From positions 448,581 through 512,580 of the forward strand of contig NZ_QTUV01000001.1 of NCBI RefSeq assembly GCF_003435815.1: a DNA stretch of 64,000 nt, given 5' to 3'. The position numbers and the translations under genes are program-made. This document shows, piece after piece, positions 1-64,000 of the stretch. Below the pieces are notes generated by a model that did no database searches, had not been told where the DNA came from, and saw only the letters and a program-made list of their open reading frames with translations. Source of the DNA: Dorea sp. AM10-31. GTDB lineage: Bacteria > Bacillota > Clostridia > Lachnospirales > Lachnospiraceae. Position 1 is the first letter of the stretch; every line of letters starts with the position of its first letter.

Positions 1-1266
1 GCCATTGAGATCGGCACGACTGCTCTGGATGCCGAGACCGGTACACACATGAGCCAGCCGGCAAAAGAAGTGACGATTGAAGACGTTGTGGAATACAAAG
101 GCTTGAAAAAAGGCCAGAAATACAAACTGACTGGAACGTTAATGGACAAAGAAACAGGCGAACCAATCCTTGTGGATGGAAAACCGGTGACTTCCAAAAC
201 AGAATTTACTGCAAAGAAATCCTCTGGCTCCGTCAAAGTAACCTTTACCTTTGATGCAACTTCCTTAAAGGGCAAAACAACCGTTGTCTTCGAGGAATTA
301 TATCAGGATGAGATGCAGCTTGCAGTCCATACCGACATCAACGATGAAGACCAGACCATCTATTTCCCGGAAATCAAGACTACTGCGAAAGATGCGGACA
401 CGAACTCCAATATTTCCTGTGCAAAGAAAGAAATCACGCTGGTGGATACGGTTTCCTTTAAGGGGCTGGTTCCTAACCATAAATATGAAGTGACCGGAAC
501 TCTGATGGATAAAGAAACAAAGAAACCAGTCGAAACAGACGGAAAACCGGTGACAGCAAAAGCATCCTTCAAGCCAAAAGAATCCGCTGGTACGATAGAG
601 GTTACCTTTACCTTTGATGCCAGCTCCTTAAAAGGGAAAACGGTAGTTGTCTTTGAATCCCTGGCTTACAAAGACAAGGAAGTTGCCGTACACGCAGACA
701 TTGCAGATGAAGGACAGACTATTTACTTCCCGGAAATCAAAACCACAGCCAAAGACGGCAGTGACGGGGATCAGGATGTCTCTGCTTCCAAGGAAGCGAC
801 TATCGTAGATACGGTCACTTATCATGGTCTGATGCCTGGATCTGAGTACAAAGTCATCGGAACCCTGATGAATAAGGAAACCGAAGAGGCTTTGTTAAAA
901 GACGGAAAACCAGTTACCGCTCAGGCAGAATTTAAAGCAGAAAAAGCTGGCGGCTCTGTGGAAGTTACCTTTACCTTCGACGCTTCTGCTCTTGCCGGAC
1001 AGGATGTGGTTGTCTTTGAAAAGCTCTACTATACAGACGGAAAAACCGAACATGAGATTGCTTCCCATGAGGATCTGAAGGATGAAGGTCAGACCGTACA
1101 CATGACGGAGCTTCCGAAAGAACCGGAGACGCCTCCGGTAGCTCCGCCTGTAAAGACCGGCGATGAGACGCCGCTTCTCCTATATGCCGGAATCGCCATA
1201 GCTGCACTTGCAGGTGCAAGTGTCCTGGGCATCGTTTACTTCAAACGCAAAAAGAAACATCAGTAA
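1..1266 (+). CDS. VaFE-repeat cell-wall-anchored surface protein, 5' partial
   Basis: C-terminal part of a sortase-anchored surface protein. The frame is open from the first base, so the N-terminus lies outside the window. Three tandem repeats of about 120 residues are visible (about bases 1-370, 371-740 and 741-1110). Each carries GTLM(D/N)KET, a GKPVT strand, VTFTFDA and a closing (D/E)GQT or DQT, the pattern of VaFE-type beta-sandwich repeats. A Pro-rich hinge, a PPVKTG sorting signal, about 20 hydrophobic residues and a basic KRKKKHQ tail end the protein. Such stalks are common on Gram-positive conjugative elements. A role in cell contact during mating is inference. Confidence 0.85.
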   Translation, partial: AIEIGTTALDAETGTHMSQPAKEVTIEDVVEYKGLKKGQKYKLTGTLMDKETGEPILVDGKPVTSKTEFTAKKSSGSVKVTFTFDATSLKGKTTVVFEELYQDEMQLAVHTDINDEDQTIYFPEIKTTAKDADTNSNISCAKKEITLVDTVSFKGLVPNHKYEVTGTLMDKETKKPVETDGKPVTAKASFKPKESAGTIEVTFTFDASSLKGKTVVVFESLAYKDKEVAVHADIADEGQTIYFPEIKTTAKDGSDGDQDVSASKEATIVDTVTYHGLMPGSEYKVIGTLMNKETEEALLKDGKPVTAQAEFKAEKAGGSVEVTFTFDASALAGQDVVVFEKLYYTDGKTEHEIASHEDLKDEGQTVHMTELPKEPETPPVAPPVKTGDETPLLLYAGIAIAALAGASVLGIVYFKRKKKHQ

Positions 1267-1284
1267 CTCATAACGAAGACTCCT

Positions 1285-1320
1285 GCAGGCAGCTCCCACA
1301 TGGAACTGCCTGCTTCTTTA
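1285..1320 (+). terminator. intrinsic terminator after the surface protein
   Basis: GCAGGCAG and CTGCCTGC form an 8-bp stem with a 13-nt loop followed by TTCTTT, about 20 bases after the stop codon. Confidence 0.75.
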
Positions 1321-1333
1321 GTAGGTGATGAAT

Positions 1334-1696
1334 ATGAAACACCCCCACTGCAAGACAGATGCCAAGCACATCCGTCATTTTCTGAACCTCTGTGAAGGGA
1401 ACTGGCACTCCTGTATCTACGTCTGGTGCCGCACTTGTAACGCACAGGAAAGCTGTGAGAACTCCGGCTTTTTATTCCATCCGGATGAAACGGGAAGCCC
1501 CTGCATCCTCCCTCTTTCAGATGCAGCGCTTTTGTTTCCCCGGATACCGGAGCCAACCGAATGTACCGGAAGCATGAGCATTGCTGCTTTTACAGAGCTT
1601 TATCTGCCCTATCTGGCCGCTCAGAAGCTGCCATTAAAGCCATGCCCCATTCCGGCACTGCTCCGGCTTCAGGAGAACCAGCAATATGACTGGTAA
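1334..1696 (+). CDS. Cys-rich hypothetical protein
   Basis: About 120 residues, not recognised. The first half is rich in Cys and His (HPHCK, CEGNW, CRTCNAQESC), which may bind a metal. No membrane segment or signal peptide is seen. I chose the ATG that has AGGTG about 7 bases upstream; in-frame GTG and ATG codons 9 and 6 bases earlier lack this spacing. It lies between the surface protein and a small membrane protein on the same strand, so it probably belongs to the conjugative backbone. Function unknown. Confidence 0.6.
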   Translation: MKHPHCKTDAKHIRHFLNLCEGNWHSCIYVWCRTCNAQESCENSGFLFHPDETGSPCILPLSDAALLFPRIPEPTECTGSMSIAAFTELYLPYLAAQKLPLKPCPIPALLRLQENQQYDW

Positions 1697-1758
1697 CAAA
1701 AAGTTGCACTTTCAGGCTCTTATACGTACAGGATATGTAAAGAAAGGAGGCACTGCCT

Positions 1759-2034
1759 ATGTTAAACGTAATTTCAATCATCCAATGTATCGATCAGGTC
1801 TTTACGAACCTGATATTTATTCCCATGATTTTTGTCCTGTATGTGAAATTCCGTCCGAAAAAGCCATGGACCAGAAGGCGCAGGAACACTTACCTGCTCT
1901 GTCTGGTACTGATCAGCTTATTCCTGCTACGGATTTTCTGTGAGAAGTTCATCTTTACACCGGTTAATTATCCACGTTTCACAGACAGCGGCTTATTCCC
2001 GCTCATCCGGGCAATTTTCTATCCCGGCATCTGA
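1759..2034 (+). CDS. small two-helix membrane protein
   Basis: 91 residues with two hydrophobic stretches (about residues 12-28 and 44-62) joined by a strongly basic loop, KPWTRRRR. A good AAGGAGG lies 9-10 bases before the ATG. The basic loop between the helices suggests a hairpin with both ends outside. Not recognised as a named family. Small membrane proteins like this are often part of conjugation operons, but nothing here shows a specific partner. Confidence 0.6.
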   Translation: MLNVISIIQCIDQVFTNLIFIPMIFVLYVKFRPKKPWTRRRRNTYLLCLVLISLFLLRIFCEKFIFTPVNYPRFTDSGLFPLIRAIFYPGI

Positions 2035-2130
2035 AAAATGGGGATTCGTGCCATTTAGTCCGAATCTGGGATCAGTATCCGCTTGCGTCCTATGGGAATT
2101 CATCACCTGCTTACTTACAATATAAGTATA

Positions 2131-2142
2131 CAGTACGTACTG
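2131..2142. promoter_or_regulatory. palindromic possible operator CAGTACGTACTG
   Basis: A perfect 12-bp palindrome lies about 50 bases upstream of the zinc-ribbon gene. It is followed by further overlapping GTAC/ACGT steps (2150-2186). The stretch looks like a regulator-binding region; the protein that binds is unknown. Confidence 0.4.
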
Positions 2143-2194
2143 GTTATTCACGTACACGTTACGTATCGTGTATGTACAAGCGAGGTGAAAACAG

Positions 2195-2614
2195 ATGAAG
2201 AAACCAAAAATCATCCGCTGCCCTTACTGCGGCGGAACAGCAATATTAAGAGATGCATCCTTTGTATATGGAACGCATTCTCATGGCGGACAGGTTTATG
2301 TCTGCTCCCACTATCCATCCTGCAATTCCTATGTCGGGGTACATCCGGGAACCAAGATACCAAAAGGAACGCTCGCCAACCGGGAGCTTCGTCAAAAGCG
2401 GATTCAGGCACATCGAATTTTCGATCAGATCTGGCAACAGGGCATCCTTTCCAAACCGGAAGCATATCGCTGGGTGGCAGATAAGTTCTGTCTGACAGAT
2501 AAGCAGGCTCACATCGGACAGTTCAGCAACTATATGTGCGACCAGCTCATTCAGGAATCCGCAGATGTTTTAAAGAACAACCATATTCCCTTCCGCCTCC
2601 GGGCAGCCAGCTGA
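2195..2614 (+). CDS. zinc-finger-containing protein (DUF3268-like)
   Basis: 139 residues. The N-terminus has CPYCGG at residues 7-12 and a second Cys pair in CSHYPSC, making a four-Cys zinc ribbon like those at topoisomerase C-termini. The rest (VGVHPGTKIPKGTLAN, then a helical R/Q-rich part) fits the DUF3268 family found on Firmicutes plasmids and conjugative elements. GAGGTG lies 7 bases before the ATG. It directly precedes a sigma-like factor on the same strand. A DNA-binding role is inferred from the fold only. Confidence 0.75.
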   Translation: MKKPKIIRCPYCGGTAILRDASFVYGTHSHGGQVYVCSHYPSCNSYVGVHPGTKIPKGTLANRELRQKRIQAHRIFDQIWQQGILSKPEAYRWVADKFCLTDKQAHIGQFSNYMCDQLIQESADVLKNNHIPFRLRAAS

Positions 2615-2627
2615 AAGGCGGTGATTG

Positions 2628-3215
2628 ATGATGACCTTACCGCTAAATAAAAAGCAAAAACAACTGGTGGAAAAATCCATGGATCTGGTTCCGATCATGA
2701 TTCGTTCCATGACCCGCACCGCTGCCTATGTAACTGAGGAAGAACAACAGGAATTATGTCAGATTGGATATCTGGCTTTGTGCCGGTCGGCTGTCGGATT
2801 TGAGGAAGGAAGATCATTCCAGCCTTATGCCAAAACTATCATCCGTCATGCCATCTTTGATTACTGGCGGAAAATTGCCCGTGACCGCTCCATGCTCTGT
2901 TCTCTGGACGAAGCATCATCTGAAGATGAACATCTCCATTATCGTGATTTGTTTTCCTACGAGGATACACAAACAACTCACCCGGAAAAGGACACAAATC
3001 AGACATTGCTTCTTGAGCATTTAACCCAGCTTGGCACCGGACATTCCCCAACTATTCAGAAGGGAATTGCAGCCCTCTATCTGCAACAGCAGGGATATAC
3101 CAGCTTTGACCTGGCAAAACACTACCAAGTACCAGCCAATCGTGTACGGGCATGGCAGAGCAAAGCACGGAAACTATTACAGCAGGATGATGCACTCTAT
3201 GCACTTCTGACTTAA
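2628..3215 (+). CDS. sigma-70-like transcription factor
   Basis: About 195 residues. Residues about 35-85 match sigma region 2 (LCQIGYLALCRSAVGFEEG, then FQPYAKTIIRHAIFDYWRK). The C-terminus (YLQQQGYTSFDLAKHYQVPANRVRAWQSKARKLL) reads as a region-4 helix-turn-helix. The start is one of two adjacent ATGs behind GGCGGTG. It is probably a regulator of the conjugative element, since such elements often carry small sigma-like factors. Which promoters it recognises cannot be seen. Confidence 0.75.
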   Translation: MMTLPLNKKQKQLVEKSMDLVPIMIRSMTRTAAYVTEEEQQELCQIGYLALCRSAVGFEEGRSFQPYAKTIIRHAIFDYWRKIARDRSMLCSLDEASSEDEHLHYRDLFSYEDTQTTHPEKDTNQTLLLEHLTQLGTGHSPTIQKGIAALYLQQQGYTSFDLAKHYQVPANRVRAWQSKARKLLQQDDALYALLT

Positions 3216-3235
3216 CTTTGAAGGAGGGAACTTTT

Positions 3236-3922
3236 ATGCTGACACTTTATACTGCTGTCGGAACCTTAAAATTTCAAAAAACGACAGGCGGAAAATCCAT
3301 TCCTCTTGTAATCAACGATGGACAAGAATATGGACTATCGGATGACGAACTGCTACTTTGGAGCTGTCTTGCTTTTCAGATTCTGACGCTCCATGAACTC
3401 CAGGATGCCTATACCCTGCGCCAGATACAGAAAGAAGGTCCGAAAGGTTTATCCTTCCAACACTATCTAAACCGACTTTCCTTACGTGGTCTGGTTGTAA
3501 GCGGAATTGGACTGACCGGGGTGGATGCCTTATATCGCCTTCTCGGCAGTCTGACCATTATTCCCTTGAAGGATACCTTTCTCATCCGGCTCTTTGGTTG
3601 CATTCAACTTTATCTGGAAGGAAGTATTGGCGCAAAAGAGTTTGGCAGATATTTAAAGAAGAAACCCTCTTCACCGATGGAAGATACCATTCTGAAGCTG
3701 GCTGATAAGGTATCCCTCACGACCGCTGAGCTTGTCACAAGTATGGAGCAGGAAAAAGTAATCCACAACGAATCGGATATTATGGATGAGTTATACACAG
3801 AACCGGAGACAACTTACCAAACACTTGTGGATGATGTCCAGATTCACCATACCCAGTATCCAGTGCTGCAGGCTATTGCTAATTTGTACCTGAATAAACA
3901 AATCACATTTCATACATGTTAA
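3236..3922 (+). CDS. hypothetical protein
   Basis: 228 residues, soluble and mostly helical. The start was chosen at the ATG behind AAGGAGGGAAC; an in-frame upstream codon would include the ribosome-binding site. Residues 40-110 (LLLWSCLAFQILTLHEL, then a GIGLTGVDALYRLLG segment) suggest a winged-helix-like or four-helix domain. The C-terminus is acidic and helical. It sits 20 bases after the sigma-like gene and 13 before the next gene, so the three are likely cotranscribed. No family recognised. Confidence 0.6.
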   Translation: MLTLYTAVGTLKFQKTTGGKSIPLVINDGQEYGLSDDELLLWSCLAFQILTLHELQDAYTLRQIQKEGPKGLSFQHYLNRLSLRGLVVSGIGLTGVDALYRLLGSLTIIPLKDTFLIRLFGCIQLYLEGSIGAKEFGRYLKKKPSSPMEDTILKLADKVSLTTAELVTSMEQEKVIHNESDIMDELYTEPETTYQTLVDDVQIHHTQYPVLQAIANLYLNKQITFHTC

Positions 3923-3935
3923 AGGAAGGAACCTT

Positions 3936-4382
3936 ATGCCAAAACCATTTTTTACAAAGCTGGTTGCCATCAGTGCAATCGGCTTTTTCTGTGTACTTTT
4001 TGGGTGCATCTTCGGAATTGCCACCCACGACCGGCTCTTCATTCTTATGAGTCTCTTAATCGGAATCTGCAGCCTCCTGCGTGCACTCAGTTTCTACCAC
4101 CTGATCCATACACATGCTTATCTGTCACTGGACGTAAGCTGCACGAAACGGGAACAGACACTCTTCGGGAAAAACCAGCAATATTGGTTTGCCAGTGATA
4201 ACGGAAAGGAATACGCCTTCTCACTGGAAAAGAATATCAAACTCCTAGAGGGACATCGGTATCGGCTGTACTTCCGGAAACCACAGCAGGGGACAGGGCA
4301 ATCGATGCCATGTGCCGGAGATTTTCTCGGATATGAAGAACTCACCGATCAACTGCCGGAACTTCCGGATACATCCGTTTAG
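3936..4382 (+). CDS. membrane protein with cytosolic tail
   Basis: 148 residues. Two hydrophobic helices (about residues 8-30 and 33-55) are followed by a soluble domain of about 90 residues with a short beta-rich pattern (GKNQQYWFASDNGKEYAF, HRYRLYFRKP). A purine-rich AAGGAAGG lies upstream of the ATG. It is the last gene of the + strand run before a strong terminator and the start of the inserted mobilizable element. No named family recognised. Confidence 0.55.
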   Translation: MPKPFFTKLVAISAIGFFCVLFGCIFGIATHDRLFILMSLLIGICSLLRALSFYHLIHTHAYLSLDVSCTKREQTLFGKNQQYWFASDNGKEYAFSLEKNIKLLEGHRYRLYFRKPQQGTGQSMPCAGDFLGYEELTDQLPELPDTSV

Positions 4383-4386
4383 ATAG

Positions 4387-4440
4387 AAAATGAGCCGCCT
4401 GTACTGCATCACCCCTACAGTTCTGGCGGCTCATTTTATT
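4387..4440 (+). terminator. strong intrinsic terminator
   Basis: A 13-bp perfect stem, AAAATGAGCCGCC pairing with GGCGGCTCATTTT, ends the + strand backbone run. Confidence 0.85.
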
Positions 4441-4554
4441 ATAAATAACCTCTCTTATTTCTATCAAACAATAGTGTTTGTATCCGCTTCAATGCCATGA
4501 GCATTTATTGATGTGCGATAAAGAAGTAATAGAAGTGTAAAAAATTTTGCCGTT

Positions 4555-4587
4555 CCTATCCGGCACTTAGCTCTTGTGTCGGATAGG
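4555..4587 (-). terminator. hairpin downstream of the recombinase
   Basis: CCTATCCGGCAC and GTGTCGGATAGG form a 12-bp stem with one mismatch just past the recombinase stop. On the - strand it is followed after a few bases by TTTTTT. It could also be part of the element end. Confidence 0.55.
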
Positions 4588-4595
4588 TCGGGCGG

Positions 4596-6206
4596 TTATT
4601 CGGGCAAGTCCACCTTGCCAACAAAAGAATAATAAATCTCAATGTCCTGTCTGCGGGTCTTGTTCTCGTCATAGCTGCACTCATGCACAACGATTTTCTC
4701 TACAAACTCCCGCAGCAGAGTAGGGGTAAGTTCTTCAAAGCTGGTATGCCGCCGGACAACATTCATAAACTTTTCTGCGTTCACGGTGGCTTCCTGTGCT
4801 TTGGAAAGCTCCGCTTGGATAGCGGCGGCTCTTTCTTTCAGCTCCCGTTGTTCTGCTTCATAGTCTGCCGACAGCTCTGTGAAACGCTCGTCTGATATGC
4901 GCCCGGTCACACTGTCCTCATACAGCCGCTTGAAGATAGCGGATAACTCGGCTATGCGTTTCTCGGTGGCTTCCAGCTCCTTTTTCTTGGCGGCGTTCCT
5001 GCGCTTGCCCCCGTCCTCGTTCTGCTCAATCAGGAGCTTCATAAACCGGGCTTCATGCTTTGCCGCATAGCTGGTCACTTTCCGCAGATTGGAGAGTACA
5101 CCAGCGGTCAAGAGGTCGGTGCGGATAAAGTGCGCCGTACAGTCATGGGTGCGTTTCTTGTAGTTGCCGCAGATATAACAGTCCTGCTTGCGCTTGTCCG
5201 TCTGGTATCGCTGCTGATACATCACACTGCCGCAGTCTGCACAGAACAGTATGCCGGAGAACAAGCCCACTTCATCATAGCGGTTGGGGCGTTTGCGCTG
5301 CTTGCGAAGCTCCTGCACCCGTTCCCATGTTTGGGTGTCTATGATAGGCTCGTGGTGGTTCTCGAATATCGCTTGCTTTTCCTCCGGGTTTTCTACGCTG
5401 TGCTTGACTTTGTAAGAGAGTTTTTCCGTCTTGAAGTTTACCAGGCAGCCCGTGTATTCCCGGTTTTCAAGGATATGCACAACGGTATTGGTCGCCCACT
5501 TGCACTCATAGCCGGGGTGGTAGCGGCGGGTGCTGCCCGTCCTGCGGTATTCCAGCGTCCCCGGCGTGGGGATTTGCTGCTCTGTGAGCATACGGGCTAT
5601 CTTGGTCGGACCGTTCCCGGCAAGGCAGAGGTTGTATATCTGCTTAACTACGGGTGCAGCTTCCTCGTCAATAATGAAATTTTCGTCCTCGTCCATGAGG
5701 TAGCCATACACAGGTTTGCTTGTGATGGGCTTGCCACTCATACCTTTTGAGCGTTTTACTGCTTTGATTTTCTTGCTCGTATCTCTCACCAGCCATTCGT
5801 TAAAGATATTCCGCAGCGGGGCAAAGTCATTGTCGCCCTGTGCGCTGTCCACTCCGTCATTGATAGCGATGAAGCGGACGCCTTTCTGTGGGAAAACCAT
5901 TTCCGTGTACATTCCCACTTGCAGGTAGTTTCGCCCTAACCTCGACATATCCTTTACGATAACTGTCCCGACTTTTCCGGCTTCAATGTCCGCAAGCATG
6001 GCTTGAAAACCGGGTCTTTGAAAGTTTGCACCAGAATAACCGTCGTCCGTGTACCAGCGCAGATTGGAAAAGCCGTTCTGCTTTGCATAGGTTTCAAGGA
6101 TACGCTTCTGATTGGAAATGGAATTGCTCTCGCCTTGCAGCTCGTCCTCATGGGAAAGTCTTGGGTAAAGGGCGGTAATTGGTTGTTGGTTGGTCTGTCT
6201 TAACAT
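4596..6206 (-). CDS. large serine recombinase (TnpX-like)
   Basis: 536 residues; site-specific recombinase predicted to excise and insert the element. The N-terminal resolvase domain has the catalytic Ser in YPRLSHEDE (about residue 18), then IVKDMSRLGRNY with the conserved Arg residues. A recombinase domain follows (PVYGYLMDEDENFIIDEEA...NREYTG). A zinc ribbon (CADCG, then CYICGNYK, then DCTAH) and a coiled coil at about residues 400-480 complete it. Order and length fit TnpX of Tn4451. It stands at the outer edge of the element, as is usual. The start has no overlap with TnpW. Confidence 0.92.
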   Translation of the reverse strand: MLRQTNQQPITALYPRLSHEDELQGESNSISNQKRILETYAKQNGFSNLRWYTDDGYSGANFQRPGFQAMLADIEAGKVGTVIVKDMSRLGRNYLQVGMYTEMVFPQKGVRFIAINDGVDSAQGDNDFAPLRNIFNEWLVRDTSKKIKAVKRSKGMSGKPITSKPVYGYLMDEDENFIIDEEAAPVVKQIYNLCLAGNGPTKIARMLTEQQIPTPGTLEYRRTGSTRRYHPGYECKWATNTVVHILENREYTGCLVNFKTEKLSYKVKHSVENPEEKQAIFENHHEPIIDTQTWERVQELRKQRKRPNRYDEVGLFSGILFCADCGSVMYQQRYQTDKRKQDCYICGNYKKRTHDCTAHFIRTDLLTAGVLSNLRKVTSYAAKHEARFMKLLIEQNEDGGKRRNAAKKKELEATEKRIAELSAIFKRLYEDSVTGRISDERFTELSADYEAEQRELKERAAAIQAELSKAQEATVNAEKFMNVVRRHTSFEELTPTLLREFVEKIVVHECSYDENKTRRQDIEIYYSFVGKVDLPE

Positions 6207-6317
6207 AAAATCCTCCGTTTCCGACAGCCAGCCCCACTATTCCGTATCTTAATTGTACCACATGGGGCGGCTGTCTGTATAGCGGCAAAAGCGTCAAATC
6301 TGCTTCTTTATGGTCGG

Positions 6318-6506
6318 TCAAATCTCCGTTTTTTGTGTAGCAGCTTCCGCTTCCAGCACTTTCATCATCTTGTCGGCTGCGGTGTCGGTTGCACCCTGCT
6401 TGAAGAAGCCGGAAACGGTAAGGACGGAGTTGCCCATGCGGATTTCCGTCACACAGTCCGGGCGGCGGTCTGTTTTGGTGGTGCTTGTCTGTTTCGTTTC
6501 TGTCAT
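6318..6506 (-). CDS. tnpW: transposon-encoded protein TnpW-like
   Basis: 62 residues, beginning MTETKQTSTTKTD. The core RPDCVTEIRMGNSVLTVSG followed by FFKQGATDTAADKM is the pattern of the small TnpW proteins of Tn4451-type elements. The start was chosen at the ATG with GAAAGGAG 5 bases upstream. It overlaps the stop of the DnaC-like gene by four bases, so the two are translationally coupled. Biochemical role is not established; it is always found beside the recombinase in this element type. Confidence 0.75.
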   Translation of the reverse strand: MTETKQTSTTKTDRRPDCVTEIRMGNSVLTVSGFFKQGATDTAADKMMKVLEAEAATQKTEI

Positions 6507-7360
6507 AGGCTCTCCTTTCGCTGCTTCATCAGTTGCTTTAAGCGTTCCAGCTTTTCCTGTGCGGTTTCCTTTCGGAAGTTGCTGCCCGTGAAGCGGACGG
6601 GGGCGCACATGGAAGTCAGCCTGTCATAGATACGGGCGTGGGGCGTGTCCTGCGGGTGCTGCAATTCCTCCAGCGTGAGGTTGGTCGTGGCGATCAGCGG
6701 CTTGCCGCTTCGGTAACGGCTGTCAATCACGCTGTAAACCTGTTCCAGCCCGTATTCCGTCCCTCGCTCCATACCGAAATCATCAAGTATCAGCAGGGGG
6801 TAGCTGCAAAGGCGGGAAATATATTCGTTCCTGCCCTCAAAGCTGGCGGCAAGGTCATTGAGTATCGTTGCAAAGTTTGTCATGCACACCGGGACTTCCT
6901 GCTCCATAAGGGCGTTGGCGATACAGGCGGCAAGGTAGCTTTTTCCCGTCCCCACGCCTCCCCAAAACAGGTAGCCGATATTTTCAGCCTGCATGGTTTC
7001 CCAGCTCTCCACATAAAAGCGGGCGGTTTCGGTCTGTGGGTTTCTGCCGTTGTCATGCTCAAATGTCCAGTTCCGCATAGCGGGGTCGGTAAAGCCCCGG
7101 CGTTTCAAGTCCTCCACTTTTTCAAGGTGCTTCTGTCGACTTTCAGCGGCTTCCCGTTTTTCACGGGCTGCCCGGTGGCAGTCGCACTCTGCCGGGTGTC
7201 GGTCATGCCCTAACCATTGGGCGGTTTCTTTTGGAAAGTATGCTTCTTTTGGCGTATGGCACTTGCCGCAGTATAAAAGCCCGTCCTCGCCTGTGTAGTC
7301 CTCCGCTTCGGAGGTAGTGGCTGTAATGTCCGTAATCATAGCTTCAATCTCGTTTTTCAT
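6503..7360 (-). CDS. DnaC/IstB-like ATP-binding protein
   Basis: About 285 residues. The N-terminus has a four-Cys zinc-finger (CGKCHTPKE...CDCHRAAREK). A P-loop GGVGTGKSYLAACIANAL, the Walker B LLILDDFGMERG and sensor IATTNLTLEEL follow, as in DnaC helicase loaders. It probably loads helicase for the element's own replication together with the adjacent replisome organizer. The start chosen has GGAGG about 10 bases upstream and overlaps the upstream gene's stop as ATGA; an in-frame codon 84 bases earlier lies inside that gene. Confidence 0.85.
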   Translation of the reverse strand: MKNEIEAMITDITATTSEAEDYTGEDGLLYCGKCHTPKEAYFPKETAQWLGHDRHPAECDCHRAAREKREAAESRQKHLEKVEDLKRRGFTDPAMRNWTFEHDNGRNPQTETARFYVESWETMQAENIGYLFWGGVGTGKSYLAACIANALMEQEVPVCMTNFATILNDLAASFEGRNEYISRLCSYPLLILDDFGMERGTEYGLEQVYSVIDSRYRSGKPLIATTNLTLEELQHPQDTPHARIYDRLTSMCAPVRFTGSNFRKETAQEKLERLKQLMKQRKESL

Positions 7361-8100
7361 AAGCTCTCGCCCTCCTTGCATGAATAATCGGGTATGCCCT
7401 GTTTTGGGGCAGCCTTGCCTTTTGTAGCGTCCTCCTGCGCCCACTTGTAAATGGTGGCTGCATGGCTGTGGTACTGCTTCCCGGTGGAAGCGATATGGCA
7501 GGAAAGCCGGTCAATATAATACTCCCACTTGTCGGGCAGCTCTGTTTTCAGCCCGGAAAGCTCTGTATCGGTCAGTATCACATTGTTGTATCTGCCATAA
7601 GCGGCGGGGGTGGGGTGTCCCGTTTCTCCCTCTCTCTCTTTTTCTATCTCTATCTCTTTCTCTAACTCTATCTCTGGTGGACGAATGTCGGACAAATGTC
7701 CGCCTTTTGTCCGGGGCGGTAAAAGTGCCTTGTTTTCCAGCCTTGCAGCCCGTTTTCGCTCGGCTTCGGTAGAGGACTGTCCTATCATCAACTCAATGTC
7801 GGTCATATAGAAAGCCCCGCTGTCAAGCTGCTCCACAAGCCCCAACTGCCGGAAAATCTCTAAAGCCCTCTCAACTGTCCCTATCTGGTGGCGGGTCAGT
7901 GTCGCTATCATCTGCGCTGTGTAGGGGATATGCTCGTCAAGCTGCAACTTCCCGCCGTTTTTCAGCGATTTTAAGTACAGCTTCAAGAGAATATTGGAAT
8001 ACAAAATCCCGTCTTTCATATCTTCCAGCAGTACAATGGAGTCGCTGTCAAAAAAGTTCTCTTTCAGCTTGAGGTAGTAATACTTGCGGTTATCTGCCAT
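7357..8100 (-). CDS. replisome organizer / replication initiator
   Basis: 247 residues. The N-terminus YYYLKLKENFFDSDSIVLLE...DGILYSNILLKLYLKS is the phage replisome-organizer N-terminal domain, a winged helix. A polar E/R/K-rich linker and a short conserved C-terminal helix follow. AAGGAGG lies 8 bases before the ATG. With the DnaC-like gene it forms a replication cassette typical of mobilizable elements that replicate after excision. The coding DNA holds an unusual GAGATAGA-type repeat in the linker (about 7620-7680). Confidence 0.85.
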   Translation of the reverse strand: MADNRKYYYLKLKENFFDSDSIVLLEDMKDGILYSNILLKLYLKSLKNGGKLQLDEHIPYTAQMIATLTRHQIGTVERALEIFRQLGLVEQLDSGAFYMTDIELMIGQSSTEAERKRAARLENKALLPPRTKGGHLSDIRPPEIELEKEIEIEKEREGETGHPTPAAYGRYNNVILTDTELSGLKTELPDKWEYYIDRLSCHIASTGKQYHSHAATIYKWAQEDATKGKAAPKQGIPDYSCKEGESL

Positions 8101-8302
8101 TGTCCCTGTCCTCCTTTTTCCGGCGTTTGGAGTAGTAGCGGGGGCAGAGTATGATAACCGCCCGGAAGCTCTGCTTGCAGCTATGGGTACAGCTCCGGCA
8201 GAGGTCGTTGTATGTGATACGGTCGCAGGTGGTATTCCCGATTTTTACTTGCCGCAGGAAAAAAGACCATTCCAGCCGCCGTTTCTTGCTCATTCTTGGC
8301 AT
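8090..8302 (-). CDS. Cys-rich small basic protein
   Basis: 70 residues, strongly basic at both ends (MSKKRRLEW, YYSKRRKKE). A four-Cys core CDRITYNDLCRSCTHSCKQ, with a fifth Cys in ILCPRY, suggests a zinc finger. AAGGAG stands 7-8 bases before the start. It overlaps the start of the replisome organizer by 11 bases. Similar short proteins sit between relaxase and replication genes in this element family. Function unknown. Confidence 0.65.
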   Translation of the reverse strand: MPRMSKKRRLEWSFFLRQVKIGNTTCDRITYNDLCRSCTHSCKQSFRAVIILCPRYYSKRRKKEDRDNGR

Positions 8303-8487
8303 GGGTGCGCTCCTTTCTGCCGTTTCCGCTGGTGTGGCGGTATCGGCGGTAATTCTGTATTATCTCGGTATCATTTTCGGGGTTTTTCTGCCCTATAAGC
8401 CCGTTAAAAAATCCTTTGGTATTTGCGGATAGGGTACGGGGCAGCCCCCTTGTTCTGTATAGGTTCGGGTACATTTTGGGGCGGTTT

Positions 8488-10110
8488 TTATCGTTCCTGT
8501 TCCTGCCTTTTCACAGGCTTGCGCTCCCGGTGTAAAATCTGGTCGATATTGCCCTTGACAGTCTGTAAGCGGCGGTATTCCTCCCGTTTTGCCCGGTAAT
8601 CGTTGTAGCCGCTGTTTTTCTCTTGGATAAGGGTTTCAATCTCTGCTTGCAGGGCTTTATAGCTCGGCAGCTTGGAAATGCCGTTCTCCCTGAAATAGCG
8701 GGCGGCTGCGTCTGCTATGATAAAGTCGCTTTCGTACTTCTGACGGTAGGCTGCTTTTGCTTTGGCGTTTTTCTGCTGTTTCAGCCCGTCCCGGACAGGG
8801 CGGGTCTTGGAATAGGCAAGCACCTGTCGTTGCAGCTCCTTTTTCCCGTTCAGCGTCTTTTCCACCTGCTTCAGCTCTGCAAGGCTTTCCTGCATGGCGG
8901 CATAGGCGGCAGAACAGGCTTCGTCCAGTTCCTCCGGGGAAGAAAAGCCGTACTGCTGGTAGGCAGTAACGGTAGCCGCCATCTGCTTTAGGTTGTGCTT
9001 TGCCGCCCAGCGGTCATAACCCACGCCCTTGCCCTCGGCTCGCTTGGCTTCCCGGTCAACCATGCGCTGCAAGATGTTGTCTGCCGGGGTGGTTTTTGCG
9101 GCTTTTTCCTCCTGCAAGCGTCCCTTTTGGGTGTGTGGGTATTCCGGTATGGCTTTGGTCTGTTCGGCGGCTCTGTGGGCGTTCTGCGTAAGCAGGGCAA
9201 GGACAGCAGCCTTGTCAAAATCGTCCCCCAGCTTCCGGGCTGTGATAGGCTTTGTCCTGTCTGGCGTGAGGTAGGAAAGACGCCCCCGGCTCTCCTTGAC
9301 GGTCACGCCCTCCCGCAGCAAAAGAGAAGAAAACTCGTCAAAGCTGGCGGCTTGGGAAAGTACCTGCCGTATCGTCCGGCGCAGCTTCGCCTTGTCCGTT
9401 TCAAACTTGGTGGGCTTGGTCGGCTGTCCTGCAGCTTCTCTGACAGTGTTCTCTTTATCAAGGGCAAGCTGCCCTTTCTTTGCCGCCCAGTATTCCCGTT
9501 CGGTTATCCGTTCCTTGCTGCCGTTCAAGAGGTCGATTTGGTAAAGCCCCTCCCGGTGGCACATCTCCATGACTTCGCTCTTGAAATATTCCATAGCGGC
9601 ATTGGTGCAGCGGTGTTTGCAGCCCTCCCGTGTGTCGGCTGGTCTGTCCATGTAGGGCAGAAGCGGGACTTCGTAAATCCGCAGGGAGTTGATGACGATA
9701 TGCACATGGATATTGCCGCTGTGGTTATGCCCGTCCGGGTGGGTGCAGACTAATGCTTGGTGTCCAGGGAAATGCTTTTTGCAGAACTGCTCGCCCAGCT
9801 CCTGCGCCCGGTCTACGGTCAAGCCGTTGTCTGTCCCGTCCCGTGGGTCAAAGCTGATGATATAGTGGTGGCTTTTCACATCTTCCCGTTTTTGGTTTTT
9901 TTCATAGCGGAGATTAGCCCGCATACAGGCAACAGCGAAATCCTCGCCCCCGCAGTTGAGGGAAGAAATGCGGTAATCCTCCCTCGGTATCAGCCGCCCG
10001 TTTTCATCAAGGGTGGGCTTCATGGTAAACTCGTCATGCTCAAATGTGAGATAGGCTTCCGCTGCGCCATAGTCGGCATTTTTAGAGCTGATATGTTTGA
10101 ATGTTGCCAA
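8488..10110 (-). CDS. relaxase / mobilization nuclease
   Basis: About 540 residues; expected to nick the element's oriT and lead the strand into the recipient. The N-terminal relaxase domain begins ATFKHISSKNADYGAAE and has the three-His metal motif HPDGHNHSGNIHVHIVIN. A long charged, coiled-coil C-terminal half follows. I chose a TTG start just before ATFKHIS because the upstream part overlaps mobC and a GGGTG precedes it; an ATG 30 bases earlier is possible. It lies directly after mobC, with which it forms the relaxosome. Confidence 0.9.
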   Translation of the reverse strand: MATFKHISSKNADYGAAEAYLTFEHDEFTMKPTLDENGRLIPREDYRISSLNCGGEDFAVACMRANLRYEKNQKREDVKSHHYIISFDPRDGTDNGLTVDRAQELGEQFCKKHFPGHQALVCTHPDGHNHSGNIHVHIVINSLRIYEVPLLPYMDRPADTREGCKHRCTNAAMEYFKSEVMEMCHREGLYQIDLLNGSKERITEREYWAAKKGQLALDKENTVREAAGQPTKPTKFETDKAKLRRTIRQVLSQAASFDEFSSLLLREGVTVKESRGRLSYLTPDRTKPITARKLGDDFDKAAVLALLTQNAHRAAEQTKAIPEYPHTQKGRLQEEKAAKTTPADNILQRMVDREAKRAEGKGVGYDRWAAKHNLKQMAATVTAYQQYGFSSPEELDEACSAAYAAMQESLAELKQVEKTLNGKKELQRQVLAYSKTRPVRDGLKQQKNAKAKAAYRQKYESDFIIADAAARYFRENGISKLPSYKALQAEIETLIQEKNSGYNDYRAKREEYRRLQTVKGNIDQILHRERKPVKRQEQER

Positions 10111-10480
10111 CAGCGTCACCCACTTTCTGCAAGACTTCAAACTTTAGGGCAGCAAGGTCGGAAACCGCCGCCCGTACCTCCCCGGCAAGCTGCGGGTAGG
10201 GGCTGTGCCACTCGTTCAGCGTCCGGGCTATCTGGTTTAAGTTGCCGCCGATCCTGCCGTATTCGGCGGTCAGCTTCCCAACAGCGGCAAGCAGCTCATC
10301 GTTGACGGGGGAAACGGTTATGATGGGGCGTATGGCTGCCCCGGTTATGGCTTGCCGGATAAACTCGGCTTGGCTCATGTTGCAGGCAGAAAGCCTTTCC
10401 GCAAACTCGGCGTATTCTTCCTCGGTCATGCGTGTCTTGACTACCCGGCTGCGGTGCGGCGTGTTGTATCGTTTTCGCAT
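10082..10480 (-). CDS. mobC: MobC-like relaxosome protein
   Basis: 132 residues. The N-terminus RKRYNTPHRSRVVKTRMTEEE is a ribbon-helix-helix type DNA-binding start. A MobC motif follows, GGNLNQIARTLNEW, the signature of plasmid mobilization accessory proteins. AAGGAGG lies 7 bases before the chosen ATG; the frame stays open further upstream but without a ribosome-binding site. It overlaps the relaxase start by about 30 bases. The protein probably binds the oriT region just upstream. Confidence 0.85.
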   Translation of the reverse strand: MRKRYNTPHRSRVVKTRMTEEEYAEFAERLSACNMSQAEFIRQAITGAAIRPIITVSPVNDELLAAVGKLTAEYGRIGGNLNQIARTLNEWHSPYPQLAGEVRAAVSDLAALKFEVLQKVGDAVGNIQTYQL

Positions 10481-11064
10481 GGTAAAACCTCCTTTCTGTG
10501 CGTGGTGTCCTCTCACTAATAGGAGAAAAACGGGGTGTGAAGCGGAACTGTTTTTGAAAAATCCGAAAAAATATTTTGAGGGATTTTTAAGCGGCGCAAG
10601 CCGCATAAGCAGGGTTTGGGGAAGGCACTCCCCAACAAGATTCCCGCAGGGGCAAAATGAGCGAAAAGCGAATTTTGGTACTGCGGTAGAATCTTGCTCT
10701 AAGAAACTGCCGGACTGCCGTTCACTTCCTACTGCCACTTTTTCAGAAAATCTATAACCAGCTTTTTCATAAAAGGCTGCGGGCTGGCGTTCTTCCTCTT
10801 ACTCCCTACAACACCGCAAAAAGCAAAAATGACGGACTTTCCGGCAAGAACTTTTCCGGCGGCTCGGTCTTTCCCGACAATAAGGCGTTTCGGAAGCTGC
10901 GTTTTGCCCGCTGTCTAAAAAAAACGGCAGCCTTTTTTGGTTTCACTATCTAATACGGAACTTTTGGAAATTTGCCAAAAATGAGCGCAAAAAAAGCAGC
11001 AAATCTTTTTCGGATTTACTGCTTCATGTGCCGCTGCGGGGCGGCGGGATATTCAGTTTCTATG
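10481..11064. other. gene-free region with hairpins, candidate oriT
   Basis: No credible gene. Two tight hairpins stand side by side: GCGGC-GCAA-GCCGC (10591-10604) and TTGGGGA...TCCCCAA (10616-10635), followed by TTCCCGCAGGGGC. The position directly upstream of mobC and the relaxase is where the origin of transfer lies in this element type. The nick site itself is not recognisable to me. Confidence 0.5.
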
Positions 11065-11265
11065 TTATCGGTCAAGCCGGAACTTGAACAGGCTTTCAAT
11101 CAGCTTTGTTCTGATGTAGTCCTCCATATCAGAGTTGTAATAGCCGTTCATCTTAGAGAAGTAGCGGATATATCCAGCGTATCGGTCAAGGACGGCTTGT
11201 ATCGCTATGGGGTCGCCCTCATGTGCCTTTATGATAGTGTCATAGGGGAGAAGTCGGTTACTCAT
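11065..11265 (-). CDS. HTH-type small regulator of mobile elements
   Basis: 66 residues: LLPYDTIIKAHEGDPIAIQAVLDRYAGYI, then YFSKMNGYYNSDMEDYIRTKLIESLFKF. This is the short helix-turn-helix protein that accompanies a sigma-like factor in Tn916-like and Tn4451-like elements. It overlaps the end of the truncated sigma gene by 8 bases, the usual tandem order. It may regulate transfer or excision genes. Confidence 0.75.
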   Translation of the reverse strand: MSNRLLPYDTIIKAHEGDPIAIQAVLDRYAGYIRYFSKMNGYYNSDMEDYIRTKLIESLFKFRLDR

Positions 11266-11470
11266 GGGACAGCACCTCCATTTCCTCTTTCAGCCGCTTC
11301 AAGGCAAGCCGTATATGCCGCCCGATTGTGCTGCGTGTCCAGCCGCTTTGTTCTCCGATTTCTTTCTGCGTCAAGTGCTGAAAGTAGTACAAAAAGATTT
11401 CTTCCTGCGTCTGTTCCGGCAATCGGGCAAGAGCAGCCGCAAGAGAATGCTCATGTACGGTAAGGAAGCA
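11258..11470 (-). pseudogene. 5'-truncated sigma-70-like gene
   Basis: Only the C-terminal region 4 remains: LAAALARLPEQTQEEIFLYY, then QHLTQKEIGEQSGWTRSTIGRHI, a helix-turn-helix. The usual N-terminal half is missing. The frame runs into unrelated hydrophobic sequence near 11465, exactly where an 18-bp inverted repeat begins. The tetracycline block therefore seems to have replaced the 5' part. Confidence 0.7.
11446..11463 (+). repeat. left copy of 18-bp inverted repeat around the tet block
   Basis: AATGCTCATGTACGGTAA here is found as its exact reverse complement at 15460-15477. The two copies enclose both tetracycline genes. In both places the repeat can encode MLMYGK, so they may be remnants of one gene. 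Confidence 0.7.
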
Positions 11471-11669
11471 AGCAACCGAAAACAAGAGATAGACCGCCAG
11501 CACTACACTATTCCGAACCAAAGACCAAAAGATAAGCATTGTGGGAAAATCTAAACTTTTGGATTTTCCTACAATGCCAACTACGGCGGAATCCCTCCCA
11601 CTCCTTATATCTTTCTGTATACATTGAATTTGTATTTAGTAAAATGCAGACAACACCACGGATCGGCTT

Positions 11670-11691
11670 TTGGTTGGACAATTCCAACCAA
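11670..11691. repeat. perfect inverted repeat upstream of tet
   Basis: TTGGTTGGA, four bases, TCCAACCAA: 9-bp perfect arms without a following T-run. A regulator site or end remnant are both possible. Confidence 0.4.
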
Positions 11692-11781
11692 ACACCACAG
11701 CAGACAGCAGAAAACATTCTGAACGCTAGGAAGCCGGTATGATTGTTACATATAAGGGGAAGAAAAATTTCTTTTAGGTAC

Positions 11782-11837
11782 TTGCTTTCCTAAAACTGAT
11801 GTGATACAATGATTAAAACTGATGTGATACAATGATT
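11782..11837 (+). promoter_or_regulatory. tandemly duplicated tet promoter
   Basis: TTGCTT (11782-11787) and TACAAT (11805-11810) are 17 bases apart. A 23-bp unit containing the extended -10 TGTGATACAAT is present twice in perfect tandem (11792-11814 and 11815-11837), giving a second potential -10 at 11828-11833. Confidence 0.7.
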
Positions 11838-11861
11838 TAATCCAGAAAAGGAGTAAAAAAT

Positions 11862-12120
11862 ATGCGGCAAGGTATTCTTAAATAAAACTATAATCAAATA
11901 GTGGGAACAAAGGATTATGATAGCTCCTTTTGTAGGGGCTTAGTTTTTTGTACCCAATTTAAGAATACTTTTGCCTTATCAATTTTGACATATCCCCAAA
12001 AACAGCAATCACAAACAGGTGTATGCTGTATATGTGTATGTCCGCAACTTATAATCCCCAGTGGTAAAAGTATTTTACTGCTGGGGATTTTTATGCCCTT
12101 TGGGGCTGTAAAGGGAGGAC
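11862..12120 (+). promoter_or_regulatory. tet leader: short peptide MRQGILK plus attenuator
   Basis: A 7-codon peptide, MRQGILK (11862-11885), lies behind AAAAGGAG. Its codons are complementary to 11957-11975. A strong terminator hairpin ATCCCCA...TGGGGAT with a T-run stands at 12054-12092, just before the resistance gene. This is the layout of the tet(M)/tet(O)-type leader, where drug-stalled ribosomes favour read-through. Confidence 0.85.
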
Positions 12121-12126
12121 AATCAC

Positions 12127-14046
12127 ATGAAAATAATCAATATTGGAATTCTTGCCCATGTAGACGCTGGAAAGACGACCTTGACGGAGAGCCTGCTATA
12201 TGCCAGCGGAGCCATTTCAGAACCGGGGAGCGTCGAAAAAGGGACAACGAGGACGGACACCATGTTTTTGGAGCGGCAGCGTGGGATTACCATTCAAGCG
12301 GCAGTCACTTCCTTCCAGTGGCACAGATGTAAAGTTAACATTGTGGATACGCCCGGCCACATGGATTTTTTGGCGGAGGTGTACCGCTCTTTGGCTGTTT
12401 TAGATGGGGCCATCTTGGTGATCTCCGCTAAAGATGGCGTGCAGGCCCAGACCCGTATTCTGTTCCATGCCCTGCGGAAAATGAACATTCCCACCGTTAT
12501 CTTTATCAACAAGATCGACCAGGCTGGCGTTGATTTGCAGAGCGTGGTTCAGTCTGTTCGGGATAAGCTCTCCGCCGATATTATCATCAAGCAGACGGTG
12601 TCGCTGTCCCCGGAAATAGTCCTGGAGGAAAATACCGACATAGAAGCATGGGATGCGGTCATCGAAAATAACGATGAATTATTGGAAAAGTATATCGCAG
12701 GAGAACCAATCAGCCGGGAAAAACTTGCGCGGGAGGAACAGCAGCGGGTTCAAGACGCCTCCCTGTTCCCAGTCTATCATGGCAGCGCCAAAAATGGCCT
12801 TGGCATTCAACCGTTGATGGATGCGGTGACAGGGCTGTTCCAACCGATTGGGGAACAGGGGGGCGCCGCCCTATGCGGCAGCGTTTTCAAGGTTGAGTAC
12901 ACCGATTGCGGCCAGCGGCGTGTCTATCTACGGTTATACAGCGGAACGCTGCGCCTGCGGGATACGGTGGCCCTGGCCGGGAGAGAAAAGCTGAAAATCA
13001 CAGAGATGCGTATTCCATCCAAAGGGGAAATTGTTCGGACAGACACCGCTTATCAGGGTGAAATTGTTATCCTTCCCAGCGACAGCGTGAGGTTAAACGA
13101 TGTATTAGGGGACCAAACCCGGCTCCCTCGTAAAAGGTGGCGCGAGGACCCCCTCCCCATGCTGCGGACGACGATTGCGCCGAAAACGGCAGCGCAAAGA
13201 GAACGGCTGCTGGACGCTCTTACGCAACTTGCGGATACTGACCCGCTTTTGCGTTGCGAAGTGGATTCCATCACCCATGAGATCATTCTTTCTTTTTTGG
13301 GCCGGGTGCAGTTGGAGGTTGTTTCCGCTTTGCTGTCGGAAAAATACAAGCTTGAAACAGTGGTAAAGGAACCCTCCGTCATTTATATGGAGCGGCCGCT
13401 CAAAGCAGCCAGCCACACCATCCACATAGAAGTCCCGCCAAATCCTTTCTGGGCTTCTGTCGGGTTGTCCATAGAGCCGCTCCCTATTGGAAGCGGAGTG
13501 CAGTATGAAAGCAGAGTTTCACTTGGATATTTAAATCAATCGTTCCAAAATGCGGTTATGGAGGGGGTTCTTTATGGCTGCGAGCAGGGGCTGTATGGAT
13601 GGAAAGTGACAGACTGTAAAATCTGTTTTGAATATGGATTGTATTATAGTCCTGTAAGTACCCCCGCAGACTTTCGGCTGCTTTCCCCTATCGTATTGGA
13701 GCAGGCTTTAAAAAAAGCAGGGACAGAACTATTAGAGCCATATCTCCACTTTGAAATTTATGCACCGCAGGAATATCTCTCACGGGCGTATCATGATGCT
13801 CCAAGGTATTGTGCAGATATTGTAAGTACTCAGATAAAGAATGACGAGGTCATTCTGAAAGGAGAAATCCCTGCTAGATGTATTCAAGAATACAGGAACG
13901 ATTTAACTTATTTCACAAATGGGCAGGGAGTCTGCTTGACAGAGTTAAAAGGATACCAGCCAGCTATTGGTAAATTTATTTGCCAACCCCGCCGCCCGAA
14001 TAGCCGTATAGATAAGGTTCGGCATATGTTCCACAAGTTAGCTTAA
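12127..14046 (+). CDS. tet(W/O): mosaic ribosomal-protection tetracycline resistance protein, tet(W/O)-type
   Basis: 639 residues, the family's usual length; an EF-G-like GTPase that displaces tetracycline from the ribosome. G1 [13 protein letters not shown]3 DTPGHMDF and G4 NKID are intact. From memory of the family, residues 1 to about 430 match Tet(W) almost exactly, while the part from [13 protein letters not shown] to the end matches Tet(O)/Tet(32). GC content falls at the same place (near 13440-13470), which supports a recombination join. GGGAGGACAATCAC precedes the ATG. Expression is probably drug-induced through the leader. The exact mosaic name needs alignment. Confidence 0.9.
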
Positions 14047-14096
14047 CAGCTTGCAAAAGTCATATAAAATGAGATTTGAAAGGAGAATGTAACTTC

Positions 14097-15317
14097 ATGT
14101 TTGCTAAAAATTCAAAGGCATATTCTGTCTACCTGCTGTTCCGATTTGTCTGTTCCCTGGCGGTTTCTATGTCCACAGTGCTTTCCATCGTGTACCACCT
14201 GGAGGTGGTGCAGCTGGATGCTTTCCAGCTTGTCCTGGTAGGGACGGTTCAGGAGACCTCCTGCTTTCTGTTCGAGATGCCCACCGGTGTGGTGGCGGAT
14301 TTGTATAGCCGTCGGCGCTCGGTGCTGATTGGAATGTTCCTCTACGGCCTGGGCTTTCTGATGGAGGGTGCGCTACCGTGGTTCGCGCCGGTTCTGCTGG
14401 CCCAGGTTGTCTGGGGTTGCGGTGATACCTTCATCACCGGCGCTCTGGAGGCGTGGATTGCCTCGGAGGAAGAGGACAAACCCATAGACAAGGTGTTCCT
14501 GCGGGGCAGTCAAATGGGGCAAATCGGCGGCGTTCTGGGCGTGGTGCTGGGCACACTGCTGGGAAACATAAACCTGCAAATGCCTCTCATCTTGGGGGGC
14601 AGTTTGTGCTTGTTGTTGGGGCTGGTGTTGGGTCGCATCATGCCAGAAACCAACTTCTCCCCTGCTATTGAGGAACGGCAGGGCTTGCTTAAAGACTTTG
14701 TCTGCCTGTTCAAGCTCAACCTGGGCTTTGTGAAAGGCGCACCTGTGTTGCTGACGCTCTTAGCAATCACACTATGCGGGGGACTTGCCAGTGAAGGCTT
14801 TGACCGGCTCTCCACCGCTCATTTTCTGGATGACACGGTAATACCCGTTATCGGGCCGCTGAACAGCGTCACTTGGTTCGGTGTTATCAGTCTTATCGGC
14901 AGCGGCTTAGGTATTCTGGCTTCTCAGTTGCTCATCGCCCGCATGGAGAAAAAAGGGACTGTCAGCCGAACCAGTGTGGTCATGTCCACCAGCGCCGGGT
15001 ATATCCTGTGCCTGGTTCTCTTCGCGGTGGGGCGGAGCTTTTGGTTCATGTTGTTGGTGTTCCTGCTGGCGGGGCTTATGCGCACCATCAAGGAGCCTGT
15101 GCTGGCCGCCTGGATGAACGACCATGTGGATGAGAAAATGCGCGCCACAGTCTTTTCCACCAGCGGACAGCTGGACTCTTTCGGGCAGATCATCGGCGGG
15201 CCTATTGTGGGGCTGGTAGCCCAGCAGGTGTCCATACCCTGGGGGCTGGTCTGTACCGCTTTCCTGCTGTTGCCCGCGCTGTTCTTAGTGCCGGTGGCGG
15301 GAAAGAAGCGGGATTGA
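14097..15317 (+). CDS. tet(40): tetracycline efflux MFS transporter Tet(40)
   Basis: 406 residues starting MFAKNSKAYSVYLLFRFVC; exports tetracycline across the membrane in exchange for protons. Twelve hydrophobic segments are visible, with a loop motif EMPTGVVADLYSRRRSVLIG (MFS motif A type) between helices 2 and 3. Start and length fit Tet(40). AAGGAG lies 11 bases upstream; an in-frame TTG 21 bases earlier has no ribosome-binding site. It follows the ribosomal-protection gene by about 50 bases, a pair known from gut Clostridia, and is likely cotranscribed from the same attenuated promoter. Confidence 0.92.
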   Translation: MFAKNSKAYSVYLLFRFVCSLAVSMSTVLSIVYHLEVVQLDAFQLVLVGTVQETSCFLFEMPTGVVADLYSRRRSVLIGMFLYGLGFLMEGALPWFAPVLLAQVVWGCGDTFITGALEAWIASEEEDKPIDKVFLRGSQMGQIGGVLGVVLGTLLGNINLQMPLILGGSLCLLLGLVLGRIMPETNFSPAIEERQGLLKDFVCLFKLNLGFVKGAPVLLTLLAITLCGGLASEGFDRLSTAHFLDDTVIPVIGPLNSVTWFGVISLIGSGLGILASQLLIARMEKKGTVSRTSVVMSTSAGYILCLVLFAVGRSFWFMLLVFLLAGLMRTIKEPVLAAWMNDHVDEKMRATVFSTSGQLDSFGQIIGGPIVGLVAQQVSIPWGLVCTAFLLLPALFLVPVAGKKRD

Positions 15318-15338
15318 TATGGCATAGTTAAGTTTACT

Positions 15339-15370
15339 GACGAGCGGGAGATTACTTCCGCTCGTCTTCA
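15339..15370 (+). terminator. terminator of the tet operon
   Basis: GACGAGCGG and CCGCTCGTC form a perfect 9-bp stem followed by TTCATTT. Confidence 0.75.
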
Positions 15371-15459
15371 TTTAGTAGCGCAAAATTTGAGGACTCTTTA
15401 TTTCCTTATTCGGTATAGCGGAGGCGGCTGTCAATTCGACATAATTTTCTTGTGATACT

Positions 15460-15477
15460 TTACCGTACATGAGCATT
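15460..15477 (-). repeat. right copy of 18-bp inverted repeat around the tet block
   Basis: Exact reverse complement of 11446-11463. On the - strand it starts a short frame MLMYGKVSQENYVELTAA, about 33 codons long, without a good ribosome-binding site; probably a gene remnant. Confidence 0.7.
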
Positions 15478-15542
15478 TGCTCCGGAAATGTCTTAGTTAA
15501 ACTTGAAAGAATTAGATTTTCATTCTCATTACACAAATATTA

Positions 15543-16217
15543 TTAGATAACCAATTCAGAAATATCAATACTCGTTTTATAGTTTTGTTTTACTCCGCCA
15601 GGAGAAGTAATAAAAATCGTAGCGTATTCCCCATTTTCATAAAGGGTAATTTCTTTTATATCTTTTTCTTCATCTTGGTTCGTAGTATCGCAATAAAATT
15701 TTATGGTATATTTAGGGTTCATACCTATGCTTTTTTCTGTCTCTTTCCATGATTTTATATTTAAAGCAGAAATAACCTTATCTATATTATGCTTATCATC
15801 ATACTTTACCAGCAATTCCTTATTTGCAGCATCATATATCTCTATAACTTTTACACCTTTTACATAATTGTCCATATAATCTTTTGCAGTGTCATTCATG
15901 CTTTCATTATTGAATTGAATAAAAGCAAATAAACCAACAACCATAAAAACCAAAACCACTATTACACCTTTATACAGAGAATGCTTTTTTATCTTCTTAT
16001 CAATATCTTTTACCATAGTAGTATCTCCTTTCAATAAAACATCGAGAGATAAATTAAACTCATCGCTGATTTTTATTAACGTATGCAAATCTGGATAGCT
16101 CTTCTCATTCTCCCAATTTGAAACTGTCTGTCTTGTTACATCAAACTTTTTAGCAAAAGTTTCCTGTGTCATCCCTTGTTCCTTTCTGATTTTTGCAATC
16201 ATCTGACCTAATTGCAT
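15543..16217 (-). CDS. membrane-anchored XRE-family regulator
   Basis: 224 residues. Residues 5-60 are an XRE helix-turn-helix (IAKIRKEQGMTQETFAKKF, then TRQTVSNWENEKSYPD). One transmembrane helix lies at about residues 82-100, and an extracytoplasmic domain of about 120 residues follows. The layout suggests a DNA-binding protein controlled by a signal at the membrane. GGAGGAG stands 7 bases before the start. It is separated from the next gene upstream by about 165 AT-rich bases, so it may have its own promoter. The ligand is unknown. Confidence 0.75.
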   Translation of the reverse strand: MQLGQMIAKIRKEQGMTQETFAKKFDVTRQTVSNWENEKSYPDLHTLIKISDEFNLSLDVLLKGDTTMVKDIDKKIKKHSLYKGVIVVLVFMVVGLFAFIQFNNESMNDTAKDYMDNYVKGVKVIEIYDAANKELLVKYDDKHNIDKVISALNIKSWKETEKSIGMNPKYTIKFYCDTTNQDEEKDIKEITLYENGEYATIFITSPGGVKQNYKTSIDISELVI

Positions 16218-16382
16218 AGCTTACTCCTCCTTGCAATTTCATTTTATCTAAATTTACTACTATGACAAGCAATTGACTTTTTACATTGATATTTTCGCTT
16301 CGCAAATATTCTTTGCTTGCTGATTTTAGGCTGGTTTCGAGCTAAATTCTAAAAAAATAATTCATAGTTTCGTATCCACACC

Positions 16383-16727
16383 CTATTTCAATTCCATACT
16401 TACTATTTCGATTTCATCAATATTTTCAATTCTAAGTAATTTCGTAATCTGATTATTCTTCTTATCAGTAAACCGGACTTTCATCCACTCATCATCCGTA
16501 TCCAACACCAGACATTTCATTTCTGTACTTCCCACCAACTGTAAAGCATCATCTGATTTTATTTTACACTCCGTATTGACCAATTCATTTATCAATTTTG
16601 ACATATTATTTTCACCTCGTTGTTTTCTTTCCAATCTTTTCACCGCTACTTCAAGCCTTTTTACCTTCCCAGGATATGAGGAATAACAAAGCAAGACAGC
16701 TAATGCAATGAATCCTATCCATTCCAT
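16383..16727 (-). CDS. small membrane-anchored hypothetical protein
   Basis: 114 residues. One hydrophobic helix at residues 3-18 is followed by a basic heptad-like stretch (KVKRLEVAVKRLERKQRG) and a compact acidic domain with a beta-rich pattern (KCLVLDTDDEWMKVRFTDKK). The second part looks like a small barrel. An internal ATG before SKLINELVN, preceded by AACGAGGTG, could give a shorter soluble form of about 73 residues, which would be an interesting dual start. No family recognised. Confidence 0.6.
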   Translation of the reverse strand: MEWIGFIALAVLLCYSSYPGKVKRLEVAVKRLERKQRGENNMSKLINELVNTECKIKSDDALQLVGSTEMKCLVLDTDDEWMKVRFTDKKNNQITKLLRIENIDEIEIVSMELK

Positions 16728-16788
16728 AATCTTACAACCTCCTTCTCTGGTCGATTCTGTCTAATGCACACATTATACTCCATACACA

Positions 16789-17598
16789 TCAAAACAACAA
16801 TTTATTCTCTGCCTTTTTCCGCCCCGCCAGATACCTGTGCCGGTATTTAAGTTCTGCATACTCTGTGATCCGTTTCATGTAGACTGCATCATAAGCTCCG
16901 CCTACAGCACCAACCACCGGAATTCCCTGTAAGAACTTCATATACAGAAGCTCTTTTGACAAAGCTCCCGCCGTTTGTTCAATCTGCTCCTTTTCCTGAT
17001 ATTCTTCCGGCAGTATTCCACTTCTGATAAATTCATTCAGTTTACCATCCATCTCACAAAGCGTTTCACCGGAGGATACTGCTCCCTGTATCAACAACAA
17101 GATAAAATATTTTTCTTCACTGCTTTCGTAGCTGTATCCATACTGCAGAGCAGTCTCGTAAATATTCTTTAAAATCATCCCTGTAAATACCGGAATATCC
17201 GGCAGACCGATTCCCAATACGCCCATCCCGATTCCAGACACACCGGATAGCAGTAAATTCTTCGTTCCCGTATCTCTTGCCTTTTTAGAAAAAGAGCGGA
17301 GGGATTTGGAATTCTGCTTTACATCCGCCGTATACTGCCGCACCTGATAATCCTGCTCCAGTTTTGCCCGCTGATACGTCTTTTCAATAACCCTGGTTCC
17401 TTTCTCGAAAATCAGAGCAAATGCCTTCTCAAAAGCAGTATCCAATGTTTCTTGAAGTTTCGGCGGTATCTTTTCCTCCAGTTTTTGATTCAGAATGTTC
17501 TCCCTTTTCTCTGAACGCTTCTGAAGGAATCTCTGCTCCTGTACTTCCAGCTTTTCCCACTCCTTCTGAAGCGGTGTCCTTTTATCAAATAATCGCAT
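16789..17598 (-). CDS. EcsC-family protein
   Basis: About 270 residues. The N-terminal charged coiled coil is followed by a conserved amphipathic/hydrophobic core (GVSGIGMGVLGIGLPDIPVF, then GMILKNIYETALQYGYSY) and GIPVVGAVGGAYDAVYMKRI, the pattern of the EcsC family. I chose the ATG with GGAGG about 9 bases upstream, 21 bases inside the longest frame, because that leaves one base between it and the YccF stop. EcsC proteins are membrane-associated; their biochemical role is not established. Part of the riboswitch-led operon. Confidence 0.8.
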   Translation of the reverse strand: MRLFDKRTPLQKEWEKLEVQEQRFLQKRSEKRENILNQKLEEKIPPKLQETLDTAFEKAFALIFEKGTRVIEKTYQRAKLEQDYQVRQYTADVKQNSKSLRSFSKKARDTGTKNLLLSGVSGIGMGVLGIGLPDIPVFTGMILKNIYETALQYGYSYESSEEKYFILLLIQGAVSSGETLCEMDGKLNEFIRSGILPEEYQEKEQIEQTAGALSKELLYMKFLQGIPVVGAVGGAYDAVYMKRITEYAELKYRHRYLAGRKKAENKLLF

Positions 17599-17599
17599 C

Positions 17600-17959
17600 T
17601 TAATACACCTCCGCACCAAACGGCATCAATGCCAGTTTCGCCAGTTTAAACTGCTGCAAACCAAACGGGATTCCGATAATCGTCACACATAAAGCTGCAC
17701 CCAACGCCAGATGTTCCAGTGCAAGAGGCAGACCGGATACGATCAGCCAGATGATATTCAAAAGGAACGAACCAGCTCCGCCACCATACTGCACCTCTTT
17801 TCCAAAGGGGAAAAAACTAAGCGCCGCAAATTTAAAGCACTGCATCCCTACCGGAATCCCCACAACGGTAATACACCAAAGGCAGCCTGCCAGACACCAG
17901 CTTAGCCCGCTGACTGCGCCGCCAAACACAAACCACAACACATTTCCCAGGCATCCCAT
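17600..17959 (-). CDS. YccF-domain membrane protein
   Basis: 119 residues with two copies of a YccF-type unit: VVGIPVGMQCFKFAALSFFPFG and IIGIPFGLQQFKLAKLALMPFG. Four hydrophobic segments are visible. YccF-domain proteins are small inner-membrane proteins of unknown function. It lies three bases after the upstream gene and one base before EcsC, so the three are tightly coupled behind the riboswitch. Confidence 0.85.
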   Translation of the reverse strand: MGCLGNVLWFVFGGAVSGLSWCLAGCLWCITVVGIPVGMQCFKFAALSFFPFGKEVQYGGGAGSFLLNIIWLIVSGLPLALEHLALGAALCVTIIGIPFGLQQFKLAKLALMPFGAEVY

Positions 17960-17962
17960 ATG

Positions 17963-18397
17963 CTACACCTCCACATTCATTCGATTTTTCACATCAGCAA
18001 GTATCGTTTCTATCCGCTTGATGGCATCATCCACCTGTTCTCTTGCATCTGCAATCTTGCTCTGCACCATGTAATCTGCCACCAGCCCGTCCAGAAAGAA
18101 ATCCGCAAAGGAAAGGAAGCTACCGATTTCCATGCGCAGATCCAAGGAAATCTGCACATCTCTTAATTCTCTCTGAAAACGCTGAATATCGCTTTTCGCC
18201 TGTTCCATCAACGCAGATACGTCATTCATTTTAGAATGCTTCACAAAGTCACTGATAAAGCCTCCTCCAAGCATATCAAAAATGCCCCAGTTTCTCGCAC
18301 TTCCCAACTTATCCCTTGCTGCGTAAAGGCTCTGAAGTGCCCTCTCTCCTGCCCGCACTGCTTCCTGCATTTCCTGTTTCATCATTTCGTTACTCAT
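17963..18397 (-). CDS. hypothetical coiled-coil protein behind a Mn riboswitch
   Basis: 144 residues, almost fully helical: an N-terminal helix QEMQEAVRAGERALQSLY, a Gly-rich turn FDMLGGGFISDFVKHSKM and a long coiled coil. It resembles small membrane-surface-binding proteins but no named family is certain. GAGAGGAT precedes the ATG. It is the first gene after the yybP-ykoY element, so it is the gene most directly controlled by manganese or a related signal. Confidence 0.65.
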   Translation of the reverse strand: MSNEMMKQEMQEAVRAGERALQSLYAARDKLGSARNWGIFDMLGGGFISDFVKHSKMNDVSALMEQAKSDIQRFQRELRDVQISLDLRMEIGSFLSFADFFLDGLVADYMVQSKIADAREQVDDAIKRIETILADVKNRMNVEV

Positions 18398-18456
18398 CGT
18401 TTATCCTCTCTTTCTTTTTAGCAGCCTATTGCGGCAGATTTTCTATATTTCATAAT

Positions 18457-18586
18457 AAAAAAAGACTCCTATCATGACCTCTGCCACAATAAAAGTCTTG
18501 CTATCTCATTTGCTACGGGTATCTCTCGATACCGGTTGTCGGTTACAAAACCACCTCTTTCAAGGCGTTCAGCTACTCCCTTTTTT
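18457..18586 (-). ncRNA. yybP-ykoY (Mn2+) riboswitch with terminator platform
   Basis: Read on the - strand, it starts with AAAAAAGGGAGTAGC and has ATAGCAAGAC near the 3' side, the two conserved loops of the yybP-ykoY class. Paired GGTATCGAGAGATACC lies between. The last arm AGACTTTTAT pairs with ATAGGAGTCT followed by TTTTTTT, an intrinsic terminator that would be the off state. It ends about 60 bases before the first gene of the operon. Confidence 0.85.
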
Positions 18587-18686
18587 GCTTGAGATGAATA
18601 TAACATATTGGAAATATTTTGTCAAATAATAGATTCTTCTTATCCTTCTACATCGTCAACATATGCTATATATAGTTTTAATTCTT

Positions 18687-18715
18687 TTGACATATGCTAT
18701 ATCTTGTGTTAATAT
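18687..18715 (+). promoter_or_regulatory. promoter of the ssb operon
   Basis: TTGACA, 17 bases, TAATAT. The -35 and spacer are nearly identical to those upstream of the ligA unit (38418-38446), and the sequence ACATATGCTATAT also occurs just upstream at 18659. Confidence 0.7.
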
Positions 18716-18802
18716 AATTTTGTATTTAAGTTTTTGTGCTATCCCGTCATGGGAGTCTGGACCATTCATCCAGAAGCACATGCTGTTTAAGTTTGGAAAA
18801 TC

Positions 18803-18854
18803 GTGTCATTATACTGCCGTTTTATACGGTGCTATAATGGCACTTTTTTTATTT
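18803..18854 (+). terminator. leader terminator upstream of ssb
   Basis: GTGTCATTATA...TATAATGGCAC with an inner GCCG/CGGT helix is followed by TTTTTTTATTTT. It lies between the promoter and ssb, so transcription of the operon must pass it. Confidence 0.8.
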
Positions 18855-18896
18855 TAATCTATTTTAACGCCCAAAGAGGCAGAAAGGAGAATTTTT

Positions 18897-19598
18897 ATGT
18901 CAGCAATTTTAACAATTTTAGGGAGGGCCACAAGAGATCCTGAGATGCAGCAAGGGAAAAATTCCGGTACGGAATATGTTTCTCTGGACATTGCAGTTTC
19001 ACAGCGAGGCCAGGATGGAAAGGAAGAAACCATTTACTATCAGTGCTATTTTAACAAGTTCCTTGCAGAACGCTTAGCAAAAGCAGGCGTAAAGAAAGGA
19101 ACCGGGCTGATGATCTATGGTGATCTGGAGCTTCATCCGTTCATTTATCAGAAAGGAAAGAATGCGGGGCAGGCAAATGCCGGTCCGAGAATCAATGTCA
19201 AGGACTGGCACTTTGTACCATCCAACCGTTCTGACAGCAATACCGGACATCCGGGTGCAAACCAGAACAGCCAGCCGAATGGTGGTGCGGCAACGCCCGG
19301 TGCAGCCGGCAATGGCAGCTACCCGATGCAGGGAAATCCCAATGGCAGCTACCAGAATCAGGCAATGCCTGGCGGCTATCCACGGCAAGGAATGGCTCCA
19401 GCTAACGGTGCCTACACGCCTCCTGCAAATGGCGGACAGTATCAGGCTCCTCCAAACGGAACCGGTCAGCCACAGAGTAGCTACCCGCCGCAGGGCAGTT
19501 ATACCGGAATGCCAAATTACGGAGGTATGCCGGGCAGTCAGCCAACTGACGGCTTTCAAAATGTGCCGGAACAGATGGCTTCCCAGTTGCCCTATTAA
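18897..19598 (+). CDS. ssb: single-stranded DNA-binding protein
   Basis: 233 residues. Residues 1-110 form the OB fold (TILGRATRDPEMQQGKNSGT, then YYQCYFNKFLAERLAKAGVKKG). The long C-terminal half is a low-complexity linker rich in Gly, Asn, Pro and Gln. The usual acidic DDDIPF-type tip is absent; the protein ends in EQMASQLPY, so contacts with host replication proteins may be altered. AAGGAG lies 8 bases before the start. It is the first gene of the backbone operon and probably coats the transferred single strand. Confidence 0.9.
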   Translation: MSAILTILGRATRDPEMQQGKNSGTEYVSLDIAVSQRGQDGKEETIYYQCYFNKFLAERLAKAGVKKGTGLMIYGDLELHPFIYQKGKNAGQANAGPRINVKDWHFVPSNRSDSNTGHPGANQNSQPNGGAATPGAAGNGSYPMQGNPNGSYQNQAMPGGYPRQGMAPANGAYTPPANGGQYQAPPNGTGQPQSSYPPQGSYTGMPNYGGMPGSQPTDGFQNVPEQMASQLPY

Positions 19599-19618
19599 CT
19601 CTCAAGGAACCCTATGTT

Positions 19619-19665
19619 GAGGAATTGCATTTATCATCTTTGTGATGATGCAGTTCCTCTTTTTC
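19619..19665 (+). terminator. terminator after ssb
   Basis: GAGGAATTGCAT and ATGCAGTTCCTC pair (one mismatch) around a loop with an inner CATC/GATG helix, followed by TTTTT. It could lower expression of the downstream genes. Confidence 0.75.
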
Positions 19666-19739
19666 ATGTCCGGAAGCAGTGATTTTCCATCCAGCTTCCG
19701 GACTCGTCTAAGAATCACGAATCAGAAAGGAATCATCCC

Positions 19740-20516
19740 ATGAAAAAATCAAATCGAAAAAAATTCTTACAGTTTGTCGTGCTTGTACTGTTTCTTGCAG
19801 CTCTTTTCGTACCACAGGATGCCAACCGGCTTCTGATTGCAGGCATTGCCCTGATCGGTATCGGAGTCACGCTGTTCAGTTATCTTCTCCCGCTTTTCAC
19901 GGAACGCCTGAAAAGCAGGGAGCATAAGCCCCGAAAACGCCCAGAAAGAACCCGTCATCTGGAAGGAACACCTGATCTGGAAACCATTCTCTGGAGACAG
20001 ATCAAATTCCAGATTACCGGAAAGCTCAAGGAAGCCTTCCCGGATGCCACATGGGATTTTGTGAAAGAACCACCGCTCTCCCGGATACTGGATGGAGAAC
20101 CATTACGGATTCGCACCCGGAATACCGGAAGTTATAATTTTGCGGAAATTCTCATGGATGCCCGTGGCAGTCTGACGCTTCAGATGATGACCATTGAATC
20201 CTTACATAAAAAGGAACCGTCAGAAGGAAATCCGGATTCCAGACCAGCCGTTAATCCCAAATCATGGTATTCCCTGATTGGGAAACCGCTACTGATGGAA
20301 TTGGTCGGTGACTTACAGGCAAGGGGCTATGAAAAGCTGTTTATCAACGAGCAGGGAGATGTCTATATTCTGAACGGCACTGAACCGGAAGTCCGGGGAA
20401 AGCTGGAACATTTCCCGCCCAAAGATTACTGGAGCGAATTGACGGAGATTTTTACTGAAGATGAATTGACCACAGAAGAGACAGAGCAGGCACTGGAACT
20501 GTCCTGGATCTCATAA
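19740..20516 (+). CDS. membrane-anchored hypothetical protein
   Basis: 258 residues. Two hydrophobic helices at about residues 11-25 and 30-50 are followed by a basic hinge (KSREHKPRKRPERTRH) and a soluble domain of about 190 residues. The soluble part has the segments FPDATWDFVKEPPLSRILDG and PRGSLTLQM-like beta strands. The acidic C-terminus is TEETEQALELSW. AAAGGAATCATCCC precedes the ATG. It lies between ssb and the AAA+ ATPase on the same strand. No family recognised. Confidence 0.6.
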   Translation: MKKSNRKKFLQFVVLVLFLAALFVPQDANRLLIAGIALIGIGVTLFSYLLPLFTERLKSREHKPRKRPERTRHLEGTPDLETILWRQIKFQITGKLKEAFPDATWDFVKEPPLSRILDGEPLRIRTRNTGSYNFAEILMDARGSLTLQMMTIESLHKKEPSEGNPDSRPAVNPKSWYSLIGKPLLMELVGDLQARGYEKLFINEQGDVYILNGTEPEVRGKLEHFPPKDYWSELTEIFTEDELTTEETEQALELSWIS

Positions 20517-20532
20517 GAAGGAGGAACGAATC

Positions 20533-22344
20533 ATGGCAAATAACATCGTAGCAACCTGGGGGTTCAAACGCAAACTCCCGGAACCATTTGAGGATTATAC
20601 AGATCATGCAATCTTTGATGACATTGCATCCAAATACTGTACACAGCCACGGAAAAAATCCACGCTTCATGCAGCTACCCTGCGGGCAGTCCTTGCTTAT
20701 CTGGAGCTGGAAAGCCCGGTTGGCAGTACCTCGCCGGAAAAGCTTGGGGCGGTCGGTACCCAATCCAACAATTTTGTTGTGGCGGAATATCCGAGCAAAA
20801 CCGGTGATCTTCAGGTGGTTGTCTACAATCAACTAAACGGAAAGTTTTACGGAGGCTGCTATACCCCTCCGCCGGATGTGGAAAGCACACCGGAAAAATA
20901 CGAATTTAAAGACTCCAAACAGTCCGGTGCGGCTCTGCTGTTCGCACTGATGCCGGTTTTTCTGGCAGATGAAGAGTGTAATGAAAAGTATCAGGAATTA
21001 AAAGCGCACCGGGACAACGGTTATCCCAATCTGGACGCCGCTGCGGAAACAGCAGCCGTTCTCTGCGACAACATTTACCGGAGAACCCGCTATTCATCAG
21101 GTCTCCCGACCGGTGGTGTTAAGATTGACCTTCCGACAAACGGCGTATTGTCGCTGATCAAACCGTTAAATATCCAGAAGGGGGTCTATGCACCAACCGA
21201 AGTGCTCCATGGAGACTTTCAGGTGTTACGTCCAGGAAGTGGATTTAAGAAAGCACAGGCAGCCATTTCCAGAGATGATTTTGTTGGGAAATTTATCCTG
21301 ACCGCATCCCGAAGGCTGTCTCCGGAAGAGGAAGTATCTGTTCCGCCATTGGCAGAGTGGTACATCATCCCTCCGGAAATCAAACGGATCTGCGAACATG
21401 CAAAGCTGACAACGGATACCACACAGCCGATGCGGAATTTTCTTTTACGTGGACCGGCAGGTACCGGAAAGACCGAAGGAGCCAAAGCCATTGCTTCCGC
21501 ACTTCACCTTCCTTACCGCTGCATTACCTGTTCCGCAAACACAGAGGTATTCGACCTTTTAGGTCAGATTCTTCCGGATGTGGACGGAAAACGCACCCGG
21601 CTTCAGCGGCAGTACCCGTCTTTTCAGGAAATCCAGTTAGATCCTTCCGGTGCCTATCAGAAGCTGACCGGAAACTATGATGAAGAGATTTCTGCCGAAG
21701 ACACCTACCAGAAGCTGATCGATACGATTTTTGATGAAATGCACAGCTATTATAAGGAACACACCTCCGGTCAGAATTTCCAGTATGTGGATACGCCTCT
21801 GGTCGAAGCCATCCGCTATGGGTATATTCTTGAGATACAGGAGCCTACGGTCATTGCTAATCCCGGTGTACTGGTTGGACTTAACTCCCTTTTAGACCGC
21901 TGTAACAGCGTATATCTTCCAAACGGAGAAACCATCCACCGTCATCCGGATACGACCATCGTAATCACCACAAACAATGACTATGCAGGCTGTAAACAGA
22001 TGAATCAGTCTGTCATTTCCCGAATGAACCTTGTGATTGATCTGGATGAACCGGATGAGGATACACAGGTAGAACGTGCCATGGCTGTTACCGGATGCAA
22101 GGATGCAAAAACGGTACGTCTGATGACACGCATTGTCAAATCCATGGCTGTCTACTGCAGGGAAAACCTCATTACAGATGGCTGCTGCGGCATGAGGGAG
22201 CTGATCTCCTGGGTACAGTCCTACATGGTCTGCGGGGATATCCGGGAAGCGGCCCGTTACACGGTGCTTGCCTCTGTCTCTGCCGATGCTGAGAACCGTA
22301 CGGAAGTGGAAGAAAGCTGTCTGGATACTGTGCTTGCTGCGTAG
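20533..22344 (+). CDS. MoxR-like AAA+ ATPase
   Basis: 603 residues. An N-terminal region of about 300 residues has no recognised domain. The AAA+ core follows: Walker A GPAGTGKTEGAKAIASAL near residue 306, sensor 1 TTIVITTNND and an arginine finger in SVISRMN. At the Walker B position the sequence reads YILEIQEPTV, so the usual Asp-Glu is Gln-Glu. MoxR ATPases act as chaperones with VWA-domain partners, and such a partner lies two genes downstream. GAAGGAGG stands 9 bases before the start. Substrate unknown. Confidence 0.85.
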   Translation: MANNIVATWGFKRKLPEPFEDYTDHAIFDDIASKYCTQPRKKSTLHAATLRAVLAYLELESPVGSTSPEKLGAVGTQSNNFVVAEYPSKTGDLQVVVYNQLNGKFYGGCYTPPPDVESTPEKYEFKDSKQSGAALLFALMPVFLADEECNEKYQELKAHRDNGYPNLDAAAETAAVLCDNIYRRTRYSSGLPTGGVKIDLPTNGVLSLIKPLNIQKGVYAPTEVLHGDFQVLRPGSGFKKAQAAISRDDFVGKFILTASRRLSPEEEVSVPPLAEWYIIPPEIKRICEHAKLTTDTTQPMRNFLLRGPAGTGKTEGAKAIASALHLPYRCITCSANTEVFDLLGQILPDVDGKRTRLQRQYPSFQEIQLDPSGAYQKLTGNYDEEISAEDTYQKLIDTIFDEMHSYYKEHTSGQNFQYVDTPLVEAIRYGYILEIQEPTVIANPGVLVGLNSLLDRCNSVYLPNGETIHRHPDTTIVITTNNDYAGCKQMNQSVISRMNLVIDLDEPDEDTQVERAMAVTGCKDAKTVRLMTRIVKSMAVYCRENLITDGCCGMRELISWVQSYMVCGDIREAARYTVLASVSADAENRTEVEESCLDTVLAA

Positions 22345-22353
22345 GACACGCCT

Positions 22354-22620
22354 ATGAGAAAAGCAGCACTCACAGAAGCCCAGATTCGAAAGCATCTGGC
22401 AGATAATCTGTCTTATCTTCGGCAAGCCAAAACACCGAAGTTATCACAAAAGGCAGTTGCCAGAATCTTAAATCTTCCCCCGAAAACCATTATGAATTAT
22501 GAAAATGCAAAATCCTCCCCGATGGCTTATGCCGTCCTGCGCCTTGCTGTGTATTACGGCTGCACGATGGAGGAACTGCTGACAAAAAATCTAAGAAAAG
22601 AAAGGAAGAATATCACGTGA
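22354..22620 (+). CDS. small XRE-type helix-turn-helix protein
   Basis: 88 residues. LADNLSYLRQAKTPKLSQKA, then VARILNLPPKTIMNYENAKS is a Cro/XRE helix-turn-helix; the C-terminus is basic. It sits between the MoxR-like and VWA genes and its stop overlaps the VWA start codon (GTGA), so it is coupled to the pair and may regulate them. No strong ribosome-binding site is visible before the ATG. Confidence 0.75.
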   Translation: MRKAALTEAQIRKHLADNLSYLRQAKTPKLSQKAVARILNLPPKTIMNYENAKSSPMAYAVLRLAVYYGCTMEELLTKNLRKERKNIT

Positions 22621-24734
22621 ATCACAGCCAAAGAAATTTAAAGAAACTAATCCGGGCAAAAGAGGATTCCATTGCGGATGAGGAGTTATTCCTCTCCGCT
22701 GCCTATCAGAAGTACCAGACCTCCCTTGTCAGAGCCGTTACCGGACGTTACCGGTATGGACTGCAGGTACTGCTGGACTGGGACATTTCCGAACAGGCAG
22801 GCGTTGCATATACCGACAACTATAAGGTACATCTCAACGCAGCGAACCCGATCACCCAGTCTTTCCCCACCCGTTTCTTACGTTCCCAGAGCCTGACAGG
22901 GCTCACTGGGCATGAAGTGGGGCACTTACTCTATTCTGATTTCACAGCCCACGCTGTTCATCTGAGGAGTCTGGAAAACGGTTCCTTCTATCCGAAGGAG
23001 CCGGAGCTATCCCTTCCCGCTTATCAGACAGCACTGGAGGAGATCAAGGAAGTGTTAGAAGAAAAGGACAAAGCCGGATGCCTGACACTGGCACGATGTG
23101 CCGGAATTTTTCAAAACATTCTGGAAGACATCCATATTGAAGACCGTATGTGTGAGGAGTTCCACGGCACCTTCCGACAGGGGATTGAACTCAATAACCT
23201 GCGTATGTCCGAACAGATTCCTTCCATACAGGAACAAATTGACAAAGATTACCAGCCATTTTCCATCATTGCCAACCTGATCCTTTCCTATTGCCGGACC
23301 GGAAACATCAACAATCCCACCGGCTATCAGGGGGAGTATCTGGATAGCATTTCCGATTGTACCGATCTTCTGGATGCGGCAATGGAATCGGAAAAAGGCA
23401 CTGACCGGATGCTGACTTCTAATGCACTCTTAGCCCTGACCTGGAACTATATCCAGCCGCTCATCGAAAAGACACGGGAGGAATTGGAAATGCATGGCGA
23501 GGATTCCGCTGCCGATGCTCTGGAAGAGCTTCTGGGGGATGAAGTTAGCAGCGGTTCTCCTCTTCCGGCCGGGAAAAGCGGTGCCATTCCAAAGAATATC
23601 AAACCAGCTTCCCCAAAAGGAAGCGGGAATGATGAGGGCAATGCTCCTTCCGGCCCACGTACCAAAGAGGATGCCATAGAGGAAGCCAAACAGGTGCTTT
23701 CGGAAGAAGGCGGGCGCATTGCTCTTACAAAGACCAATACCATTCTGGATGAAAACACCCCCGGCGTCACTTATGCCAGTCAGTATCAGGGCAGCGGCTA
23801 TGAGCATGCTGCAGAGGATCTGTTCCGGATCTTGAACGATGTGGCTACAGAAAAGGTGCAGGAAGACTGTCAGACGGAACTGACCGAGGAACTGCAGAAA
23901 ACAGCCAATGACATTCATTACGGCAATGCCCATGCAGGCATCCATGTTACCATCCATCGCCTGACCAGTGTTTCCGATTACCTGAAGAATGAATACCAAA
24001 CAGTTGCTCCTCCTCTCCTGCGGGCTTCCAAAAAGCTGCAAAGCACCATCCTGCCGCTTTTGAAAGAAGAACAGCAGGGGGGAAAGCAGAAGAATCTCCT
24101 GTTTGGAAAACGTCTGGATTTCCATGCTCTCTATAAGACAGACGGAACCATCTTTACCAGAACCAGACTTCCGGGAGAGGAAAAACGTCTGGCTGTTGCC
24201 CTCCTGATTGACGAGAGTGGTTCGATGGGTTGGGGTGACCGGATGACACATGCAAGAAAGACTGCCATTGTCCTTTATGATTTCTGTAAAAGCCTCGGTA
24301 TCCCTATCACCATTTACGGGCATTCCACGGATGCAGGCGGCGTTGCTCTTTACTCCTATGCAGAATTTGATTCTGTGGACAATGAGGACTGTTACCGGCT
24401 GATGGATATGTGCGACCGCAACGGGAACCGGGACGGCGCAGCTCTCCGCTTCGTAGCAGAGCATTTGTGCACACGTCCGGAGCTTCAGAAGCTGCTGATC
24501 CTGATTTCTGACGGTCAGCCAGCCGATTACGGCTACAGCGGAACGGAAGCAGAGGCAGATCTGCGGGGCATCAAGAAAGAATACGAAAAACGGGATGTCA
24601 TCCTGTTTGCGGCTGCCATTGGTGACGATAAGGAAAATATCCGCCGGATTTACAAGGACGGATTCCTGGATATCACGAAACTGGAAGAGCTTCCAAAGAA
24701 TATGGCACAGCTTGTCAAACAGCATCTCAAATAA
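22617..24734 (+). CDS. VWA-domain protein with HExxH motif
   Basis: 705 residues with a GTG start behind AAAGGAAG. Residues 99-103 are HEVGH in GLTGHEVGHLLYSDF, a zinc-protease-like motif. Residues about 320-355 are a low-complexity linker. The C-terminal von Willebrand A domain begins near residue 522 with the MIDAS motif DESGSMGWG, followed by LILISDGQPADYG and FAAAIGDD. The order resembles CobT-like or COG3864-like VWA proteins that pair with MoxR ATPases. The MoxR-like gene is two genes upstream. Whether it cleaves protein is not shown. Confidence 0.8.
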   Translation: MNHSQRNLKKLIRAKEDSIADEELFLSAAYQKYQTSLVRAVTGRYRYGLQVLLDWDISEQAGVAYTDNYKVHLNAANPITQSFPTRFLRSQSLTGLTGHEVGHLLYSDFTAHAVHLRSLENGSFYPKEPELSLPAYQTALEEIKEVLEEKDKAGCLTLARCAGIFQNILEDIHIEDRMCEEFHGTFRQGIELNNLRMSEQIPSIQEQIDKDYQPFSIIANLILSYCRTGNINNPTGYQGEYLDSISDCTDLLDAAMESEKGTDRMLTSNALLALTWNYIQPLIEKTREELEMHGEDSAADALEELLGDEVSSGSPLPAGKSGAIPKNIKPASPKGSGNDEGNAPSGPRTKEDAIEEAKQVLSEEGGRIALTKTNTILDENTPGVTYASQYQGSGYEHAAEDLFRILNDVATEKVQEDCQTELTEELQKTANDIHYGNAHAGIHVTIHRLTSVSDYLKNEYQTVAPPLLRASKKLQSTILPLLKEEQQGGKQKNLLFGKRLDFHALYKTDGTIFTRTRLPGEEKRLAVALLIDESGSMGWGDRMTHARKTAIVLYDFCKSLGIPITIYGHSTDAGGVALYSYAEFDSVDNEDCYRLMDMCDRNGNRDGAALRFVAEHLCTRPELQKLLILISDGQPADYGYSGTEAEADLRGIKKEYEKRDVILFAAAIGDDKENIRRIYKDGFLDITKLEELPKNMAQLVKQHLK

Positions 24735-24750
24735 AGGAAGGTGAACACTC

Positions 24751-25437
24751 ATGAATGAAACTTATCAAAACCGGATTACCGACCAGATCTGCAAGATCCA
24801 GAATGACCGGGCACTCATTGCCTTTTATGACCGGCTCCGCTACGCACCACTCGGCAGCTATGCACAGCTTCATGCCAAAGGGGAATATCAGGAAAACGGG
24901 CATAAAGTACATTCTTTAATCTGCGTCACCATTCAGGATTATTCCAACGGTACCGGAGACCGGAACATCATCACCCGTTTCAATCTGGCACCGGAACAGA
25001 TCCAGTTCCTCTTAACCCGGATCACTTCCGGTTTTCAGGAATTTGAATGGAGCCAGAGCAAGATCTACGGCAATCCCGATCAGAACGGTTATTCCACAGC
25101 CCAGATGTTTTATATCTCCAGACATCCCTATGATTCCAAAGGGCAGCCTATGAAAAGCCCATGGAAAATCCAGATTGTAAATGGGAAAGGCATCAAAGCA
25201 CAGAATAAGAACGGTGGTTCCTACATGCAGCCACGCAGCTTCCAGTCCGAAAAGACGACAGCCATCCAGCTTACCGACATGGATCTGTTCACGCTTCTGA
25301 AGCGGACGGATTCCTATATTTCCAACTGGGAAACGGTGATTGCTGCATCACTGATCAATAACGGAAAACGGATGCTGGCAGACCAGCAGAACAGTCAAAT
25401 GCAACAGACAGCACAGGCTCCGCCTTACGCTGCCTAA
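24751..25437 (+). CDS. hypothetical protein of the MoxR-VWA operon
   Basis: 228 residues, soluble, not recognised. The middle part is beta-rich (HSLICVTIQDYSNGTGDRNI, then NLAPEQIQFLLTRI); the C-terminal 30 residues are rich in Gln and Ala (QNSQMQQTAQAPPYAA), similar in style to the SSB tail. AAGGAAGGTG lies 7 bases before the ATG. It starts 16 bases after the VWA gene and ends just before a terminator, so it is the last gene of this transcript part. A nucleic-acid-related role is a guess from its neighbours. Confidence 0.6.
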   Translation: MNETYQNRITDQICKIQNDRALIAFYDRLRYAPLGSYAQLHAKGEYQENGHKVHSLICVTIQDYSNGTGDRNIITRFNLAPEQIQFLLTRITSGFQEFEWSQSKIYGNPDQNGYSTAQMFYISRHPYDSKGQPMKSPWKIQIVNGKGIKAQNKNGGSYMQPRSFQSEKTTAIQLTDMDLFTLLKRTDSYISNWETVIAASLINNGKRMLADQQNSQMQQTAQAPPYAA

Positions 25438-25447
25438 ATTTTCAGAA

Positions 25448-25480
25448 GAGAAGCGGTACTTTACTGCTTCTCCTCTTTTT
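25448..25480 (+). terminator. intrinsic terminator
   Basis: GAGAAGC...GCTTCTC, then CTCTTTTT, between the 228-residue protein and the AbrB-like gene. Confidence 0.75.
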
Positions 25481-25499
25481 AAGAAAGGAGACTTTAGTT

Positions 25500-26018
25500 A
25501 TGAATATTGCACTCATCCGGACCATGGACTCTCAGGGGCGTATCGTCATCCCTGCAGAAATCCGGAAACAAATGAAGCTCTCAGACGGAGATGCACTGGA
25601 ACTGGAAAATGTGGGAATGGAGCTGCTTTTACGCAAATGCCCTACCCACTTAAACGGAAAAGAGGAAATGGCTTCCTATCTTTCCGTCCTCTACAGTGTC
25701 ATCCACTGTGGTATCGCAATTTGCAGTGAGGCTCACATACTCGTATCTGCGGGCATCTATCTTCCGGAAGGCACTCCCGTTACAGAAGAACTCGCCGAAT
25801 TGGTTGCGGACGGCCAGGAACTGATCTCTGCTGAGAACTGCCCTGTCTACCCGGTATCCAACACCCGTCAACCGGTTTGTGCTTTTTTCCCGATTTTAAG
25901 GGAAGACAGAGAGCCGCTGGCACTTCTTCTCTGTTCCAGAACCGGACAGCATTTATCCGAGATGGAATTGGGATGCGCTAAACTGGTCGCTGCCGTAATT
26001 GCAAACAAAATTAAGTAA
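25500..26018 (+). CDS. AbrB/SpoVT-like transcription regulator
   Basis: 172 residues. The N-terminal 50 residues are a swapped-hairpin AbrB domain: RTMDSQGRIVIPAEIRKQM, then LSDGDALELE. The remaining 120 residues form a GAF-like domain, as in SpoVT, which may bind a small ligand. AAAGGAG lies 8 bases before the start. It opens a run of six small genes and follows a terminator, so it may control that run. Confidence 0.85.
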   Translation: MNIALIRTMDSQGRIVIPAEIRKQMKLSDGDALELENVGMELLLRKCPTHLNGKEEMASYLSVLYSVIHCGIAICSEAHILVSAGIYLPEGTPVTEELAELVADGQELISAENCPVYPVSNTRQPVCAFFPILREDREPLALLLCSRTGQHLSEMELGCAKLVAAVIANKIK

Positions 26019-26037
26019 GGAAAGGAGCGTGAAATCA

Positions 26038-26286
26038 ATGAAGAATACAAATATAACCTTACACATCACCCAAAAGAAAGAATATGTCCTCACCGGAATC
26101 CTGTCCCTGCCCCTCCATCTGGGAGAACGGGCGTGGATCTATAGTTATAACCAGACCTTTGCTACCAGTCCGGTGCAGAGTATTCTGGAAGTATCCGAAA
26201 ACGGTGTGGTATTTGAGACCTGCAACAGTATTTACCGTCTCAGCTACACCCGTGTTCCGATGGAGCTGGAGGCGATGTGTGCTTGA
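26038..26286 (+). CDS. hypothetical protein
   Basis: 82 residues, beta-rich (TLHITQKKEYVLTGILSLPL, then VLEVSENGVVFETCNSIYRL). Start chosen at the ATG with GGAAAGGAG about 10 bases upstream, 20 bases after the AbrB-like gene. The stop overlaps the next gene by 10 bases. No family recognised. Confidence 0.6.
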   Translation: MKNTNITLHITQKKEYVLTGILSLPLHLGERAWIYSYNQTFATSPVQSILEVSENGVVFETCNSIYRLSYTRVPMELEAMCA

Positions 26287-26870
26287 CAAGAATGGAAGAA
26301 CTGGAGAGCTGCCTTTCGGGGCTCCTCTCCACCTTAAAGAAGAACCGGGAACATGTGCCTCTGGAAGTGCTGAAGACACAGTATAAGCAGCCGTATGAAG
26401 AACTGGTCAGAAACATCAACCTGACCGCTTCTGCCTATGCAAAATCTGTGCTGCTCCACCGGCTGGTCCTGAATCCGGATGCAGATGTGGAGGAACAATG
26501 TACCGTCATCAACCAGATGATACAAACTTCCGGGATGCTGAAGAAAATCAGCTCCTGCATGTCCAAAACCTATGATGTAGGACAGATATATCCTCTGATA
26601 CTGGAACTACGCCATATGGTCGAACAGGCACTCTGGCCCTATGTGAATCAGGCAACTTGTCTGGTCGCAGATCTGGATGATATAGAAAAAGAACCGACAA
26701 TTTACAATTTTTTGACACATGAAGTTTATGAAAATGATACCTGGATTCACCGAGAAATCGACCTGCGCTGGAAACTACTGGTACATCTTACTCCCGAACA
26801 AAGAGAATCCGTACCACCAGCCAATCATAGTATGAATGGAGGAATTTACCATGAAAGAACAACCATCTAA
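26277..26870 (+). CDS. hypothetical helical protein
   Basis: 197 residues, almost fully helical (LSGLLSTLKKNREHVPLEVL, then QPYEELVRNINLTASAYAKS). Starts at ATG overlapping the previous gene; GGAG stands 9 bases before. A second ATG 15 bases downstream is possible. Its 3' end overlaps the next gene by about 20 bases, so the run is densely packed and probably translated as a coupled operon. No family recognised. Confidence 0.6.
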   Translation: MCLTRMEELESCLSGLLSTLKKNREHVPLEVLKTQYKQPYEELVRNINLTASAYAKSVLLHRLVLNPDADVEEQCTVINQMIQTSGMLKKISSCMSKTYDVGQIYPLILELRHMVEQALWPYVNQATCLVADLDDIEKEPTIYNFLTHEVYENDTWIHREIDLRWKLLVHLTPEQRESVPPANHSMNGGIYHERTTI

Positions 26871-27228
26871 TCCTTGCGAGAAAGTCTCATTTATTTTGAC
26901 CTATGACCAGCTTGAAGCTGCTTATAACATCTACCGGGAACAATTTATTTCCTGCGACTTCATCCGCCGCTCCATGGAACGTCTGGAGGAAAGAATCGGA
27001 CTCTGCAACCTTCCATATGAAACGCTGCGTGATGATCCAAGCCTTCTTCATGAAGCATACCTGCAGTTTCTCCGACTGGAAGACTGCAATGTGGCTTATA
27101 ACGACACGCTGGAGCAGGTAATTGATGCAATCGAACAATGGCTTGCCTCTGGCACCTTATCCCCTGTAAACCTTACGGTTCCCAACCAGAATATGGGTGA
27201 AACTTTTGGAACGGAGGTGGATGTGTAA
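26851..27228 (+). CDS. hypothetical protein
   Basis: 125 residues. The middle (SFILTYDQLEAAYNIYREQF, then ISCDFIRRSMERLEERIG) is helical; the C-terminus is short and acidic. TGGAGG lies 8-9 bases before the chosen ATG, inside the previous gene. Its stop shares a base with the next start. No family recognised. Confidence 0.6.
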   Translation: MKEQPSNPCEKVSFILTYDQLEAAYNIYREQFISCDFIRRSMERLEERIGLCNLPYETLRDDPSLLHEAYLQFLRLEDCNVAYNDTLEQVIDAIEQWLASGTLSPVNLTVPNQNMGETFGTEVDV

Positions 27229-27836
27229 TGGCAAATATCTGCTGTGATGATGTGATCTTTTATACAGAAGGAAATCCGGAAGGACTATATGACTTGTGGG
27301 AGGACCTGGAAACCTACATCATTCTGAACCAGAATCCTGATTTATGCTGGATTGGCAATTTATTTTCCCACAAGAAAATAGATTCCACCGGAATATCTCT
27401 TCGTGGAAATGTCAGCTACATGGAATGGAATGATACGTATATTCTACTTTCTTTAGAGACAGCATGGACTCCACTTTATGAAGCATATCAGGCGATAGCC
27501 GCTGCATATCATGTTCCCTTTGTGATGCAAAGCATAGAACCTGGAGAACGAATTTATTATAACACGGATGAAGCACACCTATTTTTCCCTGACCGATATT
27601 GTGTCCGCTTATATGAAGAAAGCCTATTGACTCCATGTGGCTTAATAATCGGAGAAAAGCTGGAAGACGGTGAACCATTTGAAACGGAAACAGACGTATT
27701 AGAACGATTCAGAGATTGCGGATATCCAGCAGCTACACTAAAAGAGTTGGAGCTCATATTCGATGCGGATGAACTTATTATTTTTGAATTTACAAATCCA
27801 TATTTGGATCTGGAGCAGAAAAATGCTTGTGCATGA
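27228..27836 (+). CDS. hypothetical protein
   Basis: 202 residues, soluble, rich in aromatic residues and acid (CCDDVIFYTEGNPEGLYDLW, then EDLETYIILNQNPDLCWIGN). This opening, with a WIGN-type turn, resembles ferredoxin-like domain proteins found on plasmids, but I cannot name the family. Start at ATG directly at the previous stop, with CGGAGG about 12 bases upstream. Codon use becomes more AT-rich than in its neighbours after about base 27400. Confidence 0.6.
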   Translation: MANICCDDVIFYTEGNPEGLYDLWEDLETYIILNQNPDLCWIGNLFSHKKIDSTGISLRGNVSYMEWNDTYILLSLETAWTPLYEAYQAIAAAYHVPFVMQSIEPGERIYYNTDEAHLFFPDRYCVRLYEESLLTPCGLIIGEKLEDGEPFETETDVLERFRDCGYPAATLKELELIFDADELIIFEFTNPYLDLEQKNACA

Positions 27837-27891
27837 AACTTCTCCCCTCCACACCAAAGACGATTATCATCAGATTTAAAGGAGGAACACC

Positions 27892-28176
27892 ATGACTGAT
27901 TTGGAACTGGATGTCTGGGATGCATGGCTCAGGGAACGTCAGGAACATCTGGAAGAAACCCTGTCCAATATCTCACCATCGGAAGAACCCTGCAGATATT
28001 ACCTGCTAACCGGATATATTCAGGGAATGCTAGAAGCTCTTACCATGCTTACGACTGTTGAGGATGGGAAACGCTTCAAGATCAAACTGGAGCAATTTCG
28101 CCAGAATCTGCTCCTCTCTGGAGATTACGATGCTACCGGTAACTATAAACAGGCAGTGAAGAAAACTGCTGTTTAA
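27892..28176 (+). CDS. small acidic helical protein
   Basis: 94 residues: LELDVWDAWLRERQEHLEET, then helices rich in Glu and Leu, and a Lys-rich end. AAAGGAGG precedes the ATG by 7 bases, 55 bases after the previous gene. Last gene of the + strand run; the shared bidirectional-type terminator follows. No family recognised. Confidence 0.6.
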   Translation: MTDLELDVWDAWLRERQEHLEETLSNISPSEEPCRYYLLTGYIQGMLEALTMLTTVEDGKRFKIKLEQFRQNLLLSGDYDATGNYKQAVKKTAV

Positions 28177-28183
28177 ATACTTC

Positions 28184-28210
28184 GAGCCGCCCAATCGGAC
28201 GGCTCTTTTT
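28184..28210. terminator. shared terminator, copy 1 (CTTCGAGCCGCCCA)
   Basis: GAGCCG...CGGCTC followed by TTTTT, between convergent genes. The same block, including the flank CTTCGAGCCGCCCA, is found again at 33270 and 43242. Confidence 0.8.
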
Positions 28211-28613
28211 ATGCCCGAAAACGGTAGCCTACACCACGTATCGTTTCTATGTAGTGCGGTTCTTCCGGATTTTCTTCTATTTTCTTTCTCAGATTCTTGA
28301 CTAACCCATAGACACGGTTATCCACTTCTGACTCCACATCCTCATAAATATGCTGGTAAATCTGTTCTTTTGTAAATACCCGATTGGGGGATAAGGCCAG
28401 ATAAAAAAGCAGGTCATATTCATGTCTGGTAAGTTCCACAACCTTACCATCTTTGATTACGCTCCGCTGAAGCTGGTCTATTTCCAAACCTTGGAATGTC
28501 AACTTTTCAGAATTTGTAATCTCCATAACTTCTAACGTACTTTCGCAGGCTAGAACTGATTTAATTTTATTCAGGATTCCCTCTTCGGAATCAGAAATGG
28601 TAAGAATCATCAC
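28209..28613 (-). CDS. orphan OmpR-type winged-helix protein, copy A
   Basis: 134 residues. The C-terminal 100 residues are an OmpR/PhoB winged helix (LTRHEYDLLFYLALSPNRVF, then TKEQIYQHIYE, ending IRGVGYRFRA). In place of a receiver domain there are only about 35 residues (ILTISDSEEGILNKIKSVLA), so there is no phosphorylation site. A copy about 75% identical by eye ends the next module (33297-33698). It is the last gene of a two-component/ABC module and may set its basal expression. Confidence 0.8.
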   Translation of the reverse strand: MMILTISDSEEGILNKIKSVLACESTLEVMEITNSEKLTFQGLEIDQLQRSVIKDGKVVELTRHEYDLLFYLALSPNRVFTKEQIYQHIYEDVESEVDNRVYGLVKNLRKKIEENPEEPHYIETIRGVGYRFRA

Positions 28614-28672
28614 TTTCCCATAACATCACCTGCTTTTCTTAGCATTTAGCTTTCACTCCTCATTAACAATGT

Positions 28673-29545
28673 TTATCGATTGGTTACATAGATATATGCA
28701 TCTTCCAAAGTTACGTCACAAGCTATACATCCACTTTCTGACGGCATATTCTCCCCTAACAGTCTTAATCTAATTCCTTCCTCCGTATACTGCTTACTGG
28801 AAATATGATATTTTCTTTCTAATTCTCTTGCAAGGCTTTCGTCCTCTGTACAGCATTCCCATACATGCCCTCTTGCCTTATTCAATAATTCCCTCATTGT
28901 TCCTGTATAAAGGAATCTACCTTTTTTCATAACCGCAAGCTGATTACAGGTTGCCATCAGATCCTCCACCACATGCGTTGAAAATAATACGGTGCGTTCT
29001 TCTGCAAAATCTACCAGTAAATTACGGATACGGATGCGTTCCTCCGGATCGAGCCCTGTTGTTGGTTCATCCACAATTAAAAAATCCGGCTCATGGAGTA
29101 ATGCCTGCACTAATCCAACTCTTCGCTTCATTCCACCTGAAAGCTGCCGCATTTTCTTTTTCTGATGGTCTGCAAGACTGGTCTTCTCCAGATAGTAATC
29201 AATCCTTTTCTTGCTTTCTCTTTTCTCAATTCCAGCCAGATCTCCCATATACTCCAGACATTCTCGAACAGTCAAAGACGGATACAGATCAATTTCCTGT
29301 GGCAGATACCCAATCTTTTTCTGTATCTTTTCGTAATTTGCTTCGCAATATAGCGTACCATCTAACAGAACTTTTCCACTTGTGGGTGCAAGCACCGTTG
29401 TAAGCACCCGCATCAACGTTGTTTTTCCTGCACCATTTTCACCTAACAGACCAAATATCCCATGTGGGATTTCCAGATCCACATGATCTACCGCTGTCAC
29501 TCCATTTTTAAATGTTACTGTTAAATCGTCTATTCTTATACTCAT
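28673..29545 (-). CDS. ABC transporter ATP-binding protein (ABC-2 type)
   Basis: 290 residues. Walker A GENGAGKTTLMR, Q-loop YLPQEIDLYP, signature LSGGMKRRVG and Walker B FLIVDEPTTGLDPEE are all intact, as is the H-loop STHVVEDL. The C-terminal 70 residues form the extra domain of the BcrA/CcmA-like family. It powers the two membrane proteins encoded upstream on the same strand, probably exporting an antimicrobial peptide or lipid-targeting compound; the substrate is inference. Confidence 0.9.
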   Translation of the reverse strand: MSIRIDDLTVTFKNGVTAVDHVDLEIPHGIFGLLGENGAGKTTLMRVLTTVLAPTSGKVLLDGTLYCEANYEKIQKKIGYLPQEIDLYPSLTVRECLEYMGDLAGIEKRESKKRIDYYLEKTSLADHQKKKMRQLSGGMKRRVGLVQALLHEPDFLIVDEPTTGLDPEERIRIRNLLVDFAEERTVLFSTHVVEDLMATCNQLAVMKKGRFLYTGTMRELLNKARGHVWECCTEDESLARELERKYHISSKQYTEEGIRLRLLGENMPSESGCIACDVTLEDAYIYVTNR

Positions 29546-29549
29546 AATC

Positions 29550-30206
29550 TTACCCTCTCTTCTTTAATATCTTAGGAACAAATGCAAGCATCATCCCCGC
29601 AAATACCACGCACAGCACCTTCCCGCCAAGCCAGCTCCACTCTGTCAGCTTACCGAAATCACAAGTTCCGTAGGAAAATGGTCCCCAGTTTTTCAAAAAC
29701 TGAGTTGCCTTTCCGGAAATAGAGAAACACCAGAAAAGCAGCACGACACCCATACCAATCCATCTGTTTCGAACCAGATTGCTGACAGTTACGGAAAGCA
29801 CACTCCAAAACAAAACAGTTCCGGGAATCGCAATACAATAAATTCCAAACAAGGCACCGCCATCTAATTCTTCTGTCAGATTCACCGGTTTCTGCCAATA
29901 AAAGAGTCCATATGCCAACAAACTGATTCCAATCAGATAAGCTACCTGCACAAATAGTCTTTTATAAACTACCCCTGCCTGCTTTTTTAGATTATAAAGG
30001 CAGAATACTTCCGAGCGTTTGCTCTGCACTTCCACCAGATAAGTATCTGCACAGAAAACGACTGCCAGAAGCGAAACAGCTCTTTCCACTGCCCCTCCGA
30101 TTTCGTTTGCGTATACAACAGGCTGGATTGCACTCAATATCACAACAAAAGCGATTGAATATGCAATTTTATAATATGGCATACATATTTTTACTTCTTT
30201 CTTCAA
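29550..30206 (-). CDS. ABC transporter membrane protein
   Basis: About 218 residues with six hydrophobic segments. I chose a TTG start that overlaps the stop of the upstream permease gene (TTGA) and has GGAGG about 8 bases before it; a longer frame starting 27 bases earlier would pass over this ribosome-binding site. It ends four bases before the ATPase gene. Together with the neighbouring membrane protein it probably forms a heteromeric ABC-2 channel. Confidence 0.7.
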   Translation of the reverse strand: MKKEVKICMPYYKIAYSIAFVVILSAIQPVVYANEIGGAVERAVSLLAVVFCADTYLVEVQSKRSEVFCLYNLKKQAGVVYKRLFVQVAYLIGISLLAYGLFYWQKPVNLTEELDGGALFGIYCIAIPGTVLFWSVLSVTVSNLVRNRWIGMGVVLLFWCFSISGKATQFLKNWGPFSYGTCDFGKLTEWSWLGGKVLCVVFAGMMLAFVPKILKKRG

Positions 30207-31267
30207 TGTACTCTCCTCCTTTTCCACATCCACACCGCTATAAACATGAGCAGTATGGATGCTGCCACAAGAAGCAGTTGATTGAGATATACCCGATATG
30301 GCAATCCCGTTTCAAAAAAATTCCCCGGAAATCTAACCATAATAGAGAATGGTCTTGCATGACACTGTCCTTTGCTGTCCCATGTCAGCATATTAGAATA
30401 AATGATATAAAGAACCAGCGCCGGAACCGCTGGAAGCGGATTCTTAAACAGCAGCGCTGTAACCGCATACACACAGCAGATCATCAGGATGTTCGGCAGG
30501 ACATACAGGATCGAATTCTGAACAAAATCCAGTATGTTCATAGCAAATCCTGATTTTACTGCCGTGGCATAACACAAAATGATAAATACGATATTCATAA
30601 TGACCAGTGCCGTCGTCATGATGAGAAATCCACTGCTTATTTTCCCGGCAATATATTGAAAAGCCGTCATCGGTTTGGTGTGCAGCAATTCATAAGTATT
30701 TTTCCTCATATCCTGGAAAAATAAAAACGCCAGCAGAACCGTTGCAAAGAATGCCATATGCAGGCTTGCAAAATCTGTAAATTTTCTTCCGAAATAATAG
30801 GAGAATGGATGTTTCTCAAGATTTTCTCTGATATACCGATTGACTTCCTCCGGGCTTCCCTGATACCATGAAACGTCCTCATACACATAATTGGCACCAT
30901 TAAAGTGGTATTCCGTTTTCAGATACTGACACGCCTCCGTAATCTCCATCTGTTTCATCTCAGATATCACTGCCTCCGCCTCTGCTTCCGACATGCCAAA
31001 CCCATTCTCTGTGTCTTGAAGTATCTTTACAATCTCTTTCTCCCACAGTTCTCTCTCCTTATCCGGTGTTGCCGGAATACATCCCTCCATAACATCCCCA
31101 TCGGAAGCCATTTTTACCTTCCTGAAGGTTTCATCCGGCTTCACGTAATGAATGGACAGATAAGGTGCAAGTGTCTGGTACATACTGATTAAAACAACAA
31201 TCAAACCGGTCCAAAATATCGGATTTTTAAGATAATTTTTCAGATTCCTTTTTATGATCGCTTTCAT
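30203..31267 (-). CDS. ABC-2 type transporter permease
   Basis: 354 residues. One hydrophobic helix near the N-terminus (NPIFWTGLIVVLISMYQT) is followed by an extracytoplasmic domain of about 130 residues and then six hydrophobic helices. This is the layout of ABC-2 permeases with a large outer loop. It is the first permease gene of the module, directly after the sensor kinase gene, with a 70-base gap that has no clear terminator. Confidence 0.8.
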   Translation of the reverse strand: MKAIIKRNLKNYLKNPIFWTGLIVVLISMYQTLAPYLSIHYVKPDETFRKVKMASDGDVMEGCIPATPDKERELWEKEIVKILQDTENGFGMSEAEAEAVISEMKQMEITEACQYLKTEYHFNGANYVYEDVSWYQGSPEEVNRYIRENLEKHPFSYYFGRKFTDFASLHMAFFATVLLAFLFFQDMRKNTYELLHTKPMTAFQYIAGKISSGFLIMTTALVIMNIVFIILCYATAVKSGFAMNILDFVQNSILYVLPNILMICCVYAVTALLFKNPLPAVPALVLYIIYSNMLTWDSKGQCHARPFSIMVRFPGNFFETGLPYRVYLNQLLLVAASILLMFIAVWMWKRRRVH

Positions 31268-31337
31268 AAGTCATCCCGCCTTTCTTTTTTCTACAAACAG
31301 CATAGCCTACAAATCACAACAAAAAAACAACAGCCAT

Positions 31338-32540
31338 TTATTTCTGCTGTTGTTTTTCTGATACATAATTTTTAAACACTGCCTCAATTTCCGCACCACC
31401 ATCTGCTGCATTTTTTATCAGCAGTTTCCCGCCATGCCGTTCGCAGTAGATACGGCTGATATACATACCCATTCCAAAATGCTTTAAATCATCCTGCGAA
31501 TTTTCATGATAAAACGCCTGTGTCACCGTATCGGTATTTTCCTGAAATCCCGTTCCGTCATCATCGATACTCATTTTCAGATCCTGCGCCGTCACTGTCA
31601 GCTTCAGCCCGACTTTCTGACTGGCATAGCGGAATGCATTGGACAACAGATTATCCGCTACTTCCATGATGATTTCCGCATCTGCGACCAGAGTTTCCGA
31701 CTCTCCCACTGCCGTTACCGTGAAGTCCTTTTCTGATTTTTCTTCCATGACTTCTGCCAGCGTTTTTATCTGGCTGATCAACTGCCGGATATCCACCACG
31801 GAACAGTTTAATTCCCGTTCTTCCAGTTTCGTCATCTTCCGCATACCATCAATAAAATGGTTCATCCGTTCAATCTGAAGCATACCGCCCCTTAACATCT
31901 CCATCATTTTCTCTTGATCAAGCATATTTTCCGGAACAAATTCCAAAAGCATTTCCTGATATCCCCGCATGATTGCAAGCGGCGAGCGGATATCATGGGC
32001 AATCGCTGCACGCAGTACCCGCTCATCTTCGATCATCTGCCAAAGTCTACGGTTATTTTCTTCCAACTGCCCACGCATCCTTTCAAATTCCCTGCACAGC
32101 ATCCCCATCTCGTCCTCGTTCTCATAAGCCATATGAAAATCCAGATCTTCCTCCGCAATCATCTGTGATGCCATCTTCAGTTCCTGAATCGGTCTCTTTA
32201 ATTTATTTTTGTAAAACAGGCTGACCGCAATTCCACATCCGGCAAAAGAAAAAAGCAATACTCCGTACGTCTGAAGGAAATCACAGGTTTCTGAAATATG
32301 CCAGTCCATTCTGCTCATTTTACTCTGATTCGGTCTCGGTACCACTACCTCAAAATTTTCATTGCGGTCATTCATTGCCTGATAATACTCGTCCTGATCC
32401 ACGTACTTCCACCAGACCTCCTCCTGTATCTGCCCGGCAATCTCAATAATTGACACAGAAAGAAAAAAAGTGACAATCAAGCTGAGTATCGTATATAAAA
32501 CCATTGTCTTTTTCAAGGATAAATTTCTTATCTTTTCCAT
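31338..32540 (-). CDS. sensor histidine kinase
   Basis: About 400 residues. Two membrane helices (about residues 15-35 and 88-110) enclose a short sensor loop. A HAMP-like linker, the H-box IAHDIRSPLAIMRGY, then the ATPase motifs N (VADNLLSNAFRYA), G1 (IDDDGTGF) and G2 (GMGMYISR) follow. The ATG chosen lies behind GGGGATGGGG and overlaps the regulator gene's end. It forms a pair with the OmpR-type regulator and probably senses the compound exported by the ABC transporter downstream. Confidence 0.9.
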   Translation of the reverse strand: MEKIRNLSLKKTMVLYTILSLIVTFFLSVSIIEIAGQIQEEVWWKYVDQDEYYQAMNDRNENFEVVVPRPNQSKMSRMDWHISETCDFLQTYGVLLFSFAGCGIAVSLFYKNKLKRPIQELKMASQMIAEEDLDFHMAYENEDEMGMLCREFERMRGQLEENNRRLWQMIEDERVLRAAIAHDIRSPLAIMRGYQEMLLEFVPENMLDQEKMMEMLRGGMLQIERMNHFIDGMRKMTKLEERELNCSVVDIRQLISQIKTLAEVMEEKSEKDFTVTAVGESETLVADAEIIMEVADNLLSNAFRYASQKVGLKLTVTAQDLKMSIDDDGTGFQENTDTVTQAFYHENSQDDLKHFGMGMYISRIYCERHGGKLLIKNAADGGAEIEAVFKNYVSEKQQQK

Positions 32541-33202
32541 CGATACCCCATCCCCCATACTGTCTCAATGTATTCTGTCTGCGTATATTCCGCCAGTTTC
32601 TTTCTCACTCTCCGGATCAGTTCCGTAACAACACGGCTGTCACCTTCCGCATCATAACCACACACCTTTTCGTATATCCGCTCCCTGTCAAAAACCTGTC
32701 CTGGATTCATGGACAAAAACTCAATGATTGCATATTCCAGCTTCGTAAGCTCCAAATCATTTTCACCGATCTGAACCCTCTTTGCTCCATAATCAATACT
32801 GAGGTCTCCGTGGAATCTGTATTCAGACTTCCCTTTATGACGCTCCTCACGCTTCAAATGTGCAATAATACGAGCATCCAGTTCTTTCAGACTAAACGGC
32901 TTCAGTATATAGTCATCCCCACCGGATAAAAGCCCGTTTACCCTGTCCTGCTCCTCCACTTTTGCCGTCAGGAAGATAATGGGACAAGTTACTTTGCCCC
33001 GGATACGTCTGCATACTTCTAATCCGTCTATTTTAGGCATATTGATGTCCAGCAAGATAATATCCGGTTTCTTATGGATTTTTTCCAAAGCATCTGTGCC
33101 ATCTTCTGCCATCATTACATCATATCGTTTGATTTCAAAATAGTTCTTTAACATCTTTAATAATTCGATGTCATCATCCACGATCAAAATTCTATATGCC
33201 AC
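32528..33202 (-). CDS. OmpR-family response regulator
   Basis: About 224 residues. Receiver domain with acidic pocket VDDD, phospho-acceptor Asp in IILLDINMPKIDG and Lys in LKPFS, followed by a winged helix ending TVWGMGYRW. A GTG start behind GAGGTG is likely. First gene of the module; a promoter must lie in the 70 bases before it, next to shared terminator copy 2. Expected to activate its own operon. Confidence 0.9.
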   Translation of the reverse strand: MAYRILIVDDDIELLKMLKNYFEIKRYDVMMAEDGTDALEKIHKKPDIILLDINMPKIDGLEVCRRIRGKVTCPIIFLTAKVEEQDRVNGLLSGGDDYILKPFSLKELDARIIAHLKREERHKGKSEYRFHGDLSIDYGAKRVQIGENDLELTKLEYAIIEFLSMNPGQVFDRERIYEKVCGYDAEGDSRVVTELIRRVRKKLAEYTQTEYIETVWGMGYRWKR

Positions 33203-33269
33203 TTTTATCACCTCGTTTTATCAGTATACAACGAAAAAAACAATAAATAAACAACAAGAGAAACACTTC

Positions 33270-33299
33270 GAGCCGCCCATTGCCGGACGGCTCCTTTTA
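33270..33299. terminator. shared terminator, copy 2
   Basis: GAGCCGCCCATTGCCGGACGGCTC followed by CTTTT on the + strand; the same block as copies 1 and 3. It separates the two ABC modules. Confidence 0.8.
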
Positions 33300-33698
33300 T
33301 GCCCGAAAGCGATAACCAACACCACGTATCGTTTCTATGTAGTGCGGTGTTTCCGGATTTTCTTCTATTTTCTTTCTCAAGTTCTTAATCAGACCGTAAA
33401 TTCGGTTATTCACTTCTGACTCCGCTTCCTCATAGATATGCTGATAGATCTGTTCTTTCGTGAATACCCGATTAGGAGATAACGCAAGATATAGAAGCAG
33501 ATCATATTCATGTCGGGTAAGCCCCACTGTCTTATCTTCTCTGATTACACAACGCTGAAGCTGGTCTATTTCCAGACTTGGGAATCTCAACTTTTGAATG
33601 TTTACATTATCCATAAACTCTACTGTGTTTTCACAGACTAGAACCGATTTAATCTTATTCAGAATTTCTTCCTCGGAATCAGAAAACGTAAGAATCAT
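33297..33698 (-). CDS. orphan OmpR-type winged-helix protein, copy B
   Basis: 133 residues, closely similar to copy A (28209-28613): shared TRHEYDLL, YLALSPNRVFTKEQIYQHIY and ETIRGVGYRFRA. It also lacks a receiver domain. The N-terminal 35 residues are more diverged than the winged helix. It stands at the end of the sigma-factor-led ABC module. Because both copies overlap a shared terminator, gene and terminator seem to have been duplicated as one unit. Confidence 0.8.
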   Translation of the reverse strand: MILTFSDSEEEILNKIKSVLVCENTVEFMDNVNIQKLRFPSLEIDQLQRCVIREDKTVGLTRHEYDLLLYLALSPNRVFTKEQIYQHIYEEAESEVNNRIYGLIKNLRKKIEENPETPHYIETIRGVGYRFRA

Positions 33699-33820
33699 TA
33701 CTTTCCCATGGTATCACCTGCTTTTCAACCCTTCCTGATCTTTTTCAAATATCCGGAAATAGTTTATAAACATATCCCGAACGAGTTCACGTGATGTCAT
33801 TTAATTTCTCTTTTATATAA

Positions 33821-33865
33821 AGAGGCACAATTACGCAATTTATCAGTAGCCCTCTTTTTTATCCG
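33821..33865. terminator. hairpin between permease and copy B
   Basis: AAGAGGC...GCCCTCTTTTTT pairs across about 25 bases, with T-runs on the + strand and weaker ones on the - strand. The rest of the 230-base gap shows no gene. Confidence 0.45.
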
Positions 33866-33927
33866 GATCATAAAATTTCTGCAGTAACAGCCGAAAGTTT
33901 CAATAGCTTTATCAGACGTTCGTAATA

Positions 33928-35133
33928 CTATTTCTTCTTTAACCCATATCGACTATAACCTATATATATTAAAGGCAACAGTACAATAAATAATAAGATG
34001 TACAGAAACATCAATAACGAAATCTGACGAAATACAAACGAACCAATCTGAAAAAGAATCGGCGTCCTCACTGCATTAAAAATATTAGTCAATACAGTTG
34101 GCAGCAAATTGAAAAAAGCATCAAATGCCGGTAATACTCTTGCGATAAACGGCATCATACAAAGCAGGAAAAACGGGATACAAATCGCCAGATTCGGTGT
34201 ATGCATCTTAACTGTCACCAGCATAGTCAACGCAGCACAAAACATTGTCACGATATACCCGCCCACAAGTATCAGCAAATAATATTCTCCATATGTCATA
34301 ACATAAATACTGTATGGATCATCAATCTGATACGGCGTGAAAAATCCGCTTGTTCCCATTACTGCAAATGAGATAAGAGACAATACCCCCACTCCGATCC
34401 AATAGGTAACCGTTGACACAAGTATTCCCGCAAAAATCTTGTTTTTTATTGCCTTCGTTCTTCCATATTTAGTGGCAAAAAAAACATCCTCTGTTCCCGG
34501 GCGGAACTCTCCGGAAAATATACCAGCTACCAAAAAACCTATGATCACTGCCATTAACAGTACATAAGTTTGTGCGTACATTGTCATCGTAGTCCAGGAA
34601 TCTTTTGCTTCGAACATAAAAGGTATTTCTATCTTTTTATAAACGCTTTCCAGATAACTTCTCTTTTCAGGTGTAGTACCATACTCTTCCACTATTTTCT
34701 TCATATTGTCCTGATAGATTGTATAGATATTCTGTAGCTGTTCATCTGAAAGCTGATATACTACACTTTCATTCCATTCTGAATCTGGAGTCATTATGCC
34801 AATTACAAAACTATAAATATCATAATATGACTGTACTGTTTTTCCATATTCTGTATTTGGTATTTCATCCGGATATTTGGCAGATATCGTCTTGTAATCA
34901 TTTATTACTTCGGAAATTTTCTCCGCTGTAAGTTCCCCTTTCCATTGATTGATATTTTCAGCCAGAAGCCGTCCCGATTCAATCCCAGTGTGATTTTGCC
35001 CCTCTTCATCCACATAGCGCATACTTCCGATTGCCATACCGGAATAAATAATCGTCACCACAAGCACTGCCGCAAGCAAAACCTGATTAACCCGCTTAGA
35101 AAAGATCTTTTTCAACTCATATTTGAACATCAT
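33928..35133 (-). CDS. ABC-2 type transporter permease
   Basis: About 400 residues. One helix near the N-terminus (VNQVLLAAVLVVTIIYSG), an extracytoplasmic domain of about 150 residues, then about six helices including YVLLMAVIIGFLVAGIFSG. The chosen ATG has AGGTGATAAAG just before it and overlaps the ATPase stop by 17 bases; the frame stays open further upstream inside the ATPase gene. It is the channel of the second ABC module. Confidence 0.8.
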   Translation of the reverse strand: MMFKYELKKIFSKRVNQVLLAAVLVVTIIYSGMAIGSMRYVDEEGQNHTGIESGRLLAENINQWKGELTAEKISEVINDYKTISAKYPDEIPNTEYGKTVQSYYDIYSFVIGIMTPDSEWNESVVYQLSDEQLQNIYTIYQDNMKKIVEEYGTTPEKRSYLESVYKKIEIPFMFEAKDSWTTMTMYAQTYVLLMAVIIGFLVAGIFSGEFRPGTEDVFFATKYGRTKAIKNKIFAGILVSTVTYWIGVGVLSLISFAVMGTSGFFTPYQIDDPYSIYVMTYGEYYLLILVGGYIVTMFCAALTMLVTVKMHTPNLAICIPFFLLCMMPFIARVLPAFDAFFNLLPTVLTNIFNAVRTPILFQIGSFVFRQISLLMFLYILLFIVLLPLIYIGYSRYGLKKK

Positions 35134-36007
35134 CTTTATCACCTGCCTTTTCTCCAAAACACAGAAGAAATGCATCCTCCAGTGTTGTCTCCACCTGTAC
35201 TGCATTCCTTGCCGGCGGCGTCTTTGAAAGGACTCTTAGTTCCACTCCGTCGGCAACTGTCCTTACATTTCCAGTCAGATATTTCTTCATATAATTATTC
35301 AGTTCCCTTTTAGGAACAGTACAATTCCATACTGACATATCCATAGACAAAATAATCTCATCCGATGTTCCTGTATAGAAAAATTTTCCTTCTTTCATCA
35401 ATATGATTTCATTTGCCACGTATTCGACATCTGACACAATGTGGGTAGACAGCAGGACAAGGCGGTCTTCCGACAATTCACTGACCAGATTTCGGAACCG
35501 GATTCTCTCATTCGGATCAAGACCGGCGGTTGGCTCATCCAATACTAATATCCGCGGATCATTCAACATCGCCTGAGCAATTCCGACTCTCCGGATCATT
35601 CCCCCTGATAAAGTGCGCATCTTTTTTTTTCGCTTTTCAGCCATCCCGACCTGCTCTAGCAGTTTTAAAGCCCTTTTCTTTGCCACGATGGGACGGAGTC
35701 CTTTGATGGATGCAATATACATCATGTAGTCATACACTGAAAGATCCGGATAAAACCCGTAATTCTGCGGCAGATAACCGAGTATCCCTCTATAAGATGC
35801 TCCCAAACTGAAGATATCCTTTCCATTCCACAAGATTTCTCCGCTTGTCGGATTTATCGCTGTACACAGCATCCGCATCAAAGTGGTTTTCCCCGCTCCG
35901 TTTACTCCCAATAACCCATATACACCTTTCTCCATAGAATGTGTTACGTGATCTACTGCATGTACATCTCCATAAGCTTTTGTTACATTTTTAAATTGCA
36001 GTTCCAC
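35117..36007 (-). CDS. ABC transporter ATP-binding protein (ABC-2 type)
   Basis: 296 residues. Walker A GVNGAGKTTLMRML, Q-loop YLPQNYGFYP, signature LSGGMIRRVG, Walker B ILVLDEPTAGLDPNE and H-loop STHIV are intact. It is a paralog of the ATPase of the first module. The start lies inside the end of the upstream gene, consistent with coupling. With the neighbouring permease it likely exports or removes a membrane-active compound. Confidence 0.9.
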   Translation of the reverse strand: MELQFKNVTKAYGDVHAVDHVTHSMEKGVYGLLGVNGAGKTTLMRMLCTAINPTSGEILWNGKDIFSLGASYRGILGYLPQNYGFYPDLSVYDYMMYIASIKGLRPIVAKKRALKLLEQVGMAEKRKKKMRTLSGGMIRRVGIAQAMLNDPRILVLDEPTAGLDPNERIRFRNLVSELSEDRLVLLSTHIVSDVEYVANEIILMKEGKFFYTGTSDEIILSMDMSVWNCTVPKRELNNYMKKYLTGNVRTVADGVELRVLSKTPPARNAVQVETTLEDAFLLCFGEKAGDKDDVQI

Positions 36008-36755
36008 TCGACTTCACCTCCCAGTTTATTTCGCAGTTACATTGCGATTTGTGAACACAAAAGATCAGATAACCAAACGATATGATCAGCAAGCCAACCC
36101 AGATCGGTACCGAAATTTTCTGATAAATAGAATCTGTGGACACAATCAGCGTCCAAATCAGTATGCAGGATATACTTAGAAAAACAGCAATATGCTCCAT
36201 ATCATTCCATTTGCTATACAATAGTCGGAAACAGATACAACAGGAAACATTAAGCGGCACTAGAAAATCTATGATGATCCGGTATGCCGAAATCTGTAGT
36301 GTATAAACTGAAATACTGAAAAAAGCTGTAATCATAACCAGATCCACTGCTGCAAATAGCAATGTCCTTGCAGCACAGATCTGGCGCAGTGAATAGAATG
36401 CCGTTTTTTCGATCTCGACTGCAGAAAATCTCCGGTTCTTCCAGATTTCAGGTACGATCATCACAGAAAACATCACCGACATAGCCCCCAGTGTCCGCTC
36501 TGTATTTGCTCCTCCATCTGAGTCCGCCAGCAGAATCCAAAGCAGAAACAGGATTCCTCCCTGCAGGGCCCACCATCTTTTCTTGATAAATTTGAACTGC
36601 TCAAATAAAAATTCGAAATATGACGCCCGTCTGTTATCCTGACGGCTCACAATGTCTGAACACCGTTCCATTACTGTGCAAACTGCCGTTTCCTGTATAT
36701 ATTCCTTCTGTATCAAGGATTTATACTCCTTGATTTTTCTCTGATACTGCTTCAA
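35991..36755 (-). CDS. membrane protein of the ECF-sigma module
   Basis: 254 residues. The N-terminal 75 residues are soluble and charged (YQRKIKEYKSLIQKEYIQET), followed by five to six hydrophobic helices. Position directly after the ECF sigma gene, with a four-base overlap, and the soluble N-terminus facing the cytosol suggest it could act as an anti-sigma factor, but no zinc anti-sigma motif (HxxxCxxC) is seen. A transporter subunit is the alternative. Confidence 0.6.
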   Translation of the reverse strand: MKQYQRKIKEYKSLIQKEYIQETAVCTVMERCSDIVSRQDNRRASYFEFLFEQFKFIKKRWWALQGGILFLLWILLADSDGGANTERTLGAMSVMFSVMIVPEIWKNRRFSAVEIEKTAFYSLRQICAARTLLFAAVDLVMITAFFSISVYTLQISAYRIIIDFLVPLNVSCCICFRLLYSKWNDMEHIAVFLSISCILIWTLIVSTDSIYQKISVPIWVGLLIISFGYLIFCVHKSQCNCEINWEVKSSGTAI

Positions 36756-37267
36756 TCTCTTCCCTCCTCCAACTGTTTTGACAGTAATTCTTTTGCTTTC
36801 GAAACACGATATTTTACAAGTGATAATTTTATATGTAATAAATCAGAAATTTCTTTTTGTTTTAACCCCTGAAAGAAAAACAAGATTGCCGTCTCTTTTA
36901 TTTCTTCCGGAAGCAGATCCAACGCCCGTTCTACATCAAGCCGGATTTCTATTTCTGTCAGATTATCCTTTTCTATATCCGGCAACTGATCCAATAATAT
37001 TTCCTTCTTTTTTTTATAGTAGTTTTTAATGATATTTCCCGCTATGCTGTATAGATAGCTCTTCGCCTTTCCTATTTCAGCTCCGCTCATCAGCGCTCCG
37101 AAAAACCTCACAAAAGTTTCTTGTACCATATCTTCTGCACATTCTTGATTGTGGATGTGCAGAAAGCAATATTGATAGATAAAAGAATAATATTTTTCAA
37201 CAAACTGATTACCTGCATGGTTGTTGCCGTTTCTGATTTTCTGTAGTAATAAGAAGTCAGAAGTCAT
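36752..37267 (-). CDS. ECF-type RNA polymerase sigma factor
   Basis: 171 residues. Region 2 (YYSFIYQYCFLHIHNQECAE, then DMVQETFVRFF) and region 4 (IKETAILFFFQGLKQKEISD, then LLHIKLSLVKYRVSKAKELL) are clear. First gene of the module, with its own AT-rich upstream region. It probably directs transcription of the ABC genes behind it in response to a membrane signal. Confidence 0.9.
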   Translation of the reverse strand: MTSDFLLLQKIRNGNNHAGNQFVEKYYSFIYQYCFLHIHNQECAEDMVQETFVRFFGALMSGAEIGKAKSYLYSIAGNIIKNYYKKKKEILLDQLPDIEKDNLTEIEIRLDVERALDLLPEEIKETAILFFFQGLKQKEISDLLHIKLSLVKYRVSKAKELLSKQLEEGRD

Positions 37268-37370
37268 CTCATTCCTCCTTCCTCATTTGCCCCCTATATT
37301 TTACCCTCCTATATACTAAGACACCTAACAAGCATAAAAAGTTAGTTAAAGATAAATTATTTTTTAATTT

Positions 37371-38096
37371 TTATTTTAGAGTCTCGATATACTCCTCCAG
37401 ACACAATCCTTTTTTCTGCATTTCCAGGGCAGCATCCACCCCTACATACCTATAATGCCAGGGTTCATTGTTCACTCCTGTAATTTCTATCTTATTATCA
37501 GGATACCTTTTAATAAAACCATATTTATATGCATTATTGGCAAGCCATGTATAAACAGCATCCGAAGAACACTTGGACGTATCCGCATTGATATCAACGG
37601 CTATCCCAAGTTCATGCTCACTTGTTCCAGGTTCGGCAACATATTCTTTCGCAAGTTTTTTTGCCTCCCCACGTGAATAGCCTTCATCCTGATACTGCTG
37701 AATTCTCTCATTCATAATATCTTTCTGATCCTGAGTTGTCCTGTACCCTTCCCTTACAAATAATTCAAGTCCCTCAGCTCTGGCATCATCAAACATCTGC
37801 TGAAGCTGAGGATAGATTCTCGAATCCACTTTTTCTCCGTTTGATAATTCTGTGAGTTCTACCTCATAATTACGGGGAACACAATAATCGTCATTTACAA
37901 GAATCAAGTTCCATCCAAAAGAAGTATCAGCTTCCCTTCTAAATAGATTGAAACTGTTAATCATCGGAATTTCACCCTGAATCGCCATATACGAAACAGC
38001 CCGCAAAAGCACAAATCCCAATATAAACACTAAAGCAACCACAGCGATTTGCTTCAAAAGTCTCTTTCGCCTGGTATACCGTTTATAACTTCTCAT
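37371..38096 (-). CDS. VanY-like D-alanyl-D-alanine carboxypeptidase
   Basis: About 241 residues. A basic N-terminus and one membrane helix (about residues 15-35) anchor it outside the cell. The M15 metallopeptidase motifs SEHELGIAVDI (SxHxxGxAxD) and EPWHYRYVG (ExxH) are intact, so the zinc site and catalytic Glu are present. It trims the terminal D-Ala of cell-wall peptides. GAAGGTG lies 6 bases before the chosen ATG; a TTG 15 bases earlier is unlikely. It is a single gene flanked by 12-bp direct repeats. Confidence 0.9.
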   Translation of the reverse strand: MRSYKRYTRRKRLLKQIAVVALVFILGFVLLRAVSYMAIQGEIPMINSFNLFRREADTSFGWNLILVNDDYCVPRNYEVELTELSNGEKVDSRIYPQLQQMFDDARAEGLELFVREGYRTTQDQKDIMNERIQQYQDEGYSRGEAKKLAKEYVAEPGTSEHELGIAVDINADTSKCSSDAVYTWLANNAYKYGFIKRYPDNKIEITGVNNEPWHYRYVGVDAALEMQKKGLCLEEYIETLK

Positions 38097-38417
38097 GTTT
38101 ATCACCTTCAATCTGCTTTCAAATTTAATAATCTATATTTTATGACAATTCAGCATATAGAAAAGTTAGTTATTCGTGAAAATTATTTTTAAATTTAGAA
38201 CTTGCATAACCACTACGATGTAAAAACAGTTTAGAGGCATTTATGACAGAGATTGATTTTATCTGGTTTTCGACTTTCTCCACGAAAGTGGCAAAAAATA
38301 CCTGGCTACGAATTCCTTCGCTTAGGGCAAATCTGAAATCCTGAACGCTTTTATTCCTGTAGCCGACAAATTTGTCATCAACATAAGGCAAAAGCTTCAT
38401 TGAGGAATCTATTTCAT
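38097..38417. other. gap upstream of the ligA promoter
   Basis: AT-rich. AAAAGTTAGTTA at 38161 repeats 37337. A - strand frame of 84 codons (38170-38424) has no ribosome-binding site and no family match that I can see; I do not call it a gene. Confidence 0.4.
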
Positions 38418-38446
38418 TTGACATATACTACATCTAGTGTTATACT
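38418..38446 (+). promoter_or_regulatory. promoter of the ligA unit
   Basis: TTGACA, 17 bases, TATACT. The -35, spacer and -10 closely follow the ssb promoter at 18687 (ACATATrCTAyATCTwGTGT in both). Confidence 0.75.
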
Positions 38447-38591
38447 GTTCTTATATCAATTATTTGTGTCAATCCGGAAAGGATTTATCACACGCAGTTT
38501 AGGTTTGAAACGTAGTCAGGAGTTTTCCTATGCCCAACAAGCAGCAGGGACTTCTGGCTTTTTTTATTTTGCAGGAAACTGCATCTATTTT

Positions 38592-38623
38592 GAGAATGAA
38601 CATAAGCGTCATTCTCTTTTTTT
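38592..38623 (+). terminator. leader terminator upstream of ligA
   Basis: GAGAATG and CATTCTC form a perfect stem followed by TTTTTTT, about 80 bases before the ligA start. As with ssb, transcription must pass it. Confidence 0.8.
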
Positions 38624-38701
38624 ATGCCTGAACGCAGGGAAAGGAGGATTACGGAAACAAATGATTCCGGAACTGGCACGCCACAAAAGAAAGGAGACTC
38701 T

Positions 38702-40696
38702 ATGTCAGTCAAAAGAATTAAGAATCTTGTAAAACAACTCAATGAATACCGTCATGCCTACTACAATCAGGATGCCCCTCTGGTATCTGATGCCGAGTAT
38801 GACCGACTCTTTGACGAACTGAAGGAACTGGAGGAACAGACTGGTTTCATCCTGTCAAATTCTCCGACACAGACGGTTGGATATTATCCGGTCAGTGAAC
38901 TTGCCAAAGTCACCCATCCGATTCCACTGCTCTCGCTTGAGAAAACAAAACTGATTTCAGAGCTTTTAGATTTCATGAAAGGACAGGAAGTTCTCTTTAT
39001 GCTGAAACTGGACGGTTTGACTACCAAACTCATTTACGAAGATGGCAGACTGATTCAGGCTTCTACCCGTGGAGATGGTGAAGTGGGGGAAGATATTACA
39101 CACAATATCCCGGCATTTTTAAATGTACCGCTTACCATTCCACACAAAGAACGTCTGGTCATTACCGGTGAGTCTTTTATACCAACCAATGATTTTGAAC
39201 GTCTGAAAGATACTCTGCGTGATGGAAATGGAAAACCTTATAAAAACGGACGTAATTTTGCTTCCGGATCAGTACGAAGTCTTGATCCGAAGAACTGTAT
39301 CGGACGTTGTGTTCGCTTTCTTCCGTTCAATGTATTAGAAGGAATGGAGGATGTTCCCTTCCCGGACAGCAGAGCCTGCAAATTAGAAGGTTTAACACAC
39401 CTGGGCTTTGGTTACTGCCCGTTTTTCTCAATTTCAGGAACCGGACTTTCAAAAGAATATGCGGAGAAATTCATTCAGGAATTGGTATCCACAGCAGCAA
39501 ATTTACATCTTCCTATCGATGGCATTGTCATGATTTTTGACAGTCTCAGCTACTCCAAAAGCTGCGGAAAAACCGGACACCACTATAAGGACGGCCTCGC
39601 CTATAAGTTTGAGGATGATACCTACGAAACTTTCTTGCGTGAAATTGAATGGACACCGACCAGATTCGGAGAGATTGCTCCGGTCGGCATCTTCGATACC
39701 GTGGAGATTGACGGCTGTGATGTTTCCAGAGCTTCCCTTCATAATCTGACCTTTATCAAAAATCTGGAGCTTGTACCCGGATGCCGGATTCTTGTTTCCA
39801 AACGAAACATGATCATCCCACATATAGAGGATAATCTGGATCGTGGAAGGTATACCGACATCACGCCTCCGGTCTGCCCTTGCTGTGGTTCCAAAACCAG
39901 AACCTACAGCCGTAAGACCAGCGACGGTCGCACCGTAGAAACTCTGCATTGTGATAATCCGCAGTGCGACAGCCAGATCACAAGAAGGTTTGTCCATTTT
40001 GCCAGCAAGAAGGCAATGAACATCGAAGGACTGTCAGAAGCCACTTTAGAAAAATTCCTGAATCTGGGCTATCTGCACTCTTTTCAGGACATCTATCATC
40101 TGGAGGAACACCGGGAAGATATTGTGGCACTGGACGGATATGGTGAGAAATCTTTCGACCGCTTGTGGGAATCCATCAACGCCAGCCGGAGGACCAGCTT
40201 TGTCCGCTATCTGGTTTCCATGGATATTCCTATGATCGGCAGAACCAAAAGCCGGATTCTGGACACCGTATTTTCCGGAAATTTAACTGCATTTGAACAG
40301 GCGGCTGTCGGAGATTACGACTTCACTCAGTTAGAGGATTTTGGCGAAATCTTAAATCACAACATCCATTCCTGGTTTGCAGATGAAGCAAATCTTGATT
40401 TATGGAAAAACTTACAGAACGAATTCACATTTGAACAAAGAAAGGAAGAGACCATTATGACAAAAGAAAACAAATTTACAGGATGTACCATCGTAGCAAC
40501 AGGGAAACTGGAGCATTTTACCAGAGACGGTATCAACGATAAGATTCTGGAGCTTGGTGCCAAACCTGGCAGCTCTGTAACAAAGAAAACCGATTACCTG
40601 ATCTGCGGGGAAAAAGCCGGCAGCAAACTGGCAAAAGCCCAGAGCCTTGGTATTCCAATTCTTACAGAAGCTGAATTTTTGGAGATGATTGCATAA
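38702..40696 (+). CDS. ligA: NAD-dependent DNA ligase
   Basis: 664 residues; seals nicks using NAD. The adenylation domain has the catalytic Lys in LKLDGLTTK (KxDG motif, about residue 103). An OB fold, a four-Cys zinc finger (CPCCGSKTR...CDNPQCDS, about residues 390-420), helix-hairpin-helix repeats and a C-terminal BRCT domain (about 590-664) follow. AAAGGAG lies 6 bases before the chosen ATG; 26 upstream codons are in frame but lack a site. An extra ligase on a mobile element probably serves its own replication or transfer. Confidence 0.95.
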   Translation: MSVKRIKNLVKQLNEYRHAYYNQDAPLVSDAEYDRLFDELKELEEQTGFILSNSPTQTVGYYPVSELAKVTHPIPLLSLEKTKLISELLDFMKGQEVLFMLKLDGLTTKLIYEDGRLIQASTRGDGEVGEDITHNIPAFLNVPLTIPHKERLVITGESFIPTNDFERLKDTLRDGNGKPYKNGRNFASGSVRSLDPKNCIGRCVRFLPFNVLEGMEDVPFPDSRACKLEGLTHLGFGYCPFFSISGTGLSKEYAEKFIQELVSTAANLHLPIDGIVMIFDSLSYSKSCGKTGHHYKDGLAYKFEDDTYETFLREIEWTPTRFGEIAPVGIFDTVEIDGCDVSRASLHNLTFIKNLELVPGCRILVSKRNMIIPHIEDNLDRGRYTDITPPVCPCCGSKTRTYSRKTSDGRTVETLHCDNPQCDSQITRRFVHFASKKAMNIEGLSEATLEKFLNLGYLHSFQDIYHLEEHREDIVALDGYGEKSFDRLWESINASRRTSFVRYLVSMDIPMIGRTKSRILDTVFSGNLTAFEQAAVGDYDFTQLEDFGEILNHNIHSWFADEANLDLWKNLQNEFTFEQRKEETIMTKENKFTGCTIVATGKLEHFTRDGINDKILELGAKPGSSVTKKTDYLICGEKAGSKLAKAQSLGIPILTEAEFLEMIA

Positions 40697-40725
40697 CCAT
40701 CTCTGCAATAGATGAGAATTATTTT

Positions 40726-40755
40726 GAGGTGTGGCTGAAAGGCCGCACCTCTTTT
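40726..40755 (+). terminator. hairpin between ligA and NADAR
   Basis: GAGGTGTGGC and GGCCGCACCTC pair with one mismatch, followed by TTTT; it may reduce read-through to the next gene. Confidence 0.6.
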
Positions 40756-40773
40756 ACAAAGGAGGAATTTAGA

Positions 40774-41277
40774 ATGAATCAAACAAATACAAGCAAGCGC
40801 ATACCTACACAGATCAATGAATTTCGGGGAGATTATGCTTTTCTAAGCAATTTCTATCCGGCACCGGTCTCTTACATGGGACAAACCTATGCAAATAATG
40901 AAGCTGCTTTTCAAGCGCAGAAAACACTCTCTGCGAGAGAGCAACGCAAATTCTGTATTTTTCGGATGCATAATCCTTCTGATGCAAAGAAACTCGGCAG
41001 AGATCTTACATTACGCCCGGACTGGGAAAAAGTGAAAGTCCGGCTCATGTATGAAATCTGCATGTGCAAATTCATGCAGAACCCGGAACTCCGGGATAAA
41101 CTTCTTGCAACCGGAGAGTCCACACTTATTGAAGGAAACAACTGGGGTGACTATTTCTGGGGCAAAGTCAATAACTGCGGAGAAAACCAGTTAGGAATCA
41201 TCCTGATGGATGTACGTGCGAAGCTGCAGTGGAATGCAGAAACAGCGCCCAATAATATACCTCAATGTCTGCAATAA
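40774..41277 (+). CDS. NADAR-family protein (YbiA-like)
   Basis: 167 residues. FRGDYAFLSNFYPAPVSYMG, then NNEAAFQAQK and ESTLIEGNNWGDYFWGKV are the hallmark segments of NADAR (DUF1768) proteins. Known members hydrolyse N-glycosidic bonds, and some remove ADP-ribose from DNA guanine. AAAGGAGG stands 8 bases before the chosen ATG. It lies between the NAD-using ligase and an LPD11-like protein, so it could recycle NAD-derived products or repair ADP-ribosylated DNA; both are inference. Confidence 0.85.
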   Translation: MNQTNTSKRIPTQINEFRGDYAFLSNFYPAPVSYMGQTYANNEAAFQAQKTLSAREQRKFCIFRMHNPSDAKKLGRDLTLRPDWEKVKVRLMYEICMCKFMQNPELRDKLLATGESTLIEGNNWGDYFWGKVNNCGENQLGIILMDVRAKLQWNAETAPNNIPQCLQ

Positions 41278-41298
41278 AGGAAAGGATGGTCTAATAGA

Positions 41299-41772
41299 AT
41301 GAATGAAAATGCAAAAACAAAATTAGTGCTTGAGTATACTGGCATGGATGATTTTTCCTGTCCGGTATATAAGGACCAATTCGGAAAGTTGTGGAAGGAT
41401 ATTGACCTTGGCAAAGAGCCTGAACCGAATCTTTATTCTTTATCTTTTAACCATATTGATGGAGAACCTTCCCATCCCATACAGCAGGAGTACACATTTC
41501 ATCCGGCTCCGTATCAAAGAAGTTCCTATGAATTCGAGTACCGGATGTTAAGTAAATTACAGTCTGACTGTGAATACTATCTGGGCTACGGAAATCGCAG
41601 TCCGTCTATCCTATGCAATCATAGCGTTCAAAACCATATTGCCCGTATGAAAGAATTATGGAATGGTTTTCCCACAGATCAGAAACCGGAATGGCTGACC
41701 TGGGAACAGCTTCTTCAGTACGAAAAAGTAATGACAGAAACCGGAATACCCGTGAAGAACTGCTCAGACTAG
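41299..41772 (+). CDS. LPD11-like domain protein
   Basis: 157 residues. The C-terminal 80 residues (EYRMLSKLQSDCEYYLGYGN, then MKELWNGFPTDQKPEWLTWE) match the LPD11 domain, normally part of very large polyvalent proteins of phages and conjugative elements; here it is nearly alone. The N-terminal 75 residues (VYKDQFGKLWKDIDLGKEPE) look like another small domain from the same class. A weak AAAGGAAAGG lies upstream. Confidence 0.7.
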   Translation: MNENAKTKLVLEYTGMDDFSCPVYKDQFGKLWKDIDLGKEPEPNLYSLSFNHIDGEPSHPIQQEYTFHPAPYQRSSYEFEYRMLSKLQSDCEYYLGYGNRSPSILCNHSVQNHIARMKELWNGFPTDQKPEWLTWEQLLQYEKVMTETGIPVKNCSD

Positions 41773-41861
41773 ACAATTCATCATTTATCAGAAATTACCC
41801 TCTATATTATCCATTCATATTTTGATATAATAGGAACAGTTGAAAGAAAGGAGCATTTCCC

Positions 41862-43226
41862 ATGTATCTGAAAAGAAAAGTTTACGATCAGCTTCTGGAT
41901 TGGAAAAACGATACCGTCCACAGCACCTTGGAAGTGAATGGTGCCAGACAGGTCGGAAAAACATATATTATCAATAAATTTGCGGATGAGAACTTCAGGC
42001 ACAAGATCTACATTAACCTGTTTGATTTGTCCGGCAAACAATTTATGGAATGTTACAAAAAAGCCACAGACTGGACTCCCGGTACAAAACGACCGGAGCA
42101 GCCGCTTCACGATGCTTTTAAACTCTTCGATCCGGATTTTGAAGATACCAACGATACAGTCATCATTATTGATGAAATTCAGGAATCCTCAGAGATATTC
42201 AACCGTATCCGAGAATTTACCCGCTATTTTCAAGCGCATTTCATTGTAACTGGAAGTTATCTGGGACGTGTACTGGAACCGGAATTCAAATTCTCCAGTG
42301 GAGATATTACCAGTATCCGTATTTATACCCTTTCCTTTAAAGAGTTTTTGGAAGCATTGGATGACCAGCTTTTTCAGAAATATCTATCACTTCCACTGGA
42401 TCATGCAGATGACACCGTACCGGAACTATATGACGAATTAAAGAATGTTTACGACATCTATAGACAGATTGGCGGCTATCCAAAGGTTGTGGAAACATAC
42501 CTTAACACAAAAGACGTGGAAGCAGCTCAAAAAGAGCTTGTTAGAATCATCCGCATTTTCTTAAACGAATCTATGCGGTACTTTGATGACATCACAGATA
42601 TTAGTGTTTTTACCAACATCTTTTTAAGCATCTGCCGTATTCTGCTTCGTGAAAAGAAAGGATTAGATGAGGACAGTATAAGTGAAGAACTGCAAAAGCT
42701 CGTTACAAAGAATTACTCCAGTAATCTTTCTAAAGCAACCTGCTATCGTGCTATCAACTGGCTTTATCATTCTGGAATCATCGGTTTCTGTGGCAAAATC
42801 ACAGAACTGGACATCCTGAATTTCAAACCGGGAAGCCGCTGCTTCTTCATGGATCTTGGAGTTGCATATTATTATCTCTCCAGAACTGGTGCTACTGTAT
42901 CAACTATGGATGGCTCATTGAACGAAAACTATGTTTACATTAACTTGTCCAAACGCCAGGAATTCCCGGAAGAAATTATCTTTGAGACACCGGCTTTTGC
43001 TACTTATAAAGGTGGTGAAATTGATTTTGTAGCTCAGACATTGAAAACTCACATCCGCTATCTGATTGAAGTTAAAGCCGGTAAGGGAACTGCATCTACT
43101 GCCTTGAAGGCATTGGAACAGGGGAAGGCCCACAAACTATTGTATTTAAAAGGTGATACCAAAGGCGGAACCGCTGGGAATGTACAAACACTTCCCCTAT
43201 ACCTGCTGGAGCAATATCATTTTTAA
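41862..43226 (+). CDS. AAA ATPase with DUF4143 domain
   Basis: 454 residues. Walker A GARQVGKTYI and Walker B TVIIIDEIQES form the AAA_14 part. The C-terminal DUF4143 part ends with GGEIDFVAQ...RYLIEVKAGKG, a PD-(D/E)xK nuclease-like pattern. Proteins of this type are common on mobile elements and may act in DNA processing or defence; no activity is proven for most. AAAGGAGC precedes the ATG, and TATAAT at 41827 may be its -10. The third shared terminator follows. Confidence 0.85.
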   Translation: MYLKRKVYDQLLDWKNDTVHSTLEVNGARQVGKTYIINKFADENFRHKIYINLFDLSGKQFMECYKKATDWTPGTKRPEQPLHDAFKLFDPDFEDTNDTVIIIDEIQESSEIFNRIREFTRYFQAHFIVTGSYLGRVLEPEFKFSSGDITSIRIYTLSFKEFLEALDDQLFQKYLSLPLDHADDTVPELYDELKNVYDIYRQIGGYPKVVETYLNTKDVEAAQKELVRIIRIFLNESMRYFDDITDISVFTNIFLSICRILLREKKGLDEDSISEELQKLVTKNYSSNLSKATCYRAINWLYHSGIIGFCGKITELDILNFKPGSRCFFMDLGVAYYYLSRTGATVSTMDGSLNENYVYINLSKRQEFPEEIIFETPAFATYKGGEIDFVAQTLKTHIRYLIEVKAGKGTASTALKALEQGKAHKLLYLKGDTKGGTAGNVQTLPLYLLEQYHF

Positions 43227-43241
43227 TCTATAAAAGACTTC

Positions 43242-43268
43242 GAGCCGCCCATCCGGACGGCTCTTTTC
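43242..43268. terminator. shared terminator, copy 3
   Basis: GAGCCGCCCATCCGGACGGCTC followed by TTTTC between convergent genes; the flank CTTCGAGCCGCCCA is identical to copies 1 and 2. Confidence 0.8.
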
Positions 43269-43286
43269 ATCTATATTCTTGTATAT

Positions 43287-43649
43287 TTATTTTACTAACA
43301 GCGCATCATTCTTTGAAAGAAGATATATACAGTATTGATTCATACTGATGCCTTCTTTTTTTGAGTGTTCCGCCAGATCCCGGTGTAAGCTGCGTGGCAT
43401 CCTTATTTTAAACTGTCCCGAATACTCTTCCAGGCTTCCCGGTTCGTGAATCTCAATCCCTTCTTCCAGTGCAGCTTCTAACCATGCTTTTTTTGCATCC
43501 GCTGCATTTTCAACTGCCCTTTCTATCGTCTCTCCACAGGTGATGCATCCCGGCAGTTCCGGATAAGAAACCACAAATCCACCTTCATCCTTATCTTCCA
43601 CAATTTCCATGCGATAGGACATTGCCAAATAATCATTCAGTGTCTTCAT
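43287..43649 (-). CDS. hicB: HicB-type antitoxin
   Basis: About 120 residues. The N-terminal partial RNase-H fold has GFVVSYPELPGCITCGET; the C-terminus is a ribbon-helix-helix (KIRMPRSLHRDLAEHSKKEG). It should bind and neutralise HicA and repress the operon. Start chosen at the ATG inside the overlap with hicA. Confidence 0.88.
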   Translation of the reverse strand: MKTLNDYLAMSYRMEIVEDKDEGGFVVSYPELPGCITCGETIERAVENAADAKKAWLEAALEEGIEIHEPGSLEEYSGQFKIRMPRSLHRDLAEHSKKEGISMNQYCIYLLSKNDALLVK

Positions 43650-43890
43650 CGTTTTTCGCCTCACTTTCTACAATCTGCTTTACCATTTCAACATAAATTT
43701 TCTTGATTGGTTCGTGTTTCGGTATTGTTATCGGCTGGCATCCCGCTTTACGGAATGTATAATGGCTGCTCCCACTTCTCGGAGCATTTATCTCATATCC
43801 ATAACTTTCTAATACTTTTCTTAATTCATCAAAACGAAGGTCTTTCGATAATGAGCAAATTCTTGTCAATAGTTTATCCCATTTCGACAT
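43633..43890 (-). CDS. hicA: HicA-type toxin
   Basis: 85 residues. LRKVLESYGYEINAPRSGSS, then HYTFRKAG with the catalytic His, and ITIPKHEPIKKIYVEMVKQI fit HicA mRNA interferases, a double-stranded-RNA-binding-like fold. It precedes and overlaps hicB by 17 bases. An addiction module of the element. Confidence 0.88.
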   Translation of the reverse strand: MSKWDKLLTRICSLSKDLRFDELRKVLESYGYEINAPRSGSSHYTFRKAGCQPITIPKHEPIKKIYVEMVKQIVESEAKNDEDTE

Positions 43891-43892
43891 CT

Positions 43893-44249
43893 TTAATGCC
43901 TCCTATCTATAGTATATGTGGTGTCATATATGGTGTCAATCTGTTTTTCATCTTTCTTGGTCAAATAAGGCTGCAGCTCTTTCTTAGCATCCGCTACAAA
44001 TGCTTCTTTCCTCGCACTTACCATATATATCTTCCAGAGCATCAAATGCAGGATTTCCGCATCCACCACACTGCATTTCTTTTGAACCATGCGGATAAAC
44101 GGGCAGATTACTGTATTTGACAGCTTTTCTCCTTTAAGCAGCAGCTCCCCATCCGTTCCATATACTTCATACAGACATTCCAGAATACTCCTCAGATCTG
44201 TCACAAATCGGAAGGCGGGCTTTACATATTTCTTTTTGGCTTCCATCAT
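43893..44249 (-). CDS. hypothetical protein
   Basis: 118 residues, helical (YVKPAFRFVTDLRSILECLY, then FIRMVQKKCSVVDAEILHLM). GAGGAG lies before the double ATG. It ends two bases before hicA, so it may share its transcript. No family recognised. Confidence 0.55.
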   Translation of the reverse strand: MMEAKKKYVKPAFRFVTDLRSILECLYEVYGTDGELLLKGEKLSNTVICPFIRMVQKKCSVVDAEILHLMLWKIYMVSARKEAFVADAKKELQPYLTKKDEKQIDTIYDTTYTIDRRH

Positions 44250-44258
44250 CTATCTCCT

Positions 44259-44480
44259 CTACATCCGAACAGTCAGCCCGCCGAGGCGTGTCTTCGGAAG
44301 TCCCACAAGATACCAGTCCTCGTCCATTTCAATCCGAACCGGAATCCATACATCCCTTACCTCCACATCAAAGCATTCTCCACAATGCAGTCCCCCATAA
44401 TAGGATTCAATACCAAACCGGATATCATATCTTCCCATAGACGGATCATAAATCAAAGTACCTATTCTTTTTTCACTCAT
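44259..44480 (-). CDS. DUF5348-like protein
   Basis: 73 residues. GTLIYDPSMGRYDIRFGIES, then YYGGLHCGECFDVEV, RDVWIPVRIE and DWYLVGLP match the DUF5348 pattern of small beta-rich proteins on Clostridia mobile elements. AGGAGG precedes the ATG. Function unknown. Confidence 0.75.
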   Translation of the reverse strand: MSEKRIGTLIYDPSMGRYDIRFGIESYYGGLHCGECFDVEVRDVWIPVRIEMDEDWYLVGLPKTRLGGLTVRM

Positions 44481-44532
44481 ATTGCTTTCCTCCTGAAATT
44501 CTTTGTTCTATATAAGTAATATGGCTTTCATT

Positions 44533-45186
44533 CTAGGTATTGGAAAGTTCCGGATATTTTTCATAAAAAGTTTTACGATACCGGTAAAAGGTAGAGTGTG
44601 TCATTCCCAGACTCTTCCGAAGCTGTGTCGGTGTCATTTTTCCGGAAATAACGCTCTGGAAGTTCTCGTCAAAGGTTTCCTGCTTCATCACGCATGGTCT
44701 TCCATAATCATCCCATTCGCCCCGCAATTTCTTCGCTTCTATCCCTTCCCGCTGTCGCTTCTCCTTTTTCTCCAGCTCTGCCTGCGCCATAGAAGCATAA
44801 AGTTCCAACATCATGTTATTGATTGTTTCCAGCATCATCCTTGCCATAGCGTTGTCCATCACAGATAAATCCATGAGCGTAGTCGGAAGTTCCAAAACCA
44901 TGAGCCGCACTCCCATTTCTTTTAACCGTTGAATCTGTTGCATCGTATCCCGCTTATTTCTTCCCAGCCTGTCTAATTCTGTGATAATCAAAATATCTCC
45001 CGGCCGCAGGACATCCTCCACTAAAACGGTATATCTCGGACGATTAAAATTCTTCCCTGTCTCCTGATCCGTAAAAATATTCGTAAGTGCCATCTCATGC
45101 TCGTTACAGTACCGCTCAATTTCCTGTATGCCACGATCAAGATGCTGCTCCTTTGTACTGGTGCGGTGATATCCATATATCTGCAT
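44533..45186 (-). CDS. small serine recombinase (resolvase/invertase)
   Basis: About 217 residues. The catalytic Ser lies in YHRTSTKEQ; LIITELDRLGRNKRD holds the conserved Arg pair; a long helix and a C-terminal helix-turn-helix (MTPTQLRKSLGMTHSTFYRY) follow. AAGGAG is 8 bases before the chosen ATG, two codons inside the longest frame. It could resolve element dimers or flip DNA. Two strong inverted repeats lie just upstream and are candidate crossover or operator sites. Confidence 0.9.
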   Translation of the reverse strand: MQIYGYHRTSTKEQHLDRGIQEIERYCNEHEMALTNIFTDQETGKNFNRPRYTVLVEDVLRPGDILIITELDRLGRNKRDTMQQIQRLKEMGVRLMVLELPTTLMDLSVMDNAMARMMLETINNMMLELYASMAQAELEKKEKRQREGIEAKKLRGEWDDYGRPCVMKQETFDENFQSVISGKMTPTQLRKSLGMTHSTFYRYRKTFYEKYPELSNT

Positions 45187-45233
45187 CCACATTTCTCCTT
45201 TCCCTGTCCCAAAATATCCACACTTTTGTTGGC

Positions 45234-45312
45234 ATATCTCAAAACTGTGTGTGTAACCTTTTTGAGATATAATCCCCCTTTCCGGAACGTACTTCTAAAA
45301 TGTATACATTTT
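45234..45312. promoter_or_regulatory. inverted repeats upstream of the small recombinase
   Basis: ATATCTCAAAA / TTTTGAGATAT (45234-45244, 45260-45270) are perfect 11-bp arms, and AAAATGTATACATTTT (45297-45312) is a perfect 16-bp palindrome. They are likely operators or a resolution site of the recombinase encoded next to them. Confidence 0.6.
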
Positions 45313-45343
45313 GGAACATCTGATTCTACTCTTTCTGTACGTA

Positions 45344-45493
45344 TCAGGACAGAAAAGTGCAACAGATGTGACAAAAAAACTCCCAGAGGATATTACTCCC
45401 CTGAGAGTGGTTGAACTTATAGCCCACACCTCGGACGGTGCGGATGTAATTCCAGTTCCGTGAATCTACTTTTAACTTTTTACGAAGCTGGCT
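45344..45493 (-). pseudogene. C-terminal remnant of an OmpR-type response regulator
   Basis: Translation reads QLRKKLKVDSRNWNYIRTVR, then GVGYKF, the last 30 residues of a winged helix. Upstream it runs into GC-rich IS-like sequence at 45494, so the gene was cut by an insertion. A terminator lies within its 3' end. Confidence 0.75.
45382..45411 (-). terminator. terminator hairpin, similar to 49798-49837
   Basis: ACTCTCAGGGGAG...CTCTGGGAGT and T-run on the - strand. The + strand text ACTCCCAGAGGAT(A/G)TTACTCCCC is shared with the hairpin at 49798, 4.4 kb away. Confidence 0.65.
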
Positions 45494-45561
45494 GCATTTT
45501 GCGCCCTTCGGCGGTCGCAAATGCGTTTTAGAACGGCCGCTCTGCGGAGCATAACGGCCGC
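45494..45561. repeat. GC-rich terminal-repeat-like segment of an IS21 element
   Basis: GCATTTTGCG / CGCAAATGC form an inverted pair, and AACGGCCGC occurs twice exactly 21 bases apart (45532, 45553). Then GTTAATTGACCACC leads to the istB remnant. IS21 elements often have multiple terminal repeats; assignment is by position. Confidence 0.55.
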
Positions 45562-45589
45562 CTGTTTTTAGTTAATTGACCACCACTTA

Positions 45590-45838
45590 TCAAGTGTTAA
45601 TCTTGATAGTGTAGTGTTTTGTGACTCGTTTCATAATAGAATTAGCTGACACTTCATCATTGAGAATCATTGCCTTCCAACTAGCCGGATCACGCTGTGA
45701 GCATACAATGGTGCTTTTTCTTTGTTCATTGCGTTTCTCAAGCAGTTCGAACAGGATCTTGATCTCACGTTCATCTGTAATGGTATGAAGAAGAAAATCG
45801 TCCAGAATAATTAACTCCCATTTGAGATAGTTGAATAC
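45590..45838 (-). pseudogene. istB: IS21 istB remnant A (C-terminal part)
   Basis: The frame gives YLKWELIILDDFLLHTITDE, then LLEKRNEQRKSTIVCSQRDP, the Walker B and C-terminal part of IstB. It is cut near 45838 and lacks Walker A. Confidence 0.8.
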
Positions 45839-45878
45839 GATTCATGAACAAGGTTTATTTTATATAAGCACTTGCAAA

Positions 45879-46637
45879 TCAGCACCAGTTTGTAATTATT
45901 TCATTATAAAATTGTTCCTTATCTCCGGTTCTCTTCAGGTCTTCCTTTACTTTTCCATCTTTTAAGAAAATAATTCTATCACATGAACTTGCTATAATAG
46001 GATCATGTGTTACAAGCAGGATTGTTTTCCCCATCTTCTTATTAATCTCTTCTAAAGTATGTATTACAACCTCTGATGAGGCAGAGTCCAGATTTCCTGT
46101 TGGTTCGTCCGCCAAAATCAAATCGGGATTGTAGATTAATGCGCGGCAAATCGCAGTTCTTTGTTTTTCTCCTCCTGATAATTCATATGGTTTTTTATCC
46201 AATAAATCCGTAATTGCAAACTTCTCAGCCATTTCCTCACATTTTTTCTTACTCTCCTGAACATCTGCCTCATCCAAAATAAGCGGAAGCATAATATTTT
46301 CTTTTATAGACAGACTATCCATAAGATAATAATCCTGAAATACAAAAGCAATCTCTGTTCTTCTAAGTCTTGCCAGTTCAGCCCGGTATATATCTTTTGT
46401 ATCTTTATCTTTGTAATATATTGTTCCGTCATCTGGTTTGTCTAGCATTCCCACTGCCTTTAATAATGTAGTTTTTCCACAACCAGAACGTCCCATAATC
46501 CCTACAAATTCACCTTCTTCTATCTCAAATGAAACATTATTTAAAACAGGATAAGTAATGCTTTCTCCTGTTCGGGAAGTTGAGTAATATGCCTTTTTTA
46601 AATTTTCCACTTTTAAAATTTTTTTACTTTTTTCCAT
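45879..46637 (-). CDS. BceA-type ABC ATPase (copy 1)
   Basis: 252 residues. Walker A MGRSGCGKTTLLK, signature LSGGEKQRTAICRAL, Walker B LILADEPTGNLDSAS and H-loop THDP are complete. The GNLDSxS form is typical of the MacB/BceA class that works with FtsX-like permeases. It overlaps the permease gene by 14 bases. Likely frees the membrane from lantibiotics or bacitracin-like peptides; the nearby lantibiotic remnants support this. Confidence 0.9.
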   Translation of the reverse strand: MEKSKKILKVENLKKAYYSTSRTGESITYPVLNNVSFEIEEGEFVGIMGRSGCGKTTLLKAVGMLDKPDDGTIYYKDKDTKDIYRAELARLRRTEIAFVFQDYYLMDSLSIKENIMLPLILDEADVQESKKKCEEMAEKFAITDLLDKKPYELSGGEKQRTAICRALIYNPDLILADEPTGNLDSASSEVVIHTLEEINKKMGKTILLVTHDPIIASSCDRIIFLKDGKVKEDLKRTGDKEQFYNEIITNWC

Positions 46638-48588
46638 CTCTACTATCTCCCTCTATTTTTCTAATATTTCTATAAGCAAATATCAAACTAAAAACAGCAA
46701 AAAGCAACCATATAGCACCTACAATTAAGATTATTCCTTTAAAATATTTATGGATCCACTCAATCTGTAAATGTTTCGCATACAAAAGCATGCTACAATA
46801 CAAAATTGAAATAATTGTACCGCATATAACAGGCAGTCCTCCTGATAGCAGACACTCTTTTATGATTCCCTTTCTGACTTTAGCAGAAGACATTCCTGAT
46901 TGAATATAAAATCGGTATTTCCATTCTGTCTCTGGAAAATCACACTCCATTTTTATACTCAATACAAATATTCCACACAAAAGCATAATGATAATATTTC
47001 CCGCTGCTGAAGCCACATATAAAAGCTTTGTTTTACTTCTTTCTAACAGCAGCTCTTTCTTCTCGTAAATCAGATTCCCATTATCAACATCAAAATAATT
47101 TACCTGGGAATGATCTTTGGCATACGCTTTTATTTCTTCGACGACTTTATCATAATTTTCAGGTATGTTCATCATAACAGCCATATTCGCCCCATCTGCT
47201 TTCACACAGTTCTTTTGATAATATTCGTCTGAGAATACAATAATATGTTCACATGTTTCACTTCCAAACACACCTGTTAGAATTCTATCTTCTGTTCCGA
47301 CAACCTTGAATTTTTCCGTAAAATACTGTACTTTAGGTACTGCTACCTCTTTTATATACAACCATAAATCAGCTCTTGCTTTTCCTATATAAATTAATGG
47401 ATTTTTTGTATTGTAACCAATTCCGACTTTGTTTCGTTCAAACCTCTCCCTTTGATATACAACGAATATTTCATTTCCTTTCAAATCCAGTGATTTTCCG
47501 GTCCATTTTTCATAAGTTGATGCCGGAATCCCCATATGTTCAGCAATATCTGTTGTTGTTACTCTAGCACATGGTACTTTTCTCAGTTCAACCCCTTCAT
47601 CATCTGTTAGATGATTCAAAAACTCTTCATCATCTTTATTTGCCATCCATACCAAGTCATACGGATAATTCTTCGGCTCGGTAATCGGAAGGTTATCCAA
47701 TAATTTTATAGAAAAATCTGTCATAATAATTACAAGAAATGCTGCAACGACAAAAGACATATTTATATTATAAAAGAATCTATGATACCAGTTTTCCAAC
47801 CATGTAATTCGTTTATAATACTTCTTCTCCTTTTTATTCAACCGAACAAAATAGTATCCTGCCAAGCTGATCATAAGCAGGCACATGCCCGCATTCAAAA
47901 ATACAGTCGGAATACTTTTGGATATCTTTCCCCAATAAAACAATAAACTTATAAGACCAATCAAGGTCAAAAATATCCCAAGCAGTAAAATTTTCGGTCT
48001 CTTCTTCAGTGGTTTCCCGTTCTTTTTTCCAACAGTCAACAATGCATCCATTCCCAGGCATGCTATCAATTCATCAAAAACAATGAATAGGATGCCGAAA
48101 ACTTCACATGAAATCACCAATGTATTCCGCAGTGCAATAAATCCATAATTAACCTCTGTAGTAATTGTATTATAAAAGATATTTTGTAATACTGTTTTTG
48201 CACACTCTGCTAATATTTTTCCTAAAATCAAGCCACCAGTTACCGAGGAAAATATAATCCCTGCATATTCAAATCCAATAAACATATATCTATGCTTTTT
48301 CTTTAATCCCATCGTATCAAGCAGAACATAATCATAGGATTTTTTTTGTATGTACGAAATAATAACCAGTACCATTAATATAAACAAGAGAATATATGTC
48401 TCTTGAAAATTAATAAAAGTGTACATTTCTTCCACTATGCCAGAATTTTGTCCATTTATAATTCTTTCAATACTGTCACTAAATGCATATGATACATATA
48501 TTGTCGAAACCATTAGTATACCACATAATATAACCAGTAAATAATGACCAAGCTTATGCTTTAGTGTTTCAAAAAATATTTTTTTCAT
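46624..48588 (-). CDS. BceB-type FtsX permease (copy 1)
   Basis: 654 residues. About ten membrane helices with a large outer domain of about 200 residues between helices 7 and 8 (from NLPITEPKNYPYDLVWMANK) is the BceB layout. It shares length and many motifs (NYPYDMVWMA in the second copy) with 53711-55675, so the two are paralogs. It has AT-rich codon use. Paired with the ATPase just downstream. Confidence 0.9.
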   Translation of the reverse strand: MKKIFFETLKHKLGHYLLVILCGILMVSTIYVSYAFSDSIERIINGQNSGIVEEMYTFINFQETYILLFILMVLVIISYIQKKSYDYVLLDTMGLKKKHRYMFIGFEYAGIIFSSVTGGLILGKILAECAKTVLQNIFYNTITTEVNYGFIALRNTLVISCEVFGILFIVFDELIACLGMDALLTVGKKNGKPLKKRPKILLLGIFLTLIGLISLLFYWGKISKSIPTVFLNAGMCLLMISLAGYYFVRLNKKEKKYYKRITWLENWYHRFFYNINMSFVVAAFLVIIMTDFSIKLLDNLPITEPKNYPYDLVWMANKDDEEFLNHLTDDEGVELRKVPCARVTTTDIAEHMGIPASTYEKWTGKSLDLKGNEIFVVYQRERFERNKVGIGYNTKNPLIYIGKARADLWLYIKEVAVPKVQYFTEKFKVVGTEDRILTGVFGSETCEHIIVFSDEYYQKNCVKADGANMAVMMNIPENYDKVVEEIKAYAKDHSQVNYFDVDNGNLIYEKKELLLERSKTKLLYVASAAGNIIIMLLCGIFVLSIKMECDFPETEWKYRFYIQSGMSSAKVRKGIIKECLLSGGLPVICGTIISILYCSMLLYAKHLQIEWIHKYFKGIILIVGAIWLLFAVFSLIFAYRNIRKIEGDSRDGKK

Positions 48589-48621
48589 TATATATTCCCC
48601 CTCTATTTTGTTGCATATATA

Positions 48622-49021
48622 CTAATCTATCATTAATAACTTTGGATATTCTTTACTTAAATATATTCCATTAATCAATGTCAATATCGTTCCACTTTCT
48701 CCAGATAGGATTGAATAATCATTTGTATACTCGTCATTGAAAATACAATTTCGATGACTTATAATCGTTTGTCTCATATTTCGTTCTCTTGTTATCCATT
48801 CCTGCCTTAAGAAGAAATGCACACCTTTCCGGACTATTTTTCATTAATAAAAGAATTTCACTTATTATATGATTTAAATCTTTTTCGTAATTATTATTTT
48901 CGCTATTGTTAATCAATATATCAACGCAAAATAATAGCAAGTCCGCACATTGATTTTTCCTTATTATATTCATATGATTTGTAACTATATTTTCTATATA
49001 ATCCTCAATTATCGTTTTCAT
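48622..49021 (-). pseudogene. frameshifted LanC-like fragment
   Basis: Two overlapping frames together read as one protein. The first starts with a good AAAGGAAAG site at 49021 (MKTIIEDYIENIVTNHMNII) and runs about 65 residues. The second continues from about 48824 and ends YSILSGESGTILTLINGIYL, then KEYPKLLMID. The end resembles the C-terminus of LanC lanthipeptide cyclases (GxxGxxLxLL...LLxiD). One base change would restore a single frame. The catalytic zinc residues are not present, so at best it is a remnant. LanC assignment is tentative. Confidence 0.4.
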
Positions 49022-49246
49022 ATCTTCTTTCCTTTTGTAATATACTATATACCAGACTAAACAAATACATATATTCTGCCGAAAAATCTATTCTCAAATA
49101 TTAGATAGTATTTTTCTTAATTATATACATTTTTATACTTTAACACAACAATTATATAATCTTTTTTCAAATTTTCTATTGATTTTTCTGCTATTTTGTT
49201 GCGTTTTTAATATATAGTAAACGTGAATATCAAAGGAGGTTTTATT

Positions 49247-49384
49247 ATGAGTAATTTTGAAGATTTTGATCTTGATTTAAAACAAGTGTCTACCACCACG
49301 AATACCGAACTCTTATCAACGACTACAATACTCCAATCATTGGCAACCACATGTATCTATCATGTTCAGCATCAATGCTTGTGA
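49247..49384 (+). CDS. orphan class I lantibiotic leader fused to IS sequence
   Basis: 45 codons behind a perfect AAAGGAGG. The start MSNFEDFDLDLKQVS has the FDLDL box of nisin/subtilin-type leaders (compare the FNLD box). From about codon 26 the reading frame enters the reverse strand of an istB remnant and ends CIYHVQHQCL, so the genuine core peptide is lost. No LanB or LanT gene is visible nearby. A modified product is unlikely; the leader shows that a class I lantibiotic cluster once stood here. Confidence 0.65.
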   Translation: MSNFEDFDLDLKQVSTTTNTELLSTTTILQSLATTCIYHVQHQCL

Positions 49385-49742
49385 TATTTATTCGATAGCT
49401 GTCGTGGGCAATACAGTCAATGATTGCATCTGCCAGAGGACTGTCACCACCGCCGAGCTGCTCATACCATTCCTCGAATGCATACTGGGAACAGAAAATC
49501 GTTGAAGATTTCTTACGTCTCCTATGAAGCAGTTCGAAGATGTCCCTTTGTTCTGAATTCGTTGGTTTCAATAGAAGCCTCTCATCCAAGATCAGAACAA
49601 CTGGATTGGCATACTTCGCCATGACTTTTTTGTAGTTACCATCTGTCCATTCTGTCTCCAGATCAATAAGCAGATCAGGGAGTCGGACATACTTGGTATT
49701 GAAATACTGCTTACAAGCCTCCATGCTAATGTCCTTCAACAT
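49323..49742 (-). pseudogene. istB: IS21 istB remnant B (C-terminal half)
   Basis: ILDERLLLKPTNSEQRDIFE, then LLHRRRKKSSTIFCSQYAFE is IstB-like, but Walker A is missing and the usual DEW is DER and DRI is DCI. The last residues read through into the lantibiotic leader region. A different IS21 member from remnant A. Confidence 0.8.
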
Positions 49743-49797
49743 AATAGATCAACACCGTCTGCCGCTTCGAACTGAGGCAATATCACCCTTCAAAAAA

Positions 49798-49837
49798 CAA
49801 TCACTCCCAGAGGATGTTACTCCCCTGAGAGTGATTG
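49798..49837 (-). terminator. terminator after the sigma/HTH pair
   Basis: CAATCACTC and GAGTGATTG are perfect outer arms with an inner CAGAGGAT/TCCCCTG helix; on the - strand a TTGTTTTTT run follows. Confidence 0.75.
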
Positions 49838-49857
49838 AAGCCTTTGTTTAAGATAAC

Positions 49858-50046
49858 TTACTCAATTATCTGGAATCTCTGGATACACTGAAGCAATGTA
49901 CTTACCAGTTCCTGATACAGATCTTCATCAAATCTGCCATTCACAATCGCATTCTTAATTAAAAGCGGCTTATATATCTCTAAAATCTCCAATACCGCAT
50001 CTGCATTTCCTTCTTTTGCCTGTAAAAGTAATCGTTCAAAATTCAT
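49858..50046 (-). CDS. HTH-type small regulator of conjugative elements
   Basis: 62 residues: FERLLLQAKEGNADAVLEIL, then EIYKPLLIKNAIVNGRFDED. Same short helix-turn-helix class as at 11065, the usual partner of a small sigma factor. Its start overlaps the sigma gene's stop. Confidence 0.75.
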   Translation of the reverse strand: MNFERLLLQAKEGNADAVLEILEIYKPLLIKNAIVNGRFDEDLYQELVSTLLQCIQRFQIIE

Positions 50047-50486
50047 TAGTTTTCACCTCCCATCACCTTGCGGATCTTCCGGATTGCATAATAGTAAATA
50101 CCCTTGCATCGTTCCTCTGATAACCCATTTAGCCCGCTCATTTCCTCAAAAGTACGTTCTTCAAACACATGCTGGTAAATCAGCTTCCTTTCTTCATCCC
50201 GCAATGTATGAAGGGCTTTCATCAATCTTTCATCTGACATCTTATTCCATTCCGGATATTTCCCCTGTGCCTCCTGCAATAAAAGCTGCTCCCTCGTTTG
50301 GTTCTCCAGCAATTCTTCGATTATAATTCTTGCCTCCATCTGTCCAATATCCTCCAGCAGTTCTTCTGCATCAGCCATCTGGATTTTCTTCTCCAGATAA
50401 TCATGTCGTTTTCCACGGACAAACTGTATCAGATATGCTGTAAAGTGATTTTGTATCTTTGATCCTGTATATGTATTTTTGTTCAT
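50046..50486 (-). CDS. sigma-70-like factor of the element
   Basis: 146 residues. FTAYLIQFVRGKRHDYLEKK at the N-terminus and a region-4 like end (FEEMSGLNGLSEERCKGIYY, then YAIRKIRKVMGG). CGGAGG lies 9-10 bases before the chosen ATG; the frame stays open 87 bases further but covers the ribosome-binding site. A terminator-like hairpin in the leader suggests attenuation. Confidence 0.75.
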   Translation of the reverse strand: MNKNTYTGSKIQNHFTAYLIQFVRGKRHDYLEKKIQMADAEELLEDIGQMEARIIIEELLENQTREQLLLQEAQGKYPEWNKMSDERLMKALHTLRDEERKLIYQHVFEERTFEEMSGLNGLSEERCKGIYYYAIRKIRKVMGGEN

Positions 50487-50578
50487 TTGTTTTATCCTCC
50501 GAAATTTTTTATCACGTTCCAAAAAATTCCGAGGATGGCGGTGAGCGGCAACAAAACGTGACACTGCCTTCATTTTTT

Positions 50579-50620
50579 CGAAAAAAAGAAAGGCTGGACC
50601 ACTCTATTCGTAGTCCAGCC
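50579..50620 (-). terminator. leader hairpin upstream of the sigma gene
   Basis: GGCTGGAC and GTCCAGCC form a perfect 8-bp stem; on the - strand it is followed by TTTCTTTTTTTCG, about 95 bases before the sigma start. The rest of 50487-50899 shows no gene. Confidence 0.7.
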
Positions 50621-50899
50621 GATACTTCTCTTTCTATGTGATTGTGTAGGATATGCGATGATAGTATCTCATATGCTGCATATTTTAACTTCTCTCCGAA
50701 ACATTCTATGGATAAGATTTTTTTAACAGATTCAGTTCCTCTTTGGCTTTTATCTTATGCTGTCCATTCATGTCTGTCGTACTTACTTCCATGTTTCTCT
50801 ATTTGTGTATGTGTTATCCTGCTTATCATAACGCACTTTAACGCATTTCGTATAGTGTTAATCTACGATAAAATATATGCATTAAGTGAGGTGATATAG

Positions 50900-51229
50900 A
50901 TGGTGAAAAAATTATTGGGAGATGCAGTCAGGGAAGAACGTCTCCGCCGCAATCTTTCGCAAAACAGCCTTGCGGAACAGGCAAAGATTTCTTTACGGAC
51001 TGTCTCTGATATTGAAAACTATATTGGCAATCCACAGTTGGAAACACTTTATGCCCTGGCAACTTACTTACATATTTCCATAGATGCTATATTTTCTAAC
51101 CAGAAAACGAACCCGGATTCTACCATGCAGCAAATCATGGCAGAACTAAATTCCTGCCCGGAGGAGCAGAAACAGCTTGCCCTTTCTACACTGCGTGGAC
51201 TTCTGGATGGATTCAAGAACCTAAGTTAA
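50900..51229 (+). CDS. XRE-family regulator
   Basis: 109 residues. LGDAVREERLRRNLSQNSLA, then KISLRTVSDIENYIGNPQLE is a clear XRE helix-turn-helix. GAGGTGATATAG precedes the ATG. It is divergent from the sigma gene and stands beside the segregation genes, so it may control one of them. AT-rich promoter region with AACGCA repeats upstream (50829-50842). Confidence 0.85.
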   Translation: MVKKLLGDAVREERLRRNLSQNSLAEQAKISLRTVSDIENYIGNPQLETLYALATYLHISIDAIFSNQKTNPDSTMQQIMAELNSCPEEQKQLALSTLRGLLDGFKNLS

Positions 51230-51271
51230 GGCTCTCCCGTATCCTTCATCATCTACACATTATACAAAGAC

Positions 51272-51315
51272 AATCTGTGAGTAATCTGTGAATAGTCTGT
51301 GAGTTTTCTGTCTAT
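51272..51315. repeat. four tandem 11-bp iterons, candidate parC
   Basis: AATCTGTGAGT, AATCTGTGAAT, AGTCTGTGAGT and a diverged TTTCTGTCTAT stand head to tail. 11-bp iterons are the known binding units of ParR-type proteins; the parR-like gene ends 65 bases away. Confidence 0.65.
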
Positions 51316-51335
51316 TCCCATTCTGATACAAAGAA

Positions 51336-51381
51336 CAGGAGAGTACACTGCCATAAGCATGTGTATCTCTCCTGCTTTTTT
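51336..51381 (+). terminator. terminator between iterons and parR-like gene
   Basis: CAGGAGAGTACAC and GTGTATCTCTCCTG pair almost fully and are followed by CTTTTTTA on the + strand. Confidence 0.7.
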
Positions 51382-51751
51382 ATGCCCTGCGAAATGCACT
51401 GATAGCATCCACTACATTCTGTCTCATAGTCTGATCCATCCGCAGCGGTTCTTCTTCCATCAAATCAACTTCTGTGGGCATTTCTCTATTTATCTTAGAA
51501 ACGTCCTGCCCTTCCAATACCTTTCTTACTTCTTCCCGGATGATTTGCTGCATCATTGGCCGGAGCATATCCGGTTCCATGCTTATACTGCCATTACCTG
51601 TCTCATCCGTTCTTCCCGTATATGCCAGAATTGCTGCAACGATCAGTTTTGCTTTTTTCTCTGTCGTATTCAGAAGTTCTGTCACATACACATGATCTGG
51701 GTCCGACTTATCAAAACCAATAGTGAATACAAACGGATTTTTCTTTCCCAT
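51380..51751 (-). CDS. ParR-like partner of the actin-like protein
   Basis: 123 residues. The N-terminus (FVFTIGFDKSDPDHVYVTEL, then LNTTEKKAKLIVAAILAYTG) is like a ribbon-helix-helix dimerisation region; the C-terminus is acidic and helical. It directly follows the ParM-like gene (four-base gap), the normal place for parR. GGAGTGTG precedes the ATG. Probably binds the iterons at 51272 and links them to the filament. Confidence 0.7.
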   Translation of the reverse strand: MGKKNPFVFTIGFDKSDPDHVYVTELLNTTEKKAKLIVAAILAYTGRTDETGNGSISMEPDMLRPMMQQIIREEVRKVLEGQDVSKINREMPTEVDLMEEEPLRMDQTMRQNVVDAISAFRRA

Positions 51752-51755
51752 AAAA

Positions 51756-52694
51756 TCACACTCCAGCCTGTGTCATGCGATACAAAAGATCATATCCATC
51801 GGCATTTGCTTTCATATCCCGGATAAAGGTATGTTTTCCCAACCGGTCTGCCTGCTCCAGAAATCGTTCCAGAAGCACTGCTCCGCCGCCGATAAACACC
51901 GTATAAGTAGATTTTGTATCAATGCCCCGCTCTCGGATGCTGTTCAGAAGATCGGTAACAAAATTCTGAACCATGGTTTCTACTGCCTGTACAACAGCTT
52001 CCTCATAATACTGCGTTTTTCCCTTGATGATACTGTCGATATCTGCCTCCTCCAGAAGCATGTCATATTCACTGTTAATACTGGAAATGATATCGTTATA
52101 CATGGTAATCACACCTTTTTCCAGAGAATCACAATAATCCATATCCGGTCTGCCACTTCTCATCAGAAGATAATCAGAAGTAAATCCGCCAATATCAATC
52201 CCTACGACTTTCGGAATCTCACGGATTTCCGTCATCCTCGTCATCATGGCTGCATAATCCTGCGGAAACGCCATTACATTCTGAATACAGAGGTGATAGC
52301 CTTTATCGTTGAAGCATAGTTCTTGCACCTTCCCGTCCCCTTTGAAATAGCGTTCATATCTCTCACAAAGCTCTGCAAAATGCTTCGGCGGAAGCCCAAT
52401 CGGAAGTTCCACCTGAATGACATCCTCCGGCTGGATCTGCGCTTTCTGTTCCAGCTCCATCGCAATGGCAAATAACGTCAGAATCCAGAACCGGTTCCGG
52501 CTGTCCTGCGTCTTATCCCTCTGGTAAGGAATCCGTTTCTCACTGAGGGTATAATACTTGCCCTGATATTTCAGATACTTCTCACCCCTGGCAGGCTTTT
52601 TGTCCTGTTCTGTCAGTCCAGTGGTAAATACAAAATTACAGGTTTTCATGTTCCGGTTTCCGTGATCCACGGCTACTCTTATTTTTTTTATCAT
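51756..52694 (-). CDS. parM: ParM/StbA-like actin ATPase
   Basis: 312 residues. Phosphate-1 loop AVDHGNRNMKT, phosphate-2 loop VVGIDIGGFTSDYLL and adenosine motif FIGGGAVLLE are complete, so an actin fold that can bind ATP is expected. Members form filaments that push plasmid copies apart. Found on this element, it suggests that it exists at least partly as a plasmid or replicating circle. Confidence 0.88.
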   Translation of the reverse strand: MIKKIRVAVDHGNRNMKTCNFVFTTGLTEQDKKPARGEKYLKYQGKYYTLSEKRIPYQRDKTQDSRNRFWILTLFAIAMELEQKAQIQPEDVIQVELPIGLPPKHFAELCERYERYFKGDGKVQELCFNDKGYHLCIQNVMAFPQDYAAMMTRMTEIREIPKVVGIDIGGFTSDYLLMRSGRPDMDYCDSLEKGVITMYNDIISSINSEYDMLLEEADIDSIIKGKTQYYEEAVVQAVETMVQNFVTDLLNSIRERGIDTKSTYTVFIGGGAVLLERFLEQADRLGKHTFIRDMKANADGYDLLYRMTQAGV

Positions 52695-52722
52695 GCTACA
52701 TTCACTCCTTTGTACTTGATAC

Positions 52723-52956
52723 TTATTCTGTACGTAGGAGATACTTAAAGTGCAACTTTTTAAGGACTATTTCCATAATTTTTCTTCCTGTATACTTCCA
52801 TATCGTTGATATCATTGGTAAAACACAGTATAATGAACATATTATCAAATAAGAATTTGAATTACAGGAAATTGCCCCTATAGCTATAACACAAACTAAT
52901 AGCACTAAATATCCAATCCTTTTTTTCAAAACATTCTTATAATATTTACTATTCAT
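52723..52956 (-). CDS. small membrane protein of the BceAB operon
   Basis: 77 residues with two hydrophobic helices (about residues 12-30 and 33-48) and a basic C-terminus. It starts immediately after the ATPase stop, with GGCGGAATTATAG before the ATG, so it is the third gene of this operon. Not recognised. Confidence 0.6.
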   Translation of the reverse strand: MNSKYYKNVLKKRIGYLVLLVCVIAIGAISCNSNSYLIICSLYCVLPMISTIWKYTGRKIMEIVLKKLHFKYLLRTE

Positions 52957-53709
52957 CTATAATTCCGCCATCCGTCCAATAATCTCCTGATAAAATGCTT
53001 CCTGGCTTTCTCCACGCTTCAAAGTATCCAGAATCAGCCCGTCTTTTAGCAAGATGATTCTGCTGCAGTAGCTTGCCATCTGCGGATCGTGGGTAACCAT
53101 AACAATGGTTTTCTTAAATTCACGGTTAATCTGTGTCAGCGCATCAATCACGATCTTACCCGACTTGGAATCCAGATTACCCGTCGGCTCATCCGCAAGC
53201 ACCAGATCCGGATCGTTAATGAGCGCCCTGCAGATTGCCACACGCTGTTTCTCACCGCCGGATAATTCATAAGGATTCTTTTTCACCAAATGGGAAATCA
53301 GAAATTTTTCTGCGTACTCCTGTGCCGCCTTTGTCATGACACTTTCCTTCTCCCTGCCAAGGATCATCGGAAGCATAATATTTTCCTCAACGGACAAACT
53401 GTCCATCAGATAAAAATCCTGAAATATAAAGCCGATCTGCTTTCTTCGTACATCCGCCAGCCGGTCTCCGTAGATTTCGCTGACATCTTCTTCCATAAAC
53501 CGTACCGTCCCGCCGGTCTGCTTGTCGATCATTCCGAGGACCTTTAGCAGTGTTGTCTTTCCGCAGCCAGATTTTCCCATGATTCCGACAAATTCGCCCT
53601 CTTCTACTGCAAAGTTTAATCCTTTTAACACTTTCACGTCTTCTTCACTCTTCTTGAGCGATGACCTCCGGTAATTCCGGATCAGATTTTCCACTTCCAA
53701 TACTTTCAT
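52957..53709 (-). CDS. BceA-type ABC ATPase (copy 2)
   Basis: About 250 residues. MGKSGCGKTTLLKVLG, LSGGEKQRVAICRAL, LVLADEPTGNLDSKS and THDP are intact. Clearly paralogous to 45879-46637. I chose the ATG just after the permease stop behind GGGGAATGATTAG. Part of a LytTR-controlled operon (site at 55843). Confidence 0.9.
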   Translation of the reverse strand: MKVLEVENLIRNYRRSSLKKSEEDVKVLKGLNFAVEEGEFVGIMGKSGCGKTTLLKVLGMIDKQTGGTVRFMEEDVSEIYGDRLADVRRKQIGFIFQDFYLMDSLSVEENIMLPMILGREKESVMTKAAQEYAEKFLISHLVKKNPYELSGGEKQRVAICRALINDPDLVLADEPTGNLDSKSGKIVIDALTQINREFKKTIVMVTHDPQMASYCSRIILLKDGLILDTLKRGESQEAFYQEIIGRMAEL

Positions 53710-53710
53710 T

Positions 53711-55675
53711 CTAATCATTCCCCTTCTCTACTCTCTTTATAACATATTGTGCAAACAGCCATTGTACTAGCCGGTCTGCCAACAGATATATTCCAACAAT
53801 CAGAATCCAGTACATCCAAAATGTTACGTCCAGACTTCCGGCATCTTTTGATGCACACCGCCATTCATAAGAGAGCACATATACAATACCCATCATTACC
53901 GTGGCAAACAAAGCAATATCCGACAACATCTGGGTTTCAAAGCGAATGGTTTTCCTGCGCTGCTTCTGCTTCATGCCCATACATCGCAGGAACTCATAGC
54001 GTCTCTCATATCCCGAAAGTTCCGACAATATCTTAATCCCATTCACAAAGAATGCACTGATAAATAGCGCCATCATCAGGAATAATTTACTGGATAAGCT
54101 GAACAACACACGCATTTTCTGCCCGATCAGATACTCCTCCGTCCCGTAGAGATAACTCTCCATCCTCGTATCGCTGTCATTCTTTACGCCACATTCTTTC
54201 TGATACTCCGACAGTTCCTTCCATGCATTTTCCTTACGTTTTCCCGAAAATGTAAATAATCTTAATACCGTTGCCTCCTGATCATCTCCACGCATCGCTT
54301 CCCACTGCTTCTGAAAATATGTATCCGAAAACACGATAATGTTCTCATGCCACTGATCTGTAGAATACTGTCCGATCACATTCTGGGTAAATATGTCCTT
54401 GATATCGTACAGGTACTGCGGATCTGTGTGTGAAATCTCCGCCATATCTTCTTGATACTTTCCTGTGAATAAGAAACTATACGTATTCAAATAATCCTCA
54501 TCTGTAATCTTTTTTTCTTTCTGATACTCAGAATCCTCAATGCCCACCAGAATTTCACGCTCCGACAGATTCACATCTTTCCCGGTCAGCTTCTCATATT
54601 CTGAAGCTGAAACTCCTATATGCTGTGCTCCATAATATGTCGTCACCCGGATCATCGGAAGCTCTGTCATATTTCCATCATACTTTCTGACCAGTTTTTC
54701 CGCAAATGCTTCATCTTCCTCCTTTGCCATCCACACCATGTCATAGGGATAGTTTTCCCGATACTTATCCAATGGAAGAACCTCTGCAATTTCAACCGTC
54801 AGATATGTAAGCGCAAAGAAATGAATGACCAGCAGAATCAGCAGAATCAACAGATTATTCATGTATTTACTGTACAATTGATTCATCTGTAAAATATGCC
54901 GATGATAAAACTGTTTTCGATGCTTCAGCCCTTCCAGAATCAATGCCACGCCAAATGCAGCCACCAGAAAAAGCCCTACAATAAAGATAACGTGGGAATA
55001 CATATATGACAGGTCACTTCCCTGATACTGGTTTTCTCCTAACACCAGAACGCCAATCCCGATCAATACCATTAGTATCCATTTCTTTCCGACCGGACGC
55101 TTCTCGTTATACTCACTCTTTGAAATGAGTGTACTTAGATTCCTTCCATCCATCCAGACCAATAAGATCAGGAATACACCTGTCATGTTTGCAACACTCA
55201 TCCCGCAGGTATTCCGGTAAATCTTCCATCCCGGTGCTGTCACCTTAAGAAATTCCGGATACAGTTTATGAAGTGCGGTCTGTGCTCCATATAAGATTCC
55301 GTTTCCCATTAAAATTCCGAACACAAGAGAAAATACACATCCCACCGTATACTCTACTAACAGGAGCAGATACGATGTTTTCTTTTTCATCCCAAGAACA
55401 ATAAACGTTGTGTAATCTTTAATACGAAGCTTCATATAGTATTTCATAGAAAAAATCATCAAGAAGACCGTAATAAATGTAATAAGCCCTGCCGCAAGCA
55501 CGAAATCTGACTTAAGCGTTGCTGCAGTCACTCCATCTTTTACAGCCTTCTTGACCACATCATTCAATCCCCAGAATGCAAAAAGCTCTGCAATCGCAAG
55601 AATATTGCTCACGAAAAAAAGTATGTAATTCTTTAGATTGCTTTTAAAATTCTTCATGATTATGTGATAAAACAT
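53711..55675 (-). CDS. BceB-type FtsX permease (copy 2)
   Basis: 654 residues, exactly the length of copy 1. About ten helices and a large outer domain beginning near KYRENYPYDMVWMAKEEDEA. Less AT-rich than copy 1, so the two may have different origins. A perfect 10-bp hairpin and a putative LytTR site lie upstream. Expected to remove or sense peptide antibiotics. Confidence 0.9.
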   Translation of the reverse strand: MFYHIIMKNFKSNLKNYILFFVSNILAIAELFAFWGLNDVVKKAVKDGVTAATLKSDFVLAAGLITFITVFLMIFSMKYYMKLRIKDYTTFIVLGMKKKTSYLLLLVEYTVGCVFSLVFGILMGNGILYGAQTALHKLYPEFLKVTAPGWKIYRNTCGMSVANMTGVFLILLVWMDGRNLSTLISKSEYNEKRPVGKKWILMVLIGIGVLVLGENQYQGSDLSYMYSHVIFIVGLFLVAAFGVALILEGLKHRKQFYHRHILQMNQLYSKYMNNLLILLILLVIHFFALTYLTVEIAEVLPLDKYRENYPYDMVWMAKEEDEAFAEKLVRKYDGNMTELPMIRVTTYYGAQHIGVSASEYEKLTGKDVNLSEREILVGIEDSEYQKEKKITDEDYLNTYSFLFTGKYQEDMAEISHTDPQYLYDIKDIFTQNVIGQYSTDQWHENIIVFSDTYFQKQWEAMRGDDQEATVLRLFTFSGKRKENAWKELSEYQKECGVKNDSDTRMESYLYGTEEYLIGQKMRVLFSLSSKLFLMMALFISAFFVNGIKILSELSGYERRYEFLRCMGMKQKQRRKTIRFETQMLSDIALFATVMMGIVYVLSYEWRCASKDAGSLDVTFWMYWILIVGIYLLADRLVQWLFAQYVIKRVEKGND

Positions 55676-55710
55676 ATTAAATCCCTACCTAATAATATAT
55701 ATTACACAAT

Positions 55711-55739
55711 AAGATTGCCGCGTAAAACTCGGCAATCTT
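55711..55739. terminator. leader hairpin
   Basis: AAGATTGCCG and CGGCAATCTT form a perfect 10-bp stem in the leader of the - strand BceAB operon, 36 bases before its start. It is not followed by a long T-run, so a regulatory hairpin is as likely as a terminator. Confidence 0.5.
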
Positions 55740-55842
55740 ATAAATTGCGTTCATATCCAGCATACTTAATATTGTTGTAATAATTGTTTTACTCCGCATT
55801 TTCTAATTATTATATTATTTCAGCTTTATTTTTCAATACATT

Positions 55843-55872
55843 GGCCATAACAGTGCGATTTTAGGCCATCAC
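55843..55872 (-). promoter_or_regulatory. LytTR-type regulator binding site 1
   Basis: GGCCATAAC (55843) and GGCCATCAC (55864) are half-sites exactly 21 bases apart, read on the - strand as GTTATGGCC. Two direct half-sites at 21 bp fit LytTR response-regulator sites. The site lies about 170 bases before the BceAB start. Confidence 0.65.
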
Positions 55873-56134
55873 TTTCTTAAACATCAGATATCACACGTCA
55901 AATTTGTTTTTTCATCTCTGATATTGTTATACTTAAGCTTAAATTCGTCATCTTGATCCAGCAATTTTTCTAAAATCCGCACATATCTTCTACATATTGC
56001 AGATACCGAATGCCCAGCCTTTTTCAAATAGTATTAGTATACATATACTACATTCACTTCTTTCTCAACAGTATTTTTTTTGACTTTTTTATTCGTATGT
56101 TTCACACTTTCTATTAGCAACTAGAATAATCGTT

Positions 56135-56818
56135 TTATTTTAAGATTTCCTTCCCTTTTTCAATGATTCGACCATCCTCCACACGGACCACTCTCGTACC
56201 ATATTTCGCCAATGAAGTATCATGTGTTACCATAACAATTGTCATTCCTTGCTTATTTAAGCGTTCAAAAAGATTCATTATGGTTTGAGAATTTTCTTTA
56301 TCAAGATTTCCTGTTGGCTCATCTGCAAGCAATATCTGTGGTTTATTGATTATTGCTCTCATAATTGCTATACGCTGCTGTTCTCCTCCCGACATTTGAG
56401 AGACATGTTTTTTTTCCAAATCATCTATACCAAATTCCGTAAGCAACTCATAAGCTATTTTTTCTCTTTCTTTTTTCCGCATTCCGGCATAGCCTAACGG
56501 AACAACCAGATTTTCTAACGCATTTAATTCCGGTATAAGATGGTATGCCTGAAATACAAATCCAATTTTTTGATTTCTGATAAATGCACTTTCCTTTTTT
56601 GATAACTTTCGAATATCTACTCCGTCTAACTTATAAGTTCCTATCGTTGCATCGTCCAATAACCCTAAAATATTCAACAATGTAGATTTCCCACTTCCGG
56701 ATTCCCCAAAGATACAAACAAATTCTCCTTTAGAAATTGACAAATCAACCCCCTTTAATACTTTAGTCTTAATTTCTTTTCCACAATAGGTTTTTTCTAT
56801 TCCCTTTAACATAATCAT
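56135..56818 (-). CDS. MacB/LolD-type ABC ATPase
   Basis: 227 residues. Walker A FGESGSGKSTLLNILG, signature MSGGEQQRIAIMRA, Walker B ILLADEPTGNLDKEN and H-loop THDTSL. The ATG chosen has GGTGGTG 6-7 bases before it. It energises the two FtsX-like proteins encoded upstream. Confidence 0.9.
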   Translation of the reverse strand: MIMLKGIEKTYCGKEIKTKVLKGVDLSISKGEFVCIFGESGSGKSTLLNILGLLDDATIGTYKLDGVDIRKLSKKESAFIRNQKIGFVFQAYHLIPELNALENLVVPLGYAGMRKKEREKIAYELLTEFGIDDLEKKHVSQMSGGEQQRIAIMRAIINKPQILLADEPTGNLDKENSQTIMNLFERLNKQGMTIVMVTHDTSLAKYGTRVVRVEDGRIIEKGKEILK

Positions 56819-56830
56819 GTAATTCACCAC

Positions 56831-57955
56831 CTAATAGACATTCAGCAATTCAATAATTTTTTTCTTTTTTAGTTTTCTAAAAGTAATTACCGAAACAAAG
56901 CTACTTAGTACTACACACAGCCCATATGCACTCAGAAATGTGTACCAGCTCCCTTGCACATTCACTACACTGATCATAATTCCAAAATCCACATAATAAG
57001 TAACCAAATAACCAATGACTATTCCTATGATCGTTCCTATGCTGTTTAATAATAAAATCTCACAAAATATTTCCCAGTAGAGTTCCTTGTATTGTGCACC
57101 ATATGCCAGACTAATTCCATATGATTCTTCTCTATGCTCGAATCGAAGTTGATAAATAGCAATCATACCAGTCAAAAAAACCGCCATAAAAAGTAATGCT
57201 ACCTTATTTATTGCCTGTAAGGATGTCATCACTTTTATTGTATTATTCCTTAATTCTATTTCTGGAGAGTAGATACGATAACGAAAACTTTGGTCATGTG
57301 AATTATATAAATATGTCTCTATTTTCTGTATTGTTTTTTCCTCATTTTTTAAATACTTCTTTTTCCATTCCACATGGATAGCTGCCGATGATATTTCCTC
57401 TTTATACTGCTCCATATATGTAATTGGTGCTACCACACACTTTTTTAACTTAATTTCATCTGTTTCCGTCTTCCAGTTTAATTCTGCTATTTTGGTGGGC
57501 ATCTGCTTTTTTTCAAGCTGCGGGATGGGATTCATTTCACAATTCATAATATCCTGAAGACCATTTCCCCAATATGTATAGCCATTTTTCAAATCAAGCT
57601 TTTTATAATCCACTAAAATCATAACGAATTCATAGTTTTCATTTTTATAAGAATAGAACTGTGGCAATACAACATATAAAAAAGTCTGACCATCTGTTAT
57701 CTCGTCCACTTTTTCATAATCCTTCAGTGTAAAGGCTTGCTTTTCTATATCATTCATACCTTCACCACCTGAAATTTCCAAAACTAAATCCCTCTCTTGA
57801 TTTTTTTGATTTTCTTTTTCACGCGACAATGAGAAAAACATATTTAAAGAATATGTAAACACACTCATCCCAAGTGCAATTTCAATAATCATAAGAATTG
57901 AAACCCATCTATTATGTCGCAATATTTGAAACATTTTTGCAATAGTATATTTCAT
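56831..57955 (-). CDS. FtsX-like ABC permease 1
   Basis: 374 residues. One N-terminal helix (WVSILMIIEIALGMSVFTYS), an outer domain of about 230 residues and three C-terminal helices: the MacB/FtsX layout. It ends 12 bases before the ATPase start. Works as a pair with 57955-59067. Confidence 0.85.
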   Translation of the reverse strand: MKYTIAKMFQILRHNRWVSILMIIEIALGMSVFTYSLNMFFSLSREKENQKNQERDLVLEISGGEGMNDIEKQAFTLKDYEKVDEITDGQTFLYVVLPQFYSYKNENYEFVMILVDYKKLDLKNGYTYWGNGLQDIMNCEMNPIPQLEKKQMPTKIAELNWKTETDEIKLKKCVVAPITYMEQYKEEISSAAIHVEWKKKYLKNEEKTIQKIETYLYNSHDQSFRYRIYSPEIELRNNTIKVMTSLQAINKVALLFMAVFLTGMIAIYQLRFEHREESYGISLAYGAQYKELYWEIFCEILLLNSIGTIIGIVIGYLVTYYVDFGIMISVVNVQGSWYTFLSAYGLCVVLSSFVSVITFRKLKKKKIIELLNVY

Positions 57956-59067
57956 TATATATCCCTCGTTGTCCTCACCATATCTGCAATGTTTTCTTTT
58001 TTAATTCTGCTAACTATTATCCATGTTAATATTTCACAAGCCCAAACTGCTAATATAACTGTTTCCACTATAACCATACTGTCCAAAATAATAATATGCT
58101 CCAAAGATGCTAATTTAGCTAATGGTCTTAGTGTAATCATAACTAAAAATACTGCCAATAAAGTCACCAACAATGTTTCAAAAAACAAACAATATTTAAT
58201 ATCTCTTTCTGTAGCACCAAGTGCCAAATTGATTCCCATGATTTTCCGTTCTTTTTTTGCCTTTGCCATTAGCACAATGGTTTCGTTAATCATGAAAAAT
58301 AATATTGCTACCAGAGCACACATTCCCCTAACAATTCGCCACTGAATCTTTGTGTACAGTGCATTTTTATATAATTCTTCTCCTTCTGTAACTCCTAATA
58401 TATCTGCATGATTATCTTTTTCTTTTATTTGTTCAATAACCTCGTCAATTCTTTTTTGTTTTTGCAATTCATTTTCGCAAAAAAATGTCCCTGAAAACTG
58501 TATATCCTTTTCCTCCTTATATACATTAAGCATTGTCTGATAAGGTATAATCATCCCCGAATAAACCGAATTATCTATTAATCCGATAACTTTTAATCTT
58601 TTATCTCTGATTTGAATCATATCTCCAATTTCACACGCATGCATACGCGCATATTGTTTATTCATCAGACATACATCTTTCCCTTCTTGTAGTTCTTTTT
58701 TACTAAATGTTCTTCCTTCAATTTTTGGAAGTGGATAAAAATAAGATTCATCAATTCCCTTTATTGAAACATATTGGTTCTCCCATTCTGGGAAAGATTC
58801 TTCATAAAATGCACTTATAGAATAAGAAATCTCTTTATCTAATTTAATAGTATTAAAGGTTCTGCTAAGCCAGTCTACTTGAAAAGAATCTTCCATACCT
58901 TTAAAAGTAGTATAATAAATAACTTGTTCAACCGACCTTGTATTTGCAATGCAGCATGTAGGCAATAATAGCCCTACATAAAAAGACAAAACATATAAAA
59001 AATATCTTCTCTTTTCATATTTAATTTTAAGAAATAGTTGATAAAACAAATAATTGACTCTATCCAT
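57955..59067 (-). CDS. FtsX-like ABC permease 2
   Basis: About 370 residues with the same layout: an N-terminal helix (YFLYVLSFYVGLLLPTCCIA), an outer MacB-like core domain (KVIGLIDNSVYSGMIIPYQT is typical) and three C-terminal helices. ATG chosen behind AAAGGGTGAG; adjacent to the lipoprotein stop and sharing one base with permease 1's start. Confidence 0.85.
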   Translation of the reverse strand: MDRVNYLFYQLFLKIKYEKRRYFLYVLSFYVGLLLPTCCIANTRSVEQVIYYTTFKGMEDSFQVDWLSRTFNTIKLDKEISYSISAFYEESFPEWENQYVSIKGIDESYFYPLPKIEGRTFSKKELQEGKDVCLMNKQYARMHACEIGDMIQIRDKRLKVIGLIDNSVYSGMIIPYQTMLNVYKEEKDIQFSGTFFCENELQKQKRIDEVIEQIKEKDNHADILGVTEGEELYKNALYTKIQWRIVRGMCALVAILFFMINETIVLMAKAKKERKIMGINLALGATERDIKYCLFFETLLVTLLAVFLVMITLRPLAKLASLEHIIILDSMVIVETVILAVWACEILTWIIVSRIKKENIADMVRTTRDI

Positions 59068-59069
59068 TA

Positions 59070-60092
59070 TCAATTCTCACCCTTAAAGCATTTGAAAATC
59101 TTCCTTGCATTTGGCATTACAATAAAATATTCTTCCTTTTCATTTATAGATATTTGGGGTATTTCTTCATCCTCTAATCCATCAATATATGTTATTGTTT
59201 CCTCATATTTACCATTCTCACTCAAACGATAAACAGCTGCTCCAGCACATGAAACGCAAATAATACCTCTATCTGTTAAGAGAAAACTAGATATATTAAG
59301 TCCATCTGGTAATTCACATAATTTTTTTAATTTATTATCTTTAATAGTCATAAGCCATTCCGGGCAAGATGTTAAAGCTCCAAAACTATCATTCGCTTCA
59401 TCATAATATCTAACCATAGAATTGATTAAATAAATCTGATTATTACATGAATAAATAGAACCTATAAAATTGCTTCCTATCTCTTTCAACTTTCCATCTG
59501 TATACTTGTCAACTACTGGATTTTCTAAAGAAACACCGGTAACATATATACTCTCTTGATTTACAGAAAGCACTTCTGGTATATAATTAGGATCTGTTGA
59601 TTGTGTATTTTTTAATTTTATTTCTTCAATATAATCAAGTTCTTTATCCAATACTTGTATTCGATTATTTCCTTGATCCAGCACATAAATTTTTTCGTTG
59701 CACATAGTGATTGCACTTGGAGATATAAATTCACCTTCACCACTTCCAGTTCCACCAACTTCTTTAAGTATATTACCCGCATAGTCTACTTCAAAAATGC
59801 AATCTGTTTTTTTATCCGAAATAAGCACTGCTTCATCATTACAGAAAATACCTCCCGGCTCTCCAATTTTCTCTATTTTCCATTCTTCTAATATATAATC
59901 AGATTTATAAACATCTTGCAAAGTTTCCAGTGCACACTTTTCGCCTTGCACTTCAGCATCTTTTTTTTCATAAATTGGTAACACCTGCTGTTTGGATTCT
60001 TTCATCAACTCATAATTATCGCTTTTTTGACAGCCTATCAAGCACGCAACTATCCCTAGCACAACACATCCACAAATAATTCTTTTTCCCAT
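59070..60092 (-). CDS. beta-propeller lipoprotein (NHL-like)
   Basis: About 340 residues. A lipoprotein signal with lipobox CLIGC at about residue 20 anchors it outside. Repeats such as NILKEVGGTGSGEGEFISPS, then AITMCNEKIYVLDQGNNRIQ fit a six-bladed NHL/6-blade propeller. AAAGGAG lies before the chosen ATG. First gene of the operon whose other genes encode an ABC/FtsX machine. It may capture a peptide or lipid for the transporter; that is inference. Confidence 0.85.
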   Translation of the reverse strand: MGKRIICGCVVLGIVACLIGCQKSDNYELMKESKQQVLPIYEKKDAEVQGEKCALETLQDVYKSDYILEEWKIEKIGEPGGIFCNDEAVLISDKKTDCIFEVDYAGNILKEVGGTGSGEGEFISPSAITMCNEKIYVLDQGNNRIQVLDKELDYIEEIKLKNTQSTDPNYIPEVLSVNQESIYVTGVSLENPVVDKYTDGKLKEIGSNFIGSIYSCNNQIYLINSMVRYYDEANDSFGALTSCPEWLMTIKDNKLKKLCELPDGLNISSFLLTDRGIICVSCAGAAVYRLSENGKYEETITYIDGLEDEEIPQISINEKEEYFIVMPNARKIFKCFKGEN

Positions 60093-60119
60093 ATTACAAC
60101 TCTCCTTTTTGGGAAACAC

Positions 60120-60506
60120 TTCACTATATTTCTCAATTAATAATTACTAATTTTTTCATTCACAACACTTATCTTAAATCTTACAAACAGCTACAGCTGA
60201 CGTATCCATTCTGTTTGCTTTATAAAGGCTATTTCCCCTCCTCGCAATGTCTTTTCTAACATTTTTTGTATTTTTTCATCATATCGTTTTATTTTGTACT
60301 TTTCAATTGTTAGGCCATAACAGTGTGTTTTTTGACCATAACTTTTTCAGATTTAGTAAACAGCAGTCCTAATTCACTGTTTTATAAATAAATTTTCAGA
60401 TCTTTACCAAATAGACATTTTTTAACAAAATAGTGCAGCATTAAAACAAGATTATATATTCCGATTAGCATACATAATATTTACTCTCCTTTGGAAATGT
60501 TGATAT
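60120..60506. other. regulatory region of the lipoprotein-FtsX operon
   Basis: AT-rich, with the second LytTR-type site at 60313. A - strand frame of 23 codons (60191-60262) has no good start context and is not called. Confidence 0.5.
60313..60342 (-). promoter_or_regulatory. LytTR-type regulator binding site 2
   Basis: GGCCATAAC (60313) and GACCATAAC (60334), again exactly 21 bases apart and in the same orientation and sequence context (AACAGTG follows in both) as site 1. About 220 bases before the lipoprotein start. Confidence 0.65.
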
Positions 60507-60552
60507 AAAAAAACAGATGTGCTAATCTAAACTATCACATCTGTTTTTTTAC
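60507..60552 (-). terminator. terminator of the LytTR/kinase operon
   Basis: AAAAAAACAGATGTG and CACATCTGTTTTTTT are perfect 15-base arms. T-runs on both strands allow bidirectional action. Confidence 0.88.
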
Positions 60553-60622
60553 ATGTTAACAACAATAAAGTGTCAGAAAATGTGTACATCCAATCGTATG
60601 TGTACCACCCATCATCTCTTGG

Positions 60623-60715
60623 CTACTGCTTTCTCGCAGCAATTTGTCCATCTCCAACATCCAACATTTCTTTGCACAAATCTCCGCCACAATTCATTTC
60701 TTCTCTGTGTTCCAT
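60623..60715 (-). CDS. tiny Cys-containing peptide after the kinase gene
   Basis: 30 residues, MEHREEMNCGGDLCKEMLDV..., in a 20-base distance from the kinase stop and behind a very strong GAAAGGGGGG site, with a terminator just downstream. A second frame of the same DNA ends ...MMGGTHTIGCTHFLTLYCC, five bases before the terminator stem; it looks like a double-Gly leader and a Thr/Cys-rich core. One base difference would join the two. It could be the signal peptide of the kinase or a degraded lantibiotic gene. Confidence 0.5.
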   Translation of the reverse strand: MEHREEMNCGGDLCKEMLDVGDGQIAARKQ

Positions 60716-60735
60716 GGTATTCCCCCCTTTCTTTT

Positions 60736-62061
60736 TTATGAAACATCCTCATTACTAAAAAAAGAAACACACGTCAAAAAGCTGTTTTCTTTAATCTGAT
60801 AAGAATATGTACCATCATATCTGTCTACAATCTGCCGCACGTTTTTTAACCCATATCCATGTACCTCCTTTTCTGACTTACATGAGATAAGCCGATGATT
60901 TTTTTCTTTTGGGTGCTCTTCAATACTATTTTCTATCTCTATATATAATAAACAATACCTTCTATTAATTCTTATAGTCACCCATTTTTCTGTAGATTTT
61001 ATTCTCTCACAGGCTTCTATTGCATTATCCAGCAGATTACCCAACAGTGAAATCGTCTCCCCATCCTTAAACGGAACATCCCCAATCATGTTGCTACCAA
61101 TACTGAAAGCAATTCCTTCGGAATCTGCTTGCTTTTTCTTAGAATTTAAAATCAAATCCACTATATTATTTCCTGTCCAAATCTTTGTTGAATCATCAAG
61201 GATATCTTTGCTTATTTCTTCCAGATAATCGTGTAATTTATCCCACTGATTTGCTCTCTCCATATTTCGAAGCACTAGTAAATGATTTTTCATGTCATGA
61301 ATCATTTGTCGGCTTTTCAGCATCTCTGCATATCTTTCTTCCAATAACTGATCTCTCAATATAAGTGTCGTTTTTTCTTGTTTCACCACCTGATATTTGA
61401 TTATAAACATACCGCTTAGAACAATAAGTAAACTTATAGCTGATAGATTCATACTTGCATTGATTCCCCGAATAGGTTTACTCCCATTTGCCATTTCATC
61501 TAACCATAACTGATATTTGAAAAGTACCGCACATAGTAACGCCCCTGTTATAACTATAATTCCACAGCATTGTTCTATCATACTGCGTATGCTCTCTTCT
61601 CTTTTTTTTATATTCACAATACCTAATAGAATAATTCCTCTTGTAAAAAAATATATAAGCACTTTCTGCCACGTCAAAGCATATATATATATCACATGCT
61701 CAAATTGCTCTTTTATAAACTCCATACTTATAAATGCTAAAATAAAATCCAGAATTGCAATAAATTCAAAATAAACGAATACTATTCCTGCACTTAACAC
61801 TACTTTTTTTCTCTTTATCCCATACATACACATGATAGTTAAAATAACTACAAGCCCCAGCATTGTTCTGGAAAAAAAAGCAATTAATCTATTAATTCCC
61901 AACAAGCTTCCTACAACAAATATGTTCGCCCATCGGATAATGGTCTCCTTTTTGTCAGCGTATTTTTTATCTAATACCGTCATGTATAAAATTTCATAAC
62001 ACATCCACATTTCCCATATAGATATTGTAATCTGTATTCCTGAAAGAATGATCTGATTCAT
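60736..62061 (-). CDS. AgrC-like GHKL sensor histidine kinase
   Basis: About 440 residues. Six to seven hydrophobic helices occupy residues 1-215. The H-box IHDMKNHLLVLRNM, the N-box LGNLLDNAIEACERI and GYGLKNVRQIV follow, as in AgrC/ComD-type kinases that sense peptides. The chosen ATG overlaps the regulator's stop (ATGA) and has TTGGAG before it. Partner of the LytTR regulator encoded just upstream. Confidence 0.9.
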   Translation of the reverse strand: MNQIILSGIQITISIWEMWMCYEILYMTVLDKKYADKKETIIRWANIFVVGSLLGINRLIAFFSRTMLGLVVILTIMCMYGIKRKKVVLSAGIVFVYFEFIAILDFILAFISMEFIKEQFEHVIYIYALTWQKVLIYFFTRGIILLGIVNIKKREESIRSMIEQCCGIIVITGALLCAVLFKYQLWLDEMANGSKPIRGINASMNLSAISLLIVLSGMFIIKYQVVKQEKTTLILRDQLLEERYAEMLKSRQMIHDMKNHLLVLRNMERANQWDKLHDYLEEISKDILDDSTKIWTGNNIVDLILNSKKKQADSEGIAFSIGSNMIGDVPFKDGETISLLGNLLDNAIEACERIKSTEKWVTIRINRRYCLLYIEIENSIEEHPKEKNHRLISCKSEKEVHGYGLKNVRQIVDRYDGTYSYQIKENSFLTCVSFFSNEDVS

Positions 62062-62768
62062 CTTAATGCTCTCCAATACGCTGTTATTTTTTCTTTCACC
62101 TGTGAACTCTGTACCCGGCTAACTGTAATTTCTTCACCGTTATCCATCTGAATCACATTCCCCCGTACTCTGACAATATGATTTACGTTCACTGCATGTC
62201 CTCGATCCACTAATATAAAAGCATTACTGTGTATTTGTTCAAGAATCTGATTCATAGACAATCGTTCCATATACTTCCCATTTTCCGTAATATACTCTGC
62301 ATACTTTGAGCCTTTAATCTTTTGAATACATACAATATCTTTATGGTATATTTTAATTTTTCTCTGGTTAGTGCCAACCCACCGATATTCTTCATAGTCT
62401 TTTTTTATTTCATGAACTACTCTTTCAATCAATGGTGAAAGTCTCTCTTCTATATCCTTTTTCAAAATATACTGATATGCTTCTATGATATAACTCTCTG
62501 ACGCAAACTCAGAGTGTGATGTTAGAAAAACGAGGTACACATCCGGATTGTTCTCTTTTATTCTTTTCCCTAATTCCAGACCACTGATCCCCGGAAGTTC
62601 TATATCGGAAATAACCAAGTCATATCTTCCTCCAACAAGCAAATAGCGCTCTGCTGATTCGTATACATCAACTTCAACTCCTTCGATACTACCGATCCCT
62701 TTTTTTATATACCGAACTATTTCTTGTCTTATATTTTCTTCATCCTCAATTGTTGCTATTTTAATCAT
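62058..62768 (-). CDS. LytTR-family response regulator
   Basis: About 236 residues. The receiver has acidic residues IEDEENIR, phospho-Asp in DLVISDIELPGISG and a Lys at the usual place (LKKDI). The C-terminal LytTR domain has KGSKYAEYITENGKYMERLS, then FILVDRGHAVNVNHIVRVRG. ATG behind GAGGTG, overlapping the upstream gene's stop. Likely binds the two 21-bp-spaced sites at 55843 and 60313. Confidence 0.92.
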   Translation of the reverse strand: MIKIATIEDEENIRQEIVRYIKKGIGSIEGVEVDVYESAERYLLVGGRYDLVISDIELPGISGLELGKRIKENNPDVYLVFLTSHSEFASESYIIEAYQYILKKDIEERLSPLIERVVHEIKKDYEEYRWVGTNQRKIKIYHKDIVCIQKIKGSKYAEYITENGKYMERLSMNQILEQIHSNAFILVDRGHAVNVNHIVRVRGNVIQMDNGEEITVSRVQSSQVKEKITAYWRALR

Positions 62769-63328
62769 CTGCACACCTCATCAAATATATAATATTTGCT
62801 CTTATTCACATCTTGAAGGACAGCCTCATCCTCTGTAACACGTAAGACAAACGTTTTCTCCCATAATGCTTTATTATCCTTCTGCTCCAGCATTTTTCCA
62901 CAATGGTATATAAAACTCCCTATTTTTTTGTTTTCCACCTTATCTATAATATCAAGAATTGCTGCTTCAATCTTCATAGATTGAAAATGTGGATGCCATC
63001 TTCCCAATATTTGATTTATATTTGATTTCTTCAATGCCACTTTTTTATATGCCCATCCTTTTTTAGGAAATACAGTATTTATATCTAACTGCAAACAATT
63101 TAAAATTCTGTTAAATTCAAGTTCACCGCTTATGTATGGATATCCCAATTCCAAATAAGCGTAGATATGCCAAACAGCTTTTATTAAAAAAGATTCATCC
63201 TGCGTAATCTCATACTGGCATCTAAGCCACTCGATACTATTTAGCAGCACTTTCTTACTATTTAACCCAACATTCTCAATATTATGTACTGCAATTAAAA
63301 TCGCTTTTACTTCAACTTCATTATACAT
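62765..63328 (-). CDS. hypothetical protein, first gene of the LytTR operon
   Basis: 187 residues, helical (ILIAVHNIENVGLNSKKVLL, then NSIEWLRCQYEITQDESFLI). No membrane segment and no family recognised. Coupled to the regulator gene by ATGA. It may modulate the kinase or regulator. Confidence 0.6.
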   Translation of the reverse strand: MYNEVEVKAILIAVHNIENVGLNSKKVLLNSIEWLRCQYEITQDESFLIKAVWHIYAYLELGYPYISGELEFNRILNCLQLDINTVFPKKGWAYKKVALKKSNINQILGRWHPHFQSMKIEAAILDIIDKVENKKIGSFIYHCGKMLEQKDNKALWEKTFVLRVTEDEAVLQDVNKSKYYIFDEVCR

Positions 63329-63370
63329 TCAACTGTACCCCTTTTTCTTCTATAGTATAGTTGTTTTTAC

Positions 63371-63400
63371 TATATGTAAATATGTTGCATATATGTAAAT
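63371..63400. promoter_or_regulatory. direct repeats between divergent genes
   Basis: TATATGTAAAT occurs twice, 19 bases apart, in the divergent promoter region of the LytTR operon and the XRE gene. Candidate operator of the XRE protein. Confidence 0.5.
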
Positions 63401-63456
63401 TCATTTTTTCTATCACTATTGGTACAATATATTTATCGAAAGGAGAACGATTCATC

Positions 63457-63780
63457 ATGAAAACAGGAGAACGAATCAAAACAATACGAAAATCTCAAGG
63501 CATTACACAAGCCAAACTTGCTGAAACACTTCATATTTCTTCTAGTTTCATGAGCCGTATCGAAAATGGATCATCTAGTCTCACTTTGGACTTCGTTTGT
63601 GAGATTGCAGATGCACTTCAGGTTACACGCCAAGAAGTTCTCCGCGATGTATTTACCTATACTAAAGATGACAGCATTCTAATTTCCAAGAAAATAGAAA
63701 TCAACATCCAAAAGTTCTCTCCTGAAAAGCAAGCAGAGATTCTGGATGTATTAGAATTTCTTGCCTCGCGTCTTTCTTAA
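63457..63780 (+). CDS. XRE-family regulator
   Basis: 107 residues. MKTGERIKTIRKSQGITQAK, then LAETLHISSSFMSRIENGSS is a textbook XRE helix-turn-helix; the C-terminus is a short helical dimerisation part. GAAAGGAG precedes the chosen ATG by 9 bases. Divergent from the LytTR operon and probably its repressor or co-regulator. 63781-64000 holds no gene. Confidence 0.88.
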   Translation: MKTGERIKTIRKSQGITQAKLAETLHISSSFMSRIENGSSSLTLDFVCEIADALQVTRQEVLRDVFTYTKDDSILISKKIEINIQKFSPEKQAEILDVLEFLASRLS

Positions 63781-64000
63781 TTATAACATGCATATTATTT
63801 TTTACATCTTTTTGGACATAACTGATATGTTTTTAGGACATGAATTTTTTATTTATACATGCACTCTTCTTTCCATTCATAGAGTGCATGTATTTTTAAG
63901 TGGCTAATACTATAACCCTTTTATATATATAGACACATTAATCAACAAAAAGTGACGCGAAAAGCTAATCCTTTTATTTTAATATTCCATCCCCCATCTC

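What the first reader, a model, noticed from the sequence alone, without database searches (positions are those of the whole stretch)
55843..62768. A LytTR regulon: two ABC operons share a 21-bp-spaced operator
GGCCATAAC-type half-sites stand exactly 21 bases apart at 55843/55864 and 60313/60334, with the same orientation and flanks, upstream of the second BceAB operon and of the propeller-lipoprotein/FtsX operon. Direct half-sites at two helical turns are the known architecture of LytTR binding sites, and the only LytTR regulator in the window lies next door. Together this looks like one peptide-sensing and peptide-defence system with two transporters.
Basis: partly seen in the sequence, partly recalled or inferred. 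Interest (0 to 1): 0.8.

Follow-up and report, generated by a model that had tools for sequence, protein, structure and literature searches.

The report
Peptide-sensing switch controlling two transporters
A stretch of apparently mobile bacterial DNA carries a peptide-sensing switch of the kind that in related gut bacteria stands beside the genes for a small antibiotic-like peptide; here the peptide gene is broken and its making enzyme is missing from this stretch, but the sensor and two transporters that probably protect the cell still appear to be wired to the same DNA switch site.

Summary
Two direct-repeat pairs, 21 bp apart (9-bp repeats, 12-bp spacer), stand upstream of BceAB2 and of the propeller-lipoprotein/FtsX/ABC operon. 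On the operon strand they read GTKATGGYC-N12-GTTATGGCC, followed at +37/+38 by a -10; they are the best such pairs in 64 kb.

Relatives show what the system is. In 9 loci a GHKL kinase/LytTR pair is followed by a ~50-aa precursor ending ..CC and by LanM, a class II lanthipeptide synthetase. In the window the precursor is split over two frames and no LanM is found. A third, weaker box (63814-63844) points antisense through an HTH-regulator gene into the regulator operon; L053 and L082 have the same arrangement.

Most likely this is a LytTR lanthipeptide regulon reduced to sensing and immunity. Binding is inferred. Against: the lipoprotein/FtsX operon occurs elsewhere without a box.

The parts
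55843..55872 (-). LytTR box of the BceAB2 operon: GTGATGGCC (55872-55864) N12 GTTATGGCC (55851-55843)
   Evidence: same geometry as relatives' boxes
55809..55836 (-). promoter-like site of BceAB2: TTGAAA-16-TATAAT, -10 at +37 from right half-site
55709..55741 (-). strong hairpin in the inferred 5' leader of BceB2 (possible attenuator); a hairpin of similar sequence precedes the BceB2 homologue in L057
   Evidence: z -4.2; L057 z -8.2
53711..55675 (-). BceB2: 654-aa FtsX-type permease, BceB-like
   Evidence: Pfam PF02687
52957..53718 (-). BceA2: ABC ATPase
   Evidence: Pfam PF00005
60313..60342 (-). LytTR box of the lipoprotein/FtsX/ABC operon: GTTATGGTC (60342-60334) N12 GTTATGGCC (60321-60313)
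60278..60306 (-). promoter-like site of that operon: TTGAAA-17-TATGAT, -10 at +38 from right half-site
59070..60119 (-). propeller lipoprotein (PF17170, 6-bladed beta-propeller)
   Evidence: lipoprotein signal by eye
57955..59073 (-). FtsX/MacB-type permease a
   Evidence: PF12704, PF02687
56831..57955 (-). FtsX-type permease b
   Evidence: PF02687
56135..56830 (-). ABC ATPase of the lipoprotein operon
   Evidence: PF00005
60503..60554 (-). long hairpin with T-rich end after the precursor ORF, terminator-like, probably the end of the regulator operon (not among the sites listed by the terminator scan)
   Evidence: z -7.4
60623..60715 (-). leader part of a lanthipeptide-type precursor, 30 aa then stop (MEHREEMNCGGDLCKE...)
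60556..60693 (-). core part of the precursor in another frame (...THTIGCTHFLTLYCC stop); the gene is split over two frames at a short tandem repeat
60736..62076 (-). GHKL (AgrC-type) sensor kinase
   Evidence: PF14501
62058..62774 (-). LytTR response regulator, proposed to bind the boxes
   Evidence: PF00072 + PF04397
62765..63328 (-). X187: 187-aa protein of unknown function, partner of the LytTR/GHKL pair
   Evidence: no family above cut-off; conserved beside RR/HK; model pLDDT 86, no PDB match with E <= 0.001
63457..63780 (+). Cro/CI-type HTH regulator, divergent from X187
   Evidence: PF01381; homologues in the same place in L053 (67%) and L082 (48%)
63814..63844 (-). probable third LytTR box: TTCATGTCC (63844-63836) N13 GTTATGTCC (63822-63814), 22-bp spacing
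   Evidence: box in the corresponding place in L053 and L082
63780..63785 (-). -10 TATAAT of the third box at +37, at the 3' end of the HTH gene; inferred transcript is antisense to HTH and enters X187-RR-HK

Best explanation
The LytTR response regulator (62058-62774), switched on by its GHKL kinase, binds as a dimer to direct 9-bp repeats just upstream of the -35 and activates three promoters: the lipoprotein/FtsX/ABC operon, the BceAB2 operon and, probably, its own X187-RR-HK-precursor operon, the last by a transcript antisense to the HTH-regulator gene (positive feedback). The signal is most likely a short class II lanthipeptide of the type encoded between kinase and LanM in relatives. In this copy the precursor is frame-broken and LanM is not in the window, so the locus most likely senses a lanthipeptide made by other cells and answers by making two ABC transporters that remove it (immunity). 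Shown in sequence: boxes, promoter-like sites, gene families, conservation, broken precursor, no LanM in the window. Inferred: binding, activation, ligand, immunity.
For: Two best box pairs in 64 kb, upstream of exactly these operons. The architecture equals the LytTR consensus of 9-bp repeats and 12-bp spacer (PMC2766830, passages). The RR has receiver + LytTR domains and is the only such place in the window by tblastn. Boxes in relatives: 21 PWM hits of 20 bits or more in 26 loci (437 kb), 0.2 expected; 4 of the 21 are in L058, the same record as L031, so 17 remain, and L034 is close to L031. Six of the 8 training pairs come from these loci and 2 from the window; hits not in training include L031 9896, L035 9214, L036 9214, 15168 and 16849, and L037 9893. 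Of the 17, chosen without regard to a -10, 13 have a 5/6 or better TATAAT at +37/+38; in the wider table of 23 boxes it is 18, background 2.3% per position. LanM in relatives: TIGR03897 in 3 of 3 proteins tested, E 5e-161 to 1e-230, and blast matches in 9 loci, L058 not counted as it copies L031. Nine precursors with AGDL-type leader and CC end. The BceB2 homologue of G351 (55%), closest of those found in 5 of 397 genomes, lies about 4 kb downstream of LanM in such a cluster with BceA2 at 82% behind it. Uninterrupted close precursors exist (P0194-P0197).
Against: A half-site model from relatives alone does not single out the window sites by score: best 15.5, while 40 random windows average 16.3 at best; the case rests on geometry, repeat identity and context. 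Four homologous lipoprotein operons in other genomes have no box upstream by the strict scan and no RR beside them. The G351 BceB2 homologue has no box directly upstream; the nearest boxes precede neighbouring genes. The third box scores at chance level on its own (15.2 bits). Most LytTR/GHKL pairs of one genus (12 of 13 loci) have neither X187 nor LanM nearby, so a lanthipeptide link is not general for the regulator family. The window's own genome is not held, so a LanM elsewhere cannot be excluded.
Confidence: 0.78

Rival explanations
1. Working producer: LanM and a working precursor are elsewhere in the genome and the window holds regulator and immunity genes of an active lanthipeptide system.
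For: In relatives RR/HK, precursor and LanM sit together; L031 and L034 carry two RR/HK pairs 8-9 kb apart; uninterrupted close precursors exist in the protein database.
Against: No LanM in the 64-kb window; the precursor directly after HK is split over two frames and a terminator-like hairpin follows.
Confidence: 0.17
2. The boxes belong to another LytTR regulator encoded outside the window and the neighbouring RR controls something else.
For: LytTR half-sites of different regulators look alike (recalled); the genome was not available.
Against: The third box leads towards this RR's own operon; relatives' boxes often precede their own RR or X187.
Confidence: 0.12
3. The two regions are only duplicated promoter DNA brought in with mobile modules, without LytTR control.
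For: Mobile surroundings (IstB-like and resolvase domains); the lipoprotein operon is a module found without a box.
Against: Identity between the two regions is concentrated in box and promoter (alignment); the same box geometry recurs in relative loci of diverged sequence.
Confidence: 0.05
4. The transporters are peptide exporters rather than immunity pumps.
For: Among the best-listed NCBIfam matches of the two ATPases are bacteriocin-export, darobactin-export and LolD models, all below cut-off.
Against: No peptidase domain in these transporter proteins; the BceAB type is known (recalled) for removal of antimicrobials from their target.
Confidence: 0.12

Closest known systems
LytTR/GHKL peptide pheromone systems (sil, Blp, plantaricin, Agr)
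   Same: LytTR regulator and direct 9-bp repeats with about 12-bp spacer upstream of activated promoters (PMC2766830, passages; GHKL kinases, Agr and plantaricin details recalled)
   Different: no AgrB domain among the 20 scanned window proteins; the nearby peptide is a lanthipeptide-type precursor; X187 is an extra conserved partner
Class II lanthipeptide clusters of the lacticin 481/ruminococcin A type (recalled)
   Same: relatives: precursor with leader and a core ending in CC, LanM with zinc motif
   Different: very short core, LytTR/GHKL control with X187; window copy broken and without LanM; lipoprotein + FtsX-type pumps instead of LanFEG (LanFEG recalled)
Agr-linked LanM-like protein CA_C0082 of Clostridium acetobutylicum (PMC10301443, abstract and section 3.1)
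   Same: LanM-type gene next to a peptide quorum-sensing operon and controlled by it
   Different: CA_C0082 homologues have 670-728 aa, lack the zinc ligands and sit by agrBD/agrCA; here the six LanM-type ORFs examined have 927-1057 aa with WCHG and/or CHG motifs and follow a precursor gene
BceAB-type peptide resistance transporters (recalled)
   Same: BceAB2: 654-aa FtsX-type permease and its ATPase
   Different: no BceRS pair among the scanned neighbours; LytTR box instead
Ubericin K cluster (PMC8515946, passages)
   Same: GHKL kinase, LytTR regulator and direct repeats upstream of two regulated bacteriocin promoters
   Different: there the repeats have a 24-nt spacer and lie 35 nt upstream of the -35; no lanthipeptide

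Membership tests
LytTR response regulator | receiver plus LytTR DNA-binding domain | tested here: met
   PF00072 E 1.1e-14, PF04397 E 1.8e-11, both above cut-off
LytTR operator | two direct 9-bp repeats, 12-bp spacer, just upstream of the -35 | tested here: met
   55843-55872 and 60313-60342; the third candidate has a 13-bp spacer
LytTR operator | bound by the cognate regulator | not testable with these tools
   needs a shift or footprint assay
GHKL (AgrC/ComD-type) sensor kinase | HATPase_c_5 / GHKL domain | tested here: met
   PF14501 E 2.1e-22
Agr quorum-sensing system | AgrB peptidase and AgrD | tested here: not met
   no AgrB domain in the 20 window proteins scanned with Pfam; other window ORFs not scanned
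class II lanthipeptide cluster | LanM synthetase | tested here: not met
   window: none by tblastn with the L031 LanM; relatives: 3 of 3 tested proteins TIGR03897
class II lanthipeptide cluster | uninterrupted precursor gene | tested here: not met
   window precursor split over two frames; 9 relatives read in one frame
BceAB-type transporter | FtsX-type permease of about 650 aa plus ATPase | tested here: met
BceAB-type transporter | large extracellular domain between TM7 and TM8, and adjacent BceRS | not tested
   topology not computed; no BceRS among the scanned neighbours
LanFEG immunity transporter | ABC-2-type permeases | tested here: not met
   permeases are FtsX/MacB type

The most novel reading that the evidence does not exclude
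A listening-only derivative of an undescribed family of LytTR-autoinduced mini-lanthipeptide systems (X187-LytTR-GHKL-precursor-LanM) of gut Lachnospiraceae: it has lost production, keeps sensing and two regulator-wired immunity pumps, and flips on through a promoter that transcribes antisense across its own repressor gene, which would make it a bistable switch. The mobile DNA would so spread resistance to neighbours' peptide, and X187 would be a new signalling part.
Probability: 0.35. Interest if true: 0.78.

Novelty: new variant of a known kind. Interest (0 to 1): 0.6.

Why it matters
It gives a testable operator for a group of gut peptide systems and lets one read which genes answer the peptide. 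Loci that keep sensor and immunity but lose production are expected from 'cheater' ideas of bacterial warfare (recalled) and would here be visible with their regulatory wiring. The antisense-through-repressor promoter and the unknown partner X187 are concrete new questions.

Tried and rejected
Chance: single half-sites are not enriched, only the pairs stand out. The strict scan (half-sites, repeat identity and -10 together) gave one further window hit, 37777, inside a coding gene and taken as chance; it missed the third box. Relatives-only half-site PWM: not significant against random windows. One doubtful L082 pair (8119) was dropped from that model; the strict scan later listed it. The table of 23 boxes leaves out L034 and L058 (close to or copy of L031), L036 9214 and 9898 (close to L035 boxes), L082 8119, L083 10432 and L056 1386; L034 and the two L036 boxes are in the count, the rest in no count. 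L032 and L033 (contig ends) and L038 (27% match) were not used for box counts; L001-L030 are pattern hits in G001 (54 matches forward and reverse against 192 for the reversed control pattern), taken as chance. The idea that the lipoprotein operon always belongs to this regulon was rejected: the homologues in 4 of 397 genomes have no box upstream; the G318 copy has a TAG inside and other genes inserted. X187: no Pfam or NCBIfam family above cut-off, no PDB match with E <= 0.001. In the genus g308, 12 of 13 loci lack X187 and LanM; strict box hits in 2 of these 12, L074 and L083. Plasmid collection: no near match to 55676-64000; viral contigs: no X187; phages not searched (one search was over the length limit and was not repeated). 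Rfam: nothing at gathering score in 52900-64000. In print: the listings of searches showed no title or abstract start on this system; only open-licence PMC papers are held, and I looked inside four (PMC10301443 abstract, outline and section 3.1; PMC2766830, PMC8515946 and PMC11811420 passages).
Full report
Observation. Both operons run on the minus strand, so the functional reading is GTGATGGCC-N12-GTTATGGCC (55872 to 55843) and GTTATGGTC-N12-GTTATGGCC (60342 to 60313), each followed by TTGAAA and a -10 at +37 or +38 from the right half-site. With GTTATGGCC as half-site these are the two best pairs in the window on both strands (1 mismatch each); the third best (4 mismatches, spacing 22) is at 63844 and also has TATAAT at +37; the others listed have 5. 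The two regions match 33 of 42, shuffles at most 27 of 42. The first BceAB operon has no such pair upstream.

Regulator. The RR has receiver and LytTR domains, the kinase a GHKL domain. tblastn with the RR finds only itself in the window. Among the 60 listed PDB matches of the RR profile, ComE (4cbv) is matched over nearly the whole profile, positions 6-227 of 236. The known LytTR site is two 9-bp repeats with a 12-bp spacer (PMC2766830, passages), which is what stands here.

Relatives. A scan of GTDB contigs gave 7 related loci at 40-43% identity plus one 27% match; all 7 have X187 before the RR. Among 397 family genomes, 8 have the RR at E <= 1e-40, in 9 places, one of these genomes being that of L031; of the 9 places, 4 show X187 in the fetched stretch. 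Of 392 genomes of the order sample, 4 have it at 1e-60; of 58 genomes of one genus 13 have it at 1e-55, but of these 13 loci only L082 has X187 and LanM. Nine loci (L031, L034, L035, L036, L051, L053, L054, L057, L082) hold a small ORF directly after a kinase, with a leader like YAGDLxxELxEI and an end ..CC, and a LanM-type gene after it; L034's LanM is 97.5% identical to L031's, so these two are not independent. Three LanM proteins were tested against NCBIfam and all are TIGR03897. L036's LanM ORF is short (695 aa, matching the first 659 of 932 positions), and in L053 LanM is interrupted by what look like insertion-sequence genes (by eye). Of six LanM examined for zinc motifs, five show WCHG and CHG, L034 only CHG.

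Boxes in relatives. A two-block model with 8 training pairs (2 from the window, 6 from relatives) gave 21 hits of 20 bits or more in 26 loci of 437 kb, against 0.2 expected. Four are in L058, which copies L031; of the remaining 17, 13 have a 5/6 or better TATAAT at +37/+38 although the model did not look at it. In L051, L053, L054, L057 and L082 boxes were found by eye in intergenic stretches, where the -10 could have influenced my choice. In a table of 23 boxes (3 window, 20 relative) 18 have the -10 at +37 (11) or +38 (7); background 2.3% per position. A half-site model from relatives only does not pick the window sites out of random sequence by score.

Third box and the HTH gene. Window 63814-63844 and L053 share the block around CATGTCCTAAAAA and the following -10, just beyond the 3' end of the divergent HTH gene, pointing through it antisense towards X187. 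L082 has a box with TATAAT at +37 in the same place relative to its HTH gene. The HTH protein is 67% (L053) and 48% (L082) identical to the window's. The intergenic region between HTH and X187 is also conserved between window and L053 (TTTACATATATGCAA..TATTTACA). I infer mutual antagonism between the HTH regulator and the RR operon.

The precursor. After the kinase the window reads MEHREEMNCGGDLCKE.. and stops after 30 residues; the core ..THTIGCTHFLTLYCC lies in another frame. The break lies at a short tandem repeat in the leader. The protein database holds uninterrupted close relatives of 50-52 aa (P0194-P0197), besides fusions. No LanM in the window by tblastn.

Transporters. BceB2 has relatives at E <= 1e-80 in 5 of 397 genomes; the closest (55%; the others 30-39%) is in G351, about 4 kb downstream of LanM in an X187-RR-HK-precursor-LanM locus, followed by BceA2 at 82%. 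It has one TAG inside, and there is no box directly before it. A hairpin of similar sequence stands before it in both. The lipoprotein/FtsX/FtsX/ABC operon has relatives in 4 of 397 genomes; none has a box upstream or an RR beside it, though two of these genomes (G058, G263) have such RRs elsewhere. So this module was probably brought under the box in the window's lineage.

Mechanism. Shown: sites, promoter-like sequences, families, conservation. Inferred: the kinase senses a mature lanthipeptide (own type or a neighbour's), the RR activates the three promoters, the two pumps protect. Production is probably lost here. Literature: Humphreys 2023 (PMC10301443, abstract and section 3.1) links degenerate LanM-like proteins to agr in Clostridium; the nisin O paper (PMC11811420, passages) treats other two-component systems; the Ubericin K paper (PMC8515946, passages) describes a GHKL/LytTR bacteriocin cluster with differently spaced repeats. 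The listings of searches showed nothing on this system.

Noticed in passing
62765-63328 and homologues P0121-P0192: X187, a conserved family of unknown function found beside lanthipeptide-linked LytTR systems (not in L051); confident model without a PDB match at E <= 0.001.
   Followed up: partly
P0198, P0201, P0200, P0008, P0027, P0028: The protein database holds many fusions of parts of this locus, e.g. precursor core joined to the C-terminus of the ABC ATPase (P0198, listed in 84 contigs, longest 142 kb) and RR joined to FtsX, ABC or the precursor core: frequent deletions or assembly chimeras.
   Followed up: no
L057 17303-18532: A gene with a radical-SAM-like CxxxCxxC stretch (recalled motif, by eye) between LanM and the BceAB2 homologue, with a box upstream: a possible second modified peptide in the same regulon.
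   Followed up: no
12127-14046: A 639-aa translation-factor-like GTPase resembling tetracycline ribosomal protection proteins (by eye), within apparently mobile DNA.
   Followed up: no
28209-28613 and 33297-33698: Two similar short ORFs that look like response-regulator output domains without a receiver (by eye), each beside an ABC operon; their DNA matches over most of the length.
   Followed up: no
45879-48588: A second BceAB-like operon without a LytTR box upstream.
   Followed up: partly
51380-52694: ParM/ALP-type actin gene followed by a small ORF without a family, suggesting plasmid or ICE segregation.
   Followed up: no
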